A DNA stretch of 64,000 bases from Phycisphaerales bacterium (GTDB taxonomy: Bacteria; Planctomycetota; Phycisphaerae; Phycisphaerales; SM1A02). The notes under the pieces are model-generated. The model had not been told where the DNA came from. It was given only the letters and a program-made list of their open reading frames with translations, and searched no databases. The stretch covers positions 62,001 to 126,000 of the forward strand of contig JASMLR010000003.1 of assembly GCA_030748575.1 (NCBI GenBank), written 5' to 3'. The position numbers and the translations under genes are program-made. Shown piece after piece: positions 1-64,000 of the stretch. How positions within the stretch are numbered: position 1 is the first letter of the stretch; every line of letters begins with the position of its first letter.

Positions 1-21
1 GGCAGGCCGATGTGGCCTGCC
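1..21. terminator. Terminator-like hairpin at window edge
   Basis: A perfect 8-bp inverted repeat (GGCAGGCC, loop gatgt, GGCCTGCC) lies about 90 bp past the stop of the leftward dipeptidase gene. It has no T-run on either side. It could terminate pepE or an upstream rightward gene outside the window. Structure seen directly; role inferred. Confidence 0.35.
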
Positions 22-111
22 CGGCGGCTGCGATGCATCTGAGACGCCTTCCCATTCGCGTATAGGACCAGACATGAGGCCTATGTGCAACCGACTGCGC
101 CGTCCGGAATG

Positions 112-831
112 TCAGGCGATCAACTCGGCCAGATCTTCCCCCGGTGCGATATCGACAGGGTCCCTGTCAATGCGAAAGACGCGTCCGGTGCCGCCGACGA
201 GTTCAACGGACTCGCTGTCACATCGGAGATAGGTGCCCTCGCGGAGCCCGATGACTGGAAGATCGTTGATCTCGTGGTACTCCCGGAGTCGATCGTCACG
301 GGTCTCTCCGAAGTGCTCGATGTACGAGTCATCTTCGAGCCGAACCCATGTGGAGCCGCCGAAGTAGTGGGCGTTGATCTGGAACGGGACGAGGCCGAGT
401 GTTCGGAAAGACTCGGGCCGGACGATCGGCATGTCGTTCGTGGTCTGCATCGTCGGGCACGCCACGTTCGTCCCGGCGCTGACGCCCATGTAGGGGATGC
501 CTTCCCCGACGACGCGAGTGTGAATCGCCTTCATGGCCCCGGTCCTGTGCAACTCCCATGTCAGCCGAAACGTATTGCCACCGCCGATGGAAATGGCCTG
601 GGCCTGCTTGATTGCAGCGATCGGGTCATCGAACGTGTGGATGCCGACCAGTTCATATCCGGCGTTGAGGCCTCGATCCATCATCGCCTTGAGGTAGGCG
701 TCGTGGTCGTCGAGTGCCCAGGGAATAAAGAGCACTTGCTCCACGTCGCCAAAGTGCCGTTGCATCTCCTCCTGATAGAGCGTAATCCGCTCATCCGTTC
801 GGATGCCACCGCTGCCAAGCAATGCTCTCAT
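112..831 (-). CDS. pepE: Dipeptidase E (peptidase family S51)
   Basis: A 239-residue cytoplasmic serine peptidase resembling alpha-aspartyl dipeptidase, which removes N-terminal Asp from dipeptides. The family signature is clear: a GGGN segment at residues 83-86, the nucleophile elbow GVSAGTN with Ser118, and a conserved QINAHY segment with His155. The length matches the roughly 230-residue family. The ATG at 831 has no obvious Shine-Dalgarno sequence. A 7-bp inverted repeat starts 10 nt upstream of it. The gene stands alone; its right-hand neighbours are a possible small membrane protein (-) and tag (+). An isoaspartyl peptidase/asparaginase lies 2.2 kb away, so two aspartyl-peptide enzymes are near each other, though nothing shows that they are linked. 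Confidence 0.9.
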   Translation of the reverse strand: MRALLGSGGIRTDERITLYQEEMQRHFGDVEQVLFIPWALDDHDAYLKAMMDRGLNAGYELVGIHTFDDPIAAIKQAQAISIGGGNTFRLTWELHRTGAMKAIHTRVVGEGIPYMGVSAGTNVACPTMQTTNDMPIVRPESFRTLGLVPFQINAHYFGGSTWVRLEDDSYIEHFGETRDDRLREYHEINDLPVIGLREGTYLRCDSESVELVGGTGRVFRIDRDPVDIAPGEDLAELIA

Positions 832-840
832 GGGATCAGA

Positions 841-866
841 ATACGGGGTTCTCAGAAGTCCCGTAT
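841..866. promoter_or_regulatory. Inverted repeat just upstream of pepE start
   Basis: ATACGGG (841-847) and CCCGTAT (860-866) form a perfect 7-bp inverted repeat with a 12-nt spacer, ending 10 nt before the pepE ATG on the minus strand. Placed here it could be an operator or a 5'-UTR hairpin covering the ribosome-binding region. Role inferred. Confidence 0.35.
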
Positions 867-1035
867 CTACAGCCGCCTGTCGCCGGCCAGAAGCATGGCG
901 AGGTCAGTCGGCGCAAAGGTGATGGTCTGTCACCACGGCCAGATGCCATCCCGCAGTGTCATGAACACACGGACGTCGATCGGTGACACGCCCACAACTA
1001 CCCCGCCCCGTAGTGAGTTGATGGTTGGACGAGCA

Positions 1036-1263
1036 TCAAGTCACGGTAAGCAGACAGATGAGCGTCCAGAGAGATAGGCACATGGAGAGCGTGGCTGCCA
1101 TCAGAAGCGGCCAACCCATGTGCTCTCCCACGGCAGGGCTGAGCCGGGCGATCGAACCCGAGGACAAGACGACCGCGCGGAGAACGAGCAGGCACGCCAC
1201 CGCGTGGCATGTGAACAGAATCCGCCTTCGTGAGACGGGTCGGGGCACGAGGAAGTCTGCCAT
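1036..1263 (-). CDS. Possible small two-helix membrane protein
   Basis: A 75-residue open frame with a short basic N-terminus (MADFLVPRPVSRRR), a hydrophobic stretch at about residues 16-34 and a second at about 50-72, typical of a two-span inner-membrane protein. An AAAGGCAGG purine tract lies a few bases upstream of the ATG at 1263, which is why that start is preferred over upstream in-frame ATGs. It occupies the otherwise empty stretch between pepE and tag. No homologue is recognised and the reading frame is short, so it may be spurious. Confidence 0.35.
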   Translation of the reverse strand: MADFLVPRPVSRRRILFTCHAVACLLVLRAVVLSSGSIARLSPAVGEHMGWPLLMAATLSMCLSLWTLICLLTVT

Positions 1264-1321
1264 CCGCTGGCCTGCCTTTCGGGCGGCCATGCCGTGGCAG
1301 AGGCTGCCGTACCTTGCTTGC

Positions 1322-1891
1322 ATGACCATGAATGATCGCTGCCCATGGTGTGGAGATGACCCCCAATACGTCGCCTACCACGATGAAGAATGGGGTGTGC
1401 CCGTCCGCGACGACATTGCGCTCTTCAACAAGCTCACGCTTGACACGTTTCAGTCGGGGTTGTCGTGGCTTGTCGTCCTCCGGAAGCGGGACGACATGGT
1501 TCGATTGCTCTCGCTGAACGAGCCTCAGGATCTGGCTCAGTGGTCGGATCGGCAGGTCAGTGCAGTGCTGGAGGATGCAAGAATCATTCGGAATCGAGCC
1601 AAGGTCGAAGCAGCAGTCAACAACGCACGCCGGTTCTGCGAATTGCGCGACGCGGGCCGCGGGTTCGGTGATCTGCTGTGGTCCCATGTGGGCGGGACGT
1701 CCATCGTCAACGCGTGGTCACGTGACGATCAGGTGCCAGCAACCAGTGCTGAGGGTGACACCATGTCGGCCGAACTCAAGTCTCTCGGGTTCAAGTGGAC
1801 CGGGCCAACTGTGTGCTACGCGTTCATGCAGGCGGTTGGCATGGTGAATGACCATCTTGTGTCCTGCGGCAGATACCGGGCGTGCGTATGA
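1322..1891 (+). CDS. tag: DNA-3-methyladenine glycosylase I
   Basis: A 189-residue base-excision repair glycosylase that removes 3-methyladenine from alkylated DNA. The Tag signature is present from the N-terminus: a Cys in NDRCPWCG, YHDEEWG with the zinc-ligand His, the FQSGLSW segment with the conserved Trp, and NDHLVSC near the C-terminus supplying the last His and Cys ligands. Compared from memory with E. coli Tag (CLEGQQAGLSW), the position of the base-recognising Glu38 is Asp here (TLDTFQSGLSW). Start ATG 1322 or 1328 fits the family N-terminus; longer upstream readings add no conserved sequence. The next gene begins 17 bp downstream on the same strand. Confidence 0.92.
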   Translation: MTMNDRCPWCGDDPQYVAYHDEEWGVPVRDDIALFNKLTLDTFQSGLSWLVVLRKRDDMVRLLSLNEPQDLAQWSDRQVSAVLEDARIIRNRAKVEAAVNNARRFCELRDAGRGFGDLLWSHVGGTSIVNAWSRDDQVPATSAEGDTMSAELKSLGFKWTGPTVCYAFMQAVGMVNDHLVSCGRYRACV

Positions 1892-1908
1892 GCGTGTAGG
1901 CTCTGCAC

Positions 1909-2895
1909 ATGCGGGGATTGAAGTGGCTGCTGGTTGGTGTGTTTGGCGCAGTGTGCATGGCAGGATGCGCGCCCACCCTTGCCCAGCAGTACACATGCAC
2001 GCTTCCAGGGGGAGACGCCGCTGGGCGAGCCATGTTTGGCGTGCGCCGCGCCCCTGAGGCCAGGACGGTCGTTCTGGACACAACGGGCGTATCAGGTTCG
2101 GATGTATTTGATGTCTCAAGGGCGCGGTTTCTGGCCTATATGGCTGACGGACTGGTGCCGATCGGGGAGGCCAGCTCAACCAATCGCGGCCAAGGAGAGC
2201 CGCAGGCTGCACTGCTCGGAGCGAGTCATGGTGCGGCCATCGTGGTCGTCGAGATTCGGGACCCTCCCCCGTACGACAAGGAGGTCGAGACGCGGGTCCC
2301 CACCCTGATGACCGAGTCCGTGTGGATTGATGGAACCGCTCGGTTTGAGGGTGATGTGACCCGCATCGGTTGGGCGCCGGGGACGACCACCATTCAGGTG
2401 GATCCGTACTTCATCGATTGCCGGCTGTGGGCGGAGCGTGCATGGCCTCCGGCCCTCGGTGTGTACTTCTCCGAAGAGATGCGGGCATTTCGGGGCTACG
2501 CGGATCAACCTCACTGGCCAGTCATGAAGTCCGCGGCCGACCGGTGGCGTCTGTCGCATCCAGGGGAGCCGCAGCCTCCGGCGGGGGCGGAGATCAGTGT
2601 GGTCCTCCCGGACTCGCCCGCCGAAGCGATCGGGCTGCGGTGGAGCGATGTACTTCTTTCGGTCGACGGCACGGACATCGTCGACGAGCGGACCGCTCGC
2701 CAGGCCCTCGCGGCAGCCGCGGGGCGGCGGGTTGAGTTGGTGGTGATGCGGCCGACGGCGGTGGGCATCGTGGCATCAGCGGATCAGGCCCCGGGATGGC
2801 AGATCTCAGCCCCAACAAGCCCACTCTTCCAGGCCAGCCCCACACGGGCGTGGCTGAAACTGACCCGCACCCTCCCCCTCTCCCCACAGAACTGA
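1909..2895 (+). CDS. PDZ-domain lipoprotein, unknown function
   Basis: A 328-residue predicted lipoprotein. The N-terminus has a hydrophobic signal ending in a lipobox (VCMAGC, Cys20). Residues 40-210 are not recognised. Residues 226-280 form a PDZ domain: the segment SPAEAIGLRWSDVLLSVDG is typical of PDZ modules in HtrA-like proteins. No protease domain is attached, so it may bind peptides or act as an envelope adaptor. The TGA stop at 2893-2895 lies inside a TetR-type operator (2890-2908), so the gene's end and the next promoter region overlap. Its role cannot be assigned. Confidence 0.75.
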   Translation: MRGLKWLLVGVFGAVCMAGCAPTLAQQYTCTLPGGDAAGRAMFGVRRAPEARTVVLDTTGVSGSDVFDVSRARFLAYMADGLVPIGEASSTNRGQGEPQAALLGASHGAAIVVVEIRDPPPYDKEVETRVPTLMTESVWIDGTARFEGDVTRIGWAPGTTTIQVDPYFIDCRLWAERAWPPALGVYFSEEMRAFRGYADQPHWPVMKSAADRWRLSHPGEPQPPAGAEISVVLPDSPAEAIGLRWSDVLLSVDGTDIVDERTARQALAAAAGRRVELVVMRPTAVGIVASADQAPGWQISAPTSPLFQASPTRAWLKLTRTLPLSPQN

Positions 2896-2908
2896 CCGCC
2901 GGTCACTT
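2890..2908. promoter_or_regulatory. TetR-type operator, copy 1
   Basis: AACTGACCGCCGGTCACTT is a near-perfect dyad (AACTGACC/GGTCAcTT, one mismatch) of the kind bound by TetR/AcrR repressors. It includes the stop codon of the PDZ lipoprotein gene and matches the second site at 2975-2993 read in inverted orientation. The likely binder is the TetR protein encoded at 3962-4555 (inference). Confidence 0.6.
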
Positions 2909-2913
2909 TATCT

Positions 2914-2961
2914 CCTTGTGCGACAAGGGGTTGCAATTTGGCGATTTTGTAACCCCTTGTC
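2914..2961. promoter_or_regulatory. Nested inverted repeats between the two operators
   Basis: Two further dyads fill the gap between the operators. CCTTGT-gcg-ACAAGG occupies 2914-2928. GACAAGGGGTTGCAA (2922-2936) faces TTGTAACCCCTTGTC (2947-2961), 14 of 15 positions matching, with a perfect 10-bp core ACAAGGGGTT/AACCCCTTGT. They could bind a second regulator or form a transcript hairpin. Confidence 0.45.
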
Positions 2962-2976
2962 CTGCAACAACATAAA
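2947..2976 (+). promoter_or_regulatory. Candidate promoter for asparaginase-tetR
   Basis: TTGTAA (2947-2952), an 18-bp spacer and CATAAA (2971-2976) make a plausible sigma-70-like promoter. Its -10 side runs into operator copy 2, which would explain repression by a TetR protein. Predicted by eye only. Confidence 0.35.
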
Positions 2977-2993
2977 CTGACCGGCGGTCAGTT
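2975..2993. promoter_or_regulatory. TetR-type operator, copy 2
   Basis: AACTGACCGGCGGTCAGTT is a perfect 8-bp dyad around a 3-bp centre, 28 bp before the asparaginase start. It is the best-formed operator in the window and sits where it would block the candidate promoter. Copy 1 lies 85 bp upstream, a spacing that would allow cooperative binding (inference). Confidence 0.65.
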
Positions 2994-3020
2994 GGGGCTG
3001 GTGTGGTCGATAGGGGTGGT

Positions 3021-3905
3021 ATGGGTTGGGCCGTTGCGATTCATGGCGGGGCCGGCGCGATTCTGGAGTCGCTCACATCGACGCACCGCGCCGATGTCGA
3101 GGCCGCGCTCCCGGAACTGACCGAGGTGGCCGCTCGAATGCTCCGGGACGGCGCCGCCGCCATCGACGCCGTTGAGGAGGCCGTCGTCGCGCTCGAGGAG
3201 TGCGAGCTCTTTCAAGCCGGGCGGGGCGCGGTGCTGTCTGCCGCCGGCGCGCATGAGTTGGAAGCCTCGATCATGGACGGCCACACAGGCGGGGCCGGCG
3301 CAGCGTGCGGCCTCCAGACGGTTCGCAATCCCATCCGCCTCGCTCGGCAGGTCATGGAGCGTACGACGCACGTGTTCGTTGGAGGCTCAGGCGCCGAGGA
3401 TCTTGCCCGCGCGTGGGAACTGGACCGCGTTCCAAACGCCTGGTTCACCACGCAGCGCCGGCTTGACCAGCTCCGCGCCCACCTCGCGGATCCCAACTCG
3501 GGCCGCCCGCACCCGGCCACGGTCGGCGCGGTGGCATGTGATCGGAAGGGCCGCCTCGCGGCGGCCACTTCAACAGGGGGAACAACTGGCAAACTTCCCG
3601 GTCGAATCGGGGACGCGCCGGTCATCGGGGCAGGAACCTGGGCTGACCAGCGGGTCGCCGTGTCAGCGACTGGCATCGGGGAGTGCTTTCTGCGGTCGGG
3701 CAGTGCCAGAATGGTGTCCGCACACATGGAACTCTCCGGAGCCTCGTGTCAGGCCGCTTCGCGGGCGGTTCTGGATGCCATGCCCGAGGCGTCTGGGGGC
3801 CTCATCGTCGTCGATCAAGCCGGGCGGGTGGCGCTGCCGTATACGAGCCAGGGCATGTATCGCGGCTGGGCCCTGGAGTCAGGGGGATCCGGTATTGGCA
3901 TCTGA
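3021..3905 (+). CDS. Isoaspartyl peptidase / L-asparaginase (Ntn hydrolase)
   Basis: A 294-residue Ntn hydrolase of the plant-type asparaginase family, which self-cleaves to free a catalytic Thr and hydrolyses isoaspartyl dipeptides and asparagine. The N-terminal AIHGGAGA motif, the cleavage motif HPATVGAVA with Thr167, the STGGTTGK segment and the RIGDAPVIGAGT substrate loop are all present in order. ATG 3021 is preferred over the GTG at 3003 because AGGGG lies just before it and the conserved segment begins four residues in. It is followed 56 bp later by a TetR regulator. Two TetR-type operators flank the upstream promoter region, so the pair is probably an autoregulated operon. Confidence 0.9.
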   Translation: MGWAVAIHGGAGAILESLTSTHRADVEAALPELTEVAARMLRDGAAAIDAVEEAVVALEECELFQAGRGAVLSAAGAHELEASIMDGHTGGAGAACGLQTVRNPIRLARQVMERTTHVFVGGSGAEDLARAWELDRVPNAWFTTQRRLDQLRAHLADPNSGRPHPATVGAVACDRKGRLAAATSTGGTTGKLPGRIGDAPVIGAGTWADQRVAVSATGIGECFLRSGSARMVSAHMELSGASCQAASRAVLDAMPEASGGLIVVDQAGRVALPYTSQGMYRGWALESGGSGIGI

Positions 3906-3961
3906 AACTGATGGCCACCGGTACACTGGCTCCATGCGAAAGCGATGAGTCAGGAGTATCC

Positions 3962-4555
3962 GTGACGGATCCGACAACATTCGGGGAACGAGGAAGCCGC
4001 ACTCGCAGGCGTCTCATCGAAGCCATGTTGCAACTGGTGAGCGAGGGAGGCATGCCGGTCGCAGCCAGCGTCCGTTCAATCGCGCGAAGGGCCGGAGTGA
4101 CCGAGGCCGTCCTGTACAGGTACTTCCCGAACAAGGACGCCATGTTCAGGGAGGTCTGGGACTCCACCCTGGCGCCCATGGTCGAGGAGAAGCGGCAACT
4201 GCTCGCGGCCGCTGAATCGTCGGCTGTGGACACGCTCCGATCGTGGATCGAGATTTCATACCGCCATTTCGATCAGGACCCTGCAGCATTTCATTACGTG
4301 TTCCTGAGCGAGGGCACGGCCACATGGCGGTCGGACCCGTCGTATGGCGTGCAGAGTGCACTCCTCAAGGCGTGGCTCGAAACCCATGTTGATGCGGCCG
4401 CGATCGCCCCGCTGTCGCACGAGCGGGCGTGCGACTACTTCGTTTCGATCATGCTCTCGGTACCCCGCCGCATTCGGCTCGGGAAGTTGGAAGGCCCGGC
4501 GAGCACGCACACCGCAGAAGCGCTCACGGTGGCCCAACGCCTCCTCGGACTCTAG
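3962..4555 (+). CDS. TetR/AcrR-family transcriptional regulator
   Basis: A 197-residue regulator. Residues 10-60 form a classic TetR DNA-binding domain: a basic helix (GSRTRRRLIEAML), then a helix-turn-helix (VRSIARRAGVTEAVLYRYFPNKDAMF). The rest is a variable ligand-binding helical domain ending in AEALTVAQRLLGL. The GTG at 3962 is chosen because AGGAG lies 7-8 nt upstream and the upstream in-frame sequence is not TetR-like. It is probably co-transcribed with the asparaginase gene and probably binds the two AACTGACC dyads at 2890-2993 (inference). A diverged copy of its last 20 or so codons follows at 4583-4654. Confidence 0.9.
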   Translation: MTDPTTFGERGSRTRRRLIEAMLQLVSEGGMPVAASVRSIARRAGVTEAVLYRYFPNKDAMFREVWDSTLAPMVEEKRQLLAAAESSAVDTLRSWIEISYRHFDQDPAAFHYVFLSEGTATWRSDPSYGVQSALLKAWLETHVDAAAIAPLSHERACDYFVSIMLSVPRRIRLGKLEGPASTHTAEALTVAQRLLGL

Positions 4556-4582
4556 CCGCCAGCGGCCCCCCGCGCTTTCTTG

Positions 4583-4702
4583 AAAGGCTCGGCGAGCACG
4601 CTCGCCGCAGAAACGCTCACGGCGGTCAACCACTTTTTCGGGCGCTCGCCGCCCGCGGCCGAGCAGGCCTCCCCGCGCTCTATCATGGGTCCTCCCGGGT
4701 GA
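4583..4702 (+). pseudogene. Relic of a second TetR C-terminal tail
   Basis: Reading in the frame aligned with the tetR end gives KGSASTLAAETLTAVNHFFG, which aligns without gaps with EGPASTHTAEALTVAQRLLGL at the end of the intact gene, and at DNA level the similarity runs on past the stop (4490-4580 against 4582-4681). The frame stays open to a TGA at 4700-4702. No helix-turn-helix or body is present. It looks like the remnant of a tandem tetR paralogue whose 5' part was lost, or a local duplication of the gene end. Confidence 0.5.
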
Positions 4703-4707
4703 TCACC

Positions 4708-7527
4708 ATGACGGACTTGACCAACCAGACCGAATCGACCCCGCGGCAGTCTGCACCATTGCCGCCGGATCCGGACCTGTACATCGGTCGAGATCTGGCC
4801 TGGCTCGATTTCAACGAGCGTGTGCTCGCGCAGGCGGAGGACGAGGCGCGGCCACTCTTCGATCGACTCCGTTTTCTGGCGATCTGCGAGAGCAATCTTG
4901 ATGAGTTCTTTATGAAGCGGGTTGCCCTGCTGAGGCGGCGCATTGAACTGGGTCTGGAGAAGTCGACCCACGACGGGCTCTCCGTCAGGCAGCAGTTGAC
5001 CGAGACCAGGAAGCGGGTTGACACCATGCTCGAGCGGCAGCGAACTGTCTGGCGAGCGTCGCTCCTCCCGTCACTTCTGGCCGAGGGGATCAAGGTGACG
5101 GCGGTCGAGGACCTGCCTCGGCGGCATCAGGACCGCGTGGACGAGTGGTTTCACAGGCATGTATTTCCGCTGCTCACTCCGCTCGCAGTTGACCCGGGCC
5201 ACCCATTTCCGTTCATCTCCAACCTGTCCAGCAACTTCGGCGTGTTGTTGGCGGAGCCGGGGGAGGACGAGGCTCGCTTCGCTCGGGTCAAGATCCCGGA
5301 CGCCATCCCGTCCTGGATACGTGTGCCGGTCCACGGTCCCGTTGGCGCCGTGCAGGACACGACTCCATGTCGCGTCGTTCGTGTCGCAGACATCGTCCGC
5401 CGCAATCTCGAAGCGATCTTCCCGGGGATGCGTATGCTCGAAGTGCTTGAGTTTCGCGTCACTCGCGGCGTTGGCCTTGAAGACGACGACGATGATGTTC
5501 AAGACCTTGCGGAATGGGTGCGGGCGTCCCTTCGGCACCGTCGATTTGCCGAGGCTGTGCGGCTGGAAACTGCAGCCGACCCATCGCCATCACTGGTGCA
5601 GGTGCTTCTGGAGGAACTCGATCTCGAACCCGAATCGCACTATCAGCGGGGCACACCCCTTGAGTGGGGCGGCTTGCTGGATCTTGCCAGGTTTGATCGG
5701 TCAGACCTCTCCTCGCCAAAGTGGCAGCCGATCGTGCCGAAGCGGCTCGCGGACCCCGACGAGCCGATCTTCGACGCCATTCGCCGCGCTGACATTCTGG
5801 TGATTCACCCATACGACTCGTTTCACGCGTCGGTCGAGCGGTTCATTGCGGAGGCGGCTGCGGACCCGCAGGTTGTGGCGATCAAGCAGTGCCTCTATCG
5901 AACCGCGCCCGACTCGCCCTTCATTCACAGCCTGCTTCAGGCGGCTGAGTCGGGAAAGCAGGTGACCTGTCTGGTGGAATTGCGAGCTCGCTTTGACGAG
6001 CACCGCAACCTCCAACTGACCAGGACGCTGGAGAAACATGGCGTGCATGTTGCCTACGGCGTGGTGGGGATGAAGACGCACGCCAAGTGCTCGCTGGTGA
6101 TTCGAAAGGAAGGCCGGGGGTTCCGGGCTTATGCGCATATCGGTACCGGGAACTACCACCCCGGCACCGCGTCGTCGTATTCCGATTGCGGCCTTCTGAC
6201 CTGTGATGACGACATCACAGGTGACGTCATTCAGGTGTTCAACTACCTCACGGGTCGGTCGCGTCACGCCGACTACGAGAAACTCCTCGTGGCGCCGTTG
6301 ACGATGCGTGACCAGTTGCTTGCGAAGATTCGGCGAGAGACCGAGAACGCGCTGGCCGGTCGGCCCGCCCGCATCATCGCGAAGATGAATCAACTGGAAG
6401 ACCCGTTGATGATGCAGGCCTTGGTAGAGGCGTCCACTGCAGGTGTGTCCTGCGACCTCGTGGTTCGCGGGTTCTGCTGCCTCAAGGCGGGCGTGCCGGG
6501 CCTCACTGAGAATCTCAGGGTCCGATCCATCGTTGGCGACTTTCTTGAACACTCCAGAATCTTTCACTTCGCGGCTGGTCGCGAGCATCCGCGTGAGGGC
6601 GAGTGGTACATAGGCTCAGCGGATTGGATGCACCGCAACCTGGGCCAGCGTGTGGAGGTTGTGGCGCCGGTGGAGGACGCCGAAGCGAGAAAGCGGCTTC
6701 ACCGGGTGCTGACCGTCAACCTGAACGACTGCCACGACGCGTGGGTACTCCGGGGCGGCGTGTGGGAGCAGTGCAGCCCCAGCGAGACAGCGGCAGATGA
6801 CAGCCCGGAACGGCTGGGTACGTTCGACACGCTCCGCCGAGATGCCATGCGAGCCAAAGTGGAGGCCATGTCCGACGCAAAGGTCCGCGCTTCGGCCATC
6901 AAGGAGGAGCGGCTCGAACCCGAGACGCCGCCCGAAGCCGCCGCAGTGCTCGGCGGCGTGGAGCGGATTGTCGGGATGGCACTGCTTGAGTCGCCCTGGC
7001 GAACGGCTGCAGAGATTGCGAGGCGCGTCAACATTTCGCCGGCGCTCGCGGCAGCAGCGGGGCGAAGGCTCGCAGCGGACGGGCTGATCGATGTGCGATC
7101 GCTCGGTCGTCATCGCATCTGGCTGGGCACACCATCGCTGGCTGACGCGCTCGGCGGCCCGTTGACCATGAGTCCGGGCCGTGACCCGGACGCGGCGTGG
7201 TTGATCCGCAGGATTGTCAGGTGGCTGCGGATCAGCGGTTGGAAGGTGACCCGAGGGGGGGCAACCGGATGCAGCGCCGTCGCCGAGTCCAGCGATGGCG
7301 GAAGGGACGGATGGATCATCCGGTCCGAGCGGCGGGGTGCGGCCAAGGCGTTTCGAGAAGCCATGTGCGACGATTGGTCCCACCTACACGCGGTGGGTTC
7401 CACCAACGACGTGGTGAGCGCGTTTCGCGATGCTCGAGCAGACTTCTCGCCATCGGACCGAAAGCGGACGACCGTGCACGCCCTGGGCCCGATGCTGAAG
7501 CAGACCGATATCGAGGCGGAAGAGTGA
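4708..7527 (+). CDS. ppk1: Polyphosphate kinase 1 with C-terminal winged-helix extension
   Basis: A 939-residue enzyme that reversibly builds inorganic polyphosphate from ATP. Residues 23-690 are a normal PPK1: the N domain begins RDLAWLDFNERVL and contains ESNLDEFFMKRV; the phospholipase-D-like halves carry GMKTHAKC with the phospho-acceptor His458 and EHSRIFHF with His615. PPK1 usually ends near residue 700. Here about 240 residues follow, including a winged-helix-like segment at about 745-808 (SPWRTAAEIARRVNISPAL then RRLAADGLIDVRSLGRHRIWLG) and an unrecognised tail at 825-939. ATG 4708 is chosen from the conserved N-terminus; GTG 4699 is an alternative. The stop overlaps the sixA GTG, implying translational coupling. 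Confidence 0.93.
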   Translation: MTDLTNQTESTPRQSAPLPPDPDLYIGRDLAWLDFNERVLAQAEDEARPLFDRLRFLAICESNLDEFFMKRVALLRRRIELGLEKSTHDGLSVRQQLTETRKRVDTMLERQRTVWRASLLPSLLAEGIKVTAVEDLPRRHQDRVDEWFHRHVFPLLTPLAVDPGHPFPFISNLSSNFGVLLAEPGEDEARFARVKIPDAIPSWIRVPVHGPVGAVQDTTPCRVVRVADIVRRNLEAIFPGMRMLEVLEFRVTRGVGLEDDDDDVQDLAEWVRASLRHRRFAEAVRLETAADPSPSLVQVLLEELDLEPESHYQRGTPLEWGGLLDLARFDRSDLSSPKWQPIVPKRLADPDEPIFDAIRRADILVIHPYDSFHASVERFIAEAAADPQVVAIKQCLYRTAPDSPFIHSLLQAAESGKQVTCLVELRARFDEHRNLQLTRTLEKHGVHVAYGVVGMKTHAKCSLVIRKEGRGFRAYAHIGTGNYHPGTASSYSDCGLLTCDDDITGDVIQVFNYLTGRSRHADYEKLLVAPLTMRDQLLAKIRRETENALAGRPARIIAKMNQLEDPLMMQALVEASTAGVSCDLVVRGFCCLKAGVPGLTENLRVRSIVGDFLEHSRIFHFAAGREHPREGEWYIGSADWMHRNLGQRVEVVAPVEDAEARKRLHRVLTVNLNDCHDAWVLRGGVWEQCSPSETAADDSPERLGTFDTLRRDAMRAKVEAMSDAKVRASAIKEERLEPETPPEAAAVLGGVERIVGMALLESPWRTAAEIARRVNISPALAAAAGRRLAADGLIDVRSLGRHRIWLGTPSLADALGGPLTMSPGRDPDAAWLIRRIVRWLRISGWKVTRGGATGCSAVAESSDGGRDGWIIRSERRGAAKAFREAMCDDWSHLHAVGSTNDVVSAFRDARADFSPSDRKRTTVHALGPMLKQTDIEAEE

Positions 7528-8024
7528 GCAGGCACACGCTGCTTCTGATGCGGCATGCAAAGTCGGCGTGGGGGCAGGGGGATTCCGACCACGATCGTCC
7601 GTTGGCCCCCAGAGGCCGTGATGCAGCTCCTCGCATGGGCCGGTGGCTCGTTGCGCAGAACGAGCGGCCAAGCGTGATACTGGCATCGACCGCAGCACGC
7701 GCACACGCGACGGCGGAACTCGTCGTGGACGCCATGGACGTGCGGCCCGAACTGTTCACCGATGAGGCGTTGTACTTGCCCGATCCGCAGGACATTCTTG
7801 ATGTTCTGGCGATGCGCGGGGCGGGCCATGCCAGCGTGCTCATCGTTTGCCACAATCCCGGCGTCTCCGACGCGATTCTCGAATTCACAGGTGCCTATGA
7901 GTCCATGCCGACGGCCGCCGTCGCTGTGATTGATTTCGACATCGACGCCTGGTCTGACCTGCTGGTGTCAACGTCGGGGTCGCTCAGGGCGTTGTGGCGG
8001 GTCAAGTCGCTGCCTGAGCGGTGA
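7524..8024 (+). CDS. sixA: SixA-type phosphohistidine phosphatase
   Basis: A 166-residue histidine phosphatase-superfamily protein. The phosphate-binding motif is LLMRHAKSAW with His11, and the second catalytic His is His110 in VCHNPGVSD. SixA proteins dephosphorylate phosphohistidine in HPt domains or PTS proteins. The GTG start overlaps the ppk1 TGA in a GTGA junction, so it is co-translated with PPK1. PPK1 works through a phosphohistidine intermediate, but a direct link is only a suggestion. The 3' end overlaps the convergent epimerase gene by 23 bp. Confidence 0.85.
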   Translation: MSRHTLLLMRHAKSAWGQGDSDHDRPLAPRGRDAAPRMGRWLVAQNERPSVILASTAARAHATAELVVDAMDVRPELFTDEALYLPDPQDILDVLAMRGAGHASVLIVCHNPGVSDAILEFTGAYESMPTAAVAVIDFDIDAWSDLLVSTSGSLRALWRVKSLPER

Positions 8025-9057
8025 TCGCACCAACCGCAGGCTCGAGCCCGTGGTAGTCCAGATACCAATCCACGAACCGGACAATGCCGTCCTCGATACG
8101 CGTCTTCGGCTTCCACCCGAAGTCCCGCTCCAGATCGGTGGTGTCGGCGCAGGTCGCTGCGAGATCTCCTGGCTGCATCGGCAGCATGTTGCAGATCGCC
8201 TTCCTGCCGAGCCGAGCCTCGATGAGCTTGATGAAGCGCATCAGATCGACCGGATCGCCGCTCCCGATGTTGTAGACCCTCCAGGGAGCACCACTGGTAC
8301 ATGGGTCCGGATGGCATGGGTCGAAGGACGGATCGGCCACCGGAATCTGATCCAGCGCCAGGACAATGCCATCGACGATGTCGTCGATGTACGTGAAGTC
8401 ACGGCTGTGGCGGCCGTAGTTGAAGACGTCGATCGGCCTGTCTTCGAGGATGGCCTTTGTAAACCGGCAGAGCGCCATGTCGGGTCGTCCCCACGGGCCG
8501 TACACGGTGAAGAATCGGAGGCCGGTGCACGGAAGACCAAACAGGTGGGCGTACGAGTGCGTCATCAACTCAGTGGACCGCTTCGATGCAGCGTAGAAGG
8601 TCAGAGGGTGATCACCGCCGACGTGAGGAGAGAACGGCAGGGGCCCATTGCTTCCGTACACGGACGACGATGATGCGTAGACGAGGTGAGCGACGCCGTG
8701 ATGCCTGCACCCCTCCAGAATGTTGAGTGTTCCGAGGAGATTCGAGCGGGCGTACGTGTGCGGGTCCTCTGCCGATTCCCGATTCCCGGCGGCGGCAGCC
8801 AGGTGGACGACTCGGTCGATGTGATTCCGCCGGAAGAGGTCCTCGACGACGCCCGTGTCACCCAGGTCCGCCTTGTGGAACTGGAACGCTGTGTCACCTG
8901 CGGTGGATCGTATGTGTCGAAGGCGATGACGCTTGAGCAGGCGAGTCTCAGGCGGATCCAATGCGTCCACACCGATCACCGAATCGCCTCGCGCCAAAAG
9001 GCGAATGGCGGTGTGCGCGCCAATGAACCCTGCAATGCCCGTAATCAGTACTCGCAT
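8002..9057 (-). CDS. NAD-dependent UDP-glucuronate 4-epimerase-like protein
   Basis: A 351-residue short-chain dehydrogenase of the nucleotide-sugar epimerase class. The Rossmann motif GIAGFIG (residues 7-13) starts the protein, followed by HLAAAAGNRESAEDP, an ASSSSVYG segment and the catalytic pair Tyr155-x3-Lys159 (YAASK). The stretch RFFTVYGPWGRPDMA and the RDFTYIDDI segment are typical of UDP-glucuronate 4-epimerases, which make UDP-galacturonate. ATG 9057 has GGGAG upstream. It is transcribed away from the first glycosyltransferase operon (9130 onward) and probably supplies it with activated sugar. Confidence 0.85.
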   Translation of the reverse strand: MRVLITGIAGFIGAHTAIRLLARGDSVIGVDALDPPETRLLKRHRLRHIRSTAGDTAFQFHKADLGDTGVVEDLFRRNHIDRVVHLAAAAGNRESAEDPHTYARSNLLGTLNILEGCRHHGVAHLVYASSSSVYGSNGPLPFSPHVGGDHPLTFYAASKRSTELMTHSYAHLFGLPCTGLRFFTVYGPWGRPDMALCRFTKAILEDRPIDVFNYGRHSRDFTYIDDIVDGIVLALDQIPVADPSFDPCHPDPCTSGAPWRVYNIGSGDPVDLMRFIKLIEARLGRKAICNMLPMQPGDLAATCADTTDLERDFGWKPKTRIEDGIVRFVDWYLDYHGLEPAVGAITAQAAT

Positions 9058-9129
9058 CTCTGCTCCCTGCCCGACCATCGTACTCGCCCGCAGGGCGGCC
9101 CCCCCTCGGTCCCGTGCTAGCCTGCGAAC

Positions 9130-10059
9130 GTGGCATCGCCCGAAAAACCAGGTCTGCTCTACATCCTTGGCAGTGCGCGAAGCGGCACGACGCTGTGCGC
9201 CATGTTGGCGAGCAGGGTCCGGGGCGTCTTCGCAGCCGGCGAACTGGCGGGCCTGCAACCCGATGGCGACCCGGCGCCATGCGGCTGCGGCGCGAAACTG
9301 ACGCAGTGCGCGCTGTGGTCGGGCGTGATGGACGCCTGGTCTCGCGCGTCCGGGAAGTCTCTGGCGGCCGACTACCGGTGGGCAGACGCCCGCCTGGGCC
9401 GCCAACGCCAGATTCCCAGAGCGATCATGCACGCGCAACTCTGGGGGAGGCCCCACCCACGGTGGGAGCGTGTGCATGTCTCGCTCGTTCGTGCCGTGGC
9501 CGAGGTGGCGGGCGCTGACTGGATTGTCGACAGTTCAAAGTCTCCGGTGCGGGCCCTTCAATTGGCGCGATCGCAGCGCCTGCGGTTCAAGGCGGTGCAT
9601 GTCGTCCGCGATCCGCGGGGCGTTGGATGTTCGCTCATGAAGGACGTGGCGGCCGACCCGGCGGCGGGCGTCGCTCGGCCGACCGACGGAGTATCAGCAG
9701 GGCGCGCCGCCCGGGACTGGAAGCGAGCCCATGCCCTTGCCACCTGGGCAGCAGGCCGTCTGGGCGCCGGCGCGACGCTGCGGATGCGGTACGAGACGCT
9801 GCTGCGGCGGCCGAATGACGCCATGCGCGCGATCGCCCGGCATCTGGGACGAGATGGGGCGGTCGAGGATGATGAAACTTCGGCTTGGCGGCGGGCCCAC
9901 GTCGCATCTGGAAACAGGATGCGCATGCACCCGAGCACACCGGTGTTTCAAGAGGATGAGTGGAAGGGGCGGCTCGGCCGTGATGACCGGATCGTGATCG
10001 AGCGGTCATGCAAGCGAGCCATGCAACGCCTCGGGTACCGACCGGTCGGAGAAGGCTGA
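9130..10059 (+). CDS. PAPS-dependent sulfotransferase
   Basis: A 309-residue sulfotransferase. The 5'-phosphosulfate-binding loop is LGSARSGTTL at about residues 13-22, and the 3'-phosphate-binding motif is VHVVRDPRGVG at about 156-166. It would transfer sulfate from PAPS to an acceptor hydroxyl; the setting points to a surface glycan. The start is GTG 9130, 8 residues before the conserved beta-strand. It heads a same-strand run of three glycosyltransferases and a sugar dehydratase. A Cys-rich stretch (CGCGAKLTQC, residues 51-60) resembles the inserts often seen in bacterial sulfotransferases of this type. Confidence 0.85.
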   Translation: MASPEKPGLLYILGSARSGTTLCAMLASRVRGVFAAGELAGLQPDGDPAPCGCGAKLTQCALWSGVMDAWSRASGKSLAADYRWADARLGRQRQIPRAIMHAQLWGRPHPRWERVHVSLVRAVAEVAGADWIVDSSKSPVRALQLARSQRLRFKAVHVVRDPRGVGCSLMKDVAADPAAGVARPTDGVSAGRAARDWKRAHALATWAAGRLGAGATLRMRYETLLRRPNDAMRAIARHLGRDGAVEDDETSAWRRAHVASGNRMRMHPSTPVFQEDEWKGRLGRDDRIVIERSCKRAMQRLGYRPVGEG

Positions 10060-10070
10060 CGAGACGTCCA

Positions 10071-11207
10071 ATGCGCATCGCGTTCTTTACCGGATCACTG
10101 CAGGTTGGAGGCGCAGAGCGGATGCACGCGCTCATGGCGGCTGCGTGCGCAGCCCGCGGCCATGAGGTGATCTTCCTGACGATCGACGCCCACAAGGATG
10201 CCCCTGAGATTCGCGCCCTGCTGGGCGAGGTTCCGGTCAAGCGGGTTCTGGGCCGCCGCGCCCCGGGGCCGATGCGGCTCTGGCAACTGGCCGGCGCGTG
10301 GCGAGGGCTTCGCCGCCTGTTGCAGGAGGCCCGCCCGGACGTTGTCTACGCGGTGCTTGATTGGGCGAACTGGCTGGCTGTTCGGGCCTCCCACGCCATG
10401 GCGGAAGCCCCTCCTGTGGTGATCGGACTTGCCAATTGCATGCACCATCGCGGTGCCGCCCGCCGCTTTCCCGAGGGCAGACTCTGCCGCAGTCGACCGG
10501 CGGCCGGCGTGATTGCCAATTCACAGCGAGGCTTGGCGGCGGCGTCGGCCCGTGGTCTGCAAGGCGGCTTCATGCGGGTCATCCATGCAGGTGTTGATCC
10601 CGATGAATACAAACCCGACCGGCCCGGCGGGCGTCGCATTCGCGGTGAACTCGGCATTTCTGAGCAGACGCGTCTGGTCGGGCACGTCGGCCGCCTGCAC
10701 CCGGTCAAAGATCACCACTTGTTGCTCCGCGGCTTCGCGCGGATGCACCCGCAGACGCACCTTCTGTGTGTTGGATCTGGCGAGGGTGCCTACGCCGACG
10801 CCCTCAAACGGCTGGCTGAGCAACTCGGTGTTTCGGATCGGGTGACCTGGTGGTCTCGGCGGCAGGATCTTCCCGCGGTGTACACCGCCTGTGATGTTCT
10901 TGCGCTGCCGTCCCGGTCCGAGGGCTGCCCCAATGTGGTCATGGAGGCTATGGCCTGCGGGACCACCTGTGTTGTCGCGGACGTTGGCGCTGCGGCCGAC
11001 ATCGTCGGTGAGAGGCAGTACGTCTTGAAGGAGCGAACGCCGCAGGCGCTGGCGAAGGCGCTGACCCTCCCGGATCGCGGCGAGGAGCCATGCCGCCGCC
11101 GCGTACTGGACCACTTCACCCTGGAGCAGTGCGCCGATCACACTGTGCGCGCGCTGGTCGAAGCGGCGCGGGGCCGCGAACCCGCCACTGTGTATCCTCG
11201 GACCTGA
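10071..11207 (+). CDS. Glycosyltransferase family 4
   Basis: A 378-residue GT-B glycosyltransferase. The N-terminal domain opens with MRIAFFTGSLQVGGAER, typical of GT4 enzymes. The C-terminal domain carries HVGRLHPVKDH and the nucleotide-sugar-binding signature SEGCPNVVMEAMACG. It transfers a sugar from a nucleotide donor to a lipid-linked glycan on the cytoplasmic face; donor and linkage cannot be read from the sequence. It starts 11 bp after the sulfotransferase, and its TGA overlaps the next gene's ATG (TGATG). Confidence 0.88.
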   Translation: MRIAFFTGSLQVGGAERMHALMAAACAARGHEVIFLTIDAHKDAPEIRALLGEVPVKRVLGRRAPGPMRLWQLAGAWRGLRRLLQEARPDVVYAVLDWANWLAVRASHAMAEAPPVVIGLANCMHHRGAARRFPEGRLCRSRPAAGVIANSQRGLAAASARGLQGGFMRVIHAGVDPDEYKPDRPGGRRIRGELGISEQTRLVGHVGRLHPVKDHHLLLRGFARMHPQTHLLCVGSGEGAYADALKRLAEQLGVSDRVTWWSRRQDLPAVYTACDVLALPSRSEGCPNVVMEAMACGTTCVVADVGAAADIVGERQYVLKERTPQALAKALTLPDRGEEPCRRRVLDHFTLEQCADHTVRALVEAARGREPATVYPRT

Positions 11208-12340
11208 TGACAAAGGTGCTTCATGTCATTACGGACCTGCAAATGGGCGGCGCTGAGCGATCGCTGCACCGCCTGTTGGAAGCCTCGCAGCAGGCGGACG
11301 CCGAGCACCATGTCGTGTCGCTGCGTGGATCGGACCCGGTCGGCGGGTACATCAGGGCGGTTGGCATTCCGGTGACGGCGATTGGAATCCAGGGCGCAGC
11401 CGGCGGGGTCATGGGCCTGCGCCGGCTGAGAGACCTGATGGTTCGGTATCGACCGGACGTGATTCAAGGTTGGATGTATCACGGCTGCCTCGCCGCAACG
11501 ATGGCGTCCGCGGGCTTGTCGCATCACGCAAGGGTGATCTGGTGCATCAGGCACTCGTTGACTTCGCTTCGCCCTGAGAAGCCGCTGACGAGGCAGGTCA
11601 TCAGGTGGTGCGGCATGGCCAGTGAACATGCCGACCACATCGTCTGGAACTCGAGTCGAAGCAGGTCACAGCACGAGGCGATGGGCTTTCGAGGTCGGGC
11701 ACATCATGTTGTTGAAAACGGAATCTCGCTCGACGCGTGCGCCTTGGAGCAGTCGGCCGCCGCGCGGGCGCGCTGGTCCTGGGGCGTACCCGACGGGGCG
11801 CTCGTGGTGGGATCGGTTGCCAGATTCCACCCGATGAAGGGGCACGCGGCCCTGGTGTCTTCGTTGGAACCGCTGGTCAATCGCAATGTCGACCTTCATC
11901 TCGTCTTGTGCGGCCGGGGCTGCGAACCGTCCGGGCCGGCCTGGCGGCTGGTGGCCCAGTCGCCGGCGCTCCGCCAAAGGACCCACTTCCTGGGCGAGGT
12001 GGCCAACCCCGATGCCGTCTATCCCGGGCTTGATGTGTTTGTAACGCCCTCACTGTGGGGCGAGTCCTGCCCGAATGCGCTCATCGAAGCCATGGCGAGC
12101 GGCGTCCCCTGCGTGGCAACGGACCTGGGCGGTTCGGCCGAGATACTCGAAGGCTGCGGGGACGTGGTGCCTCCGGGCGACATCGAGCGGTTGAGTCGCG
12201 CCGTGCATCGTGTGCTCCGCCTCCCGCCGCAGGAGCGGCGGCGGGCGGGCGAACTGGGCCGCGGCCGGGCGCGAGCGCGGTACGACATTGCTCGCACCGC
12301 TCGACGGTACGAACACCTCTGGGCAGGCGCAGCGCCATGA
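11207..12340 (+). CDS. Glycosyltransferase family 4
   Basis: A 377-residue GT4 enzyme, paralogous in layout to its upstream neighbour: MTKVLHVITDLQMGGAERS at the N-terminus, VGSVARFHPMKGH at the domain junction and GESCPNALIEAMASG as the donor-site signature. The ATG overlaps the preceding stop by one base, and its own stop overlaps the next start (ATGA), so the three transferases are translationally coupled. Donor and acceptor are unknown. Confidence 0.88.
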   Translation: MTKVLHVITDLQMGGAERSLHRLLEASQQADAEHHVVSLRGSDPVGGYIRAVGIPVTAIGIQGAAGGVMGLRRLRDLMVRYRPDVIQGWMYHGCLAATMASAGLSHHARVIWCIRHSLTSLRPEKPLTRQVIRWCGMASEHADHIVWNSSRSRSQHEAMGFRGRAHHVVENGISLDACALEQSAAARARWSWGVPDGALVVGSVARFHPMKGHAALVSSLEPLVNRNVDLHLVLCGRGCEPSGPAWRLVAQSPALRQRTHFLGEVANPDAVYPGLDVFVTPSLWGESCPNALIEAMASGVPCVATDLGGSAEILEGCGDVVPPGDIERLSRAVHRVLRLPPQERRRAGELGRGRARARYDIARTARRYEHLWAGAAP

Positions 12341-13434
12341 GCGACGTTCTCATGCTGACCGGCTTCGCCCCAGGGCTCATCTACTTTCGCCAGCCTCTCC
12401 TTCGAGCGCTGGTTGCCGCGGGCCATACGGTGACGGCAGCCGCGCCGGCGGAGGATGAGCGGGTTCCGCCCGTGCTTCATGAACTGGGCGTCGGGTGGCG
12501 GCCCATCGAGTTTGACCGAAACCGCGTTCGACCGCTTCGTGATCTCAGGTTCCTCCGGGAGATTCGCGGCCTTCTGCGTGAAACGCGCCCGGACCGTCTG
12601 ATCTGCGCGACATTGAAGCCGAATATTTATGGGGGATGGGCTGCGCGAACTGAAGGTGTTCCGTCGGCGGCCATGGTGACCGGCCTTGGGACGGTCTTCA
12701 TGCGGCCGGGGTGGCGACGGTGGGTGGCTCGTCGCATGCTTGCCCGGGCGTGCGATCACCACGATGTCGTGTTCGTGCAGAACGCGGATGACCAGTCCGA
12801 CCTCACGGCGATGGGCGTCGTCAGGGATCCGTCCAGGTTTGTTCTGACGGCAGGCGAGGGGATCGATCTGGCGGCGTGGACCGTCGCGCCGCTTCCTGCG
12901 GCGCCCGTCTTTCTCATGCTCTCACGGCTTCTGGTCTCGAAGGGCGTTCGGGAGTACATCCAGGCGGCTCAGATGCTGCGAGCGCAGGGCAGTTCAGCCC
13001 GCATTCTGCTTGCCGGGCCGGAGGATCCGGGCACGGATGGCGTCCCGATGAGGGAGGTGCGGGCTGCGCACGATGCGGGCCTGCTGGAGTACCTGGGGTT
13101 TGTGGAAGACGTGCCCGCGCTCATGGCTACGTGCAGCGTGTGCGTGCTTCCCTCATGGCACGAGGGGACGTCCCACACGCTGCTTGAAGCGATGGCCATG
13201 GGCCGTCCGGTGATCACCACCGACGTTCGTGGGTGCCGGGAGACGGTCCGCCCAGGGCAGACCGGCCTGCTTGCGGCCGTTCGCGATCCCGCAAGCCTCG
13301 CCCGCGCCATGCAGTCGCTCGCATCCGATGCAGCCGCGAGAGCGCGTATGGGGGCTGCGGGCCGAACGTACGCCGAGCAGAACTTCGACGCCGACGACGT
13401 GGCGGCGAAGGTTCTCAGGTCGCTTTCGCTCTGA
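12337..13434 (+). CDS. Glycosyltransferase family 4
   Basis: A 365-residue GT4 enzyme resembling those that add N-acetylhexosamines to undecaprenyl-linked sugars. The N-terminal half contains LKPNIYGGWAARTEGVPSA, which is characteristic of that group. The C-terminal half has MLSRLLVSKGVREYIQAA and the donor-binding HEGTSHTLLEAMAMG. It starts in an ATGA overlap with the previous transferase. The next gene, a sugar-nucleotide dehydratase, begins 54 bp later. Confidence 0.87.
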   Translation: MSDVLMLTGFAPGLIYFRQPLLRALVAAGHTVTAAAPAEDERVPPVLHELGVGWRPIEFDRNRVRPLRDLRFLREIRGLLRETRPDRLICATLKPNIYGGWAARTEGVPSAAMVTGLGTVFMRPGWRRWVARRMLARACDHHDVVFVQNADDQSDLTAMGVVRDPSRFVLTAGEGIDLAAWTVAPLPAAPVFLMLSRLLVSKGVREYIQAAQMLRAQGSSARILLAGPEDPGTDGVPMREVRAAHDAGLLEYLGFVEDVPALMATCSVCVLPSWHEGTSHTLLEAMAMGRPVITTDVRGCRETVRPGQTGLLAAVRDPASLARAMQSLASDAAARARMGAAGRTYAEQNFDADDVAAKVLRSLSL

Positions 13435-13488
13435 GCCGGTGATTCGGGGGAGGGGCGTGACGAAGTCCGCGGGCAGTACCATCGCGGC

Positions 13489-14592
13489 ATGTTTGATCAG
13501 CCCGGAGAAGGCATCTCCGACTGCACGTTTTCGAGGCTCACCGGAAGAGTCCCCGAACCTGTCGACGAGGCTCACGTTCGGCGCGCCGTTCAGGGCCGCG
13601 TCCTGATGATTACAGGTGCGGGTGGGTCGGTCGGGATGGCGACGACCCGACTGGTGGGCCGTGGAGATCCCGCGCATCTGGTGCTCGTGGATCGGTGCGA
13701 AGCTGCCTTGGACCGCGTGGCGCACGGGGCGGCCCGCGGGTGCAGCGTGTCCGCGACGCTTGCGGATGTGCGAGACCCTGCCTCCATGCGGCGCATCCTT
13801 GGCCGCTCGCGGGTGGACGCCGTCATTCACGTCGCGGCGCACAAGCATGTGCCGATGGCTGAAAGCCAGCCGGTTGAGTACATCCGAAACAACGTTTTCG
13901 GGACTCAGGTGATTCTTGAAGCGGCGCAGGACGCAGGTGCTTCGCAGTTTCTGCTCGTCTCCACCGACAAGGCGGCGCGGCCGAGCGGTGTCATGGGAAG
14001 GACGAAGTGGATCGCGGAGCGGCTTGTGCTTGCGGCGTCGACGGAGGCATTCACCTGCGCGGCCGTGCGCTTCGGCAATGTGCTGGGCTCCAGTGGGTCC
14101 GTGCTGCAGCGGTTTCAGGAGCAGGTGGCAGCGGGGGATCCATTGCTGATCACCGACCCGCAGATGACGCGGTACTTCATGACCCCAACAGAGGCCGCGT
14201 ACACCATTGTGCTCGCGTTGGCGTTTGCAGACGGGGGTGACCTCTGCTCGATCGACCTCGGCGCTCCGGTGGCGATCGGAACGCTCGCCGATCGCTTTCT
14301 TGAATGCGTTGACGCGTCAACCGCTTCGCGGGCCGCGGCCTGCGCGGAGGTCGTTGGCAGGCGGCGCGGCGAGCGAACGCACGAGCACCCGCCGCGTGGC
14401 GACAGGCTCGGGCAGACGTCGCTCCTGGTGTCCCGGGAACCCCGATGCAGCCCGGCGGCGCTTACCGAGGCGGTCCGCGCCTTGGAGGAAATCTGCCGCG
14501 AAGAGGAGCCGCCGGCTGCCGCAGCCCGGCTGGAGCAGCTCATGGAGCCGCTTCGAATGGCTCGCGGCTCGGCGCTCAGCCCGCAGGCTTGA
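13489..14592 (+). CDS. FlaA1/CapD-type UDP-sugar 4,6-dehydratase (soluble form)
   Basis: A 367-residue extended short-chain dehydrogenase acting on UDP-GlcNAc-like sugars. The cofactor motif GAGGSVG is at 43-49, AAHKHVPMAE at about 117-125, STDKA at 158-162 and the Met169-x3-Lys173 pair (VMGRTK) replaces the usual Tyr-x3-Lys, as is characteristic of the FlaA1/CapD/WbpM group. The long N-terminal transmembrane half of WbpM/CapD proteins is absent, so this is the short soluble type. It would feed a deoxy- or amino-deoxysugar to the locus. The 3' end overlaps the convergent gene by 17 bp. Confidence 0.82.
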   Translation: MFDQPGEGISDCTFSRLTGRVPEPVDEAHVRRAVQGRVLMITGAGGSVGMATTRLVGRGDPAHLVLVDRCEAALDRVAHGAARGCSVSATLADVRDPASMRRILGRSRVDAVIHVAAHKHVPMAESQPVEYIRNNVFGTQVILEAAQDAGASQFLLVSTDKAARPSGVMGRTKWIAERLVLAASTEAFTCAAVRFGNVLGSSGSVLQRFQEQVAAGDPLLITDPQMTRYFMTPTEAAYTIVLALAFADGGDLCSIDLGAPVAIGTLADRFLECVDASTASRAAACAEVVGRRRGERTHEHPPRGDRLGQTSLLVSREPRCSPAALTEAVRALEEICREEEPPAAAARLEQLMEPLRMARGSALSPQA

Positions 14593-15658
14593 GCTGGTCG
14601 GCCCAGCGGTCGTCAATGGCCCGGAGGGTGGTCAGCAACTCGACCTGCCGCTGCTGCATCTGCTCCCACTTGCTCGGGCGACCCAGCCTTCGCTGGAGGG
14701 GAGCGAGGTGCTGAAGGCCCTCTGCGGCGAGTTGAGCTTCGATCAAGGCCCGTCGCGTCGGCTCGGCTTCGGCCTGGAATTGACGGAGGATGTCGCGGGC
14801 CTGCTGGGCGTCGGCCGAGGTCGCGGCCCGCTCAATGGCCTCGCCCGCGAGCCGGGCCGTTCTGGAGTTGAACGTCCGCCCGCCGTACACGACCTCCTGC
14901 TCGATGAACGCGGCATCCGCGTCGGAGAGATGGGGCAGGAGATTCATGGCGGCCGCTCGCGTCAGGTCTCGAATGCCCAGGTGGTGCTTCAACCAGGTCT
15001 CTCGCCATGCAAGCGCGCCTTCCCAGTCTTCCTGCTGCACCATGACGCGGAAGGGCACGCCTTTGCTTACATCGAACGATTCCAGATCGGCCAGCGATTT
15101 GGCGATGTCCAGTTCCCAGCGGGCCAGAATCTCACGGACCTGCGGCGTCCATCGGTCACGGTCTTCCTGCCATCGCGACCGGAGGAGTTCGGCCAGATCA
15201 ATCTGTCCGATGGGTGGCTCGACCTGCGGAAGACCGCGCCGGCGACTGATGGTGCGCAGGGCCTGCTCGAAGCCCTCGAGTTGCGCTTCGGTCAGGATCA
15301 GCTGCAGGCTGTCAGTCAACCACTGCGTGTCTTCTGCCTTCTGGGCCAGATACGCGCGCGTGGCGGCCAGCGGGCCGAGGACCACACCTGCTTCGCTTCC
15401 CTGCTGGGGCGCTGCGCGGATGGCCTGGTCCAACATGTCTCGGCGGGCCTCACACTGCGCGTCGTAGTCGTGGAGCAGTTGGAGGATGACCTCCTGCTGA
15501 TCGGGCTCGCTCACCCCGGCCGACTCGATGATGATCGCAGCGTCCTGCAGCAGGAAGTCCGGCGCGAGGGGGGAGTCGCCACGCGCCGCTGCCGGATGGG
15601 CCAGCGGCATGATCAGGGCCGGTAGTGTCAAGATCCCGATACGGAGATGCTGCTTCAT
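14576..15658 (-). CDS. Secreted helical protein, unknown function
   Basis: A 360-residue protein with a signal peptide (MKQHLRIGILTLPALIMPLAHPAAARG, cleavage near residue 25) and a mature part rich in Glu, Gln, Arg and Leu, predicted mostly helical. No catalytic motif is recognised. ATG 15658 is chosen because it gives the signal peptide. It is transcribed against the glycan operon, and the gene on its other side (15823 onward) diverges from it. It might be an envelope or assembly factor; this is not supported beyond position and export. Confidence 0.65.
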   Translation of the reverse strand: MKQHLRIGILTLPALIMPLAHPAAARGDSPLAPDFLLQDAAIIIESAGVSEPDQQEVILQLLHDYDAQCEARRDMLDQAIRAAPQQGSEAGVVLGPLAATRAYLAQKAEDTQWLTDSLQLILTEAQLEGFEQALRTISRRRGLPQVEPPIGQIDLAELLRSRWQEDRDRWTPQVREILARWELDIAKSLADLESFDVSKGVPFRVMVQQEDWEGALAWRETWLKHHLGIRDLTRAAAMNLLPHLSDADAAFIEQEVVYGGRTFNSRTARLAGEAIERAATSADAQQARDILRQFQAEAEPTRRALIEAQLAAEGLQHLAPLQRRLGRPSKWEQMQQRQVELLTTLRAIDDRWADQLKPAG

Positions 15659-15822
15659 GATGCCACGCTGAGTTCGGGTGTTGAAGGGGGCCACTGCGTG
15701 TCCTGTACGGTGGGGCGGCAGGGCGGTTCTTCCGGGCAGTCTAGGGGGGCCGTGTCATCGTAGAATGGGGCCGCGGTCCATGGAGTTCGGTGGAGCTGCG
15801 GAGGGTCGCGCGGGGCGAAGTC

Positions 15823-17076
15823 ATGAACACACTCCTTCGGTCAGATCGAGGATGGCGAGACTGGCGTTTCAGGCCAGCGTGGCCGCTCGCCGGCATTGCG
15901 TTGCTGATGCCGGTTTCGGCGGCGCTCAACTGGAATGCGGTCGTAGCGGCGGGCTTCCCCTCCAGTGTGGCCATGGTGGCGGGCAGTATCGCGTGCATGG
16001 CCTTGGTATCGCTGATGGCCAGCCGGGCCACCAAGGTGCCGCTCGGAAGTGTCCCTCGGGCGGTGATGGTGTCCGCCGTCCTTTCGTTCGGGGTGCTCAC
16101 CGCCGCGCTGCTGGTGACCCGGTCCTACTTCAGCGAGAGCTATGTCCTGATCGCTTTCGGATGGACCATCGCGTGGGTCAGTGCCGGGCTCTGGCTGAGA
16201 AGCCGACTGATCGGGCCTCCGAAGTGGGGACTTGCGGCGGTGGGATGTGTCGAGCCCCTGCACGAGGTCGAACGGGTGGTCTGGGTCGATCTTCCCGAGG
16301 TGCCCGATCAGGTGGCTGGGTTCGGCGCGATTGTTGCGGACATGAGGCGGCCACACTCCGAGGCCTGGAGCCGATTCCTGACCGACTGTCGTCTGGCGAG
16401 GGTGCCGGTGCTGGATGCCTCCGCCGTGTATGAAGCGGCGACCGGGCGGGTGCGGAGTGAGTGGGTCTCAGAGAGCGAGCTGCTCTCGGCCTGCGGCGCC
16501 AGAAGGCGGTTTTCGTTGAAGCTTGCCCTGGACTACCTCTGCACGCTGCTTGTGGCCCCCCTCGCCGTCATTCTGGTTCTGGGGTCCGCCGTGGCGATCA
16601 AGCTGGATGATGGCGGGCCCATCTTCTTCACCCAGCGACGAGTGGGTCTGGGTGGCCGGACGTTTCGGATCTTCAAGTTGCGGACGATGACGGGCGAGGG
16701 ACCCGCAGACGCCGCGCACATCGGAGGCACGCCGACGCGGATCGGCCGGTTCCTACGGAGATTCCGTCTGGACGAGTTGCCGCAGTTGCTCAACGTCCTG
16801 CGGGGCGAGATGAGCATCGTGGGCCCCAGGCCCGAGCAGCGAGCGATCGTTGACACCTATACGGCCGAAATCCCAGCGTATGGCGTCCGGCACATCGTGC
16901 GGCCGGGCCTGACCGGGTGGTCGCAGGTGCATTACGGGTATGCGGCAGACGCTCAGGAGAGCAGCGAGAAACTGGAGTACGACCTCTACTACATCAAGCA
17001 CCGGTCGTTCCTTCTGGACTTCACCATCCTCATTCGGTCAATCGGGGTCGTTGTGACCGGTCGCGGCGCTCTATGA
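15823..17076 (+). CDS. Initiating sugar-phosphate transferase (polyprenol-P sugar transferase)
   Basis: A 417-residue membrane protein of the bacterial sugar transferase family, which loads the first sugar-1-phosphate onto undecaprenyl phosphate. Four hydrophobic spans occupy about residues 18-125, a soluble domain follows, then a re-entrant hydrophobic segment (about 235-258) and the catalytic domain: PIFFTQRRVGLGG, FKLRTM (284-289), DELPQ (317-321), SIVGPRPE (331-338) and RPGLTGWSQV (360-369). It fits the start of surface-glycan assembly. ATG 15823 is used; GTG 15790 is a possible earlier start with GGAG upstream. Confidence 0.9.
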   Translation: MNTLLRSDRGWRDWRFRPAWPLAGIALLMPVSAALNWNAVVAAGFPSSVAMVAGSIACMALVSLMASRATKVPLGSVPRAVMVSAVLSFGVLTAALLVTRSYFSESYVLIAFGWTIAWVSAGLWLRSRLIGPPKWGLAAVGCVEPLHEVERVVWVDLPEVPDQVAGFGAIVADMRRPHSEAWSRFLTDCRLARVPVLDASAVYEAATGRVRSEWVSESELLSACGARRRFSLKLALDYLCTLLVAPLAVILVLGSAVAIKLDDGGPIFFTQRRVGLGGRTFRIFKLRTMTGEGPADAAHIGGTPTRIGRFLRRFRLDELPQLLNVLRGEMSIVGPRPEQRAIVDTYTAEIPAYGVRHIVRPGLTGWSQVHYGYAADAQESSEKLEYDLYYIKHRSFLLDFTILIRSIGVVVTGRGAL

Positions 17077-17438
17077 GCCGCTGCACCCCTTTCAACAGGG
17101 ATCTGGCTCCACAGGCCTGAAATGGGGGGGGCGGCCCCGAACACGCCGGAAACGCCGGTCGTAGGGTGCCCTGTGCATTCCTGCTGCGCCATCTGGAGGC
17201 GGAGTGGGGCCCACGGGCCCCTGTACACTGTTTTAGGCCTTCACACAGCGGTCGAACACCCGCATAGGGGGGTGTGCCCGCGAAAGTGTGAATTCGTCGG
17301 GCAGGGTGGATCCAGACCAGCCTGATTTGACCCTGAATTGGATCCATCCATGGTTCTTGCAGTATTGTGTAGGGAGTGCCAACCGAATTCGGGCCACACT
17401 CCCCACGTTGAGATGAAGCAGTTTTTTTGAGGTATCGC
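17077..17438. promoter_or_regulatory. 362-bp intergenic region with hairpins upstream of the repeat protein
   Basis: No gene is visible here. It holds an imperfect hairpin (TGCCCGCGAA 17275-17284 against TTCGTCGGGCA 17293-17303) and an 11-bp inverted repeat with one mismatch (GGGTGGATCCA 17304-17314 against TGGATCCATCC 17339-17349) around a TTGACC hexamer. The 11-mer CCTGTACACTG at 17220-17230 recurs at 20469-20479 in the wecB/wecC promoter region. GAGG at about 17429 is the ribosome-binding site for the next gene. This could be a long structured 5' leader; its role is not known. Confidence 0.4.
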
Positions 17439-19181
17439 ATGTCACGCACGTCCATTTCTCGATCGATTTCTGGCGGGCTCGCTGCCACAGCAGGACTTGG
17501 GTTCCTGGCGGCCACCGCTCACGCGGACTTCGTCGGCCTGTCCGGATCTGGGGCCCTCGTATCGCAGGAAGGCTGGCAGGCCCCAGATGCAAGAACGCTT
17601 GTGCTGGTATCGCTCTACGCCGAGTTCGATGCAGCGACCGACCGGCTGATTGCCGTCTACGGCGACGCGACGGATCCCATGACCATTACCACGTCAGACG
17701 ACGATGGTTTCTGGCAGTTTGACGCCGACGGGTCGCAGGATGCGTCGCTGTGCAATACGAGCTCCGGAATCAGCGCAGCGCTCATGGCGGCCTACCCCTC
17801 GCAGGCCTCCGACTCCTTCGTCACGATCGGCCTGACCACCAATACTGACAATGCCATCCAGGACATTGGCATCGACTTCGATGGTTTCAATACCGGGGTC
17901 CCAACCTGGACAATCGATTCAGACAACGGCACCTTCTTCTGCACACCGAGCGACGATCAGACGCTTGCAGGCAACTACACAGGGCACAAGGTGCTCATCG
18001 GGCAGTTTGCCGTCGCAGAGGGCGAGAGCGTCAGCGGCTCGGTCAACATCCAGTGGAACAATGACGCCGGCGACACCACCCGTGAGCTCGCGACTGCGTT
18101 CAACGTGTCGGCTGTTGAGACGGCGACCGCCGATGTGCGGAACGACCTCAACGGCGATGGGTACTCCGACCTACTCCTCCGGAACCCGAATGCCGACGGC
18201 GGCAGTGACCTGTTGGCATGGCTCTACGACGGTAGTAATCCGAGCGCTGTGACGCGGGCCTACACCGATTACATCTACAACGGATCTGCTCAGTTGCAGA
18301 CCTGGGAGTTTGTTGCTGTCGACGACTTCAATGGCGACGGCATTGACGAGCCGATGTTCCGGACACCCGCGAACAGGTTCTATGTGCTCAATGCGTCATA
18401 CGACGGTGCTGGCAACATCACCGTCGGGTTGGACACTGTGCACAGTGGTGGCGGTTACGCCACATGGACCGCTCTGGGGACCGGCGACTTCAATGGGGAC
18501 GGGTTGGCCGATGTCCTGCTCCGAAACCCCATCGATGATGGCGGAAGCGACCTTGTCGTCTGGTTCATGAATGCGGCGAATCCCTCCAACATCACCAAGG
18601 CCGCTGCTGACAACATCTACAACGGTTCATCCCAACTCTCCTCATTCGAGTTTCTCGGTGTCGGGGACGGCAACGCCGACGGTGTGGCCGACATGTTCTG
18701 GCGAACTCCGGCCAATCGGTTCTACTGCTTCCGCACCAATATCATCACCGACACCAACGTGTCGACGTCGCTCGACACCCTTCATGCTGGTGGCGGCTAT
18801 CAGACATGGGACTTCTCGTCGCTCGCCGATGTCAATGGAGATGGCAGCACCGACGTCATTCTGCGTTCGCCTGTCGGAGATGGCGCCAGTGACTTCTTGG
18901 CGTTCAAACTCACCAACGCCTCGCCGTCCAATATTGTCAAGAGCAATGACATGATCTACAACGGATCTAACGGTCAGATTGACTGGACGGTGGTCGGTCT
19001 GGGCGACTTCACCGGCGACGGTTCAGAAGACATGGTGATGCGCACGCCGTCGAATCGCTTCTACCTCTGGCCAACCAGTGGGGATGCCAACGTGTCGATT
19101 GGCGCTGCCCAAACCCTGCACTCAGGTTCGGGCTACAGCGATTGGGGCGTACTTGCACCCAGCGGTGAAGTGGTTCCCTGA
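17439..19181 (+). CDS. Secreted FG-GAP/VCBS-type beta-propeller protein
   Basis: A 580-residue exported protein. The signal peptide ends near ATAHA (residue 28). Residues 30-230 are an unrecognised N-terminal domain with two Cys. Residues 236-575 are three near-identical modules of about 114 residues (236-349, 350-463, 464-575), each holding two calcium-binding D-x-N-G-D-G-type loops (at 236, 296, 350, 410, 464 and 523). Shared segments such as SDLLAW/SDLVVW, IYNGS, RTPANRFY and LHSGSGY recur in the same order. The repeats resemble FG-GAP/VCBS propeller blades found in adhesins and surface proteins. GAGG lies 8 nt before the ATG. No anchoring tail is visible. Confidence 0.8.
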   Translation: MSRTSISRSISGGLAATAGLGFLAATAHADFVGLSGSGALVSQEGWQAPDARTLVLVSLYAEFDAATDRLIAVYGDATDPMTITTSDDDGFWQFDADGSQDASLCNTSSGISAALMAAYPSQASDSFVTIGLTTNTDNAIQDIGIDFDGFNTGVPTWTIDSDNGTFFCTPSDDQTLAGNYTGHKVLIGQFAVAEGESVSGSVNIQWNNDAGDTTRELATAFNVSAVETATADVRNDLNGDGYSDLLLRNPNADGGSDLLAWLYDGSNPSAVTRAYTDYIYNGSAQLQTWEFVAVDDFNGDGIDEPMFRTPANRFYVLNASYDGAGNITVGLDTVHSGGGYATWTALGTGDFNGDGLADVLLRNPIDDGGSDLVVWFMNAANPSNITKAAADNIYNGSSQLSSFEFLGVGDGNADGVADMFWRTPANRFYCFRTNIITDTNVSTSLDTLHAGGGYQTWDFSSLADVNGDGSTDVILRSPVGDGASDFLAFKLTNASPSNIVKSNDMIYNGSNGQIDWTVVGLGDFTGDGSEDMVMRTPSNRFYLWPTSGDANVSIGAAQTLHSGSGYSDWGVLAPSGEVVP

Positions 19182-19210
19182 CCGGCGTTTCACACCTTTC
19201 CGATTCCATC

Positions 19211-19240
19211 CGCTCCGCGTCAACTAGTTGGCGCGGAGCG
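19211..19240. terminator. Bidirectional terminator-like palindrome
   Basis: A 30-bp near-perfect palindrome: arms CGCTCCGCG and CGCGGAGCG enclose a second palindrome CAACTAGTTG, with a single T/G mismatch pair. On the plus strand it is followed by TTTGCGTT. It sits between the convergent repeat-protein gene and wecB and contains the wecB stop codon. Confidence 0.65.
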
Positions 19241-20372
19241 TTTGCGTTGGGGCTTCGGTGGATTCCGCGATGAACGCGCAGATCTGTCTTGCAGCGGCTC
19301 CATCGCCGTAGGGGCTGCCTCCGGCGGTCATTCGATCGCGGGTCGCGCTGCATCCAAGCAACCGGGTGAGGGCGTCCCGAATGGCGTCGGACTCCGTGCC
19401 GACCAGCATCGCGCAGCCGGCCTCGATCGACTCCGGTCGCTCCGACGTGTTTCGCATGACCAGCACTGGCTTTCGGAGGGCGGGGGCTTCTTCCTGAATG
19501 CCCCCGGAGTCCGTCAGGACAATGTCCGACCGCTGCATGAGGGCCACGAAGGGCAGGTAGCTCAGCGGTTCAATGAGGTGGATGTCCTCACACTCGCCCA
19601 GCGACGCGCGAACGGGACCCTGGACGTTCGGATTGAGGTGCACCGGATATACGAACTGGGCGGCCCCGGCCTCCGCAACGTCACGAATCGCCGTGCAGAT
19701 GTTGGCGAAGCCCTCGCCGAAGTTCTCACGCCGGTGCCCAGTCACAAGGACCACGGGCTTGTCCGGAGAGAGCGTGGGAAGGGCCGCCCCAGCCTTCGCT
19801 TTGGCCGCCAAGTCATCCTCCAGGTGATTCACAACTTGGAGCAGTGCGTCTATGACGGTATTGCCGGTCACCGCGATCTGGTTCTGGGGGACACCTTCGT
19901 CGAGCAGATTTTGCTGGGCCCGTGGTGTCGGAGCGAAGTGAAGGTCCGCGATGACGCTTGTCATTCGCCTGTTCACTTCCTCCGGCCACGGTGAATAGAT
20001 GTCGTGGGTGCGGAGGCCAGCCTCCACATGCCCCACCGGGATCTGCTCGTAGTAGGCCGCCAACGTGGCGGCCATGGTTGTCGTGGTATCTCCGTGAACA
20101 AGTACGCGATCCGGTCGTACTTGCCGGAGCACATCCCGAAGGGCCGTGAGTAGCCGTGCCGTCAAGTCGGGGAGCGATTGGCCTGGTTGCATGATGTCCA
20201 GATCGTGGTTCGGAACCACGTCGAACACCTCCAGGACCTGATCCAACATCTCTCGGTGTTGCGCAGTGACGCACACGAGGGACTCCCACCCAGGGACGTC
20301 TGACACGGCCTGAACGACCGGGCACATTTTGATGGCCTCGGGCCGTGTTCCGAAAATGGAGAGGATTCGCAT
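19224..20372 (-). CDS. wecB: UDP-N-acetylglucosamine 2-epimerase (non-hydrolysing)
   Basis: A 382-residue GT-B-fold epimerase converting UDP-GlcNAc to UDP-ManNAc. Family motifs run in order: FGTRPEAIKM (7-16), TAQHREML, VLVHGDTTT (90-98), GHVEAGLRT (114-122), WPEEVNRRMT (129-138), VTGHRRENFG and LTDSGGIQEEAP. The length is standard. It is transcribed divergently from wecC, whose product oxidises UDP-ManNAc, so the two share a 180-bp control region. Together they should make UDP-ManNAc uronic acid for the surrounding glycan locus. Confidence 0.95.
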   Translation of the reverse strand: MRILSIFGTRPEAIKMCPVVQAVSDVPGWESLVCVTAQHREMLDQVLEVFDVVPNHDLDIMQPGQSLPDLTARLLTALRDVLRQVRPDRVLVHGDTTTTMAATLAAYYEQIPVGHVEAGLRTHDIYSPWPEEVNRRMTSVIADLHFAPTPRAQQNLLDEGVPQNQIAVTGNTVIDALLQVVNHLEDDLAAKAKAGAALPTLSPDKPVVLVTGHRRENFGEGFANICTAIRDVAEAGAAQFVYPVHLNPNVQGPVRASLGECEDIHLIEPLSYLPFVALMQRSDIVLTDSGGIQEEAPALRKPVLVMRNTSERPESIEAGCAMLVGTESDAIRDALTRLLGCSATRDRMTAGGSPYGDGAAARQICAFIAESTEAPTQTLRAN

Positions 20373-20452
20373 GGGAGTCCTGATTGAGAGTCTCAAAGTG
20401 ATTCGACCAGCGGAAGTGTTGGCACCCGGTGCGGTGCTTCAGACTGGATCTT

Positions 20453-20480
20453 GACTGCGAATGATACACCTGTACACTGC
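20453..20480 (+). promoter_or_regulatory. Promoter-like element upstream of wecC
   Basis: TTGACT, a 16-bp spacer and TACACT lie in the wecB-wecC intergenic region, about 75 bp before the wecC start, and the -10 side lies within the 11-mer CCTGTACACTG (20469-20479). It is a good sigma-70-like candidate by eye. The wecC ribosome-binding site is GGAGAAGGAG just before the ATG. Confidence 0.5.
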
Positions 20481-20552
20481 TTGGTCTGAGGGCCGGATTT
20501 GGCCGCACACCAGCGATCACCCGATCAGCCCTACCTCCGGGAGAAGGAGCTC

Positions 20553-21917
20553 ATGTCTATGACGTCTGGCAAGCACGTGGACCGGACCATTTGCGTTATC
20601 GGTCTTGGATATGTCGGCCTGCCGACCGCGGCCTTGCTGGCGCGATCGGGCTACGACGTTCTCGGAGTGGATATCGACGAGCAAGTCGTGGCGGATGTCA
20701 ATCGCGGCACGACCTCTCTTCAGGAGGAGGGACTTCGCACCATCCTCGCGGATGCAGTCTCGTCGGGGCGTCTCCGCGCCGCAGCCACCCCGGAGGCTGC
20801 AGACATCTTCATCATCTGTGTCCCGACGCCGATCACCGCGGATCACCGCGCGGATCTTTCCGCGGTGACCTCCGCGGCGGAAGCCATGGCGCCGTGTGTT
20901 GAAACTGGCAGCCTCGTGATCCTCGAGTCGACCTCCCCCGCGGGCACGACCCGCAACGTCATCGGCGCCGCACTGGAGGCCCATGGGCACGATGTGCAGA
21001 CAGGCGTGCACGTGTGCTACTGCCCTGAGCGTGTGCTCCCCGGAGACACGGTGGGTGAGCTTGTGCGAAACAGTCGAATCATCGGTGGTGTGACTCCCGA
21101 AGCGGCGGAGCGGGCTGCAGGGATGTACAAGTCGTTCTGCAGTGGCGAAATGTGCCGGACAACCGACCGTGTCGCCGAGCTCTGCAAGTTGATGGAGAAC
21201 ACCTATCGCGACGTCAACATCGCGATTGCGAATGTCTTCGCTCGTATTGGTGAAGAAGCCGGGGTCGACGCCCACGAGGCGATCCGGTTAGCCAACATGC
21301 ACCCTCGCGTGGACATTCTGAGCCCAGGCCCAGGAGTCGGAGGCCACTGTATTCCGGTCGATCCGTGGTTCCTCATCGAGGGATTCCCCGCCTGCACGGA
21401 TTTGCTGGCGGAAGCTCGTGCCATCAATGATACTCAGGCCGTTCGGCTTCTTGATCGGCTGCAGGCCGCGAGCGGGCTGAACAAAGGACACCATGTGGCG
21501 ATCCTGGGTCTCGCGTACAAGGGTGACATCGACGATCCAAGGGACAGCCCAACGCTCGCTCTGATCAGGGAGTGCACCCGGCGGGGGTTGACGGCCCATG
21601 TGCACGATCCACTCGTCGAGACGGATGGGATTGCCGGCGTTCCAGTGACTCGGAATCTGAAACTGGCCGTCAATGGCGCAGATGCGGTCATCATCATGAC
21701 AGACCACGCGTGCTATCGATCTCTCACGCCGGACGACGTTCCGATGCGGGGTCAGTGGATCGCCGATGGGCGTGGCGTCCTGAACGACACGGCTTTCCTT
21801 GCAGCGGGCATGCAGGTACTTTCACTCGGGGTGGCCGCTCAGGGCGGGACTGAAACCGTCCGTGTGGAGATTCCGTCGGCGCCTCAGGTCACCAACCAGT
21901 TTGTCGGCGTCTCCTGA
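20553..21917 (+). CDS. wecC: UDP-N-acetyl-D-mannosamine dehydrogenase
   Basis: A 454-residue UDP-sugar dehydrogenase that oxidises UDP-ManNAc to its uronic acid with NAD+. The N-terminal Rossmann motif is IGLGYVGLP (16-24), the PTP segment is CVPTPIT, and the catalytic cysteine is Cys266 in GVGGHCIPVDP. The C-terminal domain has LGLAYKGDIDDPRDSP. The WecC rather than UDP-glucose dehydrogenase assignment rests on the divergently paired wecB and on the long YCPERVLPG segment. ATG 20553 has an excellent Shine-Dalgarno sequence. Confidence 0.92.
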   Translation: MSMTSGKHVDRTICVIGLGYVGLPTAALLARSGYDVLGVDIDEQVVADVNRGTTSLQEEGLRTILADAVSSGRLRAAATPEAADIFIICVPTPITADHRADLSAVTSAAEAMAPCVETGSLVILESTSPAGTTRNVIGAALEAHGHDVQTGVHVCYCPERVLPGDTVGELVRNSRIIGGVTPEAAERAAGMYKSFCSGEMCRTTDRVAELCKLMENTYRDVNIAIANVFARIGEEAGVDAHEAIRLANMHPRVDILSPGPGVGGHCIPVDPWFLIEGFPACTDLLAEARAINDTQAVRLLDRLQAASGLNKGHHVAILGLAYKGDIDDPRDSPTLALIRECTRRGLTAHVHDPLVETDGIAGVPVTRNLKLAVNGADAVIIMTDHACYRSLTPDDVPMRGQWIADGRGVLNDTAFLAAGMQVLSLGVAAQGGTETVRVEIPSAPQVTNQFVGVS

Positions 21918-21982
21918 CCTGTCTATCGGAACGCGTCCATTGGAGCACGTCCCTAGGGACACATGTCCCAGGCGTAGCCACC

Positions 21983-22630
21983 TTATCCGCCGGATGCGCC
22001 CTCAGTCTTGACGACGACCGACATACCGTGGCCTGAAGCCCGGCCATCCTCTTCCGAATTCAGGACCATTCCCCGCCAATCGGTCATTCTGGTGATTGTG
22101 CCATAGTCACCCAGAAGCGCCGGGAAGTCCGTCCAGAGATGGTTGTACACGCCACCCGCCGTTTCGGTGCCCGTGTAGTCCGTCTTGATCATCAAGAGAA
22201 TGGCGCCGCCGGGTTTTACGATGCGGGCGATTCGGGGCATCATGCGTTTGGCCGCGAGTGGGCGGTCGTCAGTGAACTTGTAGTGGAACCAGCTCATGCC
22301 ACGGATGAACACCGCATCCACACTCTCCGGCTCGATGCCCGAGAGAAAGTCAGCGGCGTCGCCAGCGTGGTAGTCCGGGCCTTCGTAGTTCGTCTTGGCG
22401 AAGGCGATCCCTTCTTGCGAGAGGTCATTGGCAGTGACGGTGAAGCCAAGATCATGCAGGATCTTGGCGTGGAAGCCCTGGCCACAGCCGATTTCGACAA
22501 TCTCACTCCCCTCAGCCAGTCCAGCTGCCGCGGTCATCTCGCCAAGAAACTTCATCTCAAAGTCCGGTCGGTACTTCCAACCGCCAGCAGCGTAGAACTC
22601 GTCATATTTCGGGGCGGTGATTTTAGTCAC
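21983..22630 (-). CDS. Class I SAM-dependent methyltransferase
   Basis: A 215-residue methyltransferase with the SAM-binding motif VEIGCGQG (45-52), an acidic post-I residue in ANDLSQEGI and motif IV-like DAVFIRGMSWFHYKF. The substrate cannot be read from sequence; in this locus it may be a sugar. The start is GTG 22630, supported by AGGAGAA about 10 nt upstream. It ends in a convergent arrangement with wecC and follows, 112 bp downstream, the leftward operon 22743-26460. Confidence 0.75.
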   Translation of the reverse strand: MTKITAPKYDEFYAAGGWKYRPDFEMKFLGEMTAAAGLAEGSEIVEIGCGQGFHAKILHDLGFTVTANDLSQEGIAFAKTNYEGPDYHAGDAADFLSGIEPESVDAVFIRGMSWFHYKFTDDRPLAAKRMMPRIARIVKPGGAILLMIKTDYTGTETAGGVYNHLWTDFPALLGDYGTITRMTDWRGMVLNSEEDGRASGHGMSVVVKTEGASGG

Positions 22631-22742
22631 GATTGGTGTTCTCCTGCGGCGGCCAAGCAGCGCCCCGGGTTGTCTGTGGGCGGGCTACCTGATGATGACA
22701 GTCAAGTGCCTAGGGTAGGTAGAGGCTGGTGTCGACGCAAGG

Positions 22743-23918
22743 TCAGTGACTTGCGTCGAGTGCTGTACGGAGTGCCTGCAGGCAGGCCCTCGCCTGCATT
22801 GTCCGTGTGAGACCCGATGCAGCCATGCGGCCCGCCGCAGCGCACGCCTGCCTTGACTCTGCGTCTTCCAGCAGTTTGATGGTTGCGTTGGCAATGGCGA
22901 TGCCGTCCCCTGGATCGACTGCAACCCCGCAGCCCGACTGGGCAGCGAGCTTCGTCGCCTCTCCGTCCGGCGCGGAGACGACGAGGGGGATTCCCATTGC
23001 CATGCCTTCATACATCTTCATCGGTATCGCGGTTGCGAGCGAAGGCACTGAACGAAGGGCAACGATGGCGACATCACAGAGCGCCCAGTATTGCGGCATT
23101 GCGTCACGCGAGCGTTGACGCTCGATGACCACGCCGGAGCCTTGAAGGCGTTTGCGCAGCCGCGCTGCCCGCCGTCCACCGCCCACTACTAAGAACCCCA
23201 CTCCCATGGCATCGAGCCGTCGCGCGGCCTGCGCGATGGCGTCTACATCCTGCGCCCGACCGAGTGTTCCCAGATAGCCAACAACAGGACCGTTCCTCAG
23301 GCCAAGTGCTGCGCGAAACGAGTCGCTGGGCGTTTGCTGGCTGAACATGGCCGACGCCCCTGTTGGAATTGTGACGACTTCACAGGTGCAACAAGGGTTT
23401 GCCTTCGTATGAGCTGCAATTGCATCCGTGACGGCGATGATGAGGTCGGCGCTGCTCAGCGCAGCGGCGGTCTTGTGGGCGATACCGCGAATGAGCGGCC
23501 ACCCTCCGAGTGGTGTGAGGTCACGCACCGACTCAGGCCAGAGATCGCGGACTTCAAGGACGTGCGGAACCCCGTGCCGAGCAGCCAGACGCATTCCGGC
23601 AGTACCTGCGTGGATTGGGGGCGAGGAGGACAGTACGACATCGGGGCGTTCAACCTCCACAGCGCCAGCGAGTTGTTCGAAAGCCGATACCTGCCTGAGT
23701 CTCGACACAAGGTTGCCGCGGCGACCACCGTCGGTCGGCCCTGTTCGCCTCAACTCGTAGGGGGCGTCAAGGGCCGGTCCAGGTCCTGTGACGACCGTGA
23801 CGTCGTGCCCTGCATCTGACCAGATGTCCACGCGTTCCGCGAGGTGGGTCGCGGCCGAGTCGGGAGCCGGCCGCCAGGACTCCGATACGACGAGAATCTT
23901 GAGAGGGTCCGGTGTCAT
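22743..23918 (-). CDS. Glycosyltransferase family 4 (WbuB-like)
   Basis: A 391-residue GT4 enzyme. The N-terminal domain contains VLSSSPPIHAGTAGMRLA followed by VLEVRDLWPESV, which is characteristic of WbuB/WcaI-like transferases. The C-terminal domain has VGYLGTLGRAQDVDAI and a donor-site region IPMKMYEGMAMGIPLV, in which the usual E-x7-E is shortened. Its start overlaps the stop of the upstream sulfotransferase (ATGA), so the two are coupled. It is the last gene of the leftward operon. Confidence 0.86.
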   Translation of the reverse strand: MTPDPLKILVVSESWRPAPDSAATHLAERVDIWSDAGHDVTVVTGPGPALDAPYELRRTGPTDGGRRGNLVSRLRQVSAFEQLAGAVEVERPDVVLSSSPPIHAGTAGMRLAARHGVPHVLEVRDLWPESVRDLTPLGGWPLIRGIAHKTAAALSSADLIIAVTDAIAAHTKANPCCTCEVVTIPTGASAMFSQQTPSDSFRAALGLRNGPVVGYLGTLGRAQDVDAIAQAARRLDAMGVGFLVVGGGRRAARLRKRLQGSGVVIERQRSRDAMPQYWALCDVAIVALRSVPSLATAIPMKMYEGMAMGIPLVVSAPDGEATKLAAQSGCGVAVDPGDGIAIANATIKLLEDAESRQACAAAGRMAASGLTRTMQARACLQALRTALDASH

Positions 23919-24775
23919 GGTTCGCGATCACATGCGGGATGAAGTGTGACGCCACACAGGTCCCGAAGCCGATCCGTGGCTCGAATTGCACGGCCATATC
24001 GGTCGTCATCCGCGCGGAGGGATGCTAGTTCGTCCTCCGAGAGCGAAGATCGTCGGGGGACCGCGGTGCGCTCTTCGCGGCCATGAACAATCGGAAGGCC
24101 AGTGTCGTCGTGTCGAAGGACGTCCATCTCAAGATCGAGCGCCGAGCTGAGTGGCTGAAGGACGTCTTTCTCAAGCCAGTCGAGTTCAGACTGCGCGAGC
24201 GCTTTCGCATCCAGGTGCATGGGGACGATCTGGTTGCGTTCTGTCGCGGGCAAACCTTCGATCAAGTCGCTGAGCGTGTTGACACGTTGAGTCCAGAAGT
24301 CATACAACTCGGTCATCGACCGCTGGTTCCAAGGCATGTGTTGCAGTGACAAGGCGAATGGCTCAAAGTCGCGCAGGCAGTACAGCAATACAAGGAAGTG
24401 GGGCGATTGAAACACTTCTCGAAACCACTCGATGTGCTGCTCTGCGCCGGGATGTTTGAGTCCATGTACGGTGTACGACTCGAGAAACTCGTCCGCTGTG
24501 GGACCTGGAACCGTAAGCGTGAACTTTTGTATGTCGTGAAGTGTCCGAAGAACAGACCCAGCCCGGTCAAATCCGTTGGGGGCTTGGCGGGATGGATGTG
24601 ACATCCTGTAGGTTGCTGCGGCGCGGTCACTCGCCATGAGCCCCGCGAGGGCTCCGGGAATGGCCTCATTGGCGATGTGTACGCCAGATATGCGGGACAA
24701 CACTGTGGCGATCATGGACGTGCCGGCTCGTGGCATGCCGGCGATCAGCACAAACCGGCATTGGTGAATGCTCAC
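23915..24775 (-). CDS. Sulfotransferase-like protein
   Basis: A 286-residue protein with an N-terminal P-loop-like 5'-phosphosulfate motif IAGMPRAGTSM (about 11-21), as in bacterial PAPS sulfotransferases. The 3'-phosphate site is less clear: LYCLRDFEPFALS is the best candidate, with an Arg-Asp pair. It lies between a methyltransferase (stop 2 bp before its ATG) and a glycosyltransferase (4-bp overlap), so it is co-expressed with glycan genes. A glycan sulfotransferase is likely but less certain than for the other two. Confidence 0.7.
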   Translation of the reverse strand: MSIHQCRFVLIAGMPRAGTSMIATVLSRISGVHIANEAIPGALAGLMASDRAAATYRMSHPSRQAPNGFDRAGSVLRTLHDIQKFTLTVPGPTADEFLESYTVHGLKHPGAEQHIEWFREVFQSPHFLVLLYCLRDFEPFALSLQHMPWNQRSMTELYDFWTQRVNTLSDLIEGLPATERNQIVPMHLDAKALAQSELDWLEKDVLQPLSSALDLEMDVLRHDDTGLPIVHGREERTAVPRRSSLSEDELASLRADDDRYGRAIRATDRLRDLCGVTLHPACDREP

Positions 24776-24776
24776 T

Positions 24777-25550
24777 TCAGCATTCCTCGGCGGGGTCGGC
24801 GGGCCGCGGAGCGGCCTTGAAGCGGTCGATCCGCGCTTGCAGCAGTTTCGTCCGATCCATCAACGTGTCGCACCGACCTCGGAAGTGTGTGATCCTCTCG
24901 GCCATCTCTTCCTGCCGCTGCATCATGGCGTCTTCGCTCATGGCGAGCAGGTCGCTGTCGCTGAGTTCAATACAACCCCCGTCGCCAGCCTTGGGTGTGA
25001 CTATGCAGCGAATGTAGAGGTCCGCGATCGAGAGGTGCATCTTGCACAGTCCATCCACGATCTGAAGGAAGCGTCGCATATCGAAGTACGTGCGGTGGTC
25101 CGGATGCGGATGAATGCCGATCGGCGTGGTGATCACGATGCGGCCAGCATCTCCAGCCGCCGCCACGGCTCGTTCAATCAGCGATTCTGGGTCGGCCTGA
25201 TGTTCCAAGATCTCGCCGAGAAGCACTGTGTTGAATGTGCCCTCTGGGAGTGGATCCACCAAGACGTCAGTCTGTTCAAACTGAACTCTCGAGGCAACGT
25301 CCTCGGGCTCTCGTGATGCCAGTTGCTTTGCGTACTCAAGTGGCCTCTCTTCGCGATCGAGACCGGTGACGGTCAACCCACGGCGGGCGCACAAGATGGA
25401 CGTGATTCCCTGACTACAGCCGATGTCGAGCACATTGGGCCCGACTGTTTCAGCCACCATCCAATCGACGCGGCTGCGGCACCGCGACTGCGTGAGTGGG
25501 TCAGATCTGGATCCAAGGTACACCTCGGCGACATGGTCGTCATTGGGCAT
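24777..25550 (-). CDS. SAM-dependent methyltransferase with C-terminal coiled coil
   Basis: A 257-residue protein. Residues 35-150 are a class I methyltransferase with VLDIGCSQG (40-48), the post-I acidic residue in TGLDREE and LLGEILEHQ as motif IV. Residues 200-250 are charged and helical (MSEDAMMQRQEEMAERITHF...), probably a coiled coil. ATG 25550 overlaps the upstream sulfotransferase by 11 bp and is preferred because the conserved part starts soon after; no strong Shine-Dalgarno sequence is seen. O-methylation of a glycan is the likely role by context. Confidence 0.75.
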   Translation of the reverse strand: MPNDDHVAEVYLGSRSDPLTQSRCRSRVDWMVAETVGPNVLDIGCSQGITSILCARRGLTVTGLDREERPLEYAKQLASREPEDVASRVQFEQTDVLVDPLPEGTFNTVLLGEILEHQADPESLIERAVAAAGDAGRIVITTPIGIHPHPDHRTYFDMRRFLQIVDGLCKMHLSIADLYIRCIVTPKAGDGGCIELSDSDLLAMSEDAMMQRQEEMAERITHFRGRCDTLMDRTKLLQARIDRFKAAPRPADPAEEC

Positions 25551-26460
25551 GTGCGTTGCAGTATCCCCAACGAGCGAGCATATCGGCAACCAGAGGGGGG
25601 TATGACTCGGTCGCGGCGGAGTCGTCAGCGGCGCGGCCGATGTTGCTCTTGCCCTTGGGCCGCGCAAGGGGAGTCGCCGGGTCCAGTTTCAAGAAACGCT
25701 GGATGTGGCTTGAGGTCGCCTCTTCGTCGTTTACGATGTCCTCGAGACGTACGTCGAGCCTCAGGTCCTTGGGAAGTGTCGCCAGTTGCTGCTCACCGAT
25801 CTTCAGGAGCGTGGCCCAGTAGGCGAGGGCCTTCTCAAACGTGATGTGCCCCCTGAATGGCTCAGTCTCAGTCACTCGGTTGGATGCGGCGATCGGCCAG
25901 AACTGATTATCGCACATGCTGGAGGCGACATCGCGGCCGTCGCGAACAATGTGAATGAAACGTGCCTGGGGGTACAACTCGTGAAGCCGAGTGACGTTGA
26001 TGAGATTGGCCGGCGTCTTTTCGCACCAGAACTTTGCCTGCTGCGTCTGGACGATGTCGTCGAACAACGAGGACGTGAACTGGCGGGCGGCGTCAGTGGT
26101 GAGGACCGTGTCACGCTCAATGGATGTGCCGAGATCCGCAAGCGCGGCGTCGAGCGTGTCACGATCCAGGTCGGCGCACAGGCCTGCCTCGTACTCACGG
26201 GACGTTCCGCCCCGCATGGTTCGCGCCCACCAATGCGCATTCATTCGCTCCAGAAATCGTCGCAGCATCTGGCGGGTTCGAACGACCGCGCGATCCCCAC
26301 GCCCTGCGTCCACCAGATCGAGAAGCCCGTTGGTGGCCACCAGAAACTGCGTTTCCCACTTGATAGCGGCGACGTCCGGATGCCCACCAAGCATGCGAAC
26401 GAGCATGGTTGTGCCGCTCCGGCCGGTTCCAACGATGAAGAGGGGTGCGGTGTTCGACAC
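25540..26460 (-). CDS. PAPS-dependent sulfotransferase
   Basis: A 306-residue sulfotransferase with a textbook 5'-phosphosulfate loop IVGTGRSGTTML (9-20) and 3'-phosphate motif FIHIVRDGRDVASSM in mid-protein. The start is GTG 26460. It heads the leftward operon of sulfotransferase, methyltransferase, sulfotransferase and glycosyltransferase, and diverges from the ABC exporter genes over 76 bp. It should sulfate a sugar residue or a lipid-linked glycan. It is the third sulfotransferase in the locus. Confidence 0.87.
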   Translation of the reverse strand: MSNTAPLFIVGTGRSGTTMLVRMLGGHPDVAAIKWETQFLVATNGLLDLVDAGRGDRAVVRTRQMLRRFLERMNAHWWARTMRGGTSREYEAGLCADLDRDTLDAALADLGTSIERDTVLTTDAARQFTSSLFDDIVQTQQAKFWCEKTPANLINVTRLHELYPQARFIHIVRDGRDVASSMCDNQFWPIAASNRVTETEPFRGHITFEKALAYWATLLKIGEQQLATLPKDLRLDVRLEDIVNDEEATSSHIQRFLKLDPATPLARPKGKSNIGRAADDSAATESYPPLVADMLARWGYCNAHAQ

Positions 26461-26536
26461 GGTCGGTGCACGATACTCGAAGGTGCGACACGGGCACGGG
26501 GATCGCAGGTGGGGACGCTGATATCATCCGCCGACC

Positions 26537-27337
26537 GTGCAGTCGACGATGGCGAACATGAGACCGCGGTGGCACCTGGTCAGGTGGCTGGCCTGGAGCG
26601 ACCTGAAGACAACCATGTCGACAACCTATCTGGGAGTCGTCTGGTGGCTGCTCGATCCAATCATGCTCATTTGCGTGTACTGGCTGCTCTTCTCCATCAT
26701 CACCGGGCGGGGTGACGGCTATGCCCCGTATCCCGTGTTCGTCGGGTGCGCCGTTGTGCCGTGGCGATGCGCAGTCAGGTCGATCTCCCGATCCGCCAAG
26801 GTCTACCGCTCCTATCGATCGCTCATACAGGGCGTCGCCTTTCCGACCGCCTCATTGCCCATGTCCATTGTCCTGGCCGAGGGGGTGCTGTTCGTGTGCG
26901 GCATGGCAGCCCTGACGGCGGCGTCTGCACTCTTCGGCGTGTCACTGGGGTGGCCGACGCTGCAGGTGATTCCCTTGATGGCGTTGCAGTTCGTGCTTCT
27001 CGCCGGGGCGGGCTTCGGGATTGCAGCGATCGGCGGGCTGCTTCCGGACATGGCGGTGGCCCTTCCACACGTGCTTCGGTTGCTGTTCTATCTGAGTCCG
27101 AGCCTGTACGGCATCGACCTGGTGGCAGAGCGACTCGGGGCCGACTCGCTCCTGTTTGAGATCTACTCGGCGAGCCCTGTAGCCATCCTCTTTACGGCCT
27201 ACCGGGATTGTCTCTGGGATCCGGACTGGATCGCCGCGAGCCAGTGGGCCATGTTGGCGGGGTGGTCGGTGCTGTTCTTTGCTTGCGGCTACACCGTCTT
27301 TCGAACGCTTGATCGCGCCCTGGTGAAGTCGGCATGA
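26537..27337 (+). CDS. ABC-2 type polysaccharide export permease
   Basis: A 266-residue inner-membrane protein with about six hydrophobic spans and the N-terminal segment SDLKTTMSTTYLGVVWWLLDP, typical of Wzm/TagG/KpsM permeases that export glycans across the inner membrane. It overlaps the ATPase gene by 4 bp (ATGA). GTG 26537 is the first start; ATG 26549 and ATG 26558 also fit because no Shine-Dalgarno sequence decides between them. It should form the exporter with the following ATPase. Confidence 0.85.
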   Translation: MQSTMANMRPRWHLVRWLAWSDLKTTMSTTYLGVVWWLLDPIMLICVYWLLFSIITGRGDGYAPYPVFVGCAVVPWRCAVRSISRSAKVYRSYRSLIQGVAFPTASLPMSIVLAEGVLFVCGMAALTAASALFGVSLGWPTLQVIPLMALQFVLLAGAGFGIAAIGGLLPDMAVALPHVLRLLFYLSPSLYGIDLVAERLGADSLLFEIYSASPVAILFTAYRDCLWDPDWIAASQWAMLAGWSVLFFACGYTVFRTLDRALVKSA

Positions 27338-28059
27338 AGCATGGCGTGGCTGTCGATGTTGCGGGCGTTGGCGTCTGCTACCGATCCCGATCCCGATTGT
27401 GGCGGCCGGCGACGAGGCACTGGGCCCTGCGGGAGGTCAGTTTCTCGGTCAGGGAGCATGAAGTGCTTGGCATCATGGGGCCCAACGGCTCCGGCAAGAC
27501 CACCTTGTGCCGCGTTCTGACGGGGATCATCGTGCCCGACGAAGGCCGCGTGGACATGGCGGCTGGGGTCGGCGCGTTGCTCGGGCTCGGTCGGGGGCTC
27601 CGAGGAGACCTCTCGGGACGAGAGAATGCTGTCCTTGTGTCCATGCTGCTCGGTGTGCCGCATGCCGACGCGGTCGGCGCGCTCGAGGAAGTTCGGGCCT
27701 TCTCGGGGCTTGGCCCGGCCTTCGAGCGGCCGACCAAGACCTATTCCAGCGGGATGCGGTCCCGGCTTGGGTTTGCGATCGCCTCACGGGTACGCCCCGA
27801 GATTCTCGTGCTGGATGAAGTGATGAGCGTCGGCGATCTGGCGTTTCGGAGACAATGCGAGGGCCGCCTCGAGGAGATGCGGTCGGAGGCCAAGGCCATC
27901 ATCATCGTGTCCCACAGTGCCAAGAGTCTGGCGAACATCTGCGACCGTGTCCTGTGGCTTGACGGTGGGCGTGTGCGGCAGGTCGGCTCGCCTGATGAAG
28001 TGCTATCGGCATACACGACGTGGGCCAGATCTCAGGCAGTGGGGGAGGCCGCGCGGTGA
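27334..28059 (+). CDS. ABC polysaccharide exporter ATPase (Wzt/TagH type)
   Basis: A 241-residue ATP-binding subunit. Walker A is GPNGSGKT (49-56), the signature region is YSSGMRSRLGFAIA (137-150), Walker B is EILVLDEV (156-163) and the H-loop His is His194 in VSHSAKS. A Tyr in the A-loop (VCYRSRS) and the long loop before it are typical of glycan exporters. The C-terminal carbohydrate-binding domain that some Wzt proteins use to recognise capped O-antigen is absent. The gene is coupled at both ends: ATGA with the permease and GTGA with the next transferase. Confidence 0.88.
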   Translation: MKHGVAVDVAGVGVCYRSRSRLWRPATRHWALREVSFSVREHEVLGIMGPNGSGKTTLCRVLTGIIVPDEGRVDMAAGVGALLGLGRGLRGDLSGRENAVLVSMLLGVPHADAVGALEEVRAFSGLGPAFERPTKTYSSGMRSRLGFAIASRVRPEILVLDEVMSVGDLAFRRQCEGRLEEMRSEAKAIIIVSHSAKSLANICDRVLWLDGGRVRQVGSPDEVLSAYTTWARSQAVGEAAR

Positions 28060-29978
28060 TTCCCGAAGTCAGTGCATTGCAGGCCGCGGCCTTCGGGCCC
28101 TTTGATGATGGATACCCGGTCGGCGGGACCGCCTGCGTGCTGTGCGCCGCCACGGATGATTGCTGCGACGGGGAAGATCACGAGATTGCGGTGTATGAGG
28201 GACTCGTTGGAGCGGGCGACGGCCCCTTTGATCTGATCATTGTCTGCGGTGAGATCGACCGCCGGATTCGTCGCACCCGGACCTCCCGCGCCCTTCCGAG
28301 CCTCGCGTCACTGGCTGGCGCGCTGCGTGATGCCGGCGAGGTCTGGTTAGGGCTCGGTGTACATGACGTTAATCCGAGCGGGATCGCCCCCGCCCTCGGC
28401 GACGGCCTGCATGCAACTGCGGTGCACTGGGCCGGCGATCGATGTTGGATTGTTCTGCGGCGCGGTGAGGGAGATCTCGGATCGCTGGCCACGTGCTTTG
28501 CCAGAAGCAGTCAGGCCGAATGGTCCAGCCGATGTGATGGAGAAGCCGCAGCTCAATCGGCCGCAACGAAGTCTGCCGCCATGATCAAGCGACTCAAGGA
28601 TCAGGTGACCTCGCTGCAACACCAGCATGGCATGCAGATGCGAGCTGTCTGGCAGTCACATCGGTATCGGCTCGGGGCCATGCTGGCGGAGGCCGCGCGG
28701 TCGCCGTCTGCCGCGATTCGTCTCCCCGTGCGGCTGGCAAGGCTCGGCGCCTCCTGGAAGGGCCGGGATCGCGTCGAACTGGAGCCCGGTGCTGGGGCCC
28801 CGGCGGCCCGGCGGCCCGGCGGCGATGATGGTTCGGCCACGCTGACCGAATCGATGCATGCCTGGAAGGCGGAGGCCAGAGCGTCGGACGCTCGCGACAT
28901 CGTGATGATTCTTGGCGGTACCGCACCCATTCAAGGGACCAGGCTCAACCGCCCCATCCGTATGTCGCTTGCGCTGGCGGATGTGGGCGTGCCGGTACTC
29001 TTCAACTTTCATCGCTGGCGGCCGACTGATCCGATTCCTCCGTGGACTCCTGGAGATCGCATTCTTCAGTCACCGACCGACCTGTCGCCATCGCTGATTC
29101 GCCGGCTCGCTCGCGAGGATCGACACGACTGCCGCACGCACCTCATTGTCAGTTACCCCCATCCAGCCTTTCTGCCGGTTGTGGGACTGGCCAAGGCAGC
29201 TGGCTGGTCGACGGCCTATGAAATCCGGGACGACTGGCTGGAGTTTCACAAGGTCGGCGCCGCACGGTGGTTCGATCCGGACATTGAAGCGTGGTTTGTG
29301 CATACCACCGACACGGTGTGCACCGTATCGAGGCCCCTTCGCGATGCCGTGCTTGAGCGATACGGCGAGTGTGAGATCGACGTGCTGCCGAATGGGCTTG
29401 ACCCCGCATTCGTGGCGCCCGGATACACGCACACCGGCGACTCCGACACCGTCCGCATCGGATACTTCGGCCATCTCACGCCCAAGTGGTTCGACTGGGA
29501 TGCGGTGCAGACGCTTGCAAAGCGATACCCGCAGTGGCGGTTTGAGATCATCGGCCACGCAAACGAAACGCCCGAAGGCCTGCCCGAGAACATCTGGCTT
29601 CCGGGTGCCATGGAACCCCATGACATCTGCAGGTACGCAGCCAAGTGGTCCGCTTCCATCATCCCCTTCAAGCCGGGGGCTCTGGCCGACGCCGTCGATC
29701 CGATCAAGATCTACGAGTATCTGGCGCTCGGTCTTCCGACCGTGTCGTTTCGAATGCCTCAGATTGCGGACTACCCCGCCACGGAGACCGTGGAGACCGT
29801 CGACGCGTTTGCCGCTGCGCTCGAGCGTGCCGTGGAAACGCCGTTTCCTGCGTCGGAGGCCGAGGCGTTCCTGTCGACGAGGCGGTGGATTGACCGGGCC
29901 ATGTGGCTCGTTGACCGCGGCCGCAGTGCCATCGATGAATCGCCGTGGTATGCCGACTTGTTGGGGCCGACGCCATGA
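28056..29978 (+). CDS. Three-part glycosyltransferase: unknown N-domain, coiled coil, GT4
   Basis: A 640-residue protein. Residues 1-150 look like the second half of a methyltransferase fold (FDLIIVCGEIDR, then LAGALRDAGEVWLG) but no SAM-binding glycine loop is visible. Residues 160-200 are a likely coiled coil, leading into WQSHRYRLGAML, a linker of the kind found in multidomain cell-surface glycosyltransferases. Residues 265-640 are a GT4-like transferase with IGYFGHLTPKWFDWDAV, VDPIKIYEYLALGLPTV and a preceding LPNGLDPAF. The GTG 28056 overlaps the exporter ATPase stop and the end overlaps the next gene by 4 bp, so it is coupled to export. Confidence 0.75.
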   Translation: MIPEVSALQAAAFGPFDDGYPVGGTACVLCAATDDCCDGEDHEIAVYEGLVGAGDGPFDLIIVCGEIDRRIRRTRTSRALPSLASLAGALRDAGEVWLGLGVHDVNPSGIAPALGDGLHATAVHWAGDRCWIVLRRGEGDLGSLATCFARSSQAEWSSRCDGEAAAQSAATKSAAMIKRLKDQVTSLQHQHGMQMRAVWQSHRYRLGAMLAEAARSPSAAIRLPVRLARLGASWKGRDRVELEPGAGAPAARRPGGDDGSATLTESMHAWKAEARASDARDIVMILGGTAPIQGTRLNRPIRMSLALADVGVPVLFNFHRWRPTDPIPPWTPGDRILQSPTDLSPSLIRRLAREDRHDCRTHLIVSYPHPAFLPVVGLAKAAGWSTAYEIRDDWLEFHKVGAARWFDPDIEAWFVHTTDTVCTVSRPLRDAVLERYGECEIDVLPNGLDPAFVAPGYTHTGDSDTVRIGYFGHLTPKWFDWDAVQTLAKRYPQWRFEIIGHANETPEGLPENIWLPGAMEPHDICRYAAKWSASIIPFKPGALADAVDPIKIYEYLALGLPTVSFRMPQIADYPATETVETVDAFAAALERAVETPFPASEAEAFLSTRRWIDRAMWLVDRGRSAIDESPWYADLLGPTP

Positions 29979-31033
29979 AGATCTTCATCTGTTACCGCTA
30001 TGGCATTCTCGGTGGATGCGCATCGCAACTGGTACAGCGGCTTCGAGGCATGACACCAGAGGCGCGATCGCAGGTCACCATTGTGTTCGGAGAGGAGCAC
30101 GGCGCTTCACCAGCCTTCGACGGGTTGTGTGACGTTCGGATCGCAAAGGGCGGAGCGTTTGGTTCACTCCTTGACGAGCTTGGCCCGGACGTCGTGTCGA
30201 TCATTGACTCTCCGGAGTTTGTCGCACCTTCAAGGAGGCGGGGGATTCCGGTGTGCTTTGAAGTGCACACAACGGTCGAGCGAGGTCTGGCTCACTTTGC
30301 AGACCGCGACTGGACTGCAGACCTCTGGCTGGTTCCGTCCGAGTTCTCACGTGACATGGTTCGGCGGCGGGGCTTCATCAAGGAAGATGAGCGGCTCGAA
30401 CTGCTCCCGAATTGTCTGGATACGGCGATGTTCATGCCCGACGGGGATGCGCGCCGGCTGGAGTCGCCTCCCATCGTCTGGGTCGGCAAACTGGATGAAC
30501 ACAAGAACTGGCGAGACGCCGTGGACGTCATGGGCCGGGTCGCGGCGACCCGGGACGTGCAGTGTTGGGTCGTCGGCGGGGTGACGGCGCCTCCACAGCC
30601 CATGCGGGAACTGATTGGAGCCGCGCGGCGGCACGACTTGCTCGGGCGGTTTCACTGGTGGCCACAGGTTGAGTACCACCACATGCCCTACCTGTACCGC
30701 ACGGCCGCCGCGTCCGGTGGGTGCATGCTGATCACGAGCATTGCGGAGTCGTTCGGCATGTGCGCCGCCGAAGCGCTTGCGTGTGGACTTCCAATCGTTT
30801 CGACGCCCGTCGGGGCGATCGAGGAGATGACCGACGGAAGCGGCTTCGGCGCCTTGTTCGATCACGGGGACATTCCGCTTGCTGCCGATGAAGTCGTCGC
30901 CTGTCTGGACGAGCCTTCTGAGCAGCGTTCAGAGGCGGCGGAGCGGTGCCGCGGTCTGCTGAAGTCGTGCGACACGGTTGCCGTCGCGTCGAAGTTCATG
31001 GACCTCCTCTCGTCCATCTCCTCGGAGCCCTGA
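29975..31033 (+). CDS. Glycosyltransferase family 4
   Basis: A 352-residue transferase. Its N-terminal domain begins MKIFICYRYGILGGCASQL, a GT-B start lacking the usual GGAER. The C-terminal domain has VWVGKLDEHKNWRDAVDV, LPNCLDTAMF and the donor-site ESFGMCAAEALACG with both conserved acidic residues. The ATG overlaps the preceding stop; the next gene starts one base after its stop. Donor unknown. Confidence 0.85.
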   Translation: MKIFICYRYGILGGCASQLVQRLRGMTPEARSQVTIVFGEEHGASPAFDGLCDVRIAKGGAFGSLLDELGPDVVSIIDSPEFVAPSRRRGIPVCFEVHTTVERGLAHFADRDWTADLWLVPSEFSRDMVRRRGFIKEDERLELLPNCLDTAMFMPDGDARRLESPPIVWVGKLDEHKNWRDAVDVMGRVAATRDVQCWVVGGVTAPPQPMRELIGAARRHDLLGRFHWWPQVEYHHMPYLYRTAAASGGCMLITSIAESFGMCAAEALACGLPIVSTPVGAIEEMTDGSGFGALFDHGDIPLAADEVVACLDEPSEQRSEAAERCRGLLKSCDTVAVASKFMDLLSSISSEP

Positions 31034-31034
31034 C

Positions 31035-32183
31035 GTGCGGGTTCTGCATGTTGTGGCCTGGCCTCCGGAGTCCCGAGGGGGCTACGACCTTCGCACAAGC
31101 GGGCTCATGGAGGGGCTGGCCTGCCATGGGATTGAGTCGGCCTCATGCGCGACGCGGGACTTCCGGGAGCAGCGGCTTTCGCTTTGGAACCGCCTGAGCG
31201 TGGGTCTCGCGAAGGACATCGTGAAGGCTGCCAGGTCGGCGGGTGCCGACCTCATTCACGCGCACTCGCCGTTCTACAACGGGCTCGCGGCGGCGAGGGC
31301 CGCAGCCACGCTGGGGATTCCCGCGGTGTACGAGATGCGGGGCGTTTGGGAGGAAACGGCCGTGACCGAGGGGCGGGCCAGAAGGGGCTCGCTGCCCTGG
31401 CGAGCCTACCGGGCCTTTGAGAAGCGAGCGTCCGCAGCCGCGGCGCGTACCATCCTGCCCTCCCGAGCCATGCAGGAAGAACTCGGCAGCCGCGGTATGG
31501 GGGGCCCGTTCTGTGTCGTGCCCAATGGAGCCGGCCCAGCCGGGTCCACGCCCGACCCGAGCCCGCCACCGCAGATTGAAGCGTGGCTTGCGCGGCGTGA
31601 GTCGTCATGTGTGCTGTGTCACGCAGGGTCCATCAGGCACCTTGAGCGTCTTGAGCGGACCATCGCCCTGACCGAACAGTTGGTCGATGCCGGGTGCTGC
31701 GTCTCACTGGTGATCGTCGGCCAGGGCTCCGCTGCGAAGGACATTCGCTGCCGAATGGAATCGTCTCCGGCTTCGGCCGCGATGCTGTATCACGATCACT
31801 TGCCCGTGCATGAGGCATCGTGGGTGCTGGGGCGGGCTGACGTGTTTCTGCTGACACGGGGGTCGGACCCGGTGAGCAGGGTCATTCCGCCCCTCAAGAT
31901 CGTCCATGCCATGGCAAGCCGATGCTGTGTGGTGGCCGGGGACCTCCCTTGCATTCGAGAGACGATCGACTCCGGTCGGACCGGCGTGCTCGTACCCCCC
32001 GACGATGACGCGGCCCTCTTTGAGGGCGTGCGATCCCTCGTCTGCGATGCCGACATGCGGCGACGATTGGCGGACGCAGCCCACACGTATGTCGCGAAGG
32101 AGCGGTCCTGGAAGGCCGTCACCGAGCCGCTGGTCGATGTCTACACGCGGGCGCTGCACGCGCACGCGGCACGGGGATCCTGA
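31035..32183 (+). CDS. Glycosyltransferase family 4
   Basis: A 382-residue GT4-like enzyme starting with GTG 31035 one base after the preceding stop. The N-terminal part contains LIHAHSPFYNGLAAARAA followed by VYEMRGVWEE, as in group 1 transferases acting on lipid-linked glycans. The C-terminal part has CHAGSIRHLERLERT and PPLKIVHAMASRCCVV, a modified donor-binding region, then RTGVLVPPDDDAALFEGV. It closes the exporter-transferase operon; a nucleotide-sugar dehydrogenase follows after 72 bp. Confidence 0.85.
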   Translation: MRVLHVVAWPPESRGGYDLRTSGLMEGLACHGIESASCATRDFREQRLSLWNRLSVGLAKDIVKAARSAGADLIHAHSPFYNGLAAARAAATLGIPAVYEMRGVWEETAVTEGRARRGSLPWRAYRAFEKRASAAAARTILPSRAMQEELGSRGMGGPFCVVPNGAGPAGSTPDPSPPPQIEAWLARRESSCVLCHAGSIRHLERLERTIALTEQLVDAGCCVSLVIVGQGSAAKDIRCRMESSPASAAMLYHDHLPVHEASWVLGRADVFLLTRGSDPVSRVIPPLKIVHAMASRCCVVAGDLPCIRETIDSGRTGVLVPPDDDAALFEGVRSLVCDADMRRRLADAAHTYVAKERSWKAVTEPLVDVYTRALHAHAARGS

Positions 32184-32255
32184 GCGTCGAACTGGGTATC
32201 CTGCACGTCTGGCTGGCCGGCGCGTGACCCCAGGCGGCCTGGAAGGCGAAGACTG

Positions 32256-33590
32256 ATGCAGACTCGACAATTCGCTGCTGATCAAGCGGCCGCGCTGGCT
32301 GAGGCATTTCAGGCCAGGACGGCAACCGTTGGAATCCTCGGCATGGGCTATGTCGGGTTCCCGCTCGCGTGCGCCGTGGACAAGGCGGGGTATCACGTGC
32401 GAGGGTTCGACGTCGACCCGAGCAAGGTCGAGCGGTTGACGTCCGGCAACACCTACCTGGGGCACATGACGGACGAGCCGTTTGCAGCGTTGGCGGCATC
32501 GGAGCGGTTCAAGGCCACCTCTTCGGTGGAGGACCTGGCCGAATGTGATGTACTCATTCTGTGCGTGCCGACCCCGCTCGATGCAGCGGGCGAGCCGGAT
32601 CTGTCGTTTGTGACAGCCTCCACGCAGTCGGTGGCCTCCGTCCTCCGCCCTGGCATGCTCGTCGTCCTGGAGTCGACGACGTGGCCAGGGACGACGCGAG
32701 AGGTCATGCAGCCGATTCTCGAAGCGACCGGTCTTCGGTGCGGCGAGGACTTCTTTCTTGCCTACAGCCCCGAACGCGAGAACCCGGCCGATGCGCACTT
32801 TGAGACGGCCTCGATTCCAAAGGTCGTTGGGGGCGTCGACGACACGGCGACCAACCTAGCGGCCTCCTTGTACGGGTCGATCGTCTGTGAAGTGGTCCCG
32901 GTGGCTACTGCGGAAGTCGCCGAGGCGTCGAAGATCGTCGAGAACGTGTATCGGTGCGTGAACATTGCGCTCGTGAACGAACTCAAGGTCGTCTTCGAGA
33001 AGATGGGCATCGACGTGTGGGACGTGATCAAGGCGTCCGCCACCAAGCCGTTCGGGTTTCAGCCATTCTGGCCCGGGCCGGGTCTCGGGGGGCACTGCAT
33101 TCCCATCGACCCCTTCTACCTCTCCTGGCGGGCCAGGCAGTGCGGGACCGAGGCGAAGTTCATTGAGTTGGCCGGCGAAATCAACACGACCATGCCGAGT
33201 CTTGTCGTCGAGCGAACGCTGGAAGAAGCAGCGCAGGGGCCAAGTGGGGACCGCCGTGTGCTGGTCATCGGCGTGGCGTACAAACCGAATGTGTCTGACA
33301 CTCGGGAGACGCCCGCTGCAACGATTATCGAGCAGCTGCAGTCGCAAGGCTGCGACGTGTCCTACCACGACCCTCATTGCCCGCGGTTTCCGTCGATGCG
33401 TAAGTACGAGATCGATCTCGCATCCGTTCCGCTGGATGCGAGCACGGTCCGAGACGCGGACGTCGTGTTGATCGTCACGGATCACGACGCCATCGACTGG
33501 TCGGTCATTGCCGACAACGCTTCGGTCATTGTTGATACGCGCAATGCGATGGATGGGCATGAGACGGCCGGCCGTGTCGTGAAGGCGTGA
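32256..33590 (+). CDS. UDP-N-acetylglucosamine 6-dehydrogenase-like (WbpA type)
   Basis: A 444-residue nucleotide-sugar dehydrogenase making a uronic acid with two NAD+. The Rossmann motif is LGMGYVGFP (28-36), then CVPTPLD and the catalytic Cys281 in GLGGHCIPIDP; the C-terminal domain has GVAYKPNVSDTRETP. The sequence YSPERENPAD and the paired DegT aminotransferase favour the WbpA/WbpO group (UDP-GlcNAc or UDP-GalNAc dehydrogenases) over UDP-glucose dehydrogenase. It is distinct from wecC at 20553. The stop overlaps the aminotransferase GTG. Confidence 0.82.
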   Translation: MQTRQFAADQAAALAEAFQARTATVGILGMGYVGFPLACAVDKAGYHVRGFDVDPSKVERLTSGNTYLGHMTDEPFAALAASERFKATSSVEDLAECDVLILCVPTPLDAAGEPDLSFVTASTQSVASVLRPGMLVVLESTTWPGTTREVMQPILEATGLRCGEDFFLAYSPERENPADAHFETASIPKVVGGVDDTATNLAASLYGSIVCEVVPVATAEVAEASKIVENVYRCVNIALVNELKVVFEKMGIDVWDVIKASATKPFGFQPFWPGPGLGGHCIPIDPFYLSWRARQCGTEAKFIELAGEINTTMPSLVVERTLEEAAQGPSGDRRVLVIGVAYKPNVSDTRETPAATIIEQLQSQGCDVSYHDPHCPRFPSMRKYEIDLASVPLDASTVRDADVVLIVTDHDAIDWSVIADNASVIVDTRNAMDGHETAGRVVKA

Positions 33591-34744
33591 ACTCGATCGA
33601 GGCCAGACCGGAGCGAGATCGAGCGTCGGTCGGGTTTCCTCCCTGGCCGGTACACGATGAAGCCGAAGTCCTTGCCGCGGCGAGCGTGCTGCGGTCGGGC
33701 CGCACCAACCAGTGGACGGGGCCGGAGGTTGGTCACTTTGAAGAGACGTTTGCGCGGTGGCTCGGGACGCGTCATGCGCTGGCCGTGTCCAACGGATCTG
33801 TTGCGGTGGAGGTCTGCCTTCGCTCGCTGGAGATCGGGCCTGGTGACGAGGTTCTGGTGCCCGCCCGCTCCTACGTCGCGACCGCGCTGGCTCCAGGGTT
33901 GGTCGGCGCCTCAGCGACGCTTGTTGATGCAGATGCGCTGAGCGGCAACGTGACTGTCGAGACACTTGAGCGTGCTCGTACGCCCCGAACGACCGCGGCC
34001 ATCGTGGCGCATGTGGCGGGATGGCCGTGCGACATGCCCGCCATCATGGGGTGGGCGTCCAGCAATGGCATTCGCGTCATCGAGGACTGCGCCCAGGCTC
34101 AGGGTGGCATGATCGGGGATCGGCTTGTTGGCAGCTTTGGGGACGCTGCAGCGTTCTCCTTCAGCCACGGGAAGATCATGTCGCTGGGCGGTGAGGGTGG
34201 CGCCGTGTGTACCAGCGACCCGCAGGTGTTTGATCGAGCCTGGTCCTGGAGGGAGCACGGAAAGGCCAACCTTCAGCACCCGATCGACCGGCCGAACCGT
34301 CGGCTGGGAAGCAATCTGCGAATGCTCGGACTGCAGGCTGCGATCGGGCTGGAGCAACTGCAAAAACTCCCGGAGTGGTCGCAGAAGCGGCGTGCGAATG
34401 CGCAAGCGCTGTTGGATGCACTCAGCCTATGCGACGACATCGATGTCCCCTATCCCGCGGATCCGCAGGCGCACGCTGCATTCATGCTGGCTTGTACGCT
34501 CCGGCGAGGCAATCGTGACGCAGTGGTGTCGGCCCTGGTCCCGACATTCCCCATCAAGCGTGGCGCCGCGCTCGACGTTCCGACGTCGGCGCCGTGGTGC
34601 GCGGTGAACGGGCTTGGGTCGACCCCGGTTGCAGCAGACCTCGCTGCCCGGGGGATGCTGTTGCCAGTGCACCCCACGGCCGGCGAGGGCGACATGCGCC
34701 GCCTCGCTGAGGCAGTGGTCGGTGCAGTTCAGGATCACGCCTGA
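33587..34744 (+). CDS. DegT/DnrJ/EryC1/StrS sugar aminotransferase
   Basis: A 385-residue PLP enzyme that aminates keto-sugar nucleotides. The N-terminal segment SGRTNQWTGPEVGHFEETFA, NGSVAVEV for phosphate binding, VIEDCAQAQG with the cofactor Asp and SFSHGKIMSLGGEGG with the Schiff-base Lys196 are all present. It starts at GTG 33587 inside the preceding stop, so it is coupled to the dehydrogenase. The pair resembles WbpA/WbpE, suggesting a 3-amino uronic sugar, although the ketone-forming WbpB dehydrogenase is not seen in the window. It ends convergently, overlapping the MFS gene by 10 bp. Confidence 0.88.
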   Translation: MNSIEARPERDRASVGFPPWPVHDEAEVLAAASVLRSGRTNQWTGPEVGHFEETFARWLGTRHALAVSNGSVAVEVCLRSLEIGPGDEVLVPARSYVATALAPGLVGASATLVDADALSGNVTVETLERARTPRTTAAIVAHVAGWPCDMPAIMGWASSNGIRVIEDCAQAQGGMIGDRLVGSFGDAAAFSFSHGKIMSLGGEGGAVCTSDPQVFDRAWSWREHGKANLQHPIDRPNRRLGSNLRMLGLQAAIGLEQLQKLPEWSQKRRANAQALLDALSLCDDIDVPYPADPQAHAAFMLACTLRRGNRDAVVSALVPTFPIKRGAALDVPTSAPWCAVNGLGSTPVAADLAARGMLLPVHPTAGEGDMRRLAEAVVGAVQDHA

Positions 34745-36057
34745 TTCGTGCGGCGTCCAGGTGCCGTCTCGGGCAGCACGAAGCAGAGAATCAGCGACAG
34801 GCCAAAGAGCGCGGGTACGATCGCGATCGCCCAGCGAAACTGATCGGGAGACGCATCCTGGAGCAGGTCGGCTGTCTTGACGACGTGCCCCGCGGTGCGG
34901 TGAACGTTTGGCATCAGCGCTTCCGCCGTCAGGATCCAGCCGATGATGACCTGCACGCCTGCCGCAAGCATCATGCAGATGAAATTCGTGCATGCAATCG
35001 CCGTCCCGCGGAGCGCCTTCGGGCTGAGCTCCATCGCCACCGCAAACGTGACCGCTTGTGTGCTGGTCAGCAAGCCTCCGATCAACATGACGGTAAGGAG
35101 GCCCGTGTACCCGAGCATCTCAGGCCACATGAAGAGCAGCATGGTGACGCCACCGCCGACGCTTCCGACGATCAGCGGCCAGCGCCGCGATTCCATTCGG
35201 TCCGACACCATGCCGGCGAGCGGGCAGCCAATCAGCCAGCCGACGGCGAGCATGATGGTTGCGAAACTGGCTTGCTCTGCGGTGTATCCGCCTGCCGTCT
35301 CCATAAACGTGTTCCCCCACATGGCAGCAACCACGCTCAGGGGCTGATAGATGACCGCGGAGATCACACCCACGGCCCAGATTTTCCAGTTCCCAAGCAC
35401 GGTCGCAATGCCCCGGAGTATGCCGATGTTGGTCTCGTCCTCTTCTGTGAAACGGTCGTGGAACCAGTCTGGTCTTGGCGGGATGATGAGCAGCAGAAGC
35501 ACAGCCACGCCCACCCCGGCCCATCCGGCGGCCATCACGACATCTCGCCAGCCCCAGGTGGCGACCGCGTCCACCATGGGCGTCTGCCCGATGACCTCAC
35601 CGAGCATCCCTACGGCTGTAGTGATGCCAGCGATCAGGGCGAGCCGGCTTGGCGGGAACCACACTGTGGCGACATACACCGCGCCGACAAACGCGAACGC
35701 CGATCCGAAGCCAGCCATGCCCCGGGCCAGGCCAATGCTCTCGAGGCCACTCGCCCCACTGAAAATGAGGCACCCGCCGCCGACGATGGCCGCAGCGCCA
35801 ACCAGAAGAAACTTGGCGCCGAACCGATCAAACAGCCCGCCCACGACCAATTGCATAGGGGCGTACACCCACAGATAGATCGAGAGCGATCCGCTGAGAT
35901 CGACCGGGGTGGACTTGAGTTCGGTTGAGAGGTCCGACAGAATCACGCTGGGCATGACGCGTACAAAGAACTCATACAGGAAGAAAGTCGCCGCGACACC
36001 CCAGAAAACCCACCCGTACCAGTGGCCACGGTGAAGCCGGGAAGCCAGTGTTGTCAT
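34735..36057 (-). CDS. Major facilitator superfamily transporter
   Basis: A 440-residue inner-membrane protein with about twelve hydrophobic spans and the MFS loop 2-3 motif in GGLFDRFGAKFLLVGA, repeated in weaker form in the second half (GMVSDRMESRRWPLIVG). A cytoplasmic loop of about 40 residues separates the halves. The substrate is unknown; the neighbouring OprB-like porin could suggest uptake of a small organic solute. ATG 36057 is used; a GTG 15 bp upstream is also possible. A long open frame on the opposite strand is a composition artefact. Confidence 0.85.
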   Translation of the reverse strand: MTTLASRLHRGHWYGWVFWGVAATFFLYEFFVRVMPSVILSDLSTELKSTPVDLSGSLSIYLWVYAPMQLVVGGLFDRFGAKFLLVGAAAIVGGGCLIFSGASGLESIGLARGMAGFGSAFAFVGAVYVATVWFPPSRLALIAGITTAVGMLGEVIGQTPMVDAVATWGWRDVVMAAGWAGVGVAVLLLLIIPPRPDWFHDRFTEEDETNIGILRGIATVLGNWKIWAVGVISAVIYQPLSVVAAMWGNTFMETAGGYTAEQASFATIMLAVGWLIGCPLAGMVSDRMESRRWPLIVGSVGGGVTMLLFMWPEMLGYTGLLTVMLIGGLLTSTQAVTFAVAMELSPKALRGTAIACTNFICMMLAAGVQVIIGWILTAEALMPNVHRTAGHVVKTADLLQDASPDQFRWAIAIVPALFGLSLILCFVLPETAPGRRTNQA

Positions 36058-36130
36058 CCGCCTGCCGCCCACAGAACTTGATCATTCAGCATGGTGGCAC
36101 CGTAGCAGGCAGGTGCGATATCGTGGCGGC

Positions 36131-37582
36131 ATGCGACTTCGAACCGCCTTTGTTTCCCTCCTGCTCTCGACCACCATGGCGTCGGCGCAGGGCACCCCTG
36201 GAATGGGCGCCAACGACTCTGCATATGAAGCCGAGATGCGCCTCCAGCGGATGACCGGTCCACCCGGTGGTCTGCTCATGGAGAGTGGGGAGACTGAGAA
36301 ACTCGGCATCTGGGGCGCCCGATTCCCCACGCCGACCGGGCGGTTTCCCGTCGTCGATCACCCCGTGCATCTCGATCCGCTGTTCGAAACCGATCCCGCG
36401 CAGCCGATTGCTGATGTCATTGGTGAGCTTCGAAAGCAGATCTCGGATCCCCTCAGCCTGACGTGGGAACCCATGGCCGTCTGGACGTATCAGCACTCGA
36501 CGAAGGTGAAGCCCGGCGCTCCGCACGCGAAGTCGTTGCTGTGGACCGCGGTGTCCAGTACCTGGACCTTGTGGCAGGATCACGGGGACTATGGTCAGAT
36601 TTCGTGCCTGCTCCAGAACAACGTCGGCGTCGGCACGCCACTGGAGCCGTACATGGGTCCGGGAGTCGGCAATCCGACCATTGTCAACAACATCCTCGTG
36701 GGTCCGGGCGCTTCCGTTCAGTTGTACTGGCAGCAGTCCTTCCTTGAGGACTCGGTTCGACTTCGAATCGGCAAGATCAGCGACGCGAGCTTCTTCGATG
36801 CCAACGCGGTGGCCTACGACCCCGTGACGGGATTCATGGCGCTCGACTTCAACCAGAGCCTGACCAATCCGTTCCCCTCACGCGGCGCCGGGATGACGCT
36901 CTCGGCGGACCTCGGTGACAACGCGACCATCCGGGCGGGGACCTTGAATTCGGCCAGCGCGGGCGACACGAGCGGGTTTGACGGACTTGCGCTCGCCCAC
37001 CTCTTCACGATCTGCGAACTGGACATTCGGATTTTTCCGGAGGTGAATGGAACGCAGCGTGAAGGCCATCTCCGCTTCATGGGCTGGTACAACGCAATCG
37101 AGAATCCGATGGGCGGCGGCAACATCGGCGGCCCGGGCGTCACCTTCAATATGGACCTGGCAGTTGCGGACCATGCGACCGCCTTCTGCCGTGTCGGCTG
37201 GGGTAGTCAGGATGTGACCGTTTCCAACTTCGCCGTGTCCTGCGGCATTGGCGTATCCCACCCGTTCGGGCTCAAGAGTTGTCAGACCGGGATCGCCTTT
37301 GAGTACGCCCACATCACGCCCTTCGGCCGCGCGGCGGCGGGGTTCTATGAGCCGGGAGCGACCGGCTCAACCGCGTCGCCCGGAGGCGTGTACGGCCTGG
37401 GGTCCCTTCAGGCGCTGGGCGATCCGCTCCCCGGCGGCGAGCAGTTGATGTTGGAGTGGTACTGGCGGGTGCGGATGACCGAGTCGACCAACACCGGCCC
37501 CGTGGTGCAAGTGGTTCGCGACCCGGGTGTCGGGATCGATACGGCGGTCATCTGGGGCTGGCGGACGTCGATCTCGTTCTAG
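36131..37582 (+). CDS. OprB-like outer-membrane porin
   Basis: A 483-residue secreted protein with a signal peptide (cleavage after TMASA), alternating beta-strand pattern and a C-terminal Phe (WRTSISF) as in outer-membrane barrels. The middle contains SFFDANAVAYDPVTGFMALD and FPSRGAGMTLSADLGDN, similar to carbohydrate-selective OprB porins. It should let small polar solutes through the outer membrane. It lies 31 bp before two giant secreted proteins on the same strand and divergent from the MFS transporter, suggesting an uptake/oxidation unit. Confidence 0.68.
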   Translation: MRLRTAFVSLLLSTTMASAQGTPGMGANDSAYEAEMRLQRMTGPPGGLLMESGETEKLGIWGARFPTPTGRFPVVDHPVHLDPLFETDPAQPIADVIGELRKQISDPLSLTWEPMAVWTYQHSTKVKPGAPHAKSLLWTAVSSTWTLWQDHGDYGQISCLLQNNVGVGTPLEPYMGPGVGNPTIVNNILVGPGASVQLYWQQSFLEDSVRLRIGKISDASFFDANAVAYDPVTGFMALDFNQSLTNPFPSRGAGMTLSADLGDNATIRAGTLNSASAGDTSGFDGLALAHLFTICELDIRIFPEVNGTQREGHLRFMGWYNAIENPMGGGNIGGPGVTFNMDLAVADHATAFCRVGWGSQDVTVSNFAVSCGIGVSHPFGLKSCQTGIAFEYAHITPFGRAAAGFYEPGATGSTASPGGVYGLGSLQALGDPLPGGEQLMLEWYWRVRMTESTNTGPVVQVVRDPGVGIDTAVIWGWRTSISF

Positions 37583-37613
37583 GGCATCTCCGCGGGGCAG
37601 GAGGGTTCGTTCC

Positions 37614-40600
37614 ATGGCGATCATGCTGCTCTCAGTGCTGCTGATGCAGGCTGATCCCCAGACACCTGTGGTCCCCGCGGGGTACAGGATTGAGATGGCC
37701 GCCGACGCTCCGGTCATGCTCGATACGGCAGCGTTCTGCTTTGACACTTCGGGCAATCTCTACCTTGCGGAGACGCAGCGGCAGGATCGGGGCGTCGAGG
37801 ACAATCGAAACTCCCCGTTCTGGCTTGTGGACGATCTTGCCTCCCGAACCGTTGATGACCGCTATCGGGTCTTCGAGAAGTGGGCGCACAAACGCGAGAA
37901 CGGGATCGACTTCTACCGAGCGTGGGCCGACGAAGTCGTTCGACTCACGGACACGGATGGTGACGGCGTGTTTGACGAGCGGACGCGGTTTGCGGGCCCG
38001 TTCAACGAAGTCCTCGACGGGGGCGGAGCCGGGCTCCTCTCCATGGGTGGAGACATCTGGTACACGAATATCCCACACCTCTGGAGGCTCCGGGATGTCG
38101 ATGGCGACGGCGTCGCCGATGAGCGGACATCGCTTCACCATGGATTTGGCGTTCGGGTCGCTCTCCGCGGTCATGACATGCATGGCCTGGTGATGGGCCC
38201 GGACGGGCGGGTCTACTGGTCTATTGGTGACCGCGGGTACCACGTCAAACTGCCGGACGGCCGCGTGCTGGAAGACCCACACAGCGGCGCGGTCTTTCGA
38301 TGCGAACCCGACGGCTCGGACCTGGAGGTCTTTCACCGCGGGCTCCGTAATCCACAGGAACTCGCATTTGATCGGTGGGGCAATCTCTTCACCGGTGACA
38401 ACAACTCTGACAGCGAAGATCGCGCCCGTGTCGTCTATGTCGCCGAGGGCGGCGAGACCGGCTGGGACATGGCGTACCAGACGCTTGTCGGGGATAACGA
38501 TCGTGGTCCATGGGTTCAGGAAGGAATCTGGAAAACGGATCATGACGGCCGGCCTGCATGGGTGCTTCCGCCCATCTCGTACATCGGGAGCGGTCCGTCC
38601 GGGCTCACCTATCTCCCCGGGCCGGGGCATGACGATCGATATGACGACCGCTTCCTCCTGTGCGACTTTCGTGGCACTCCTCAGCACAGCAGTGTGCTGG
38701 CGTTCGGTGTCGAGCCGGCGGGGGCGGGCTTTGAAGTGGTGGACATTCACCCGTTTGTCGACGGCGTTCTGTGCACGGACGTCGACATGGGTTGGGACGG
38801 TTCGGTGTATGTGTCTGACTGGGTGCAGGGGTGGGGGAGTTCACAGACTGGCAGGCTGTGGCGGATCACCCACGATGAACGCGCAGCCGCGCCGGTGGTC
38901 GCCGAGGCGGGCCGCATCGCGGCTGAGGGACTCGAAGGCCGGTCCATTGAGGCGCTTTCAGATCTTTTCTCGCACGCTGACATGCGCATTCGACTTCGCG
39001 CCCAGTGGGAACTTGCATCGCGGAAAGAGGCCGGGCTGGCCGCACTGGAGCAGTTGGCCGAAAGCGATCATCAACTCACCCGCCTGCACGCCATCTGGGG
39101 TCTGGGCATGGTTGACCGCCGTATGGGCGGGGGCACGCGTGCCGGTGAGCGTGTTCAGGACCTGGCCTGGCATGACGACGCCGAGACGCGGGTGCAGGCA
39201 GCCAAGGTGCTTGGGGACCTGACGCGTGCCGAAGCCGTTGACGATCTCATCAGTTTGGCCTTTGATGCATCACCACGGGTCGCCTATCACGCGTTGATCG
39301 CGTTGGGGAAGACTGGTGACGCGCAGGCCATCGATGTAGCGGCGGAAGTGCTGTGGGCCAACGCCGATGAAGATCCATGGATCCGCCACGCGTGCGTGAT
39401 GGCGCTCGCGGGCACCAAAGACGAAGAGCGACTCGTTCTGTTGCTCGGTGACGCCCAGCCAGCCGTGCGTCTGGGCGCGGTGCTGGCGCTCAGGCGGCTG
39501 CGGAGCGAGTCAGTCGCTTTGGCGCTCCACGATCCGGATTCGTTCATTGCCGCGGAAGCGGCACGCGCCATTCACGACGCTGAGATTCAGGCAGCCATGC
39601 CGGCGCTGGCCGATGCCGCCGCCTGCCTTCCGCCTGGCGACAGCCGAGCCGCCCGCAGCGTCGGCCGCCGCGCGGTCGAGGCCGCCGTGCGGCGAGGCTC
39701 AGCAGCCGACGCCGAGGCACTTGCCCGCGCAGCATGCCGGGACGACGTTGCACCGATTGTGCGGCTGGAAGCGGCCAGAGGGCTTGCGGATTGGGCGGCT
39801 CCCGGGCCGCGAGACCGCGTGACCGGGCGATTCCGGGACCTGCCCGCGCGTGATGCCGAACGCTGCAGGCCGGCGGTTCAAGCGCTCCTGCCGACGATTG
39901 CATCCGCTGCGGGCGAGTTGGGGGAGCGAGGGCGGGAGGCGGCCGACGTGTTCGGCGTGTCGCTGGACCCCCAGGCGCTCATGGACACGCTCCAGTCGGC
40001 TGATCAGCCCGTGACGACGCGGGTGGACTGCCTGCGCAGCCTCGTTGCCATCGAAGCCTTGCAAGACGCCGCCGTGGATGCCGCGATCAGGAGCGGCCGT
40101 CCGGCGCTCCACGCCGAGGCCATTCGCCGTGCGCGGCCGGATGCCGCCGTCAGATTGGCGCGTGCAGGCCTGGCCGGCACGGCTCCGGAGGTGCACCGAG
40201 CGGCCTTCGAGGTCATTGCAGACGTTGAGGGGCCGCAGGCACTCGCTCAGTTCGAATCACATGTCACCGACGCCACGCGGCTGGACTTCCTGCTGGCGCA
40301 GTCTCCAGGCCGGGACGATGACGCAGCCTGGGCTGCGGCGCTGCACGGAGGTGACCCTCGCCGAGGCCGGACGCTCGCTGAACATCACTCCTCGGCGTCA
40401 TGTCTTCGATGCCACGTCATTGAGGGCCGAGGTGGCATTGCGGGACCGCCGCTCATGGATGTCGGCGCGAGGCTTTCCAGGGCAGACCTGTTGCAGTCGA
40501 TCGTGTCGCCGCAAGCCGTCATCGCGGAGGGGTATGGGGCCATGTCGGCCATGCCGGAGATGCGAGAGACGCTGACGCCCGCCGAAGTTCGCGACATGGT

Positions 40601-40637
40601 GGCCTACCTTGCCACCTGCCGAGGAGCCGAGCATTGA
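37614..40637 (+). CDS. PVC-type secreted propeller-HEAT-cytochrome c protein
   Basis: A 1007-residue exported protein of the planctomycete membrane-bound dehydrogenase type. After a short signal peptide, residues 20-430 form a sugar/sorbosone-dehydrogenase-like beta-propeller with D-x-D-G-D-G calcium loops (LTDTDGDGVFDE, DVDGDGVADE) and GLRNPQELAFDRWGNLFTGDN. Residues 440-900 are HEAT-like helical repeats. Residues 930-934 (CLRCH) bind haem c covalently, with a Met-rich region (GAMSAMPEM) downstream as possible axial ligand. ATG 37614 has GGAGGG before it. Its stop overlaps the TTG start of the next gene. Substrate unknown; the architecture suggests oxidation of a sugar alcohol or similar compound outside the cytoplasm. 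Confidence 0.85.
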   Translation: MAIMLLSVLLMQADPQTPVVPAGYRIEMAADAPVMLDTAAFCFDTSGNLYLAETQRQDRGVEDNRNSPFWLVDDLASRTVDDRYRVFEKWAHKRENGIDFYRAWADEVVRLTDTDGDGVFDERTRFAGPFNEVLDGGGAGLLSMGGDIWYTNIPHLWRLRDVDGDGVADERTSLHHGFGVRVALRGHDMHGLVMGPDGRVYWSIGDRGYHVKLPDGRVLEDPHSGAVFRCEPDGSDLEVFHRGLRNPQELAFDRWGNLFTGDNNSDSEDRARVVYVAEGGETGWDMAYQTLVGDNDRGPWVQEGIWKTDHDGRPAWVLPPISYIGSGPSGLTYLPGPGHDDRYDDRFLLCDFRGTPQHSSVLAFGVEPAGAGFEVVDIHPFVDGVLCTDVDMGWDGSVYVSDWVQGWGSSQTGRLWRITHDERAAAPVVAEAGRIAAEGLEGRSIEALSDLFSHADMRIRLRAQWELASRKEAGLAALEQLAESDHQLTRLHAIWGLGMVDRRMGGGTRAGERVQDLAWHDDAETRVQAAKVLGDLTRAEAVDDLISLAFDASPRVAYHALIALGKTGDAQAIDVAAEVLWANADEDPWIRHACVMALAGTKDEERLVLLLGDAQPAVRLGAVLALRRLRSESVALALHDPDSFIAAEAARAIHDAEIQAAMPALADAAACLPPGDSRAARSVGRRAVEAAVRRGSAADAEALARAACRDDVAPIVRLEAARGLADWAAPGPRDRVTGRFRDLPARDAERCRPAVQALLPTIASAAGELGERGREAADVFGVSLDPQALMDTLQSADQPVTTRVDCLRSLVAIEALQDAAVDAAIRSGRPALHAEAIRRARPDAAVRLARAGLAGTAPEVHRAAFEVIADVEGPQALAQFESHVTDATRLDFLLAQSPGRDDDAAWAAALHGGDPRRGRTLAEHHSSASCLRCHVIEGRGGIAGPPLMDVGARLSRADLLQSIVSPQAVIAEGYGAMSAMPEMRETLTPAEVRDMVAYLATCRGAEH

Positions 40638-43600
40638 AGTCGCTGATCCTCGCCGCAGCCATGGCCGCGCCGTCGCCCTTGCTGCAACTGGAGTCCGGCG
40701 ACACGATCAGCATCGTGGGCAACACGTTTGCTGAACGCATGCAGCACCATCCGTGGTTTGAGGCCGGCCTGCGGGCCGCTCGACCGGAGCTCGACCTGCA
40801 CCTGCGGAACTTCGGGTGGAGCGGAGACGAGGTGGCGATGCAGCCTCGTCCGCTCAACTTTGCTGGCATGCAGGCGCATCTGGAACGCGTTGGAACCGAT
40901 GTCGTCATCGCGTGCTTTGGAATGAACGAGTCCTTCGGAGGCGAGGAAGGGCTGGTTGCGTTTCGCAGCGACCTGGCTGCCTGGCTGGATGCCCACGCTG
41001 GCTACCGCGTCATTCTTGTGTCGCCCATCGCACATGAGTCGCTGGGCGAACGCATGCCGGACGGGACGTCCCACACGTTTGATCTGGGGCGGTACACGCA
41101 GGTGATGCGTGAGGAAGCGGCCAGCCGCGGCGTCGCGTTCATCGATCTTCACTGGCCGACCAGGGAGGCCATGGGCGGCCGCGACGACCTGACCATCAAC
41201 GGCATTCATCTCAACGACGCCGGGTACCGCCTGGTCGCTCGTGAAATGCTCGTTCGTTCTGGAATTGATCCCTCCGGCATGGAGTCGGTGACCGAGCCGC
41301 GTCTGGCAGACATCCGAGAGAAGAACCGATTCGCCTTTGAGCGATTCCGGCCGATCAATACGGAGTATGTCTACGGCAGGCGATTCGAACCGTTCGGCGT
41401 CGACAACTTCCCGCGTGAGATGGACCGGCTGGAGCGTATTGCATTGGAGGCAGACGCGGCCCTGCTTGCGGGCGAGCGTGTCGACGGCGAACGCATCATC
41501 GCGGACATGGAGCCGCCATGGATTCCTGAGGTAGGCGAAGCTGGGTGGGACGAGGTCGCGACGGCTCCGGAGGACCGCGCTGTGCCCGCCGCGGCGGCGC
41601 AGGTGAACAACTTTGTGCTGCCCGATGGATGGTCGATCAACTGCTTCGCCAGCGAGGAAGACTTCCCGGAACTTGCGAATCCCATCGCCATGAACTTCGA
41701 CGGCGAAGGGAGGCTTTGGGTCGTCGTGTCACCGACCTATCCGCACGTTCAGCCAGGCGCGTCACCGGACGACAAACTCATTGTCCTGGAGGACACCGAT
41801 CGGGACGGGCGTGCTGACACGCTCACGGTGTTTGCTGATGGGCTCTACATCCCCACCGGCTTTGCGACCAACGGCGATGAAGCCTGGGTGGTCAGCCAGC
41901 CAAACCTGCTACACGTTGCGGATACGGATGGCGACGGTGTGTCGGATACGCGTGAGATCGTGCTGCACGGATTCGGGCCGGAGGACAGTCACCACGCGAT
42001 GTCGGCCTTCGCCAGGCCGCCTGGAGGGAGTCTGTACTTTCAGGAGGGGACCTTCCACCACAGCCAGATCGAGTCGCCGGCCGGGCCCGCGCGTTCGACT
42101 GACGCGGCCGTGTACCGGTTTGATCCGCACACGGGAGACGTCGAGGTCGCATCGAGTTGGCCATGGGCAAACCCGTGGGGGCATGTCGTCGATCGATGGG
42201 GCCGCAGCATCATCACGGACGGGACGAGCGCAACCTCCCGGCGGCTGAGCCACATCGCCGGCGCGCACCAATATCCGGATGACCTCAAGGGAGATGCGGC
42301 GATTCGCGGCGTACCGTCATTCACGCCGGCCAATCGTCGGCCGGGTGGCGGTACCGAGATTCTCGGCGGCGCGCACGTGGGCAGTGATGCGCAGGGCCGC
42401 CTTGTGATTCCGCAGAACATTGGATACCACGGCCTGCACTGGTACGACCTGAGCGAAGTCGACTCCGGGTTTGCTGCCGAGCCGATCGATCCGGACTTCG
42501 TGTACTCCAGGGACCCGACGTGCCGGCCGGTGGATGTCGAAGTGGGGCCCGATGGCGCGGTCTACATGCTGGACTGGTCCAACCCGATTGTCGGTCACAT
42601 GCAGTTCAGCGTGCGTGACCCGCGGCGAGACCACACCCATGGCCGTGTGTGGCGCATCACGCGGGACGATCAGCCGCCCAACGACTGGGCCCAACGCAAG
42701 ACGTTGGAAATCCCCGCGCTTCTGGAAGCGATCAAGGGAACCGATCCCTGGGCCGTTCGCCGCAGCAGACTGGAGTTGCACCGTCGTCCGTCAGATGAAG
42801 TGCTTCCAGAGGCGAAGGCGTGGGCGTCGGGTTCAGAACGCGACCTGCTCGAGGTCCTGTGGCTCCATCAGGCACATGGCGTGGTCGATCCAGACCTGCT
42901 GGATCGCGTTCTTGCCTCGGAGGACCCGAGGGCCCGGGCCGCGGGCGTGGCGGTGCTCAGCGCATGGCGTGACGACGTCGATCCGCTGCCGCGGTTGCAG
43001 CGGGCGGTGCTGGATGCAGATGCCGGTGTTCGGCTCGAAGCCATCCTCGCTTTGGGCTTCGTGCAGGACCCGCGGTCGGTGGAACTGCTGGCGCTGGCCA
43101 TGCGGCAACCGGTGGATGCCGGGATGCGGGCAGTCCTGACGCGATCGCTGCACATGCTGGAGCCGTGGGGGACGCCAGGCGGCCCGGGTACCGAAGCGTG
43201 GAGGCTGCGGAAACTCGATGACGCGGCGCTTCTGGCTGCGCCCCTCGGATTCTTCTCGGCTGCGGAGCGGCTGCATCGCGGCTCGCTTGATCGGGAGGTC
43301 CGCATGGAAGCGGCCGCGTGGCTTGCGGCCCAGTCGGGCCGCTCGGTGGTCGCCGAGGTCTGGGATGCGGCGAGGACGATGCCGACCGGAGGGGCCGCGG
43401 ATCTGCTTTGCTCGATGGATCCCGAAGCACTGGGCACGATTGAGGACGCGCTCAGCGAAGCGGCAGCAGATCACGCCAGCGGCGCGGTGCGGCAGTTGGC
43501 ATGGGCCGCCATCGCGGGCATGTGGGGCTGGGATCGCGCGTGGGAGGCCGCCCACGAGCCACGCTCCACCAGGTCTCGCGTGGACCTGCTGGAAGCCCTG

Positions 43601-44683
43601 GCTGTCTGGCCGCAGGCTGGCAGGGACGGGGCAGACCAGGCTGTGGCCGGCATGCTTGCGGGCGGCCCGATGCCCGAACGCCCCACGCTGCGTGGCGGCC
43701 GCGTACGCGTCGAATTGGAGGGGTCGGCCACGCTCACGCTGGCCGAGGTGGAGGTCTTCAGCGGCAGCGAGAACGTCGCCCTCGGTCGGCCGTGCGCGCA
43801 GTCGACCACGAACTGGGACGGGGTTGCAGGAAGGGCGGTCGACGGGGACTCCACCGGGGCATGGGCCGCCGGCACGTCCACGCACACACGCGAAGGTGCG
43901 CCCGCGCCGTGGTGGGAGGTGGACCTTGGAGCGGCCGCGCCCATCGATCGGATCGTGGTGCACAACCGAACCGACCGGCCGTATCACAAGCGGCTGGATG
44001 GGTATCGGGTTCGCGTCTTGACGGAGACTGGCGAGGAGGTCTGGCTGAGCGAGCGTCGACCGGCCCCCGAGTATCGCGATGAGATCGTGGTCGGCGGCGA
44101 TGCAGACGATCCGGTGCTGGCTGCAGCCATGCATGCGCTTGCGGCGATGTCGCCCACGACGGAGACGGTTGCGGTGCTGCAGAAGTGGGTAGAAGGTGGC
44201 CGTGACCATCTGCGGATGGAAGCGGTCGAGGCGATGGACCGGATTGCACTCGACCGCTGGCCGGCTTCGGCGGTGCGGTACCGGCCGGCCCGCATTCGTA
44301 TCGAGGCGGTTCCCCACAAGATGGTCTATGACACCACGCGGTTCGATGTGACTGCAGGACAGTTCGTTGTGATTGAACTGGTCAATGCCGACGACATGCC
44401 GCACAACCTGGTTGTTGCCAAGCCAGGTTCCCTTCGCCGCATTGGCCGCGCCGCCGACGCTCAGGGCATGGATGGCGATGCCGCAGCACGAGGGTACGTG
44501 CCGGATGATGCCGGCATTCTGCACGCCACTCCGCTCGTTTTGCCTGGGGAGACCGGGACGGTGCGGTTCTTTGCGCCAGATCGGCCTGGCCGGTATCCCT
44601 ACATCTGCACCTATCCGGCGCACTGGCAGATGATGAATGGCGTGATGGGTGTGAAGCAATCGCGTGTTGAGAAGAATCCCTGA
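40634..44683 (+). CDS. Giant secreted SGNH-propeller-HEAT-discoidin-cupredoxin protein
   Basis: A 1349-residue protein. A short signal peptide is followed by: an SGNH-hydrolase-like domain (about 20-215: GWSGDEV, FGMNESFGGEEG, NGIHLNDAGY with His192); a PVC-type propeller (about 325-680); HEAT-like helices (about 690-1010); a discoidin/F5-8C-like segment (about 1030-1130: AVDGDSTGAW, WWEVDLGAAAPIDRIVVHNR); and a C-terminal cupredoxin (about 1225-1345) with type-1 copper ligands His1257, Cys1325, His1330 and Met1333 or 1334. The normal SGNH Ser (GDS) reads GNT and the D-x-x-H Asp is Asn, so esterase activity is doubtful. The start is TTG 40634, coupled to the preceding gene. The last 154 bp of similarity recur at 48351. 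Confidence 0.85.
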   Translation: MKSLILAAAMAAPSPLLQLESGDTISIVGNTFAERMQHHPWFEAGLRAARPELDLHLRNFGWSGDEVAMQPRPLNFAGMQAHLERVGTDVVIACFGMNESFGGEEGLVAFRSDLAAWLDAHAGYRVILVSPIAHESLGERMPDGTSHTFDLGRYTQVMREEAASRGVAFIDLHWPTREAMGGRDDLTINGIHLNDAGYRLVAREMLVRSGIDPSGMESVTEPRLADIREKNRFAFERFRPINTEYVYGRRFEPFGVDNFPREMDRLERIALEADAALLAGERVDGERIIADMEPPWIPEVGEAGWDEVATAPEDRAVPAAAAQVNNFVLPDGWSINCFASEEDFPELANPIAMNFDGEGRLWVVVSPTYPHVQPGASPDDKLIVLEDTDRDGRADTLTVFADGLYIPTGFATNGDEAWVVSQPNLLHVADTDGDGVSDTREIVLHGFGPEDSHHAMSAFARPPGGSLYFQEGTFHHSQIESPAGPARSTDAAVYRFDPHTGDVEVASSWPWANPWGHVVDRWGRSIITDGTSATSRRLSHIAGAHQYPDDLKGDAAIRGVPSFTPANRRPGGGTEILGGAHVGSDAQGRLVIPQNIGYHGLHWYDLSEVDSGFAAEPIDPDFVYSRDPTCRPVDVEVGPDGAVYMLDWSNPIVGHMQFSVRDPRRDHTHGRVWRITRDDQPPNDWAQRKTLEIPALLEAIKGTDPWAVRRSRLELHRRPSDEVLPEAKAWASGSERDLLEVLWLHQAHGVVDPDLLDRVLASEDPRARAAGVAVLSAWRDDVDPLPRLQRAVLDADAGVRLEAILALGFVQDPRSVELLALAMRQPVDAGMRAVLTRSLHMLEPWGTPGGPGTEAWRLRKLDDAALLAAPLGFFSAAERLHRGSLDREVRMEAAAWLAAQSGRSVVAEVWDAARTMPTGGAADLLCSMDPEALGTIEDALSEAAADHASGAVRQLAWAAIAGMWGWDRAWEAAHEPRSTRSRVDLLEALAVWPQAGRDGADQAVAGMLAGGPMPERPTLRGGRVRVELEGSATLTLAEVEVFSGSENVALGRPCAQSTTNWDGVAGRAVDGDSTGAWAAGTSTHTREGAPAPWWEVDLGAAAPIDRIVVHNRTDRPYHKRLDGYRVRVLTETGEEVWLSERRPAPEYRDEIVVGGDADDPVLAAAMHALAAMSPTTETVAVLQKWVEGGRDHLRMEAVEAMDRIALDRWPASAVRYRPARIRIEAVPHKMVYDTTRFDVTAGQFVVIELVNADDMPHNLVVAKPGSLRRIGRAADAQGMDGDAAARGYVPDDAGILHATPLVLPGETGTVRFFAPDRPGRYPYICTYPAHWQMMNGVMGVKQSRVEKNP
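44500..44653 (+). repeat. 154-bp direct repeat, copy A
   Basis: This stretch inside the 3' end of the cupredoxin gene is repeated at 48351-48504 in the same orientation with three mismatches in 154 positions. It encodes the copper-binding C-terminus (PDDAGILHATPL through MNGVMGV). The two copies bracket a lower-GC island. Confidence 0.93.
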
Positions 44684-44884
44684 AGACTGACCTCACATTG
44701 CTCGGGAAACGGCTTTGCACGCTCCTTCGATCTCAGTGGCGGCAGGGTGGCTGGGACAGCTGTCCTGCCCGCAGGACTCCGGTTACAGGATTCGAACGGT
44801 GCGCGCATAGTGGGCGTTCATGAACGGAGTATGATGTGCAAGCAGTCGGGAGGACAGGGACGCGGGTCGGCGTAGGGATCGCAC

Positions 44885-45571
44885 ATGACTGAACGGAAAC
44901 GCGAACACTTTCCTCCGACGCTGAACACCTGGATTGGCGCGAAGTTGAGAGATGGCACGCTGGGGCGTGGCGAAGTCAATCGACATGTCATGGAAGCGTA
45001 CGAAGGTCCGCTGCGAATCTACTTGCTCGGTACAAGTTGGCGCACGCTCGGCGAACCAGAAGACATCATCAATGGATTTCTTGCTGATCGATTGGATCGC
45101 GAGGAGTTCTTTGAGAAGTGGCGCGGCAGCGGAAAGAGGCTACGGCATTGGCTCATCAATGCGCTGCACTTCTACTTGAAGGAGTTGTGGCGGAGAGATA
45201 AACGGCACGATGCCGCGAGTTTGAATGCATCAGCCGATGAGGTGGACGATGCTCCGGGTGTGTTTGACAGAGAGTTGGATCGGTCTTGGGCGAGGTCGGT
45301 CGTGTCAGCAGCGTGCCGTGATGCGCAGGCAACATGCCAGGCAGATGGCCTGGAGGATCACTGGCGACTGTTTCTTCGCCACCATATGGATGGTGTTTCG
45401 TATCGACAGTGTGCTGTAGAGTTTGGCGTGGACCCAAAACGCTGCGCCGTGATGGTTCGCACTGCATCCACCAGGTTTCGTGAGGCCATGCAAGAGAGAC
45501 TTCGGAAGGACGGTGTGCCTGAGGTGGAACTCGATGCAGAACTCGCACACTTGCAGGAGGTCATTTCATGA
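44885..45571 (+). CDS. Divergent ECF-type RNA polymerase sigma factor
   Basis: A 228-residue protein with a sigma-70-like layout. Residues 35-105 fit region 2 (MEAYEGPLRIYL, EDIINGFLADRL, KRLRHWLINALHFYLKELWRR). Residues 158-205 fit region 4, with a helix-turn-helix at VSYRQCAVEFGVDPKRCAVMVRTA. Length and the long inter-domain linker resemble planctomycete ECF factors. ATG 44885 is 201 bp past the cupredoxin gene. The stop overlaps the ATG of the unknown 155-residue protein, so the two are co-translated. Base composition is lower in GC than the surroundings. Confidence 0.72.
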   Translation: MTERKREHFPPTLNTWIGAKLRDGTLGRGEVNRHVMEAYEGPLRIYLLGTSWRTLGEPEDIINGFLADRLDREEFFEKWRGSGKRLRHWLINALHFYLKELWRRDKRHDAASLNASADEVDDAPGVFDRELDRSWARSVVSAACRDAQATCQADGLEDHWRLFLRHHMDGVSYRQCAVEFGVDPKRCAVMVRTASTRFREAMQERLRKDGVPEVELDAELAHLQEVIS

Positions 45572-46035
45572 GCCACGAGCATGAGACGATCAGTACCAGT
45601 GGTGATGATGATCCGGCGCTGCATACGCTTCTGGAGATTGCCCGATCGCAGGAAACCCGTCCGACAGTTGCGCTCTTGAATCGGCTGAAGGCTGCGGACG
45701 GGTTGAACTGGCTTTGTGAGGCATTGGCAAGAGATTGTGATGGCAATGCGGTAGATGCCGAGGCGTTGCTGTGCACACCCGATGGCGATGTGGAGTTTCT
45801 TCGAACCCAGTATGGCGTTGCCAAGCAGTGTTTCCATGGAGCGAGGAATAGCGAGGAGCGACTGCGGGGGCTGTTGTGGTATCTCCTCATTATGGCTGCA
45901 GCTGCGGCGCATCACGACGAACGGCTTTCAAGTCAGCCCGCTGGCGTCATCAGCAACGCTTTGCTTGAACTGGCACCAGACCTTGCTGATCCGTGGGGCG
46001 ATCTGCTTGCGAGCGGGGCCTTGGCGATTGATTGA
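45568..46035 (+). CDS. Unknown protein coupled to the sigma factor
   Basis: A 155-residue mostly helical acidic protein with no signal peptide, membrane span or familiar motif. Notable segments are LNRLKAADGLNWLCEALARD and GLLWYLLIMAAAAAHHDERL. Its ATGA overlap with the sigma-factor stop suggests a partner or modulator of that factor, such as an anti-sigma protein, but there is no zinc motif (HxxxCxxC) and no membrane helix typical of known anti-sigma factors. Assignment is therefore only by position. Confidence 0.6.
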   Translation: MSHEHETISTSGDDDPALHTLLEIARSQETRPTVALLNRLKAADGLNWLCEALARDCDGNAVDAEALLCTPDGDVEFLRTQYGVAKQCFHGARNSEERLRGLLWYLLIMAAAAAHHDERLSSQPAGVISNALLELAPDLADPWGDLLASGALAID

Positions 46036-46044
46036 ACCTCATTG

Positions 46045-46086
46045 CAACACCCCGCCGGAGGCCAGATGGCCTGCGACGGGATGTTG
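46045..46086. terminator. Terminator-like hairpin between convergent genes
   Basis: CAACACCCCG (46045-46054) pairs with CGGGATGTTG (46077-46086) in 9 of 10 positions, and AGGCC/GGCCT (46059-46063 and 46068-46072) forms an inner stem around AGAT. It lies between the unknown protein and the leftward subtilase, so it may end both transcripts. Confidence 0.5.
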
Positions 46087-46115
46087 ACCGTGCTCCGTGT
46101 GTGATCGGTATCAGT

Positions 46116-48191
46116 TCATTCGCAGGATCCCCATGACTCGAGGACGTGGATGAGATCGGTCACCCCAACGGCTCCGTCACCATCGACGTCTGATGAGCAT
46201 GAGTTGTCGGGCGGGTCAGCGTGATCACAATCGTCTTCGCTTTCCAGAGCAACCATGCGATCTTGAATGGCGTGGCCTCCCAGGCCGGTCATGGCAGCTT
46301 GCGAGTCGAACGCGGGAACATCCAGCCACGTCATACGGATGCGCCCATCTTGGAAGAGTTCAAGCTGCATTGTGTTCTGTGGCTGGTTATCCCAGGCAGA
46401 GTAGGCCGGAACTGCGATCCACGAGAACGCGATTCGGTCAGAACGCCTTGTGACGCGAACGCTCCCTGCAGTCGACGGATCGAGATCGGTGTACATCGGC
46501 GCGATGCGAGGGGCGGAGGAGAAGTTCTCAACGGAGGGATTCTCGTTTGCCCAGGGAGCATTGGTGAAGGTCACGCAGCCATTGCTGTGCACCTGCACAC
46601 TGCTATAGGTATGGCCGGCGTAGTCGAAGTCCCAGTCCAATTCGACCCAGGCGGATGTGTCGTCCTGGAGATTCAGATCGTCACCACCAGAGGGAATTGG
46701 AAGTGTGGCCACACCGTGTTCGCTGCACATAGACCAATCGCTGCCATTGGGTTCAAAGATCGTGGACATGTTCTGAGGTCTGCTTCCTGAGTGCTGCAGA
46801 AGTCCATAGACATCCGTTTCGCCCGGGCCTGCGTCAAATGCGGTGATTGCGGCTGCGGCATCGAGCATGCCTCCGGTTTCAGTTGTGCTTGAAAGGTTGT
46901 TGAGCAGACGGACAGATGAGAGGATCGCGTGTTTCATCTCAGATGCTGTCGCAGTGCCGTTGCTGCGTGCAAGCAAGAGAGCAGCCACACCAGCGACATG
47001 AGGGCTGGCCATTGAGGTGCCATTGAATGACACATATTGGTTGCCTGGGACAGAACTGACGATGCCCCAGCCTGGCGCTGCAAGGTCTACACCTGCGCCA
47101 CGATTCGAGAATGACGCCAGGGCTCCATCGGGCTGCAGTGCGGCAACCGAGATGATGCAATCCAGGTCAAAGGCAGCCGGGTAGCCACATGCTCCACCGT
47201 CATTGCCTGCTGCAAACACAAAGAGATGGTCAAAGTTGGTCCCCGCAGCTTGCATGACGTCGTAGAGGCCACTGTGATATCCGCCACCTCCCCAACTGTT
47301 GTTGGAGATTCTCGCGCCATTGAGAACAACATACTCAATAGCTTCCATAGCGTCGGTGGACGTTCCAGTCTCTGCACCGATGAATTGTGCGGGCATGATG
47401 GCCGCGCCCGGCGCGACACCAGCAATGCCGGTGTTGTTGGTCCCAGTCGCTGCGACTGTACCTGCCGTATGCGTTCCATGATCCATTGGGATGGAGTCCG
47501 CTTGATTGTTCCGGAAATTCCATCCATGGATGTCATCGACGTAGCCATTGTTGTCGTCATCGATGCCATTTGACGGGTCTTCATCATGGTTGGTCCAGAC
47601 GATGTCCATCAATTCGTCATGATTGACATCAACGCCACTGTCGATGACAGCGACGACAACGCCATTGGCATCTGGTTGCATGTCCCATGCTTCTTCCGCG
47701 CGAACATCAATTCCAGGCGTTCCAGACTTCCAGACGCCGTTGCATTCAACATCCTGACCGGTGTTCTTGAGGCCCCAGAGTTCATCCCACATGGGCTCGC
47801 TGTTGCCTGTGGTTTGCAGCAAGTATGAGGGATGTGAATAGAGAACGCCTTCATCTCGCCCGCGAGCAGCCTGGAGACCCTTGGTCACACTCTCTTGAAT
47901 CTCGAGGACCATCAGGCCAGGAACAAGTTGTGATTCCCAGCGGAGGGAGCCACGGGTTTGAGAGAGAATTGACTGAAGTGATGCATTGGCCTTTGATCGA
48001 TGAGAGGTGTCGAAGCGCACGATGAGTTGACCGGGGTTGTGAGCCTTGGAAACCAGTTCCTCAATTGAAGCTGCATTGACTTTCTCGTGAGGATGTATGG
48101 CCGAAGGTGCTGTTGTCGCTGCAACCCCGAAGGTGTTACTGAGAAGGGTGAACCCAGTGAGTGCGACTGCTGTCGCCTGAGACATGGACAT
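46116..48191 (-). CDS. Secreted subtilisin-like serine protease (S8) with dockerin-like tail
   Basis: A 691-residue exported protease. The signal peptide covers about residues 1-25 and an inhibitor-like propeptide about 40-125. The catalytic domain (about 160-450) has Asp184 in VIDSGVDVNHDE, His238 in MDHGTHTAG, the oxyanion Asn330 in FAAGND and Ser393 in NGTSMASPHVAG, with a calcium-rich insert GIDDDNNGYVDDIHGWNF. Residues 480-660 form a beta-rich domain with NGCVTF. The last 26 residues (SSDVDGDGAVGVTDL, then LESWGSCE) are a single dockerin/EF-hand-like repeat. ATG 48191 has AAAGGAG upstream. It lies in the lower-GC island, opposite to the sigma factor. Confidence 0.92.
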   Translation of the reverse strand: MSMSQATAVALTGFTLLSNTFGVAATTAPSAIHPHEKVNAASIEELVSKAHNPGQLIVRFDTSHRSKANASLQSILSQTRGSLRWESQLVPGLMVLEIQESVTKGLQAARGRDEGVLYSHPSYLLQTTGNSEPMWDELWGLKNTGQDVECNGVWKSGTPGIDVRAEEAWDMQPDANGVVVAVIDSGVDVNHDELMDIVWTNHDEDPSNGIDDDNNGYVDDIHGWNFRNNQADSIPMDHGTHTAGTVAATGTNNTGIAGVAPGAAIMPAQFIGAETGTSTDAMEAIEYVVLNGARISNNSWGGGGYHSGLYDVMQAAGTNFDHLFVFAAGNDGGACGYPAAFDLDCIISVAALQPDGALASFSNRGAGVDLAAPGWGIVSSVPGNQYVSFNGTSMASPHVAGVAALLLARSNGTATASEMKHAILSSVRLLNNLSSTTETGGMLDAAAAITAFDAGPGETDVYGLLQHSGSRPQNMSTIFEPNGSDWSMCSEHGVATLPIPSGGDDLNLQDDTSAWVELDWDFDYAGHTYSSVQVHSNGCVTFTNAPWANENPSVENFSSAPRIAPMYTDLDPSTAGSVRVTRRSDRIAFSWIAVPAYSAWDNQPQNTMQLELFQDGRIRMTWLDVPAFDSQAAMTGLGGHAIQDRMVALESEDDCDHADPPDNSCSSDVDGDGAVGVTDLIHVLESWGSCE

Positions 48192-48350
48192 TGTGAACTC
48201 CTTTGCGTGGTACTGGGCAAGTAGCCGCCAGTACAGACAGCAGCGGCGCGGGCATTGCGGCGCAGGAATTGGGAGAAATCTTGAGGTCCCGCGAGAGACC
48301 CTGCCAAAGGCCATGGGATGCCGAAAAACACGGGTCTGTGGGGTGCGGCG

Positions 48351-48504
48351 GCCGGATGATGCCGGCATTCTGCACGCCACTCCGCTCGTTTTGCCTGGGG
48401 AGACCCGGACGGTGCGGTTCTTTGCGCCAGATCGGCCTGGCCGGTATCCCTACAGCTGCACCTATCCAGCGCACTGGCAGATGATGAATGGCGTGATGGG
48501 TGTG
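48351..48504 (+). repeat. 154-bp direct repeat, copy B
   Basis: Second copy of 44500-44653, identical at 151 of 154 positions. The three changes are G to C (Gly to Arg), T to G (Ile to Ser, just before the copper Cys) and one silent G to A. It marks the right boundary of the lower-GC island. Confidence 0.93.
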
Positions 48505-48525
48505 CGACGCCCGCCACGGGACTGA
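48351..48525 (+). pseudogene. Cupredoxin C-terminal fragment
   Basis: The right-hand repeat keeps the reading frame of the cupredoxin end (PDDAGILHATPL to MNGVMGV) and then runs into RRPPRD and a stop at 48523-48525. The copper ligands Cys, His and Met are present, but the N-terminal strands with the first His ligand and any start signal are missing, so it cannot make a working domain. The tail after the repeat differs from that of the intact gene and may be the original gene end (inference). Confidence 0.75.
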
Positions 48526-48641
48526 ACGGTCCCAGGCGGCCTTGCGGATCGCCAATACTCCCTGAACAGACTCTGAACAACAGGTCCTGACCATTCCCTC
48601 CTCAACGTGGGTCGCATTGACCTGCCAGAGGAGACAGTCTC
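48505..48641 (+). promoter_or_regulatory. Upstream region of porin with Pho-box-like repeat
   Basis: Two identical 7-mers, CTGAACA at 48562-48568 and 48573-48579, are separated by 4 bp, giving the 11-bp period of a PhoB box (two 7-mers spaced by 4). A weaker third unit may be GTCCTGA at 48584-48590. The sequence differs from the E. coli consensus CTGTCAT but keeps its CTG start. The box ends about 60 bp before the porin start; the porin's ribosome-binding site is GGAG within AGAGGAGACAG. Confidence 0.45.
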
Positions 48642-50072
48642 ATGAAGACGCGTGTCATTTCCAGTCTTGTGGCTGCGGGCCTGGTCGTTCCTGCTCTCGC
48701 CGAGGACTTCCGTGACCAGGAGGTTGCTGAGTTGCGATCCATGGTCGAAGCGCTGAAGGGCGAAGTCGACGTGCTTCGTGCTCAGGGCTCGGATCAGTGG
48801 CTCAATGAGCAGCGAAGCGAGCAGATTCGTGGCATCGTTCAGGATGTGCTTGCCGACGCCGATACTCGCGCGTCCCTGCAGGGCAGCGGCGCAACCAGCG
48901 GCTACAACCGCGGGTTCTTTGTGCAGTCTGCCGATGGAAACTGGAAGATGAAAGTCAACGGCCAACTGCAGGTCCGGTGGAACTACAACCACGCCCCCGA
49001 CGGCGACGCTGCAGTGGGCGGTGGTCCGGTCAGCGATCAATACGGATTCCACGTCCGCCGTGCCAAACTCAAATTCAGCGGCAACGTAATTGACCCGAGC
49101 TGGACCTACAAGACCACGCTGGTCAGTGAGCGGAACGGTGGCAATGGGAACACCTATCTTGAAGACGCCTGGGTCAACAAGAAGCTGGATGACGGTTGGT
49201 ATGTCAAGGTCGGCCAGTTCAAGGCACCCTACCTCCGCGAAGAACTCGTCAGTTCCGGCGCGCAACTGGCCGTTGAACGATCCATGATCAACAACCAGTT
49301 CACCTATGGTTGGGCCCAGGGCGTTGAACTCGGATCCAAGTCCGATGACCTCTGGGGTCGAGTCTGGTATGGCGACGGTCCGAATTCTCTGAATGCGGTC
49401 GGCAGTGTCAGCAGCACAGCCGCCCTGACCGCTCGCGTCGACTACAAACTGGCCGGAGATTGGAAGGACTGGAAGACGTTGACGGGCCGCGGGCTCAAGA
49501 GTGACTCGTACGCCTTCATCGGGGCGGCGTTCGAGTGGTTCAACATGAGCGAGGATCGCGCGAACAGTGATGTTGAGTATGGCGGGGCGGATGCAACACG
49601 CAGCTACGGCTTCACCGTCGACGCGACATTCGGCGGGCAAGGCTGGATCGCCTACACCTACTTCGCCTACGCCAATGGGAAGAACGCAGGCGGGGCGAAC
49701 CCAGACGAAGCTGAGGGATGGGGATGGGTGGCGCAGGGTGGCTTTGATGTCGCCGACAACGCGCAGTTGTTCGGCCGCTACGAGCTTGGCGACATCACCA
49801 ACTTCAGCGGCCTCTCTGGTGGTGGCGTCGCTGCCGTCGGAAACCGAAACGGGCACGACAGCACGCTCACGATGGGTCTGAACTACTGGCCCTCCGGTAT
49901 CAAGAACGTCAAACTCACAGCCGATGTCGGCTATGCCTTCTCGTTCCTGAATGACGGCGGCAACGTTCCGAGCGCGGACTACACCAGTTCCGGCAACGGC
50001 TGGCGTGGCGACTCCAACGGCTCCGATGGAGGCCAGTGGCTCCTACGAGCGCAGATGCAGTTGCTCTTCTGA
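48642..50072 (+). CDS. Phosphate-selective-type porin (OprO/OprP family)
   Basis: A 476-residue outer-membrane porin. The signal peptide ends at VPALA (residue 20). Residues 22-75 are a helical coiled-coil segment (VAELRSMVEALKGEVDVLR). The barrel starts at about 95 and contains FHVRRAKLKFSGNV, WTYKTTLVSE and VGQFKAPYLREELVSS, all typical of the OprO/OprP family, and ends in the C-terminal Phe (AQMQLLF). Homologues take up phosphate or polyphosphate when phosphate is scarce, but family specificity is broad. A Pho-box-like repeat lies upstream and a strong terminator downstream, so it is probably a single-gene unit. Confidence 0.85.
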   Translation: MKTRVISSLVAAGLVVPALAEDFRDQEVAELRSMVEALKGEVDVLRAQGSDQWLNEQRSEQIRGIVQDVLADADTRASLQGSGATSGYNRGFFVQSADGNWKMKVNGQLQVRWNYNHAPDGDAAVGGGPVSDQYGFHVRRAKLKFSGNVIDPSWTYKTTLVSERNGGNGNTYLEDAWVNKKLDDGWYVKVGQFKAPYLREELVSSGAQLAVERSMINNQFTYGWAQGVELGSKSDDLWGRVWYGDGPNSLNAVGSVSSTAALTARVDYKLAGDWKDWKTLTGRGLKSDSYAFIGAAFEWFNMSEDRANSDVEYGGADATRSYGFTVDATFGGQGWIAYTYFAYANGKNAGGANPDEAEGWGWVAQGGFDVADNAQLFGRYELGDITNFSGLSGGGVAAVGNRNGHDSTLTMGLNYWPSGIKNVKLTADVGYAFSFLNDGGNVPSADYTSSGNGWRGDSNGSDGGQWLLRAQMQLLF

Positions 50073-50098
50073 TCCAACCCACAGCGGTTCCAACGATC

Positions 50099-50131
50099 AC
50101 ACCTCGCCCCGGCTTCGTCGGGGCGAGGTGT
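50099..50131. terminator. Strong intrinsic terminator-like hairpin
   Basis: A perfect 13-bp stem (arms around CACCTCGCCCCG and CGGGGCGAGGTG) with the 7-nt loop GCTTCGT, 27 bp after the porin stop and 14 bp before the end of the leftward debranching-enzyme gene. It probably serves both convergent transcripts. Confidence 0.8.
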
Positions 50132-50144
50132 CGTTCTGGACCTT

Positions 50145-52085
50145 TCAGATGACGCGAACGCTCGGGAGCGTCGCCGGTTGGAGCGACCTGACGAGTTCGG
50201 CCACCGACCACGCCTGGGCTGGACACCCATGCGGCTCATGAGGCGCGTCGCCGTCGTAGACCTCCGCAATCTGCCCGGTGCATCCGTGATCCAGGGATGC
50301 GAGCAGGCCGGCCGTGCTCCGGCGAATCAGGTCTTCTGCCTCACGCGGGTCGTGCCAGGTTCTTCTGACGGCGTCGCACCACGGCCCGATGAGCCACGGC
50401 CAGACGGTCCCGTTGTGATAGGCGGTATCTCTGGAACGCATATCGCCGTCAAACCGCCCTCGGTACGCCGGGTCGGACGGCGCCAGTGTTCGCAGCCCGA
50501 CCGGCGTCAACAATTCTCTGGTGACGACTTCCAGCACCCGGCGTTGTCGGGTTGGAGACAAGGGACTCCTGGGGAGTGAGACGGCGAACAGTTGGTTTGG
50601 CCTGATCTGCGGGTTTCCGACCCAGCGGCCGTCCTTCAACGCAAGCACGTCATAGAGGCACCCGGCGTCCTCGTTCCAGAATGCGTCGAACGCGTCGCTG
50701 GTCGCGCAGGCTGCTTCAATCATCCACTTCGATTCGCCCGGAAGCAGCGTGGCCAGAAGCCGCAAGCCGCTGTGCCACAGCGCGGAGAGTTCCACGGGCT
50801 TGCCGATACGTGGCGTCACGGCGACGCCATCGATGCGGGCATCCATCCAGGTCAATGCTTCTCCCTCAATCCCAGCCTCAATGAGTCCGTCGGCGGCGAC
50901 GCGGACGCCGGGGCTCGCCCCGTCAAGGTGCGCGCGGGCGATGTCGAGGCAGGCGGCGAGTAGGGGATCGGCGCCAGGTGCGATCAGAGGACCGCCGGCC
51001 TGATCGACATAGGCGTGGACGGCGTGCAGAAACCAGAGGCTGGCATCGGCTGTGTTGTAGTGCGCCGTCTCGTCGTCCCGATCGTCGAACCGATTCGGTA
51101 TGAGGCCATCCTGTATCCGGCCGGCAAAGGTCTCCAGCACGGTGCGCGCTTCGTCAAGTCGGCCGGTAGCCAGAAGCAACCCTGGAAGGGCGATCATGGA
51201 GTCGCGGCCCCAATCGGCAAACCACGGGTACCCGGCAATGATCGAAGCGCCCGGAGTAGCGGCATCTGAACCTGCTCTCGCCACCACGAACTGGTCCGCC
51301 GCGGCCGCGAGCCGCGGGTCGATCTGCTTGATCTGGTGGGTCGAGGCTGATGGAGGAAGGGGCACAAAGGCATCCATCTCCGCCGTCAATTCGAACCAGG
51401 GTTGACCCTTCGTGAGTTGCACCTCGACGGTTGAGGCGGCGAGTGAACACTCGCGGTGGTCGTAGCCCCGCTCGCGTTCGATCGGGTACTCAAACTCATG
51501 CCACCAATCCGAATCGCCAGACCACTGCCCGCGGCTGCACCGAAGCACGAGTTCGTGCCCGTCACGCTCGGCTCGGAGCGTGCGGCCTTGTCGCGTAAGT
51601 GAGATGCCGCTTGGGAGGTTGTTGAGTGCGTGAAAGTCCCGGAGCAGGAGCAGGGGTCTGACCCGAAGCGTCGCGGACTGCGGGGGCGTGTCGACTTGCC
51701 ATCGAACCGTGCAGGCGTTGAAGCCCTGCTGCACCGTCAGTGTTCTGCTGATGGTGGTGCCTGAGGGCAGACTCCATCGCCAGACGGCGGATGAGAGGTC
51801 ACAGTCGAAGCGCAGCAGTTTCGTCCACCCGTCAGGTTTGGGGTCCGAATCATCTCGAAAGAGGAAGTTCGATAACGGCGTCTCCCCGTCGCCGGGCAGG
51901 GTGATTGAATCGATGACATGGTGCAGTGCCATGATGCGTTGGACGGGAGGTGATGCTGCGCCCACGAGCAGGCCGTGATACCGGCGGGTCGGAACACCGC
52001 AGGCCGTCCCCATCGCGAAGCCGCCCAGGCCATTGGTCAGCAGCCACTCCCGGTCCATCTCCGGCCTGGCGTCGTGGTGCATCAT
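50145..52085 (-). CDS. Glycogen debranching enzyme (amylo-alpha-1,6-glucosidase)
   Basis: A 646-residue enzyme of the archaeal/bacterial GDE type, which hydrolyses alpha-1,6 branches of glycogen. The N-terminal domain opens REWLLTNGLGGFAMGT (12-27) with RRYHGLLVG. The C-terminal (alpha/alpha)6 barrel holds GYPWFADWGRDSM (285-297), NTADASLWFL and YHNGTVWPW, with the family's conserved Asp residues. It is the last gene of the leftward ppgK-pgi-debranching operon; its ATG overlaps the pgi stop by one base. Glucose or glucose phosphates released would feed directly into its two upstream neighbours. Confidence 0.9.
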   Translation of the reverse strand: MMHHDARPEMDREWLLTNGLGGFAMGTACGVPTRRYHGLLVGAASPPVQRIMALHHVIDSITLPGDGETPLSNFLFRDDSDPKPDGWTKLLRFDCDLSSAVWRWSLPSGTTISRTLTVQQGFNACTVRWQVDTPPQSATLRVRPLLLLRDFHALNNLPSGISLTRQGRTLRAERDGHELVLRCSRGQWSGDSDWWHEFEYPIERERGYDHRECSLAASTVEVQLTKGQPWFELTAEMDAFVPLPPSASTHQIKQIDPRLAAAADQFVVARAGSDAATPGASIIAGYPWFADWGRDSMIALPGLLLATGRLDEARTVLETFAGRIQDGLIPNRFDDRDDETAHYNTADASLWFLHAVHAYVDQAGGPLIAPGADPLLAACLDIARAHLDGASPGVRVAADGLIEAGIEGEALTWMDARIDGVAVTPRIGKPVELSALWHSGLRLLATLLPGESKWMIEAACATSDAFDAFWNEDAGCLYDVLALKDGRWVGNPQIRPNQLFAVSLPRSPLSPTRQRRVLEVVTRELLTPVGLRTLAPSDPAYRGRFDGDMRSRDTAYHNGTVWPWLIGPWCDAVRRTWHDPREAEDLIRRSTAGLLASLDHGCTGQIAEVYDGDAPHEPHGCPAQAWSVAELVRSLQPATLPSVRVI

Positions 52086-53686
52086 CAGGATTCGCGCATG
52101 GCCGCCACTTCTGCGGCGAGCCCTCGGCTCACTGCGTCTCCGGAGACCGGACCTTCGCCCGTGAGACCTGGGAGGATCTCACCAGCGAGCACCTTTCCAA
52201 GTTCGACCCCCCACTGATCGAACGAGTCGATGCCCCACACGGCGCCTTGCGTGAACACGCGGTGTTCGTACATGGCGATGAGGGCGCCGAGCCGCTTCGG
52301 ATCGAGCCTTGGGTAGAGGATGGTCGTCGACGGCCTGTTGCCGGGCATGACCTTATGCGGGGCCAACTCTGGTGGTGTTCCGTCTTCGATGACCTCCTCC
52401 AGCGATCTTCCGCGAGCGAGGGCTTCGGCCTGGGCAAGGCAGTTGGCGATGAGCATGTCGCCTCGCGCGTCGGGGCTCGGCTCGCATGAGGACGCGGCCA
52501 CGAGGAAGTCGCAGGGGACCAGAGTCGTGCCTTGATGGAGCATCTGGTGGAAGGAGTGCTGCCCATTGGTGCCAGGTGCGCCCCAGACCACCATGGACGT
52601 GCCCTTCGACGTGGGCGTTCCGTCCAGCCGGGTTCGCTTTCCGTTGCTCTCCATCTCAAGTTGCTGCAGGTAGGCCGGGAGCATGGAGAGATGTTGGTCG
52701 TAGGGCAGCACGGCGCGGCTCTGGCAGCCCCAGCAGTTTCGGTACCAGCAGTCGAGCAGCCCCAGCAGCATCGGAACATTCTGCTCGGGCGCGGCCTCGC
52801 GAAAGTGTGCGTCCATGCCGTGGGCACCTTCGAGCATGTCGAGAAACCGATCGAAGCCGATGGCCGCGGCAATGGAGAGGCCGATGGCCGACCACATGGA
52901 GTACCGCCCGCCGACCCAGTCCCAGAACTCAAACATGTTCGCAGTGTCGATACCGAAGGCGGCGACGCGCCCTGCATCGGTCGATACCGCCACGAAGTGC
53001 CGCTCGACCGCGTCCCCACCCAGCGCATCGACGATCCACGATCGCGCCGCATGGGCGTTTGCGAGCGTTTCCTGCGTCCCGAAGGTCTTGGATGCCACGA
53101 TGAACAACGTCCGCGCGGGGTCAAGGGACGCGACCGTGTCTGCAAGGTGCGACGGGTCGACGTTTGAGACAAAGTGGGCTCGGATGCCGCTGGTCCACCA
53201 GGGGCGAAGGGCTTCGGTAGCCATCCTGGGCCCCAGGTCCGATCCGCCGATGCCGATGTTGACAACATCGGTGATCCGCTCGCCTGTGGCACCCCTCCAG
53301 TCGCCCCCATGAAGAGCCGCGCAGAAGGCCTGCATTCTCCTGAGGACGTCCCGCACGCCGGGCATCACGTCGACGCCGTCGACCAGCATCGGCCGGTCCG
53401 ACTGGTTGCGGAGCGCCACGTGCAGGGCCGCCCGATGCTCGGTCGTATTGACGGGCTCGCCGGCGAACATGGCGTCCCTGAGACGCTCGACATCGCGTTC
53501 CCGAGCCAGCGCCACCAGCAGCCCCAGCGTTTCTTCGGTGGCGAGGTGCCGCGAGAGGTCCACGGTCATGCCGTCCAGTGAATGGACGAATCGGTCGCGG
53601 CGACCAGGTGCGTCACACAGTGCGGCGAGTGACACGTCGTTGAGGGCATCGCGATGGTCCGAAAGGGCGTCCAAGGCGTGGCTCAT
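52085..53686 (-). CDS. pgi: Glucose-6-phosphate isomerase
   Basis: A 533-residue enzyme interconverting glucose-6-phosphate and fructose-6-phosphate. GIGGSDLGP (145-153), SKTFGTQETLAN, the LPYDQHLSMLPAYLQQL segment ending in ESNGK, GTNGQHSFHQMLHQG with the catalytic His, and QWGVELGKVLA with the catalytic Lys are all present. Its ATG overlaps the stop of the glucokinase gene (ATGA) and its stop overlaps the debranching-enzyme ATG. The length is close to E. coli Pgi. Confidence 0.96.
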   Translation of the reverse strand: MSHALDALSDHRDALNDVSLAALCDAPGRRDRFVHSLDGMTVDLSRHLATEETLGLLVALARERDVERLRDAMFAGEPVNTTEHRAALHVALRNQSDRPMLVDGVDVMPGVRDVLRRMQAFCAALHGGDWRGATGERITDVVNIGIGGSDLGPRMATEALRPWWTSGIRAHFVSNVDPSHLADTVASLDPARTLFIVASKTFGTQETLANAHAARSWIVDALGGDAVERHFVAVSTDAGRVAAFGIDTANMFEFWDWVGGRYSMWSAIGLSIAAAIGFDRFLDMLEGAHGMDAHFREAAPEQNVPMLLGLLDCWYRNCWGCQSRAVLPYDQHLSMLPAYLQQLEMESNGKRTRLDGTPTSKGTSMVVWGAPGTNGQHSFHQMLHQGTTLVPCDFLVAASSCEPSPDARGDMLIANCLAQAEALARGRSLEEVIEDGTPPELAPHKVMPGNRPSTTILYPRLDPKRLGALIAMYEHRVFTQGAVWGIDSFDQWGVELGKVLAGEILPGLTGEGPVSGDAVSRGLAAEVAAMRES

Positions 53687-54345
53687 GCGTCCTGCTCCCA
53701 CATCCGGAACCCGCCGACGAAGGCATTGAAGTTGCTCCCTCGCTCGCATCGATCGGGAAGTTCATCCAGTTTCTTGACGTTGCCGCCACCGAGCACGACA
53801 TAGTCGGGGTCGATGGCATCGACAAACTGGCCCACGACCTCGAAGACGGTGTCCCGCCAGGCCTCGAACCCCTGCCGCTTCAGGCCGGCTTTCCCGGTGT
53901 AGTGCTCAAAGCAGTCCTCCCGGAAGGGCATGTGCCCGAGTTCCAGAGGCTCCAAGTGGCCGTGCTCGATCATGGCCGAGCCGAGCCCCGTGCCCAACCC
54001 CAGGAAGAGCATGCGGCCACCGTGGTAGCTCCCGAGGGCCTGCATCGCAGCATCATTGAGGATCCGCACCGGGCAGCCGAAGGCGGCCTGATAGTCGAAG
54101 CCGACCCATCCGCCGCCCAGATTGGAGGGGTTCAGCAGCGGCCGCCCGCCCACCACGGGCGAGGGGTAGCCGATCGAAACCCGCTCCCAATCCCAGTCGC
54201 TGCAGACGTCGTGGACCGACTGAACCATCACCTCGGCAGAGAGATGAGGGCCCGACTTGACCTTGCGACGCTTCTCCTCGCCCTCCCGAAGAATCTTGAG
54301 GTTCGAGCCGCCGACGTCGATGACCAGGGTACGCACGCCCCCCAC
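53683..54345 (-). CDS. ppgK: Polyphosphate glucokinase (ROK-type)
   Basis: A 220-residue sugar kinase. The phosphate-1 motif is LVIDVGGSNLK (about 7-17), the glucose-binding region includes NPSNLGGGW and LNDAAMQALG, and the adenosine-type motif is LGLGTGLGSAMI. Short length, ROK-like fold and context point to polyphosphate-dependent glucokinase, which phosphorylates glucose with polyphosphate or ATP. ppk1 at 4708 could supply polyphosphate. The start is GTG 54345 or GTG 54336; neither has a strong Shine-Dalgarno sequence. It is the first gene of the leftward operon, 46 bp from the divergent rpiB-tal gene. Confidence 0.8.
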   Translation of the reverse strand: MGGVRTLVIDVGGSNLKILREGEEKRRKVKSGPHLSAEVMVQSVHDVCSDWDWERVSIGYPSPVVGGRPLLNPSNLGGGWVGFDYQAAFGCPVRILNDAAMQALGSYHGGRMLFLGLGTGLGSAMIEHGHLEPLELGHMPFREDCFEHYTGKAGLKRQGFEAWRDTVFEVVGQFVDAIDPDYVVLGGGNVKKLDELPDRCERGSNFNAFVGGFRMWEQDA

Positions 54346-54391
54346 GATAGCCGATGGCGGGGGGACGCTATCTTGCCCGTCGGAGGTGCCG

Positions 54392-55909
54392 ATGCGGGTT
54401 GTACTTGCTGGAGATCATGCGGGCCTGGAGATGCGGCAGCATCTTGCCTCGATTGCGACGTCACTCGGCCATGAGGTCATGCTGGTCGGGCCGGTTGAGG
54501 GCGAGCGGGTGGACTTTCCGATCGCAGCCAAAGCCTTGTGCGGCGAGATCATGGCAGGCCGCGCCCATCGGGGCATTCTGCTGTGCGGCTCCGGGGCGGG
54601 CATGACCATGGCCGCCAACCGCTTTCCGGGCATTCGCGCCGCGACCGCCCACGACACCTATACGGCACACCAGATGGTCGAACACGATGCGGCCAATGTG
54701 CTGACCCTTGGAACCAGAGTCATTGGTTCGGAATCTGCCGGCGAGATCGTCCGGGCATTCCTTTCCGCTGACTTTCAGCCGGTCGACCGGTATCGCCGGC
54801 GGCTCCAGCAGATCATCGACATCGAAAGGGACCGAACGATGAACCCCCTTCATGAACTGACGTCGGCCGGCCAGGCCGTATGGCTGGACTACATTCGCCG
54901 GGACATTCTCGACGACGGAACGCTTGCGAAGTACATCGCCAATCTCTGCGTGACCGGGCTGACGAGCAATCCCTCGATCTTTGACAAGGCGATCTCGGGG
55001 AGCGAACTCTACGACGAGGCTATCGAGGGCGACGACGCCGAGTCGATCTTCTTCGACCTTGCCATCGATGACCTCGGGCGAGCGGCGGACCTTCTTCGCA
55101 CAGCCTGGGACGTCAGCAATGGAACGGATGGGTGTGTCTCGCTGGAAGTCTCGCCGCTTCTGGCAGCGGATGCCGCGACCACCATCGAGCAGGGTGTTGC
55201 GTTGTTCGCCCGGGCCGGCAGACCGAACCTGATGATCAAAGTGCCGGGGACGCCTGAGGCGCCCGAGGCCGTCGAAGAACTGGTGTTCCGAGGCGTCAAC
55301 GTCAACATCACGCTGCTCTTTGATGATGTTCAGTATCGCCGCGCTGCTGAAGCGTACATCCGTGGCATTGAGCGGCGACTGGAAGCCGGACTGGATGCCA
55401 ACGTGTTCTCGGTTGCGTCCGTCTTCGTTTCTCGCTGGGACACGCCGACGGCGGACCAGGTCGGTGAAGCATTCGCGAATCGGCTGGGAATTGCCTGCGC
55501 GACACAGTGCCATCGAAGTTGCGAAGAAATTTTCGGGAGCGATCGTTTCAAGGCCATTGAAGCGAAAGGCGGCCACCGCCAGAAGCTGCTCATGGCGAGC
55601 ACCAGCACCAAGGACCCATCGCTGCCCGACACGCTGTATGTACAGGCGCTCGCAGCCAGGGACTCGATCAACACAATCCCGGAGGCCACCCTTCTGGCAT
55701 TTGCGGATCACGGAACGGTGGATCATGTTCTGGGCGCCGACGACTGGGCAGAGGCGGATCGTGTGATCGCAGGCTGTGAGGCGGCGGGCGTGGACGTGCG
55801 AGGTCTGGCAGAGAAGTTGCAGGCCGAAGGCGCCGAAGCCTTTGTGAAGTCCTGGCGCAACCTGCTGCAGACGATCGACACGAAGCTCGGAAATCTGGCG
55901 GCCCACTGA
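54392..55909 (+). CDS. RpiB-transaldolase fusion
   Basis: A 505-residue open frame joining two pentose-phosphate enzymes. Residues 1-148 are ribose-5-phosphate isomerase B: AGDHAG (6-11), LLCGSGAGMTMAANRFPGI with Cys65, and RAATAHD. Residues 150-505 are a transaldolase of the long actinobacterial/cyanobacterial type: NPLHELTSAGQAVWLDYIRR, TSNPSIFDKAI and the Schiff-base Lys283 in LMIKVPGTPEA. There is no stop between them. An internal AAAGGGA precedes an in-frame ATG at 54839, so transaldolase could also be made alone. GGAGG precedes ATG 54392. It is the first gene of the rightward operon. Confidence 0.88.
   Translation: MRVVLAGDHAGLEMRQHLASIATSLGHEVMLVGPVEGERVDFPIAAKALCGEIMAGRAHRGILLCGSGAGMTMAANRFPGIRAATAHDTYTAHQMVEHDAANVLTLGTRVIGSESAGEIVRAFLSADFQPVDRYRRRLQQIIDIERDRTMNPLHELTSAGQAVWLDYIRRDILDDGTLAKYIANLCVTGLTSNPSIFDKAISGSELYDEAIEGDDAESIFFDLAIDDLGRAADLLRTAWDVSNGTDGCVSLEVSPLLAADAATTIEQGVALFARAGRPNLMIKVPGTPEAPEAVEELVFRGVNVNITLLFDDVQYRRAAEAYIRGIERRLEAGLDANVFSVASVFVSRWDTPTADQVGEAFANRLGIACATQCHRSCEEIFGSDRFKAIEAKGGHRQKLLMASTSTKDPSLPDTLYVQALAARDSINTIPEATLLAFADHGTVDHVLGADDWAEADRVIAGCEAAGVDVRGLAEKLQAEGAEAFVKSWRNLLQTIDTKLGNLAAH
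54825..54841 (+). promoter_or_regulatory. Internal ribosome-binding site and start in rpiB-tal
   Basis: AAAGGGA (54825-54831) lies 7 nt before an in-frame ATG (54839-54841), exactly at the RpiB/transaldolase boundary. It may be a relic of two separate genes or allow extra free transaldolase. Confidence 0.5.
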
Positions 55910-55930
55910 AGCTGTCTCGGGAGTACGCAC

Positions 55931-56944
55931 ATGCAGGTTGCGATGATCGGACTTGGGCGAATGGGCGGTGGCATGGTCCGGCGTCTGCTCGCGGACGGGC
56001 ACGAGTGTGTGGTGTGGGACGTCAACGCCGACGCAGTCGCCACGCTGGCGTCCGAAGGGGCGGTCGGTGTTGACTCTCTGGAGTCGCTGGCCGCCGCAAT
56101 GTCCGGGCCCCGGGCCGTATGGATGATGGTTCCAGCCGGGCTGGTCGATCGCGTCATTGCCGATGTGTCACCGCACCTCTCGTCCGGCGACGTCCTGGTG
56201 GACGGCGGCAACAGCATGTGGCGGGACGACCTGCGTCGGCACGGTGAACTCGGCGAACGCGGCATCCGCTATGTCGATGCGGGCGTGAGTGGAGGTGTGT
56301 GGGGGCGTGAGCGGGGCTACTGCCTGATGGTGGGAGGCGATCACGACGCCGTTGGCCATCTCAAGCCGGCGCTGGCGTCCCTGGCGCCGGGGATCGAAGC
56401 GGCGCCGCGGACGCCCGGGCGTTCGGATCCGCCGTCGACCGCGGAGTCGGGCTGGCTGCACTGCGGGCCCAGCGGGGCGGGGCACTTTGTCAAAATGGTT
56501 CACAATGGGATCGAGTACGGACTCATGGCGGCCTATGCCGAGGGGCTGGGCGTTCTTGCGCATGCCGGGGCGGGCAGGACAGACCAGGAGCATGACGCCG
56601 AGACCACGCCGCTTCGCACGCCGGAGGCCTTTCAATACGACCTCGACCTGCAGTCCATCACCGAGTTGTGGCGGCGGGGGAGCGTGATCGGATCCTGGTT
56701 GCTCGATCTCACGGCGGCAGCCCTTCAAGAGGATCCCCAACTGGATGCGTTCGCAGGCCGCGTCTCGGATTCGGGAGAGGGCAGGTGGACACTGCAGGCA
56801 GCAGTTGAGACCGGCGCGCCTGCGCCGGTCCTTGCTGCGGCGCTGTTCCAGCGGTTCGCTTCACGTGGCGAGGACGAGTTCGGTCGCCGCGTGCTGTCGG
56901 CCATGCGATCTCAATTCGGCGGCCACAGCGAGAAGTCCGAATGA
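55931..56944 (+). CDS. gnd: 6-phosphogluconate dehydrogenase (decarboxylating, short type)
   Basis: A 337-residue dehydrogenase converting 6-phosphogluconate to ribulose-5-phosphate. The cofactor motif GLGRMGGGM (7-15), [11 protein letters not shown] (90-100), [19 protein letters not shown] (115-133) and the catalytic Lys188 with Asn192 in [13 protein letters not shown] are clear. The length is that of the short GndA-like subfamily, often NAD-dependent. An Arg/Pro-rich loop (about 159-174) is longer than usual. It overlaps zwf by 4 bp (ATGA). Confidence 0.93.
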
Positions 56945-58350
56945 GCCGGCCGCGAGCCGACGCGCTTGTGATCTTCGGCATCACGGGCGATCTGGCCCAT
57001 CGGAAGATCTTTCCATCGCTGTATGCGATGGAGCGGCGCGGCGCATTGGACGTTCCCATCGTGGGCATCGCCAGAAAAGAGATGTCACTCAAGGATCTCT
57101 GCGCCCGGGCGCGGGACGGGATTGAGCGGTTCGCTTCCGGCGAAGTCGACGAAGTTGTGTTCTCAAGGCTGGTTGATCGTCTTTCGTACGTTGTGGGCGA
57201 CTATGCCGACCTGGAGAGCTTTCGCAAGTTGCGAACGGCGCTTGGAGAGTCGAAACATCCGCTCCACTATCTCGCCATTCCACCGAGCGTCTTCGCGATG
57301 GTGACCAGGAATCTCGCTGCTGGCGGCTGCGCGGAAGGCGCATCGGTCGTTGTCGAGAAGCCCTTCGGCCGCGATCTGGAATCGGCAAAGATGCTCAATG
57401 CGGCGCTGCACGCCGTGTTTCCTGAAGATCACATCTACCGGATTGACCACTATCTGGGCAAGGAACCCCTGCTCAACCTGACCTACTTTCGCTTTGGAAA
57501 TCGGTTTCTGGAGCCGATCTGGAATCGGGAGCACGTGCGAAGTGTTCAAATCACCATGGCGGAAGACTTTGGGGTTGAGGGGCGTGGCGCGTTCTACGAC
57601 GAAGCAGGAGCCATTCGCGATGTGGTGCAGAACCACATGCTTCAGATGGTGGCGCTGCTTGCCATGGACCCACCCGCGGCGCAGGATGACGAAGCGCTTC
57701 GTGACGCAAAGGTCCGCGTATTGCGTTCGATCCGGCCGCTTGAAGCACCCGATGTCGTGCGAGGCCGATACCGCGGATTCCTGGAAGAGGCGGGCGTCCA
57801 TGCCGACTCGCTGACTGAAACCTGGGCTGCAGCGAGGTTTCACATCGACTCCTGGAGATGGGCGGGCGTGCCGTTCCTCGTTCGGGTCGGCAAGCGTATG
57901 CCGGTGACAGCGACCGAGGTGTTGGTGGACCTCCGCACTCCACCGCAGGCACTGTTTGAAGATGCCTGTGCGGGCGAGCGGAACTACTTTCGATTTCAGT
58001 TCAAGCCCTTCACGACCATCTCCATCGGGGCGCGGGCCAAGAAGTCCGGCGAGGCCATGGTGGGGGAGCAGATTGAGATGATTGCCCTGCATCAGGAGCC
58101 GGAGGAGATGAGCGCCTATGAGCGACTCATCGAGGATGCCATGCACGGGCAGCCCGGCCTGTTCGCTCGAGTGGACGAGGTGGAGACCGCATGGCGCATC
58201 GTCGACCCGATTCTGTCGCCGCCGACGCCATTGCACGAGTACCAACCCGGAACCTGGGGTCCACCAGAGGCGAGACAACTCGTGGCGGGGTTTGGTGCGT
58301 GGCACGATCCATTGACCCCGGTGAAACCCCTACCGCCGGAGGTCTCATGA
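56941..58350 (+). CDS. zwf: Glucose-6-phosphate 1-dehydrogenase
   Basis: A 469-residue enzyme oxidising glucose-6-phosphate to 6-phosphogluconolactone. [14 protein letters not shown] (12-25) binds the cofactor, [11 protein letters not shown] (136-146) is conserved, and RIDHYLGKE (167-175) holds the catalytic His and substrate residues. The length is normal. The gene overlaps gnd before it and pgl after it, both by ATGA, so the three oxidative pentose-phosphate enzymes are translationally coupled. Confidence 0.96.
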
Positions 58351-59063
58351 GCGTGGCGTCGTGGCAGGCGAAAGGGGGCCTTCAGGTGAAGCACTATTCC
58401 GATGCCGAGTCGGTGGCGGCGGCTGCCGCGGCGTGGTTGCGTTCGTGTGTGTGCGCCGCGATCGAAGCCGGTGGCGATGCGGTGCTGGCGGTCAGCGGCG
58501 GCGCGTCCCCCTGGCCGATGTACCGGTGTCTGGTGGCCGACGATGCTGTCCCGTGGGCGCGGGTGCACGTTGTACAGGTCGACGAACGCATTGCCGAGGA
58601 CGGGCACGCGGATCGCAATTGGACACAGGTTGCCGATGTGTTCGGCGGCGTCGTGTCTCCCGAGAACCTGCATCCCATGCCCGTGACGGCCAACGATCTC
58701 GACGAAGCTGCCGCGGCGTACGCAGCGATGTTGGCGTCCTTGAGCGGGGGAGCGGGCATCACCGCCGCCGCGCTCGGGCTGGGCGCCGACGGTCATACGG
58801 CCTCGCTCTTTCCGGGCGATCCCGTCGAGTCGGTGACGGATCGTGACGTGGCGGTGACGGCGATGGCGCACGCCGGACGCAGGCGGATGACGTTGACCCG
58901 CCCCGCGCTCGACGCCGCCTCGCATGTGCTGTGGCACGTTGTCGGTGCTGGCAAGGCTGCCATGGCGCAGCGGCTCGTTGATGGTGACGACCGCATTCCT
59001 GCGGGCGCTATTCGCCGGGACCGCGCAGTCCTCATGACCGATTGCCAGGTGACGGCGAAGTGA
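58347..59063 (+). CDS. pgl: 6-phosphogluconolactonase
   Basis: A 238-residue DevB/SOL-type lactonase hydrolysing 6-phosphogluconolactone. The substrate loop [34 protein letters not shown] and [17 protein letters not shown] are in the family order. ATG 58347 overlaps the zwf stop and has GGAGG upstream; it is preferred to longer readings. The next gene, a phosphatase, starts 7 bp downstream. Confidence 0.93.
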
Positions 59064-59070
59064 TATCCGC

Positions 59071-60939
59071 ATGACGCTCCGTACCAAACTCTGTGTGTTG
59101 GTGATTCTGCCGCTCGGCGCCGTGTTTTCGGTGCTTGCGACCATGCAGTACTCCGCGATGCGGGATGCAGCGATCGCCGCCGCCGAGGAGCATGCACTTC
59201 TGCTAACCCAGGCGACGGCCCGCGAGATCGAGGCGGAACTCGCAAAGGCAGTTCATGTGGCGCACGCTGGCGCAGCCGCGCTGGCAGAGGCCCATGAACT
59301 CAAAGGAGATCGTGTGTGGCCGCTGCTGGAGACCTTGGTTGACCGGGTCCCGCTCGTGGAAGGTGCTTCTGTCGCATGGGCCCCGGGGCAGGGTGCGGCG
59401 GGCGGACCGGCCGCGCCGTACGTGTGGCGGCGTCATGGCACGATGCACCATCAGGACCTCAGCGTGGCGTATGCGGAGCAGGGGGCTGCGCCGTATGTGG
59501 ACCGCGGCTGGTATCAGGCGGCAGCCGATGGAACGGCGGGATGGACCCCGCCGTACGAGGGGCCGGTGTTCGACGGCCTGCTGGTTTCGTACTCGGTACC
59601 GGTGACGCGAGGTGACGCGGTGATCGCAGTCGTGTCTCTGGATGTTCCACTTGTGCCACTTCAGGAGCGACTCTCGGTGGGGGAGTTTGAGCGGGCCAGC
59701 GGCTACCTCGTCGGACCTGACGACCGATTCATCTCGAACCCGGACCCGGCGAAGATCATGGAGGACGTGACTGCTGCGGGAGGGCCTTCGCTCCTGGCAG
59801 CCGCGTCTCCGGGAACCCTGGAGCGGGTACCGGATTGGCCGAATGGATCACCGCACATCGTTGCCTTCGAGCCGATCCCGACGGCCGACTGGGTGTTCGC
59901 TGCTGCGCTGACCGAAGACGAGATTCTGGGGCCCGTGTATCGCCAGTTGTGGTGGAATGTTGTGGTGATTGTGCTTGGCGGAGGCCTGATGGCAGCGATT
60001 GTGCTGGCGACAGGGCTCCGATTGACCGGCGACGTTCGGCGTCTGGCGGCGGCTGTGGGTCGGGTCACCGGCGGCGATCTGGGCGCGACAGTCGATGAAA
60101 TTCGACGCCGCGACGAATTGGGGAAGTTGGCAGGCGACTTCAACATCATGACGCGGCAACTTGAAGCGACTGTGGAGCGGGCCGCCACCGAGAAGGCGGC
60201 GTTCGCTGCCGTTGAGCAGGAACTCGATGTGGCACGTGAGATTCAGGCCGAGATGCTTCCGCACGAATATCCGATGCTGCCGGACCATCCGGAAGTCGAT
60301 CTGCATGCAGTCAATGAGCCCGCGCGGCATGTGGCGGGAGACTTCTATGACTACTGGGTGCGTGACGGCGTGCTGAATTTCGTGCTGGCCGATGTCGCAG
60401 GCTCCGGGGTTCCGGCCGCGCTGGTCATGGTTCGCGCGATGACGCTGTTGAGACAGTTCGATGAGGCGGAGAAGCCGCTGGTTGACGTTGTGTCCCAGGT
60501 CAACGCCGAGTTGTGTGGTGACAATGAACGGCAAGTGTTTGTGACCGGAGTCGTGGTGCGGTACGCGATTGGCTGTGGGACCTATGAACTCGTCTCGGCG
60601 GGCCATCTCCCCGCGTTTGTCTGCCGGAATGGCACCGTCGAGTCGGAGGGCGACTCCACAGGGCCGCTGCTCGGCATCGTTCCCGATGGAGCGTGGTCGA
60701 TGCGTTCGGGCACGCTTCAGCCGGGCGACTGGCTCGCCATCTATACCGATGGCATCACCGAGGCGAGAGACGCCGCAGATCAGATGTTGGGCTGCGACGG
60801 TCTGCTCGAGGCGCTTCAGCGTGCAACCGACTGCCCTGCCAGGGAGTTGTGCATCCGCGGTATTGGCCGAGCCGAGTCCTGGCACGGGGGTCGGGTGGAT
60901 GACGATCTGAGCATTCTGGTGCTTCGCAGGACGCCCTGA
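59071..60939 (+). CDS. Cache-HAMP-SpoIIE serine phosphatase
   Basis: A 622-residue membrane signalling protein. Transmembrane helix 1 is at about 8-25; a periplasmic dCache-like sensor at about 35-285 (segments DRGWYQAA and VISLDVPL-like VVSLDVPL); transmembrane helix 2 at about 293-316; HAMP at about 318-370; a coiled coil with IQAEMLP (391-397); and a PP2C/SpoIIE phosphatase domain to the end (AGDFYDYW, LADVAGSGVPAALVM, SAGHLPAF, YTDGITEARD, DDLSILVL). Metal-binding Asp residues are intact. RsbU/SpoIIE proteins control sigma factors through anti-anti-sigma proteins. It is placed 7 bp after pgl, linking an extracellular signal to the carbon operon by position. Confidence 0.9.
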   Translation: MTLRTKLCVLVILPLGAVFSVLATMQYSAMRDAAIAAAEEHALLLTQATAREIEAELAKAVHVAHAGAAALAEAHELKGDRVWPLLETLVDRVPLVEGASVAWAPGQGAAGGPAAPYVWRRHGTMHHQDLSVAYAEQGAAPYVDRGWYQAAADGTAGWTPPYEGPVFDGLLVSYSVPVTRGDAVIAVVSLDVPLVPLQERLSVGEFERASGYLVGPDDRFISNPDPAKIMEDVTAAGGPSLLAAASPGTLERVPDWPNGSPHIVAFEPIPTADWVFAAALTEDEILGPVYRQLWWNVVVIVLGGGLMAAIVLATGLRLTGDVRRLAAAVGRVTGGDLGATVDEIRRRDELGKLAGDFNIMTRQLEATVERAATEKAAFAAVEQELDVAREIQAEMLPHEYPMLPDHPEVDLHAVNEPARHVAGDFYDYWVRDGVLNFVLADVAGSGVPAALVMVRAMTLLRQFDEAEKPLVDVVSQVNAELCGDNERQVFVTGVVVRYAIGCGTYELVSAGHLPAFVCRNGTVESEGDSTGPLLGIVPDGAWSMRSGTLQPGDWLAIYTDGITEARDAADQMLGCDGLLEALQRATDCPARELCIRGIGRAESWHGGRVDDDLSILVLRRTP

Positions 60940-61009
60940 GCAGCCACGCGGCCAGCCCCAGACGCTTCCGGTACCCTACGGGGCGGTCCGGAAGATGAAG
61001 GAGGCACAC

Positions 61010-62902
61010 ATGAGAACAAGAAACACGGTCTTGGCCCTCACAGCAGCCGTCGGGCTCGGCGCGATGGCTGGACATGCACCTGCTGGCGACGCGATTGTGG
61101 TCTATTCAGCCGGCATCGACGGAATGCTCGATAACCCCAAGGACGCGGCGTTGCATGCCGCGTTGGTGCGGATGGAGCAGAACGGCTTGAGCCTGCCTCC
61201 TGATACGTCACCGCGCGACACTGCTGTGGCGAATCTGATTGCTGGCGTGCTGATGAGTGAAGTCGACGTTCGGATGAAGATGGATCCCGCTGCGGCGCAC
61301 GCGGGAATGCCGTTCGGCCTCTCCATCACGTCTCGCGGCAATGCCGGCATGTCCGCCGATGAACTCATGAAACGACTTCGACACGTCATGGACGTGACCG
61401 GCGCCCCTACGGCGGTGCCTTCAGAGGTCCATCCAGGCTTGTGGGCGTTTCCGCCAGACATCTCGTCGCCGCCAGCGACGTTTGGGGTGGAAGACGACCG
61501 CGCCGTTCTGGGCCTCAATTGTCCGCCGGAAACCGGACCGATCGATTGGTCCGGGTGTGGGCTTCCGTGGAATGTCGACCCCATCTTCGGGTTGATTGTC
61601 GACTTCGACCAGCTTCAGCCGCTGCTCGGCATGGCCGCCATGTTCAATCCGCAGGCAGCTGGCATGATGTCGTCATTCGGTCTGATGGGGCCCGACGCGA
61701 TACGTATGGAGTTCGCGATGGGCCGAGGGCGTGCGGAGATGCACGTCGGAGGGCGAATCACCAACTACGGCAAGCACTTCGGCGACCTCCTGGTTTCGGG
61801 GGGAATCCGACCGGACGTTCTGGAAGTCGTTCCAAAGGACGCCCTCGACGTGCAGGCCAGTTCCTTGGACCTTGCAAAGTCGATGGACCAGATGTTGATG
61901 ATGGCCGACGATATGTCGCCACCAATGGGCGAGGGGCCGGATGGTACGCCTGCCAAGGCTTCGGATCTTGTGCGCGAGCAGGTCAAAATGATGCTCGGCG
62001 TCGACCCGAAGACGGACCTGATTGACCATCTGGGCGATGCCATGGTTCTGTACCGATCCAACGCGACTGGCGGCGGCGGACTCATGAGCGGCGTGATGGG
62101 CCTGAAACTCTCCAACGCGGACGCCATGGCGACCAGTCTGGGTGCGCTCGCTACAAGAATCAACGCCATGGCCGCGCCCATGAGTCAGGGCTATGTGCAA
62201 CTGTCCACTTGGGCCGAGCCGGACTGCGGTGAGGTCATTTCGCTGTTGTTCCCCGGGGTTCCCGTTCCTTTCGAACTGTCCTTTGTTGTCAAGGGAGATT
62301 GGCTCCTCGCGGCGTTGACGCCCCAGGCGCTTGTCGCGGCCTGCCGACAGGTCGATGGGACCAGTTCCATCATGGACAACCCACGATTCGCTGCAGCGGT
62401 GGGCTCCAAGGCGATCGGCGCCGTGCAGGTCAACTTCACCGACGTGCCTGCCCAGCTTGCTGATGGATACGGCATTGCTGTGGGTCTCATGAATGCGATT
62501 TCCAACTACACGACCCCACGAGCCGACGCAGCGTCCGGCGTCAGAATGCTTCTTCCTCCCTATGCCGATCTGAGCAGCGGCGCTCGTCCGTGCGTGGTGA
62601 TCGCGGAGGCTGATGGAGACGACCTCATCTACCGCGGAACCGCCGACTCAAGCATGAATGTGCTGGTCACTGGTGCCGCAGCCAATGTGTCCGCCATGAT
62701 GCCTCTGGTTGCGGCGATGGCCGCGGGGGTGGCATTGCCGGCGGTCGAGGAGGCACGCGATCGAGCCCGACGGATGGAACGCAAGGCCCGAGAGCACGCC
62801 GAAAAGACGGAGCGCAGCCGCGACAAGGAGTCGCATGGGCACGCCGATCACGACCACTATGGTGACGGGAGTCATGAACACAATAGGGAGGGTGGCAAAT
62901 GA
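61010..62902 (+). CDS. Secreted unknown protein with His-rich C-terminus
   Basis: A 630-residue exported protein with a signal peptide ending near HAPAG (residue 26). No domain is recognised with confidence; repeated Met- and Ala-rich helical stretches (DLAKSMDQMLMMADDMSPPMG, and a long alpha segment near the end) and a segment LSFVVKGDWLLAALTPQALVAA resemble planctomycete proteins of the DUF3352 kind. The last 60 residues are highly charged, ending in a His/Asp cluster (HADHDHYGDGSHEHN) that could bind metal. ATG 61010 has GGAGG 8 nt upstream. It overlaps lemA by 4 bp, so it may act with LemA and the M48 protease. Confidence 0.65.
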   Translation: MRTRNTVLALTAAVGLGAMAGHAPAGDAIVVYSAGIDGMLDNPKDAALHAALVRMEQNGLSLPPDTSPRDTAVANLIAGVLMSEVDVRMKMDPAAAHAGMPFGLSITSRGNAGMSADELMKRLRHVMDVTGAPTAVPSEVHPGLWAFPPDISSPPATFGVEDDRAVLGLNCPPETGPIDWSGCGLPWNVDPIFGLIVDFDQLQPLLGMAAMFNPQAAGMMSSFGLMGPDAIRMEFAMGRGRAEMHVGGRITNYGKHFGDLLVSGGIRPDVLEVVPKDALDVQASSLDLAKSMDQMLMMADDMSPPMGEGPDGTPAKASDLVREQVKMMLGVDPKTDLIDHLGDAMVLYRSNATGGGGLMSGVMGLKLSNADAMATSLGALATRINAMAAPMSQGYVQLSTWAEPDCGEVISLLFPGVPVPFELSFVVKGDWLLAALTPQALVAACRQVDGTSSIMDNPRFAAAVGSKAIGAVQVNFTDVPAQLADGYGIAVGLMNAISNYTTPRADAASGVRMLLPPYADLSSGARPCVVIAEADGDDLIYRGTADSSMNVLVTGAAANVSAMMPLVAAMAAGVALPAVEEARDRARRMERKAREHAEKTERSRDKESHGHADHDHYGDGSHEHNREGGK

Positions 62903-63516
62903 CCACACTTGCACTTGGAGGGGTTGCCATTGTCATGATCGTGATCTGCAGCATTCTGCTGCTGTTGGTCGTGATCATCATCGGCATGTACAACGCGCTG
63001 GTCATGTTGCGGAACCGCGTGAAGAACGCGTGGGCGCAGATAGACGTGCAACTCAAGCGTCGATATGACCTCATCCCCAATCTGGTTGAGACTGCCAAGG
63101 GGTACATGAAGCACGAACGCGAGACGCTCGAAGCGGTCACCGTCGCTCGGAATCAGGCGATGGCCGCGGCCAAGGCGGTGGCGTCCAATCCTGCCGACGG
63201 CGGCGCTGTACGTTCGCTTGGCGGCGCGGAAGGATCGTTGCGCAGCGCACTTGGGAATCTCACGGTGGCCATGGAGGCCTACCCGGACCTCAAGGCGAAC
63301 ACGAACATGCTTCAGGTTCAGGAAGAGCTGACCACTACCGAGAACAAGGTGGCGTTTTCGCGGCAGGCGTACAACGACTCCGTCATGGTGTACAACACCA
63401 AGCGGGAGTCCTTCCCGTCAAACATCGTGGCGGGCATGTTTAACTTCTCAGAGGCGTCGTCGTTCGAGATTGAAGATGCGGCTGAGAAGGAAGCGCCCAA
63501 AGTGCAGTTCACCTGA
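62899..63516 (+). CDS. lemA: LemA family protein
   Basis: A 205-residue membrane-anchored helical protein. One N-terminal transmembrane helix (about 5-30) is followed by the LemA signature: MYNALVMLRNRVKNAWAQID, then VQLKRRYDLIPNLVETAKGYM, ENKVAFSRQAYNDSVMVYN and FPSNIVAGMFNF. LemA proteins are of uncertain function and are often beside M48 proteases, as here. It starts within the preceding stop (ATGA), and the protease starts 22 bp after it. Confidence 0.93.
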   Translation: MTTLALGGVAIVMIVICSILLLLVVIIIGMYNALVMLRNRVKNAWAQIDVQLKRRYDLIPNLVETAKGYMKHERETLEAVTVARNQAMAAAKAVASNPADGGAVRSLGGAEGSLRSALGNLTVAMEAYPDLKANTNMLQVQEELTTTENKVAFSRQAYNDSVMVYNTKRESFPSNIVAGMFNFSEASSFEIEDAAEKEAPKVQFT

Positions 63517-63538
63517 TCGCGCCTGAGAGAGATCGACC

Positions 63539-64000
63539 GTGAACTTCTTCGAAGCGCAGGATCGCGCCCACCGCAAGACTGGCATGCTCATCGGGCTGCT
63601 CATCGCCGGCCTCGTGGCGATGACCGTCGGTTTGTACGCCGTCTTTATGCTGTGCCTCGAACTGCTTGGCGTGTGGGAAGAGGCGAAGGAGCAGCGAGCT
63701 GCGGAGCAGGGGCAGCATCTGAATCTCGACGCTGCGGAGCGATTCGCGGTGTCGGAGATCGGAGTCTGGTGGTCACCCCAGGTGCTTGCCGTGACCTTCG
63801 GGGTCATACTTGTTCTCGTCGGCGGGGGGTTCCTGTATCGATACCTGCAACTTCGCCGCGGCGGGGAGGCTGTTGCCGAAATGCTCGGGGGCGTTCGCAT
63901 CGAGCCTGACACGCCGGATGCGGCGCAACGCCGGGCTCTCAATGTCGTTGAGGAAATGGCGATTGCTTCGGGCGTTCCTGTGCCTCCCGTTTTTGAGCTT
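63539..64000 (+). CDS. M48-type membrane metalloprotease, N-terminal part (truncated by window)
   Basis: A frame opens with GTG 63539 and runs uninterrupted to the window end (154 residues seen). It begins MNFFEAQDRAHRKTGML, the start typical of M48 peptidases encoded beside LemA. Two hydrophobic spans are visible (about 15-42 and 82-100), then a cytoplasmic domain with RRALNVVEEMAIASGVPVPPVFEL, the segment that precedes the HExxH zinc motif in this family. The HExxH itself lies outside the window. GAGAGA a few bases upstream is the probable ribosome-binding site. Confidence 0.85.
   Translation, partial: MNFFEAQDRAHRKTGMLIGLLIAGLVAMTVGLYAVFMLCLELLGVWEEAKEQRAAEQGQHLNLDAAERFAVSEIGVWWSPQVLAVTFGVILVLVGGGFLYRYLQLRRGGEAVAEMLGGVRIEPDTPDAAQRRALNVVEEMAIASGVPVPPVFEL

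Follow-up and report, generated by a model that had tools for sequence, protein, structure and literature searches.

A duplicated gene end around a lower-GC gene trio in a Phycisphaerales genome: a possible scar of gene capture from a congener

Introduction

Integrative elements that occupy the 3' ends of protein-coding genes, such as e14 in icd, encode an integrase and supply a replacement gene end. A tRNA or known RNA gene is a common target for integrase-borne elements, though it is not required. Gene ends and other homologous pieces can also be doubled by host recombination. In Escherichia coli, when a circle missing part of the homologous piece entered the chromosome by a single crossover, a duplication remained, measuring 109-950 bp across 14 sequenced clones (PMC3240628). 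Displaced orphan 3' ends are found at T6SS effector and Rhs loci, for which a mechanism like homology-facilitated illegitimate recombination (HFIR) was proposed (PMC5361080).

Here we describe a duplicated gene end in a 64,000-nucleotide stretch of the genome of a Phycisphaerales bacterium (contig JASMLR010000003.1, positions 62,001 to 126,000; the window). The genome carrying the window is designated G000, and G001, G006, G007 and G008 are congener genomes. An earlier note on the window had proposed that a circular molecule recombined once into the chromosome at a shared gene end, giving a recombinase-free cassette. Our analysis suggests that the insert is a scar of the ordinary kind that recombination leaves when genes are captured from a relative, rather than a new kind of mobile element.

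Results

The end of an azurin-domain gene is present twice

The 154-bp direct repeat reported in the earlier note was found at exactly the same coordinates, 44500-44653 (copy 1) and 48351-48504 (copy 2), both on the forward strand and with 151 of 154 bases identical. The three mismatches (G at 44555 and C at 48406; T at 44604 and G at 48455; G at 44617 and A at 48468) leave exact runs of 55, 48, 12 and 36 bases, far above chance. Alignment of the flanks against shuffled sequences indicates that the edges are sharp: the nearest 30 bp on the left and 40 bp on the right align no better than shuffles (324/500 and 174/500 scoring at least as high as the real pair, respectively). For the 120-bp right flanks the count was 158/500, and the 150-bp left flanks were slightly above chance (19/500).

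A pair of this kind might come from two strain variants merged into one contig, all the more so in a draft genome of 85 contigs with a repeat about as long as one short read. However, the longest exact run shared by the copies is 55 bases, and the usual final word lengths of assemblers are greater than that. The join between the subtilase gene described below and copy 2 is also unique sequence, which would not arise from a wrong path, and the gene order is matched in the separate assembly of G001. We therefore regard an assembly artefact as very improbable.

Copy 1 lies in frame within the azurin-like domain of a 1349-aa gene (40634-44683, forward strand), of which the repeated piece is the 3' end. 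What the earlier note had called a cupredoxin gene does have this C-terminal domain, but the whole is a multidomain protein in which Pfam and NCBIfam models also identify a GDSL lipase, a DUF7133/PVC-type domain, HEAT and F5/8 C. Its codon usage is like that of G000, and the motif CTYPAHWQMM in copy 1 is presumably, as in azurin, the copper loop. Copy 2 is a displaced gene end without the remainder of the gene. It still matches Copper-bind, and it carries an I-to-S change at a position where all six aligned genes have I or V.

Both copies run to VMGV, after which they part. Copy 1 is followed by KQSRVEKNP and a stop (tail 1, 44654-44683, forward strand), which is absent from copy 2, and in frame behind copy 2 stand RRPPRD and a stop (tail 2, 48505-48525, forward strand). 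Judging from the Arg-rich tails of G006, G008 and L109, the azurin-domain gene probably ended in tail 2 originally. The argument is built on few residues and one spacing. In the best explanation, the 1349-aa gene would keep its copper-binding domain complete and end in a new tail, and copy 2 would be a decaying remnant.

An ECF-like sigma factor, a predicted helical protein and a subtilase lie between the copies

The layout given in the earlier note for the genes between the copies was borne out. The first codes for an ECF-like sigma factor, the second for a 155-aa protein predicted to be helical (X) and the third, which is convergent, for a subtilase; together they are referred to as the trio. 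The 228-aa sigma protein (44885-45571, forward strand) scores below the cut-offs of its families (TIGR02937, 17.8 bits against 42.9; Sigma70_r4_2, 14.7 against 25.7). When its AlphaFold model was compared with solved structures using Foldseek, the first 13 PDB rows comprised 10 sigma factors, two entries for AlgU, which is a sigma factor, and one transcription initiation complex. None of the 279 matches reached an E-value of 0.001 (best, 5.3e-3), and TM-scores of the first 13 rows were only ~0.2-0.3, which may reflect a different placement of the two domains in the model. A sequence search against solved structures returned one match, which at E 0.24 is not meaningful. The X gene (45568-46035, forward strand) overlaps the sigma gene by 4 bases, and its predicted helical product is a candidate sigma regulator. 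Pfam assigned no family to X in an alignment of seven X proteins, none of 308 Foldseek matches to its fold reached E 0.001 or better, and the best VIA-align Z of 4.4 is under the meaningful level for helical proteins.

The 691-aa subtilase (46116-48191, reverse strand; Peptidase_S8, PF00082, E 1e-51) is convergent to the sigma-X pair. Its start was set by eye at the ATG at 48191, and the mechanical reading frame extends to 48380, within copy 2. The N-terminus, also viewed by eye, suggests that the protein is secreted. The subtilase matches a PHROGs protease family, which we read as general subtilase similarity. The first gene past the insert encodes a Porin_O_P porin (48642-50072, forward strand). 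It is preceded by the direct repeat CTGAACAGACTCTGAAC (48562-48578, forward strand), which we liken to a putative Pho box and which has similar spacing in G006 and G008. Promoter-like sites were absent from the scan (0; 1.6 in shuffles), and the two terminator-like sites (3.1 in shuffles) both fall within the sigma gene.

The trio has the composition of a lower-GC congener

The earlier note had described the trio as lower in GC than its flanks, and in the composition and codon check it proved to be lower than every one of 120 background ORFs of G000. GC values of the sigma, X and subtilase genes are 0.556, 0.575 and 0.559 (background mean 0.644, sd 0.021), and their GC3 values are 0.585, 0.583 and 0.585 (background mean 0.744, sd 0.047, minimum 0.630). 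None of the 120 ORFs was as low as the trio in GC, in GC3 or in codon likelihood. The composition fits congener G001 (mean GC3 0.602), within which the trio orthologs are typical (rank 14, 13 and 18 of 44). GC3 in G000 and G001, respectively, is 0.76 and 0.63 for the azurin-domain gene, 0.74 and 0.65 for the porin gene, and 0.75 and 0.60 for an amylo-glucosidase-like gene; for the trio it is 0.585 and 0.57 (sigma), 0.583 and 0.56 (X), and 0.585 and 0.60 (subtilase).

The same gap is empty or differently filled in congeners

In G006 and G008, the azurin-domain gene runs straight into the porin gene. The empty site that the earlier note had asked for in relatives thus exists, in other species rather than in the same one. 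G001 carries the same trio in the same order, orientation and gap without a detectable second repeat copy; besides the trio, the G001 gap holds a 240-aa protein, LemA and two further genes. In G007 it holds a 236-aa relative of the 240-aa protein, LemA and a homocysteine S-methyltransferase. A DUF3137 label for the 240-aa G001/G007 protein was dropped, as Pfam assigns it no family; a protein labelled dock240 has a weak EF-hand as its Pfam match. Gene order between 34.7 and 62.9 kb is otherwise conserved in G001 and G007, so that the content of this gap varies within a block of conserved order, which speaks for import. The names GAPDH, AtpG-like and zinc transporter used for genes here are our presumption from their sequences. 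There are four more steps upstream of this block at which G000 and G001 differ, so that variable gaps are not uncommon within the window.

The G001 arrangement suggests a different history, in which the trio was in the gap before G000 and G001 split and the 154-bp gene end was added later in G000 alone. Template switching, for example, might have placed a copy of the gene end in the spacer between subtilase and porin; alternatively, the gene end might have been added through recombination on one side with a conspecific chromosome that had the empty site. Besides the shared genes, order, orientation and gap, this history is favored by the trees of sigma, X and subtilase, in all of which G000 and G001 are sisters (support 0.889, 0.990 and 0.976), and by protein identities between the two genomes of 65-75% for the trio, like those of three neighbors in the block (66, 70 and 75%). 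The composition of the trio argues the other way: its GC3 is 0.58-0.59 whereas all 120 sampled G000 ORFs are at 0.63 or above, and genes present from the split onward would be expected to have risen in GC along with the genome. Under pure copying, it would also be coincidental that an Arg-rich tail follows copy 2 in frame and that the spacing behind it is as observed. Vertical descent of the trio is in our judgment rather unlikely.

The distance from the copy-2 stop to the porin start is 116 bp, and the corresponding gaps are 125 bp in G008 and about 255 bp in G006. The spacer behind copy 2 aligns best to the gene-porin gap of G008 (z 5.2; 0/200 shuffles); among the 108 pairs compared, four exceeded z 3, one of them with an unrelated spacer. 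Much of the G008 match is accounted for by the porin promoter, and the two tails do not align in register.

Searches for recombinases, targets and relics

In line with the earlier note, no integrase was found between the repeats: sigma, X and subtilase belong to no integrase or transposase family, and at E 0.01 there is no Pfam match for any of the 13 overlapping mechanical ORFs that are 80 aa or longer. No integrase was found either among six insert proteins searched from G001 and G007. ARAGORN detected no tRNA gene in 40000-53000, and Rfam gave no match at E up to 1 in 44000-49000. The sigma factor, the one trio member searched, has no match in plasmid and phage collections, and one 36-base pattern has none in viral contigs.

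Profile searches for the gene end detected copy 2 and no relic in the G001, G007 and G006 gaps (E 0.3 or worse). The sigma-X pair, the trio or the subtilase is also found at other loci in the genus, and at the eight such loci searched there was no gene-end copy. At the nucleotide level, 17 of 18 pairs were within the range of 200 shuffles. The remaining pair, in which copy 2 and the spacer behind it were compared with the subtilase-porin spacer of G001, scored 131 against a shuffle maximum of 121; the excess looks to be mainly shared porin promoter, with a spurious extension into copy 2.

These results bear on a recombinase-free mobile cassette, that is, a circle with the gene end as attachment site, inserted by host recombination and capable of clean excision. 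The anatomy fits, and the gap genes differ among G000, G001 and G007 and are absent from G006 and G008. We nevertheless consider such a cassette quite improbable given the missing second gene-end copy in the G001 and G007 gaps and at all eight other loci, the lack of plasmid and phage matches for the sigma factor and the lack of an integrase family. A related view is that the genus has captured DNA recurrently, and without a recombinase, at the 3' end of the azurin-domain gene: the conserved gene end would let host recombination drop different gene sets before the porin gene, and gene-end copies would be short-lived scars. This we judge distinctly unlikely.

Discussion

The account that we favor, with modest confidence, is that the trio was imported recently from a lower-GC congener, with a shared gene end as the guide and the old end left behind as a scar. 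In the recipient chromosome, the azurin-domain gene would have run directly into the porin gene, and its 3' end, shared with the donor, would have guided the import. At the left join, the recipient gene would have been fused to the incoming tail 1 and trio; at the right join, the incoming DNA would have been joined ~154 bp back inside the recipient gene end, thereby displacing copy 2 and tail 2 to their place beside the porin gene. One crossover with a fragment closed on itself could give this product, as could one homologous end combined with one illegitimate join. The copies are 98% identical, compared with 60-68% protein identity between the azurin-domain gene product and five full-length congener orthologs, so the duplication is young too.

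Several observations weigh against import. The trio sits in the same gap of G001 without copy 2, and the presence of these genes in this gap thus does not need this event; the sister relationship of G000 and G001 is what vertical descent gives. The gene end of an other-species donor should be well below 98% identical to that of the recipient, so the two copies would require that the donor belonged to the same species, that the crossover fell at the extreme end, or that gene conversion followed later. No empty-site strain of the G000 species has been seen. The join at 48350/48351 is visible in G000, and microhomology there can be judged only against donor sequence.

As in a Campbell-type insertion, the insert is flanked by direct repeats and the empty sites of G006 and G008 have a single gene end. 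The single crossover of a circle proposed in the earlier note is in keeping with the anatomy, the foreign composition and the empty sites, but is weakened by the trio of G001 lacking a detectable second copy. One- or two-ended recombination with congener DNA explains the data as well as a circle does.

If import is correct, the locus offers a clear young scar of interspecies gene exchange in a planctomycete-type genus represented here by draft genomes alone: the composition is like that of a donor, relatives have an empty site, and a gene end has been displaced. To our knowledge, gene uptake in this group is little documented. Should genes prove to accumulate in the gap repeatedly with no recombinase involved, the locus would provide a natural setting in which to test gene capture guided by homology.

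As with e14 in icd, a gene end is duplicated, and the incoming DNA would supply a replacement and displace the old end; unlike at e14, no integrase was found at the G000 locus. In single-crossover and HFIR events, foreign DNA enters by homology on one side, and single crossovers also duplicate 109-950 bp of the homologous locus around the insert (PMC3240628). Those were laboratory events with known donors, whereas here a single genome is the basis for deducing both donor and event. In HFIR proper, recipient DNA is generally deleted; the G000 locus shows a duplication, and the gene end would be the obvious anchor for homology at one end of the incoming DNA. Unequal crossing-over during transformation of Streptococcus pneumoniae also involves incoming homologous DNA and repeat-bordered duplications, but those span about 100 to 900 kb, while in G000 154 bp are doubled and the rest is foreign (PMC3784515). 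The T6SS effector and Rhs loci resemble G000 in having new genes behind a conserved anchor and old 3' parts downstream (PMC5361080). Those are toxin-immunity loci that exchange effector genes or domains; in G000, the tail of a copper-protein gene was changed over a short stretch, and the genes that came to lie behind it are a regulator pair and a protease.

A low-GC trio of genes between two copies of a gene end

The 154-bp direct repeat described in the earlier note was borne out, its copies lying at the claimed positions (44500–44653 and 48351–48504) with 3 mismatches and sharp edges. The genome, G000, is a 2.38-Mb draft of 85 contigs. Copy 1 forms, in frame, the end of a gene encoding 1349 aa (40634–44683, +) with GDSL, DUF7133/PVC-type, HEAT, F5/8 C and azurin-like domains, and it includes the stretch CTYPAHWQMM, which we take to be the copper loop. 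Copy 2 is flanked by the start of a subtilase gene and by a porin gene (Porin_O_P, 48642–50072, +), and is in frame with a short tail and stop of its own. The GDSL and DUF7133-azurin parts are fused as one gene in G000 and in the congener genomes G001, G004, G006, G007 and G008, and are two adjacent ORFs in all seven annotated related loci (L107, L108, L109, L110, L113, L114 and L115). No CxxCH heme motif was found in the azurin-domain proteins of G000, G001, G008 and the outgroup locus L109, though TIGR02604 is named for a heme motif.

Three genes lie between the copies. The first (44885–45571, +) encodes a 228-aa protein with weak sigma-70 family matches, under the curated cut-offs, and a predicted model (mean pLDDT 83.3) whose top PDB matches are mostly sigma-factor entries (best E 5.3e-3). 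It overlaps by 4 bases the gene for a 155-aa protein, X (45568–46035, +), which is predicted to be almost entirely helical (mean pLDDT 81.6) and for which searches returned neither a Pfam family nor, at E 0.001, a Foldseek match. The third gene is the subtilase (46116–48191, −). Pairs of a sigma-like gene and a following X-like one recur across the genus and also occur in certain other genera, and such an overlap between the gene for a sigma factor and its partner suggests a putative sigma/regulator pair; the subtilase may be its target or belong to its signal path.

For composition, nine 20-kb stretches of G000 yielded 127 ORFs with a length of 150 aa or more, of which 120 were kept after removal of 7 whose codon-position GC was not coding-like. 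Background GC3 averaged 0.744 (sd 0.047, minimum 0.630, n = 120), and the trio stood at 0.585, 0.583 and 0.585. None of the 120 ORFs was as low in GC3, overall GC or codon likelihood, which upholds the earlier claim of a lower-GC segment. Several of the lowest background ORFs look spurious, so the comparison would be conservative. The trio is ordinary in G001, where GC3 averages 0.602 (44 of 46 ORFs kept).

The gap in congeners

The interval between the azurin-domain gene and the porin was readable in five of the nine genomes of the genus search. It is empty in G006 and G008 and holds the trio in G000. In G001 it contains a 240-aa protein, LemA, an EF-hand-like protein, an FG-GAP protein and the trio; in G007, a 236-aa relative of the 240-aa protein, LemA and a homocysteine S-methyltransferase with relatives (57–62% identity) on other contigs of G000, G001, G004 and G008. 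The gap was unreadable in G004 and G005, where a contig end coincides with the end of the azurin-domain gene or truncates it, in G003, which gave no match to that gene, and in G002, which gave weak partial matches only. In G001 and G007 a second, diverged LemA with its 236–240-aa partner lies behind the azurin-domain gene (L023, 6698–7982; L022, 6532–7804), 16–21 kb from the resident LemA (window 62899–63516).

From 34.7 to 62.9 kb the gene order of G000 is kept in G001 and G007, with no step above 1.5 kb outside the gap in either; the last step in this block was flagged in G001, the reciprocal-best search having chosen the LemA of the gap. G008 has one more deviating step, at a missing amylo-glucosidase-like gene. 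This gene follows the porin in G000, G001, G005 and G007, and is absent from G008 (L025, 10230–11903) and G004 (L070, 638–3772). Upstream of 34.7 kb, G001 departs from G000 at another four steps (1.6–11.9 kb), so change in gene content is not unique to the azurin–porin gap.

FastTree on four joined proteins, with missing pieces entered as gaps and single-gene trees in disagreement, gave (((G000,G004),G001),G007),(G003,G005,G006),G008, with support of 0.879 for G000 + G004. G000 pairs with G001 in the trees of all three trio proteins (sigma 0.889, X 0.990, subtilase 0.976), and their subtilases are closer to those of G005 and G006, both partial, than to those of G004 or G007, contradicting the species tree. 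Given this conflict between trees, the trio has apparently moved between members of the genus. Sigma-X adjoins what is presumably a GAPDH gene in G006 (L064, 3323–5338) and G004 (L066, 7003–8911), and sigma does so on a truncated contig in G003 (L072, 1–1080); no such arrangement was seen in that neighbourhood in G000, G001, G005, G007 and G008. G007 carries the trio in identical convergent layout near genes that we take to be zinc-transporter-like. In G004, G005, G006 and G008, neither sigma nor X lies within ~1.5 kb of the subtilase, or the subtilase is cut off.

The two gene ends

The tail after copy 2 (48505–48525), V-RRPPRD, is Arg-rich and resembles V-RRR and V-RSR of the empty-site genomes G008 and G006 and V-VRP of L109, whereas that after copy 1 (44654–44683), V-KQSRVEKNP, resembles V-KRSAARSDR of trio-carrying G001; V-HQATGQSTSD (G004) and V-RRFDQAGN (G007) fit both types poorly. 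From gene stop to porin there are 116 bp after copy 2, 125 bp in G008 and ~255 bp in G006. Copy 2, together with this tail, appears to be the original gene end. It is probably no longer kept, since it carries an I-to-S change at a position that is I or V in all six aligned genes.

A perfect direct repeat, CTGAAC-N5-CTGAAC (48562–48578), lies 63 bp before the porin start, with a spacing that we take to be like that of a Pho box. The porin genes of G006 and G008 are preceded by degenerate forms of this repeat. Allowing at most one mismatch, the pattern has 1 match in 64 kb against 0.28 expected, and at least one match in 26 of 100 shuffles.

Probable origin of the insert

The composition and the 98% identity of the repeat are both signs of youth and point to a single, recent event. 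The gene end would have guided a crossover with a fragment bearing the first tail and the trio, and the other side of this fragment would have joined 154 bp back within the former gene end. A recipient origin of both copies requires that the crossover fell at the gene's extreme end; for a donor origin of one, either the donor belonged to the same species or the two copies were homogenised afterwards. Against import with a scar, the G001 trio, sister to that of G000, occupies the gap without a second repeat copy. The trio could then predate the G000/G001 split, with 154 bp of gene end copied later in G000, a history that we consider rather unlikely. The recombination cassette proposed in the earlier note is partly supported: the trio is foreign in composition and its insertion agrees with a single crossover, but a mobile circle with an attachment site is not supported.

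The probable recent insertion is ordinary in kind and well documented in detail. The excerpted account of E. coli describes 14 sequenced clones with duplications of 109–950 bp, arising by single crossovers with a circle missing part of the homologous piece; in that text the authors do not decide between an earlier loss and one caused by linearisation and re-closing (PMC3240628). For Vibrio T6SS loci, the excerpted text proposes an HFIR-like process in which new modules are added and old immunity genes remain downstream; orphan Rhs 3' parts are explained in a similar way (PMC5361080). In pneumococcal transformation, as excerpted, unequal crossing-over yields large duplications (PMC3784515).
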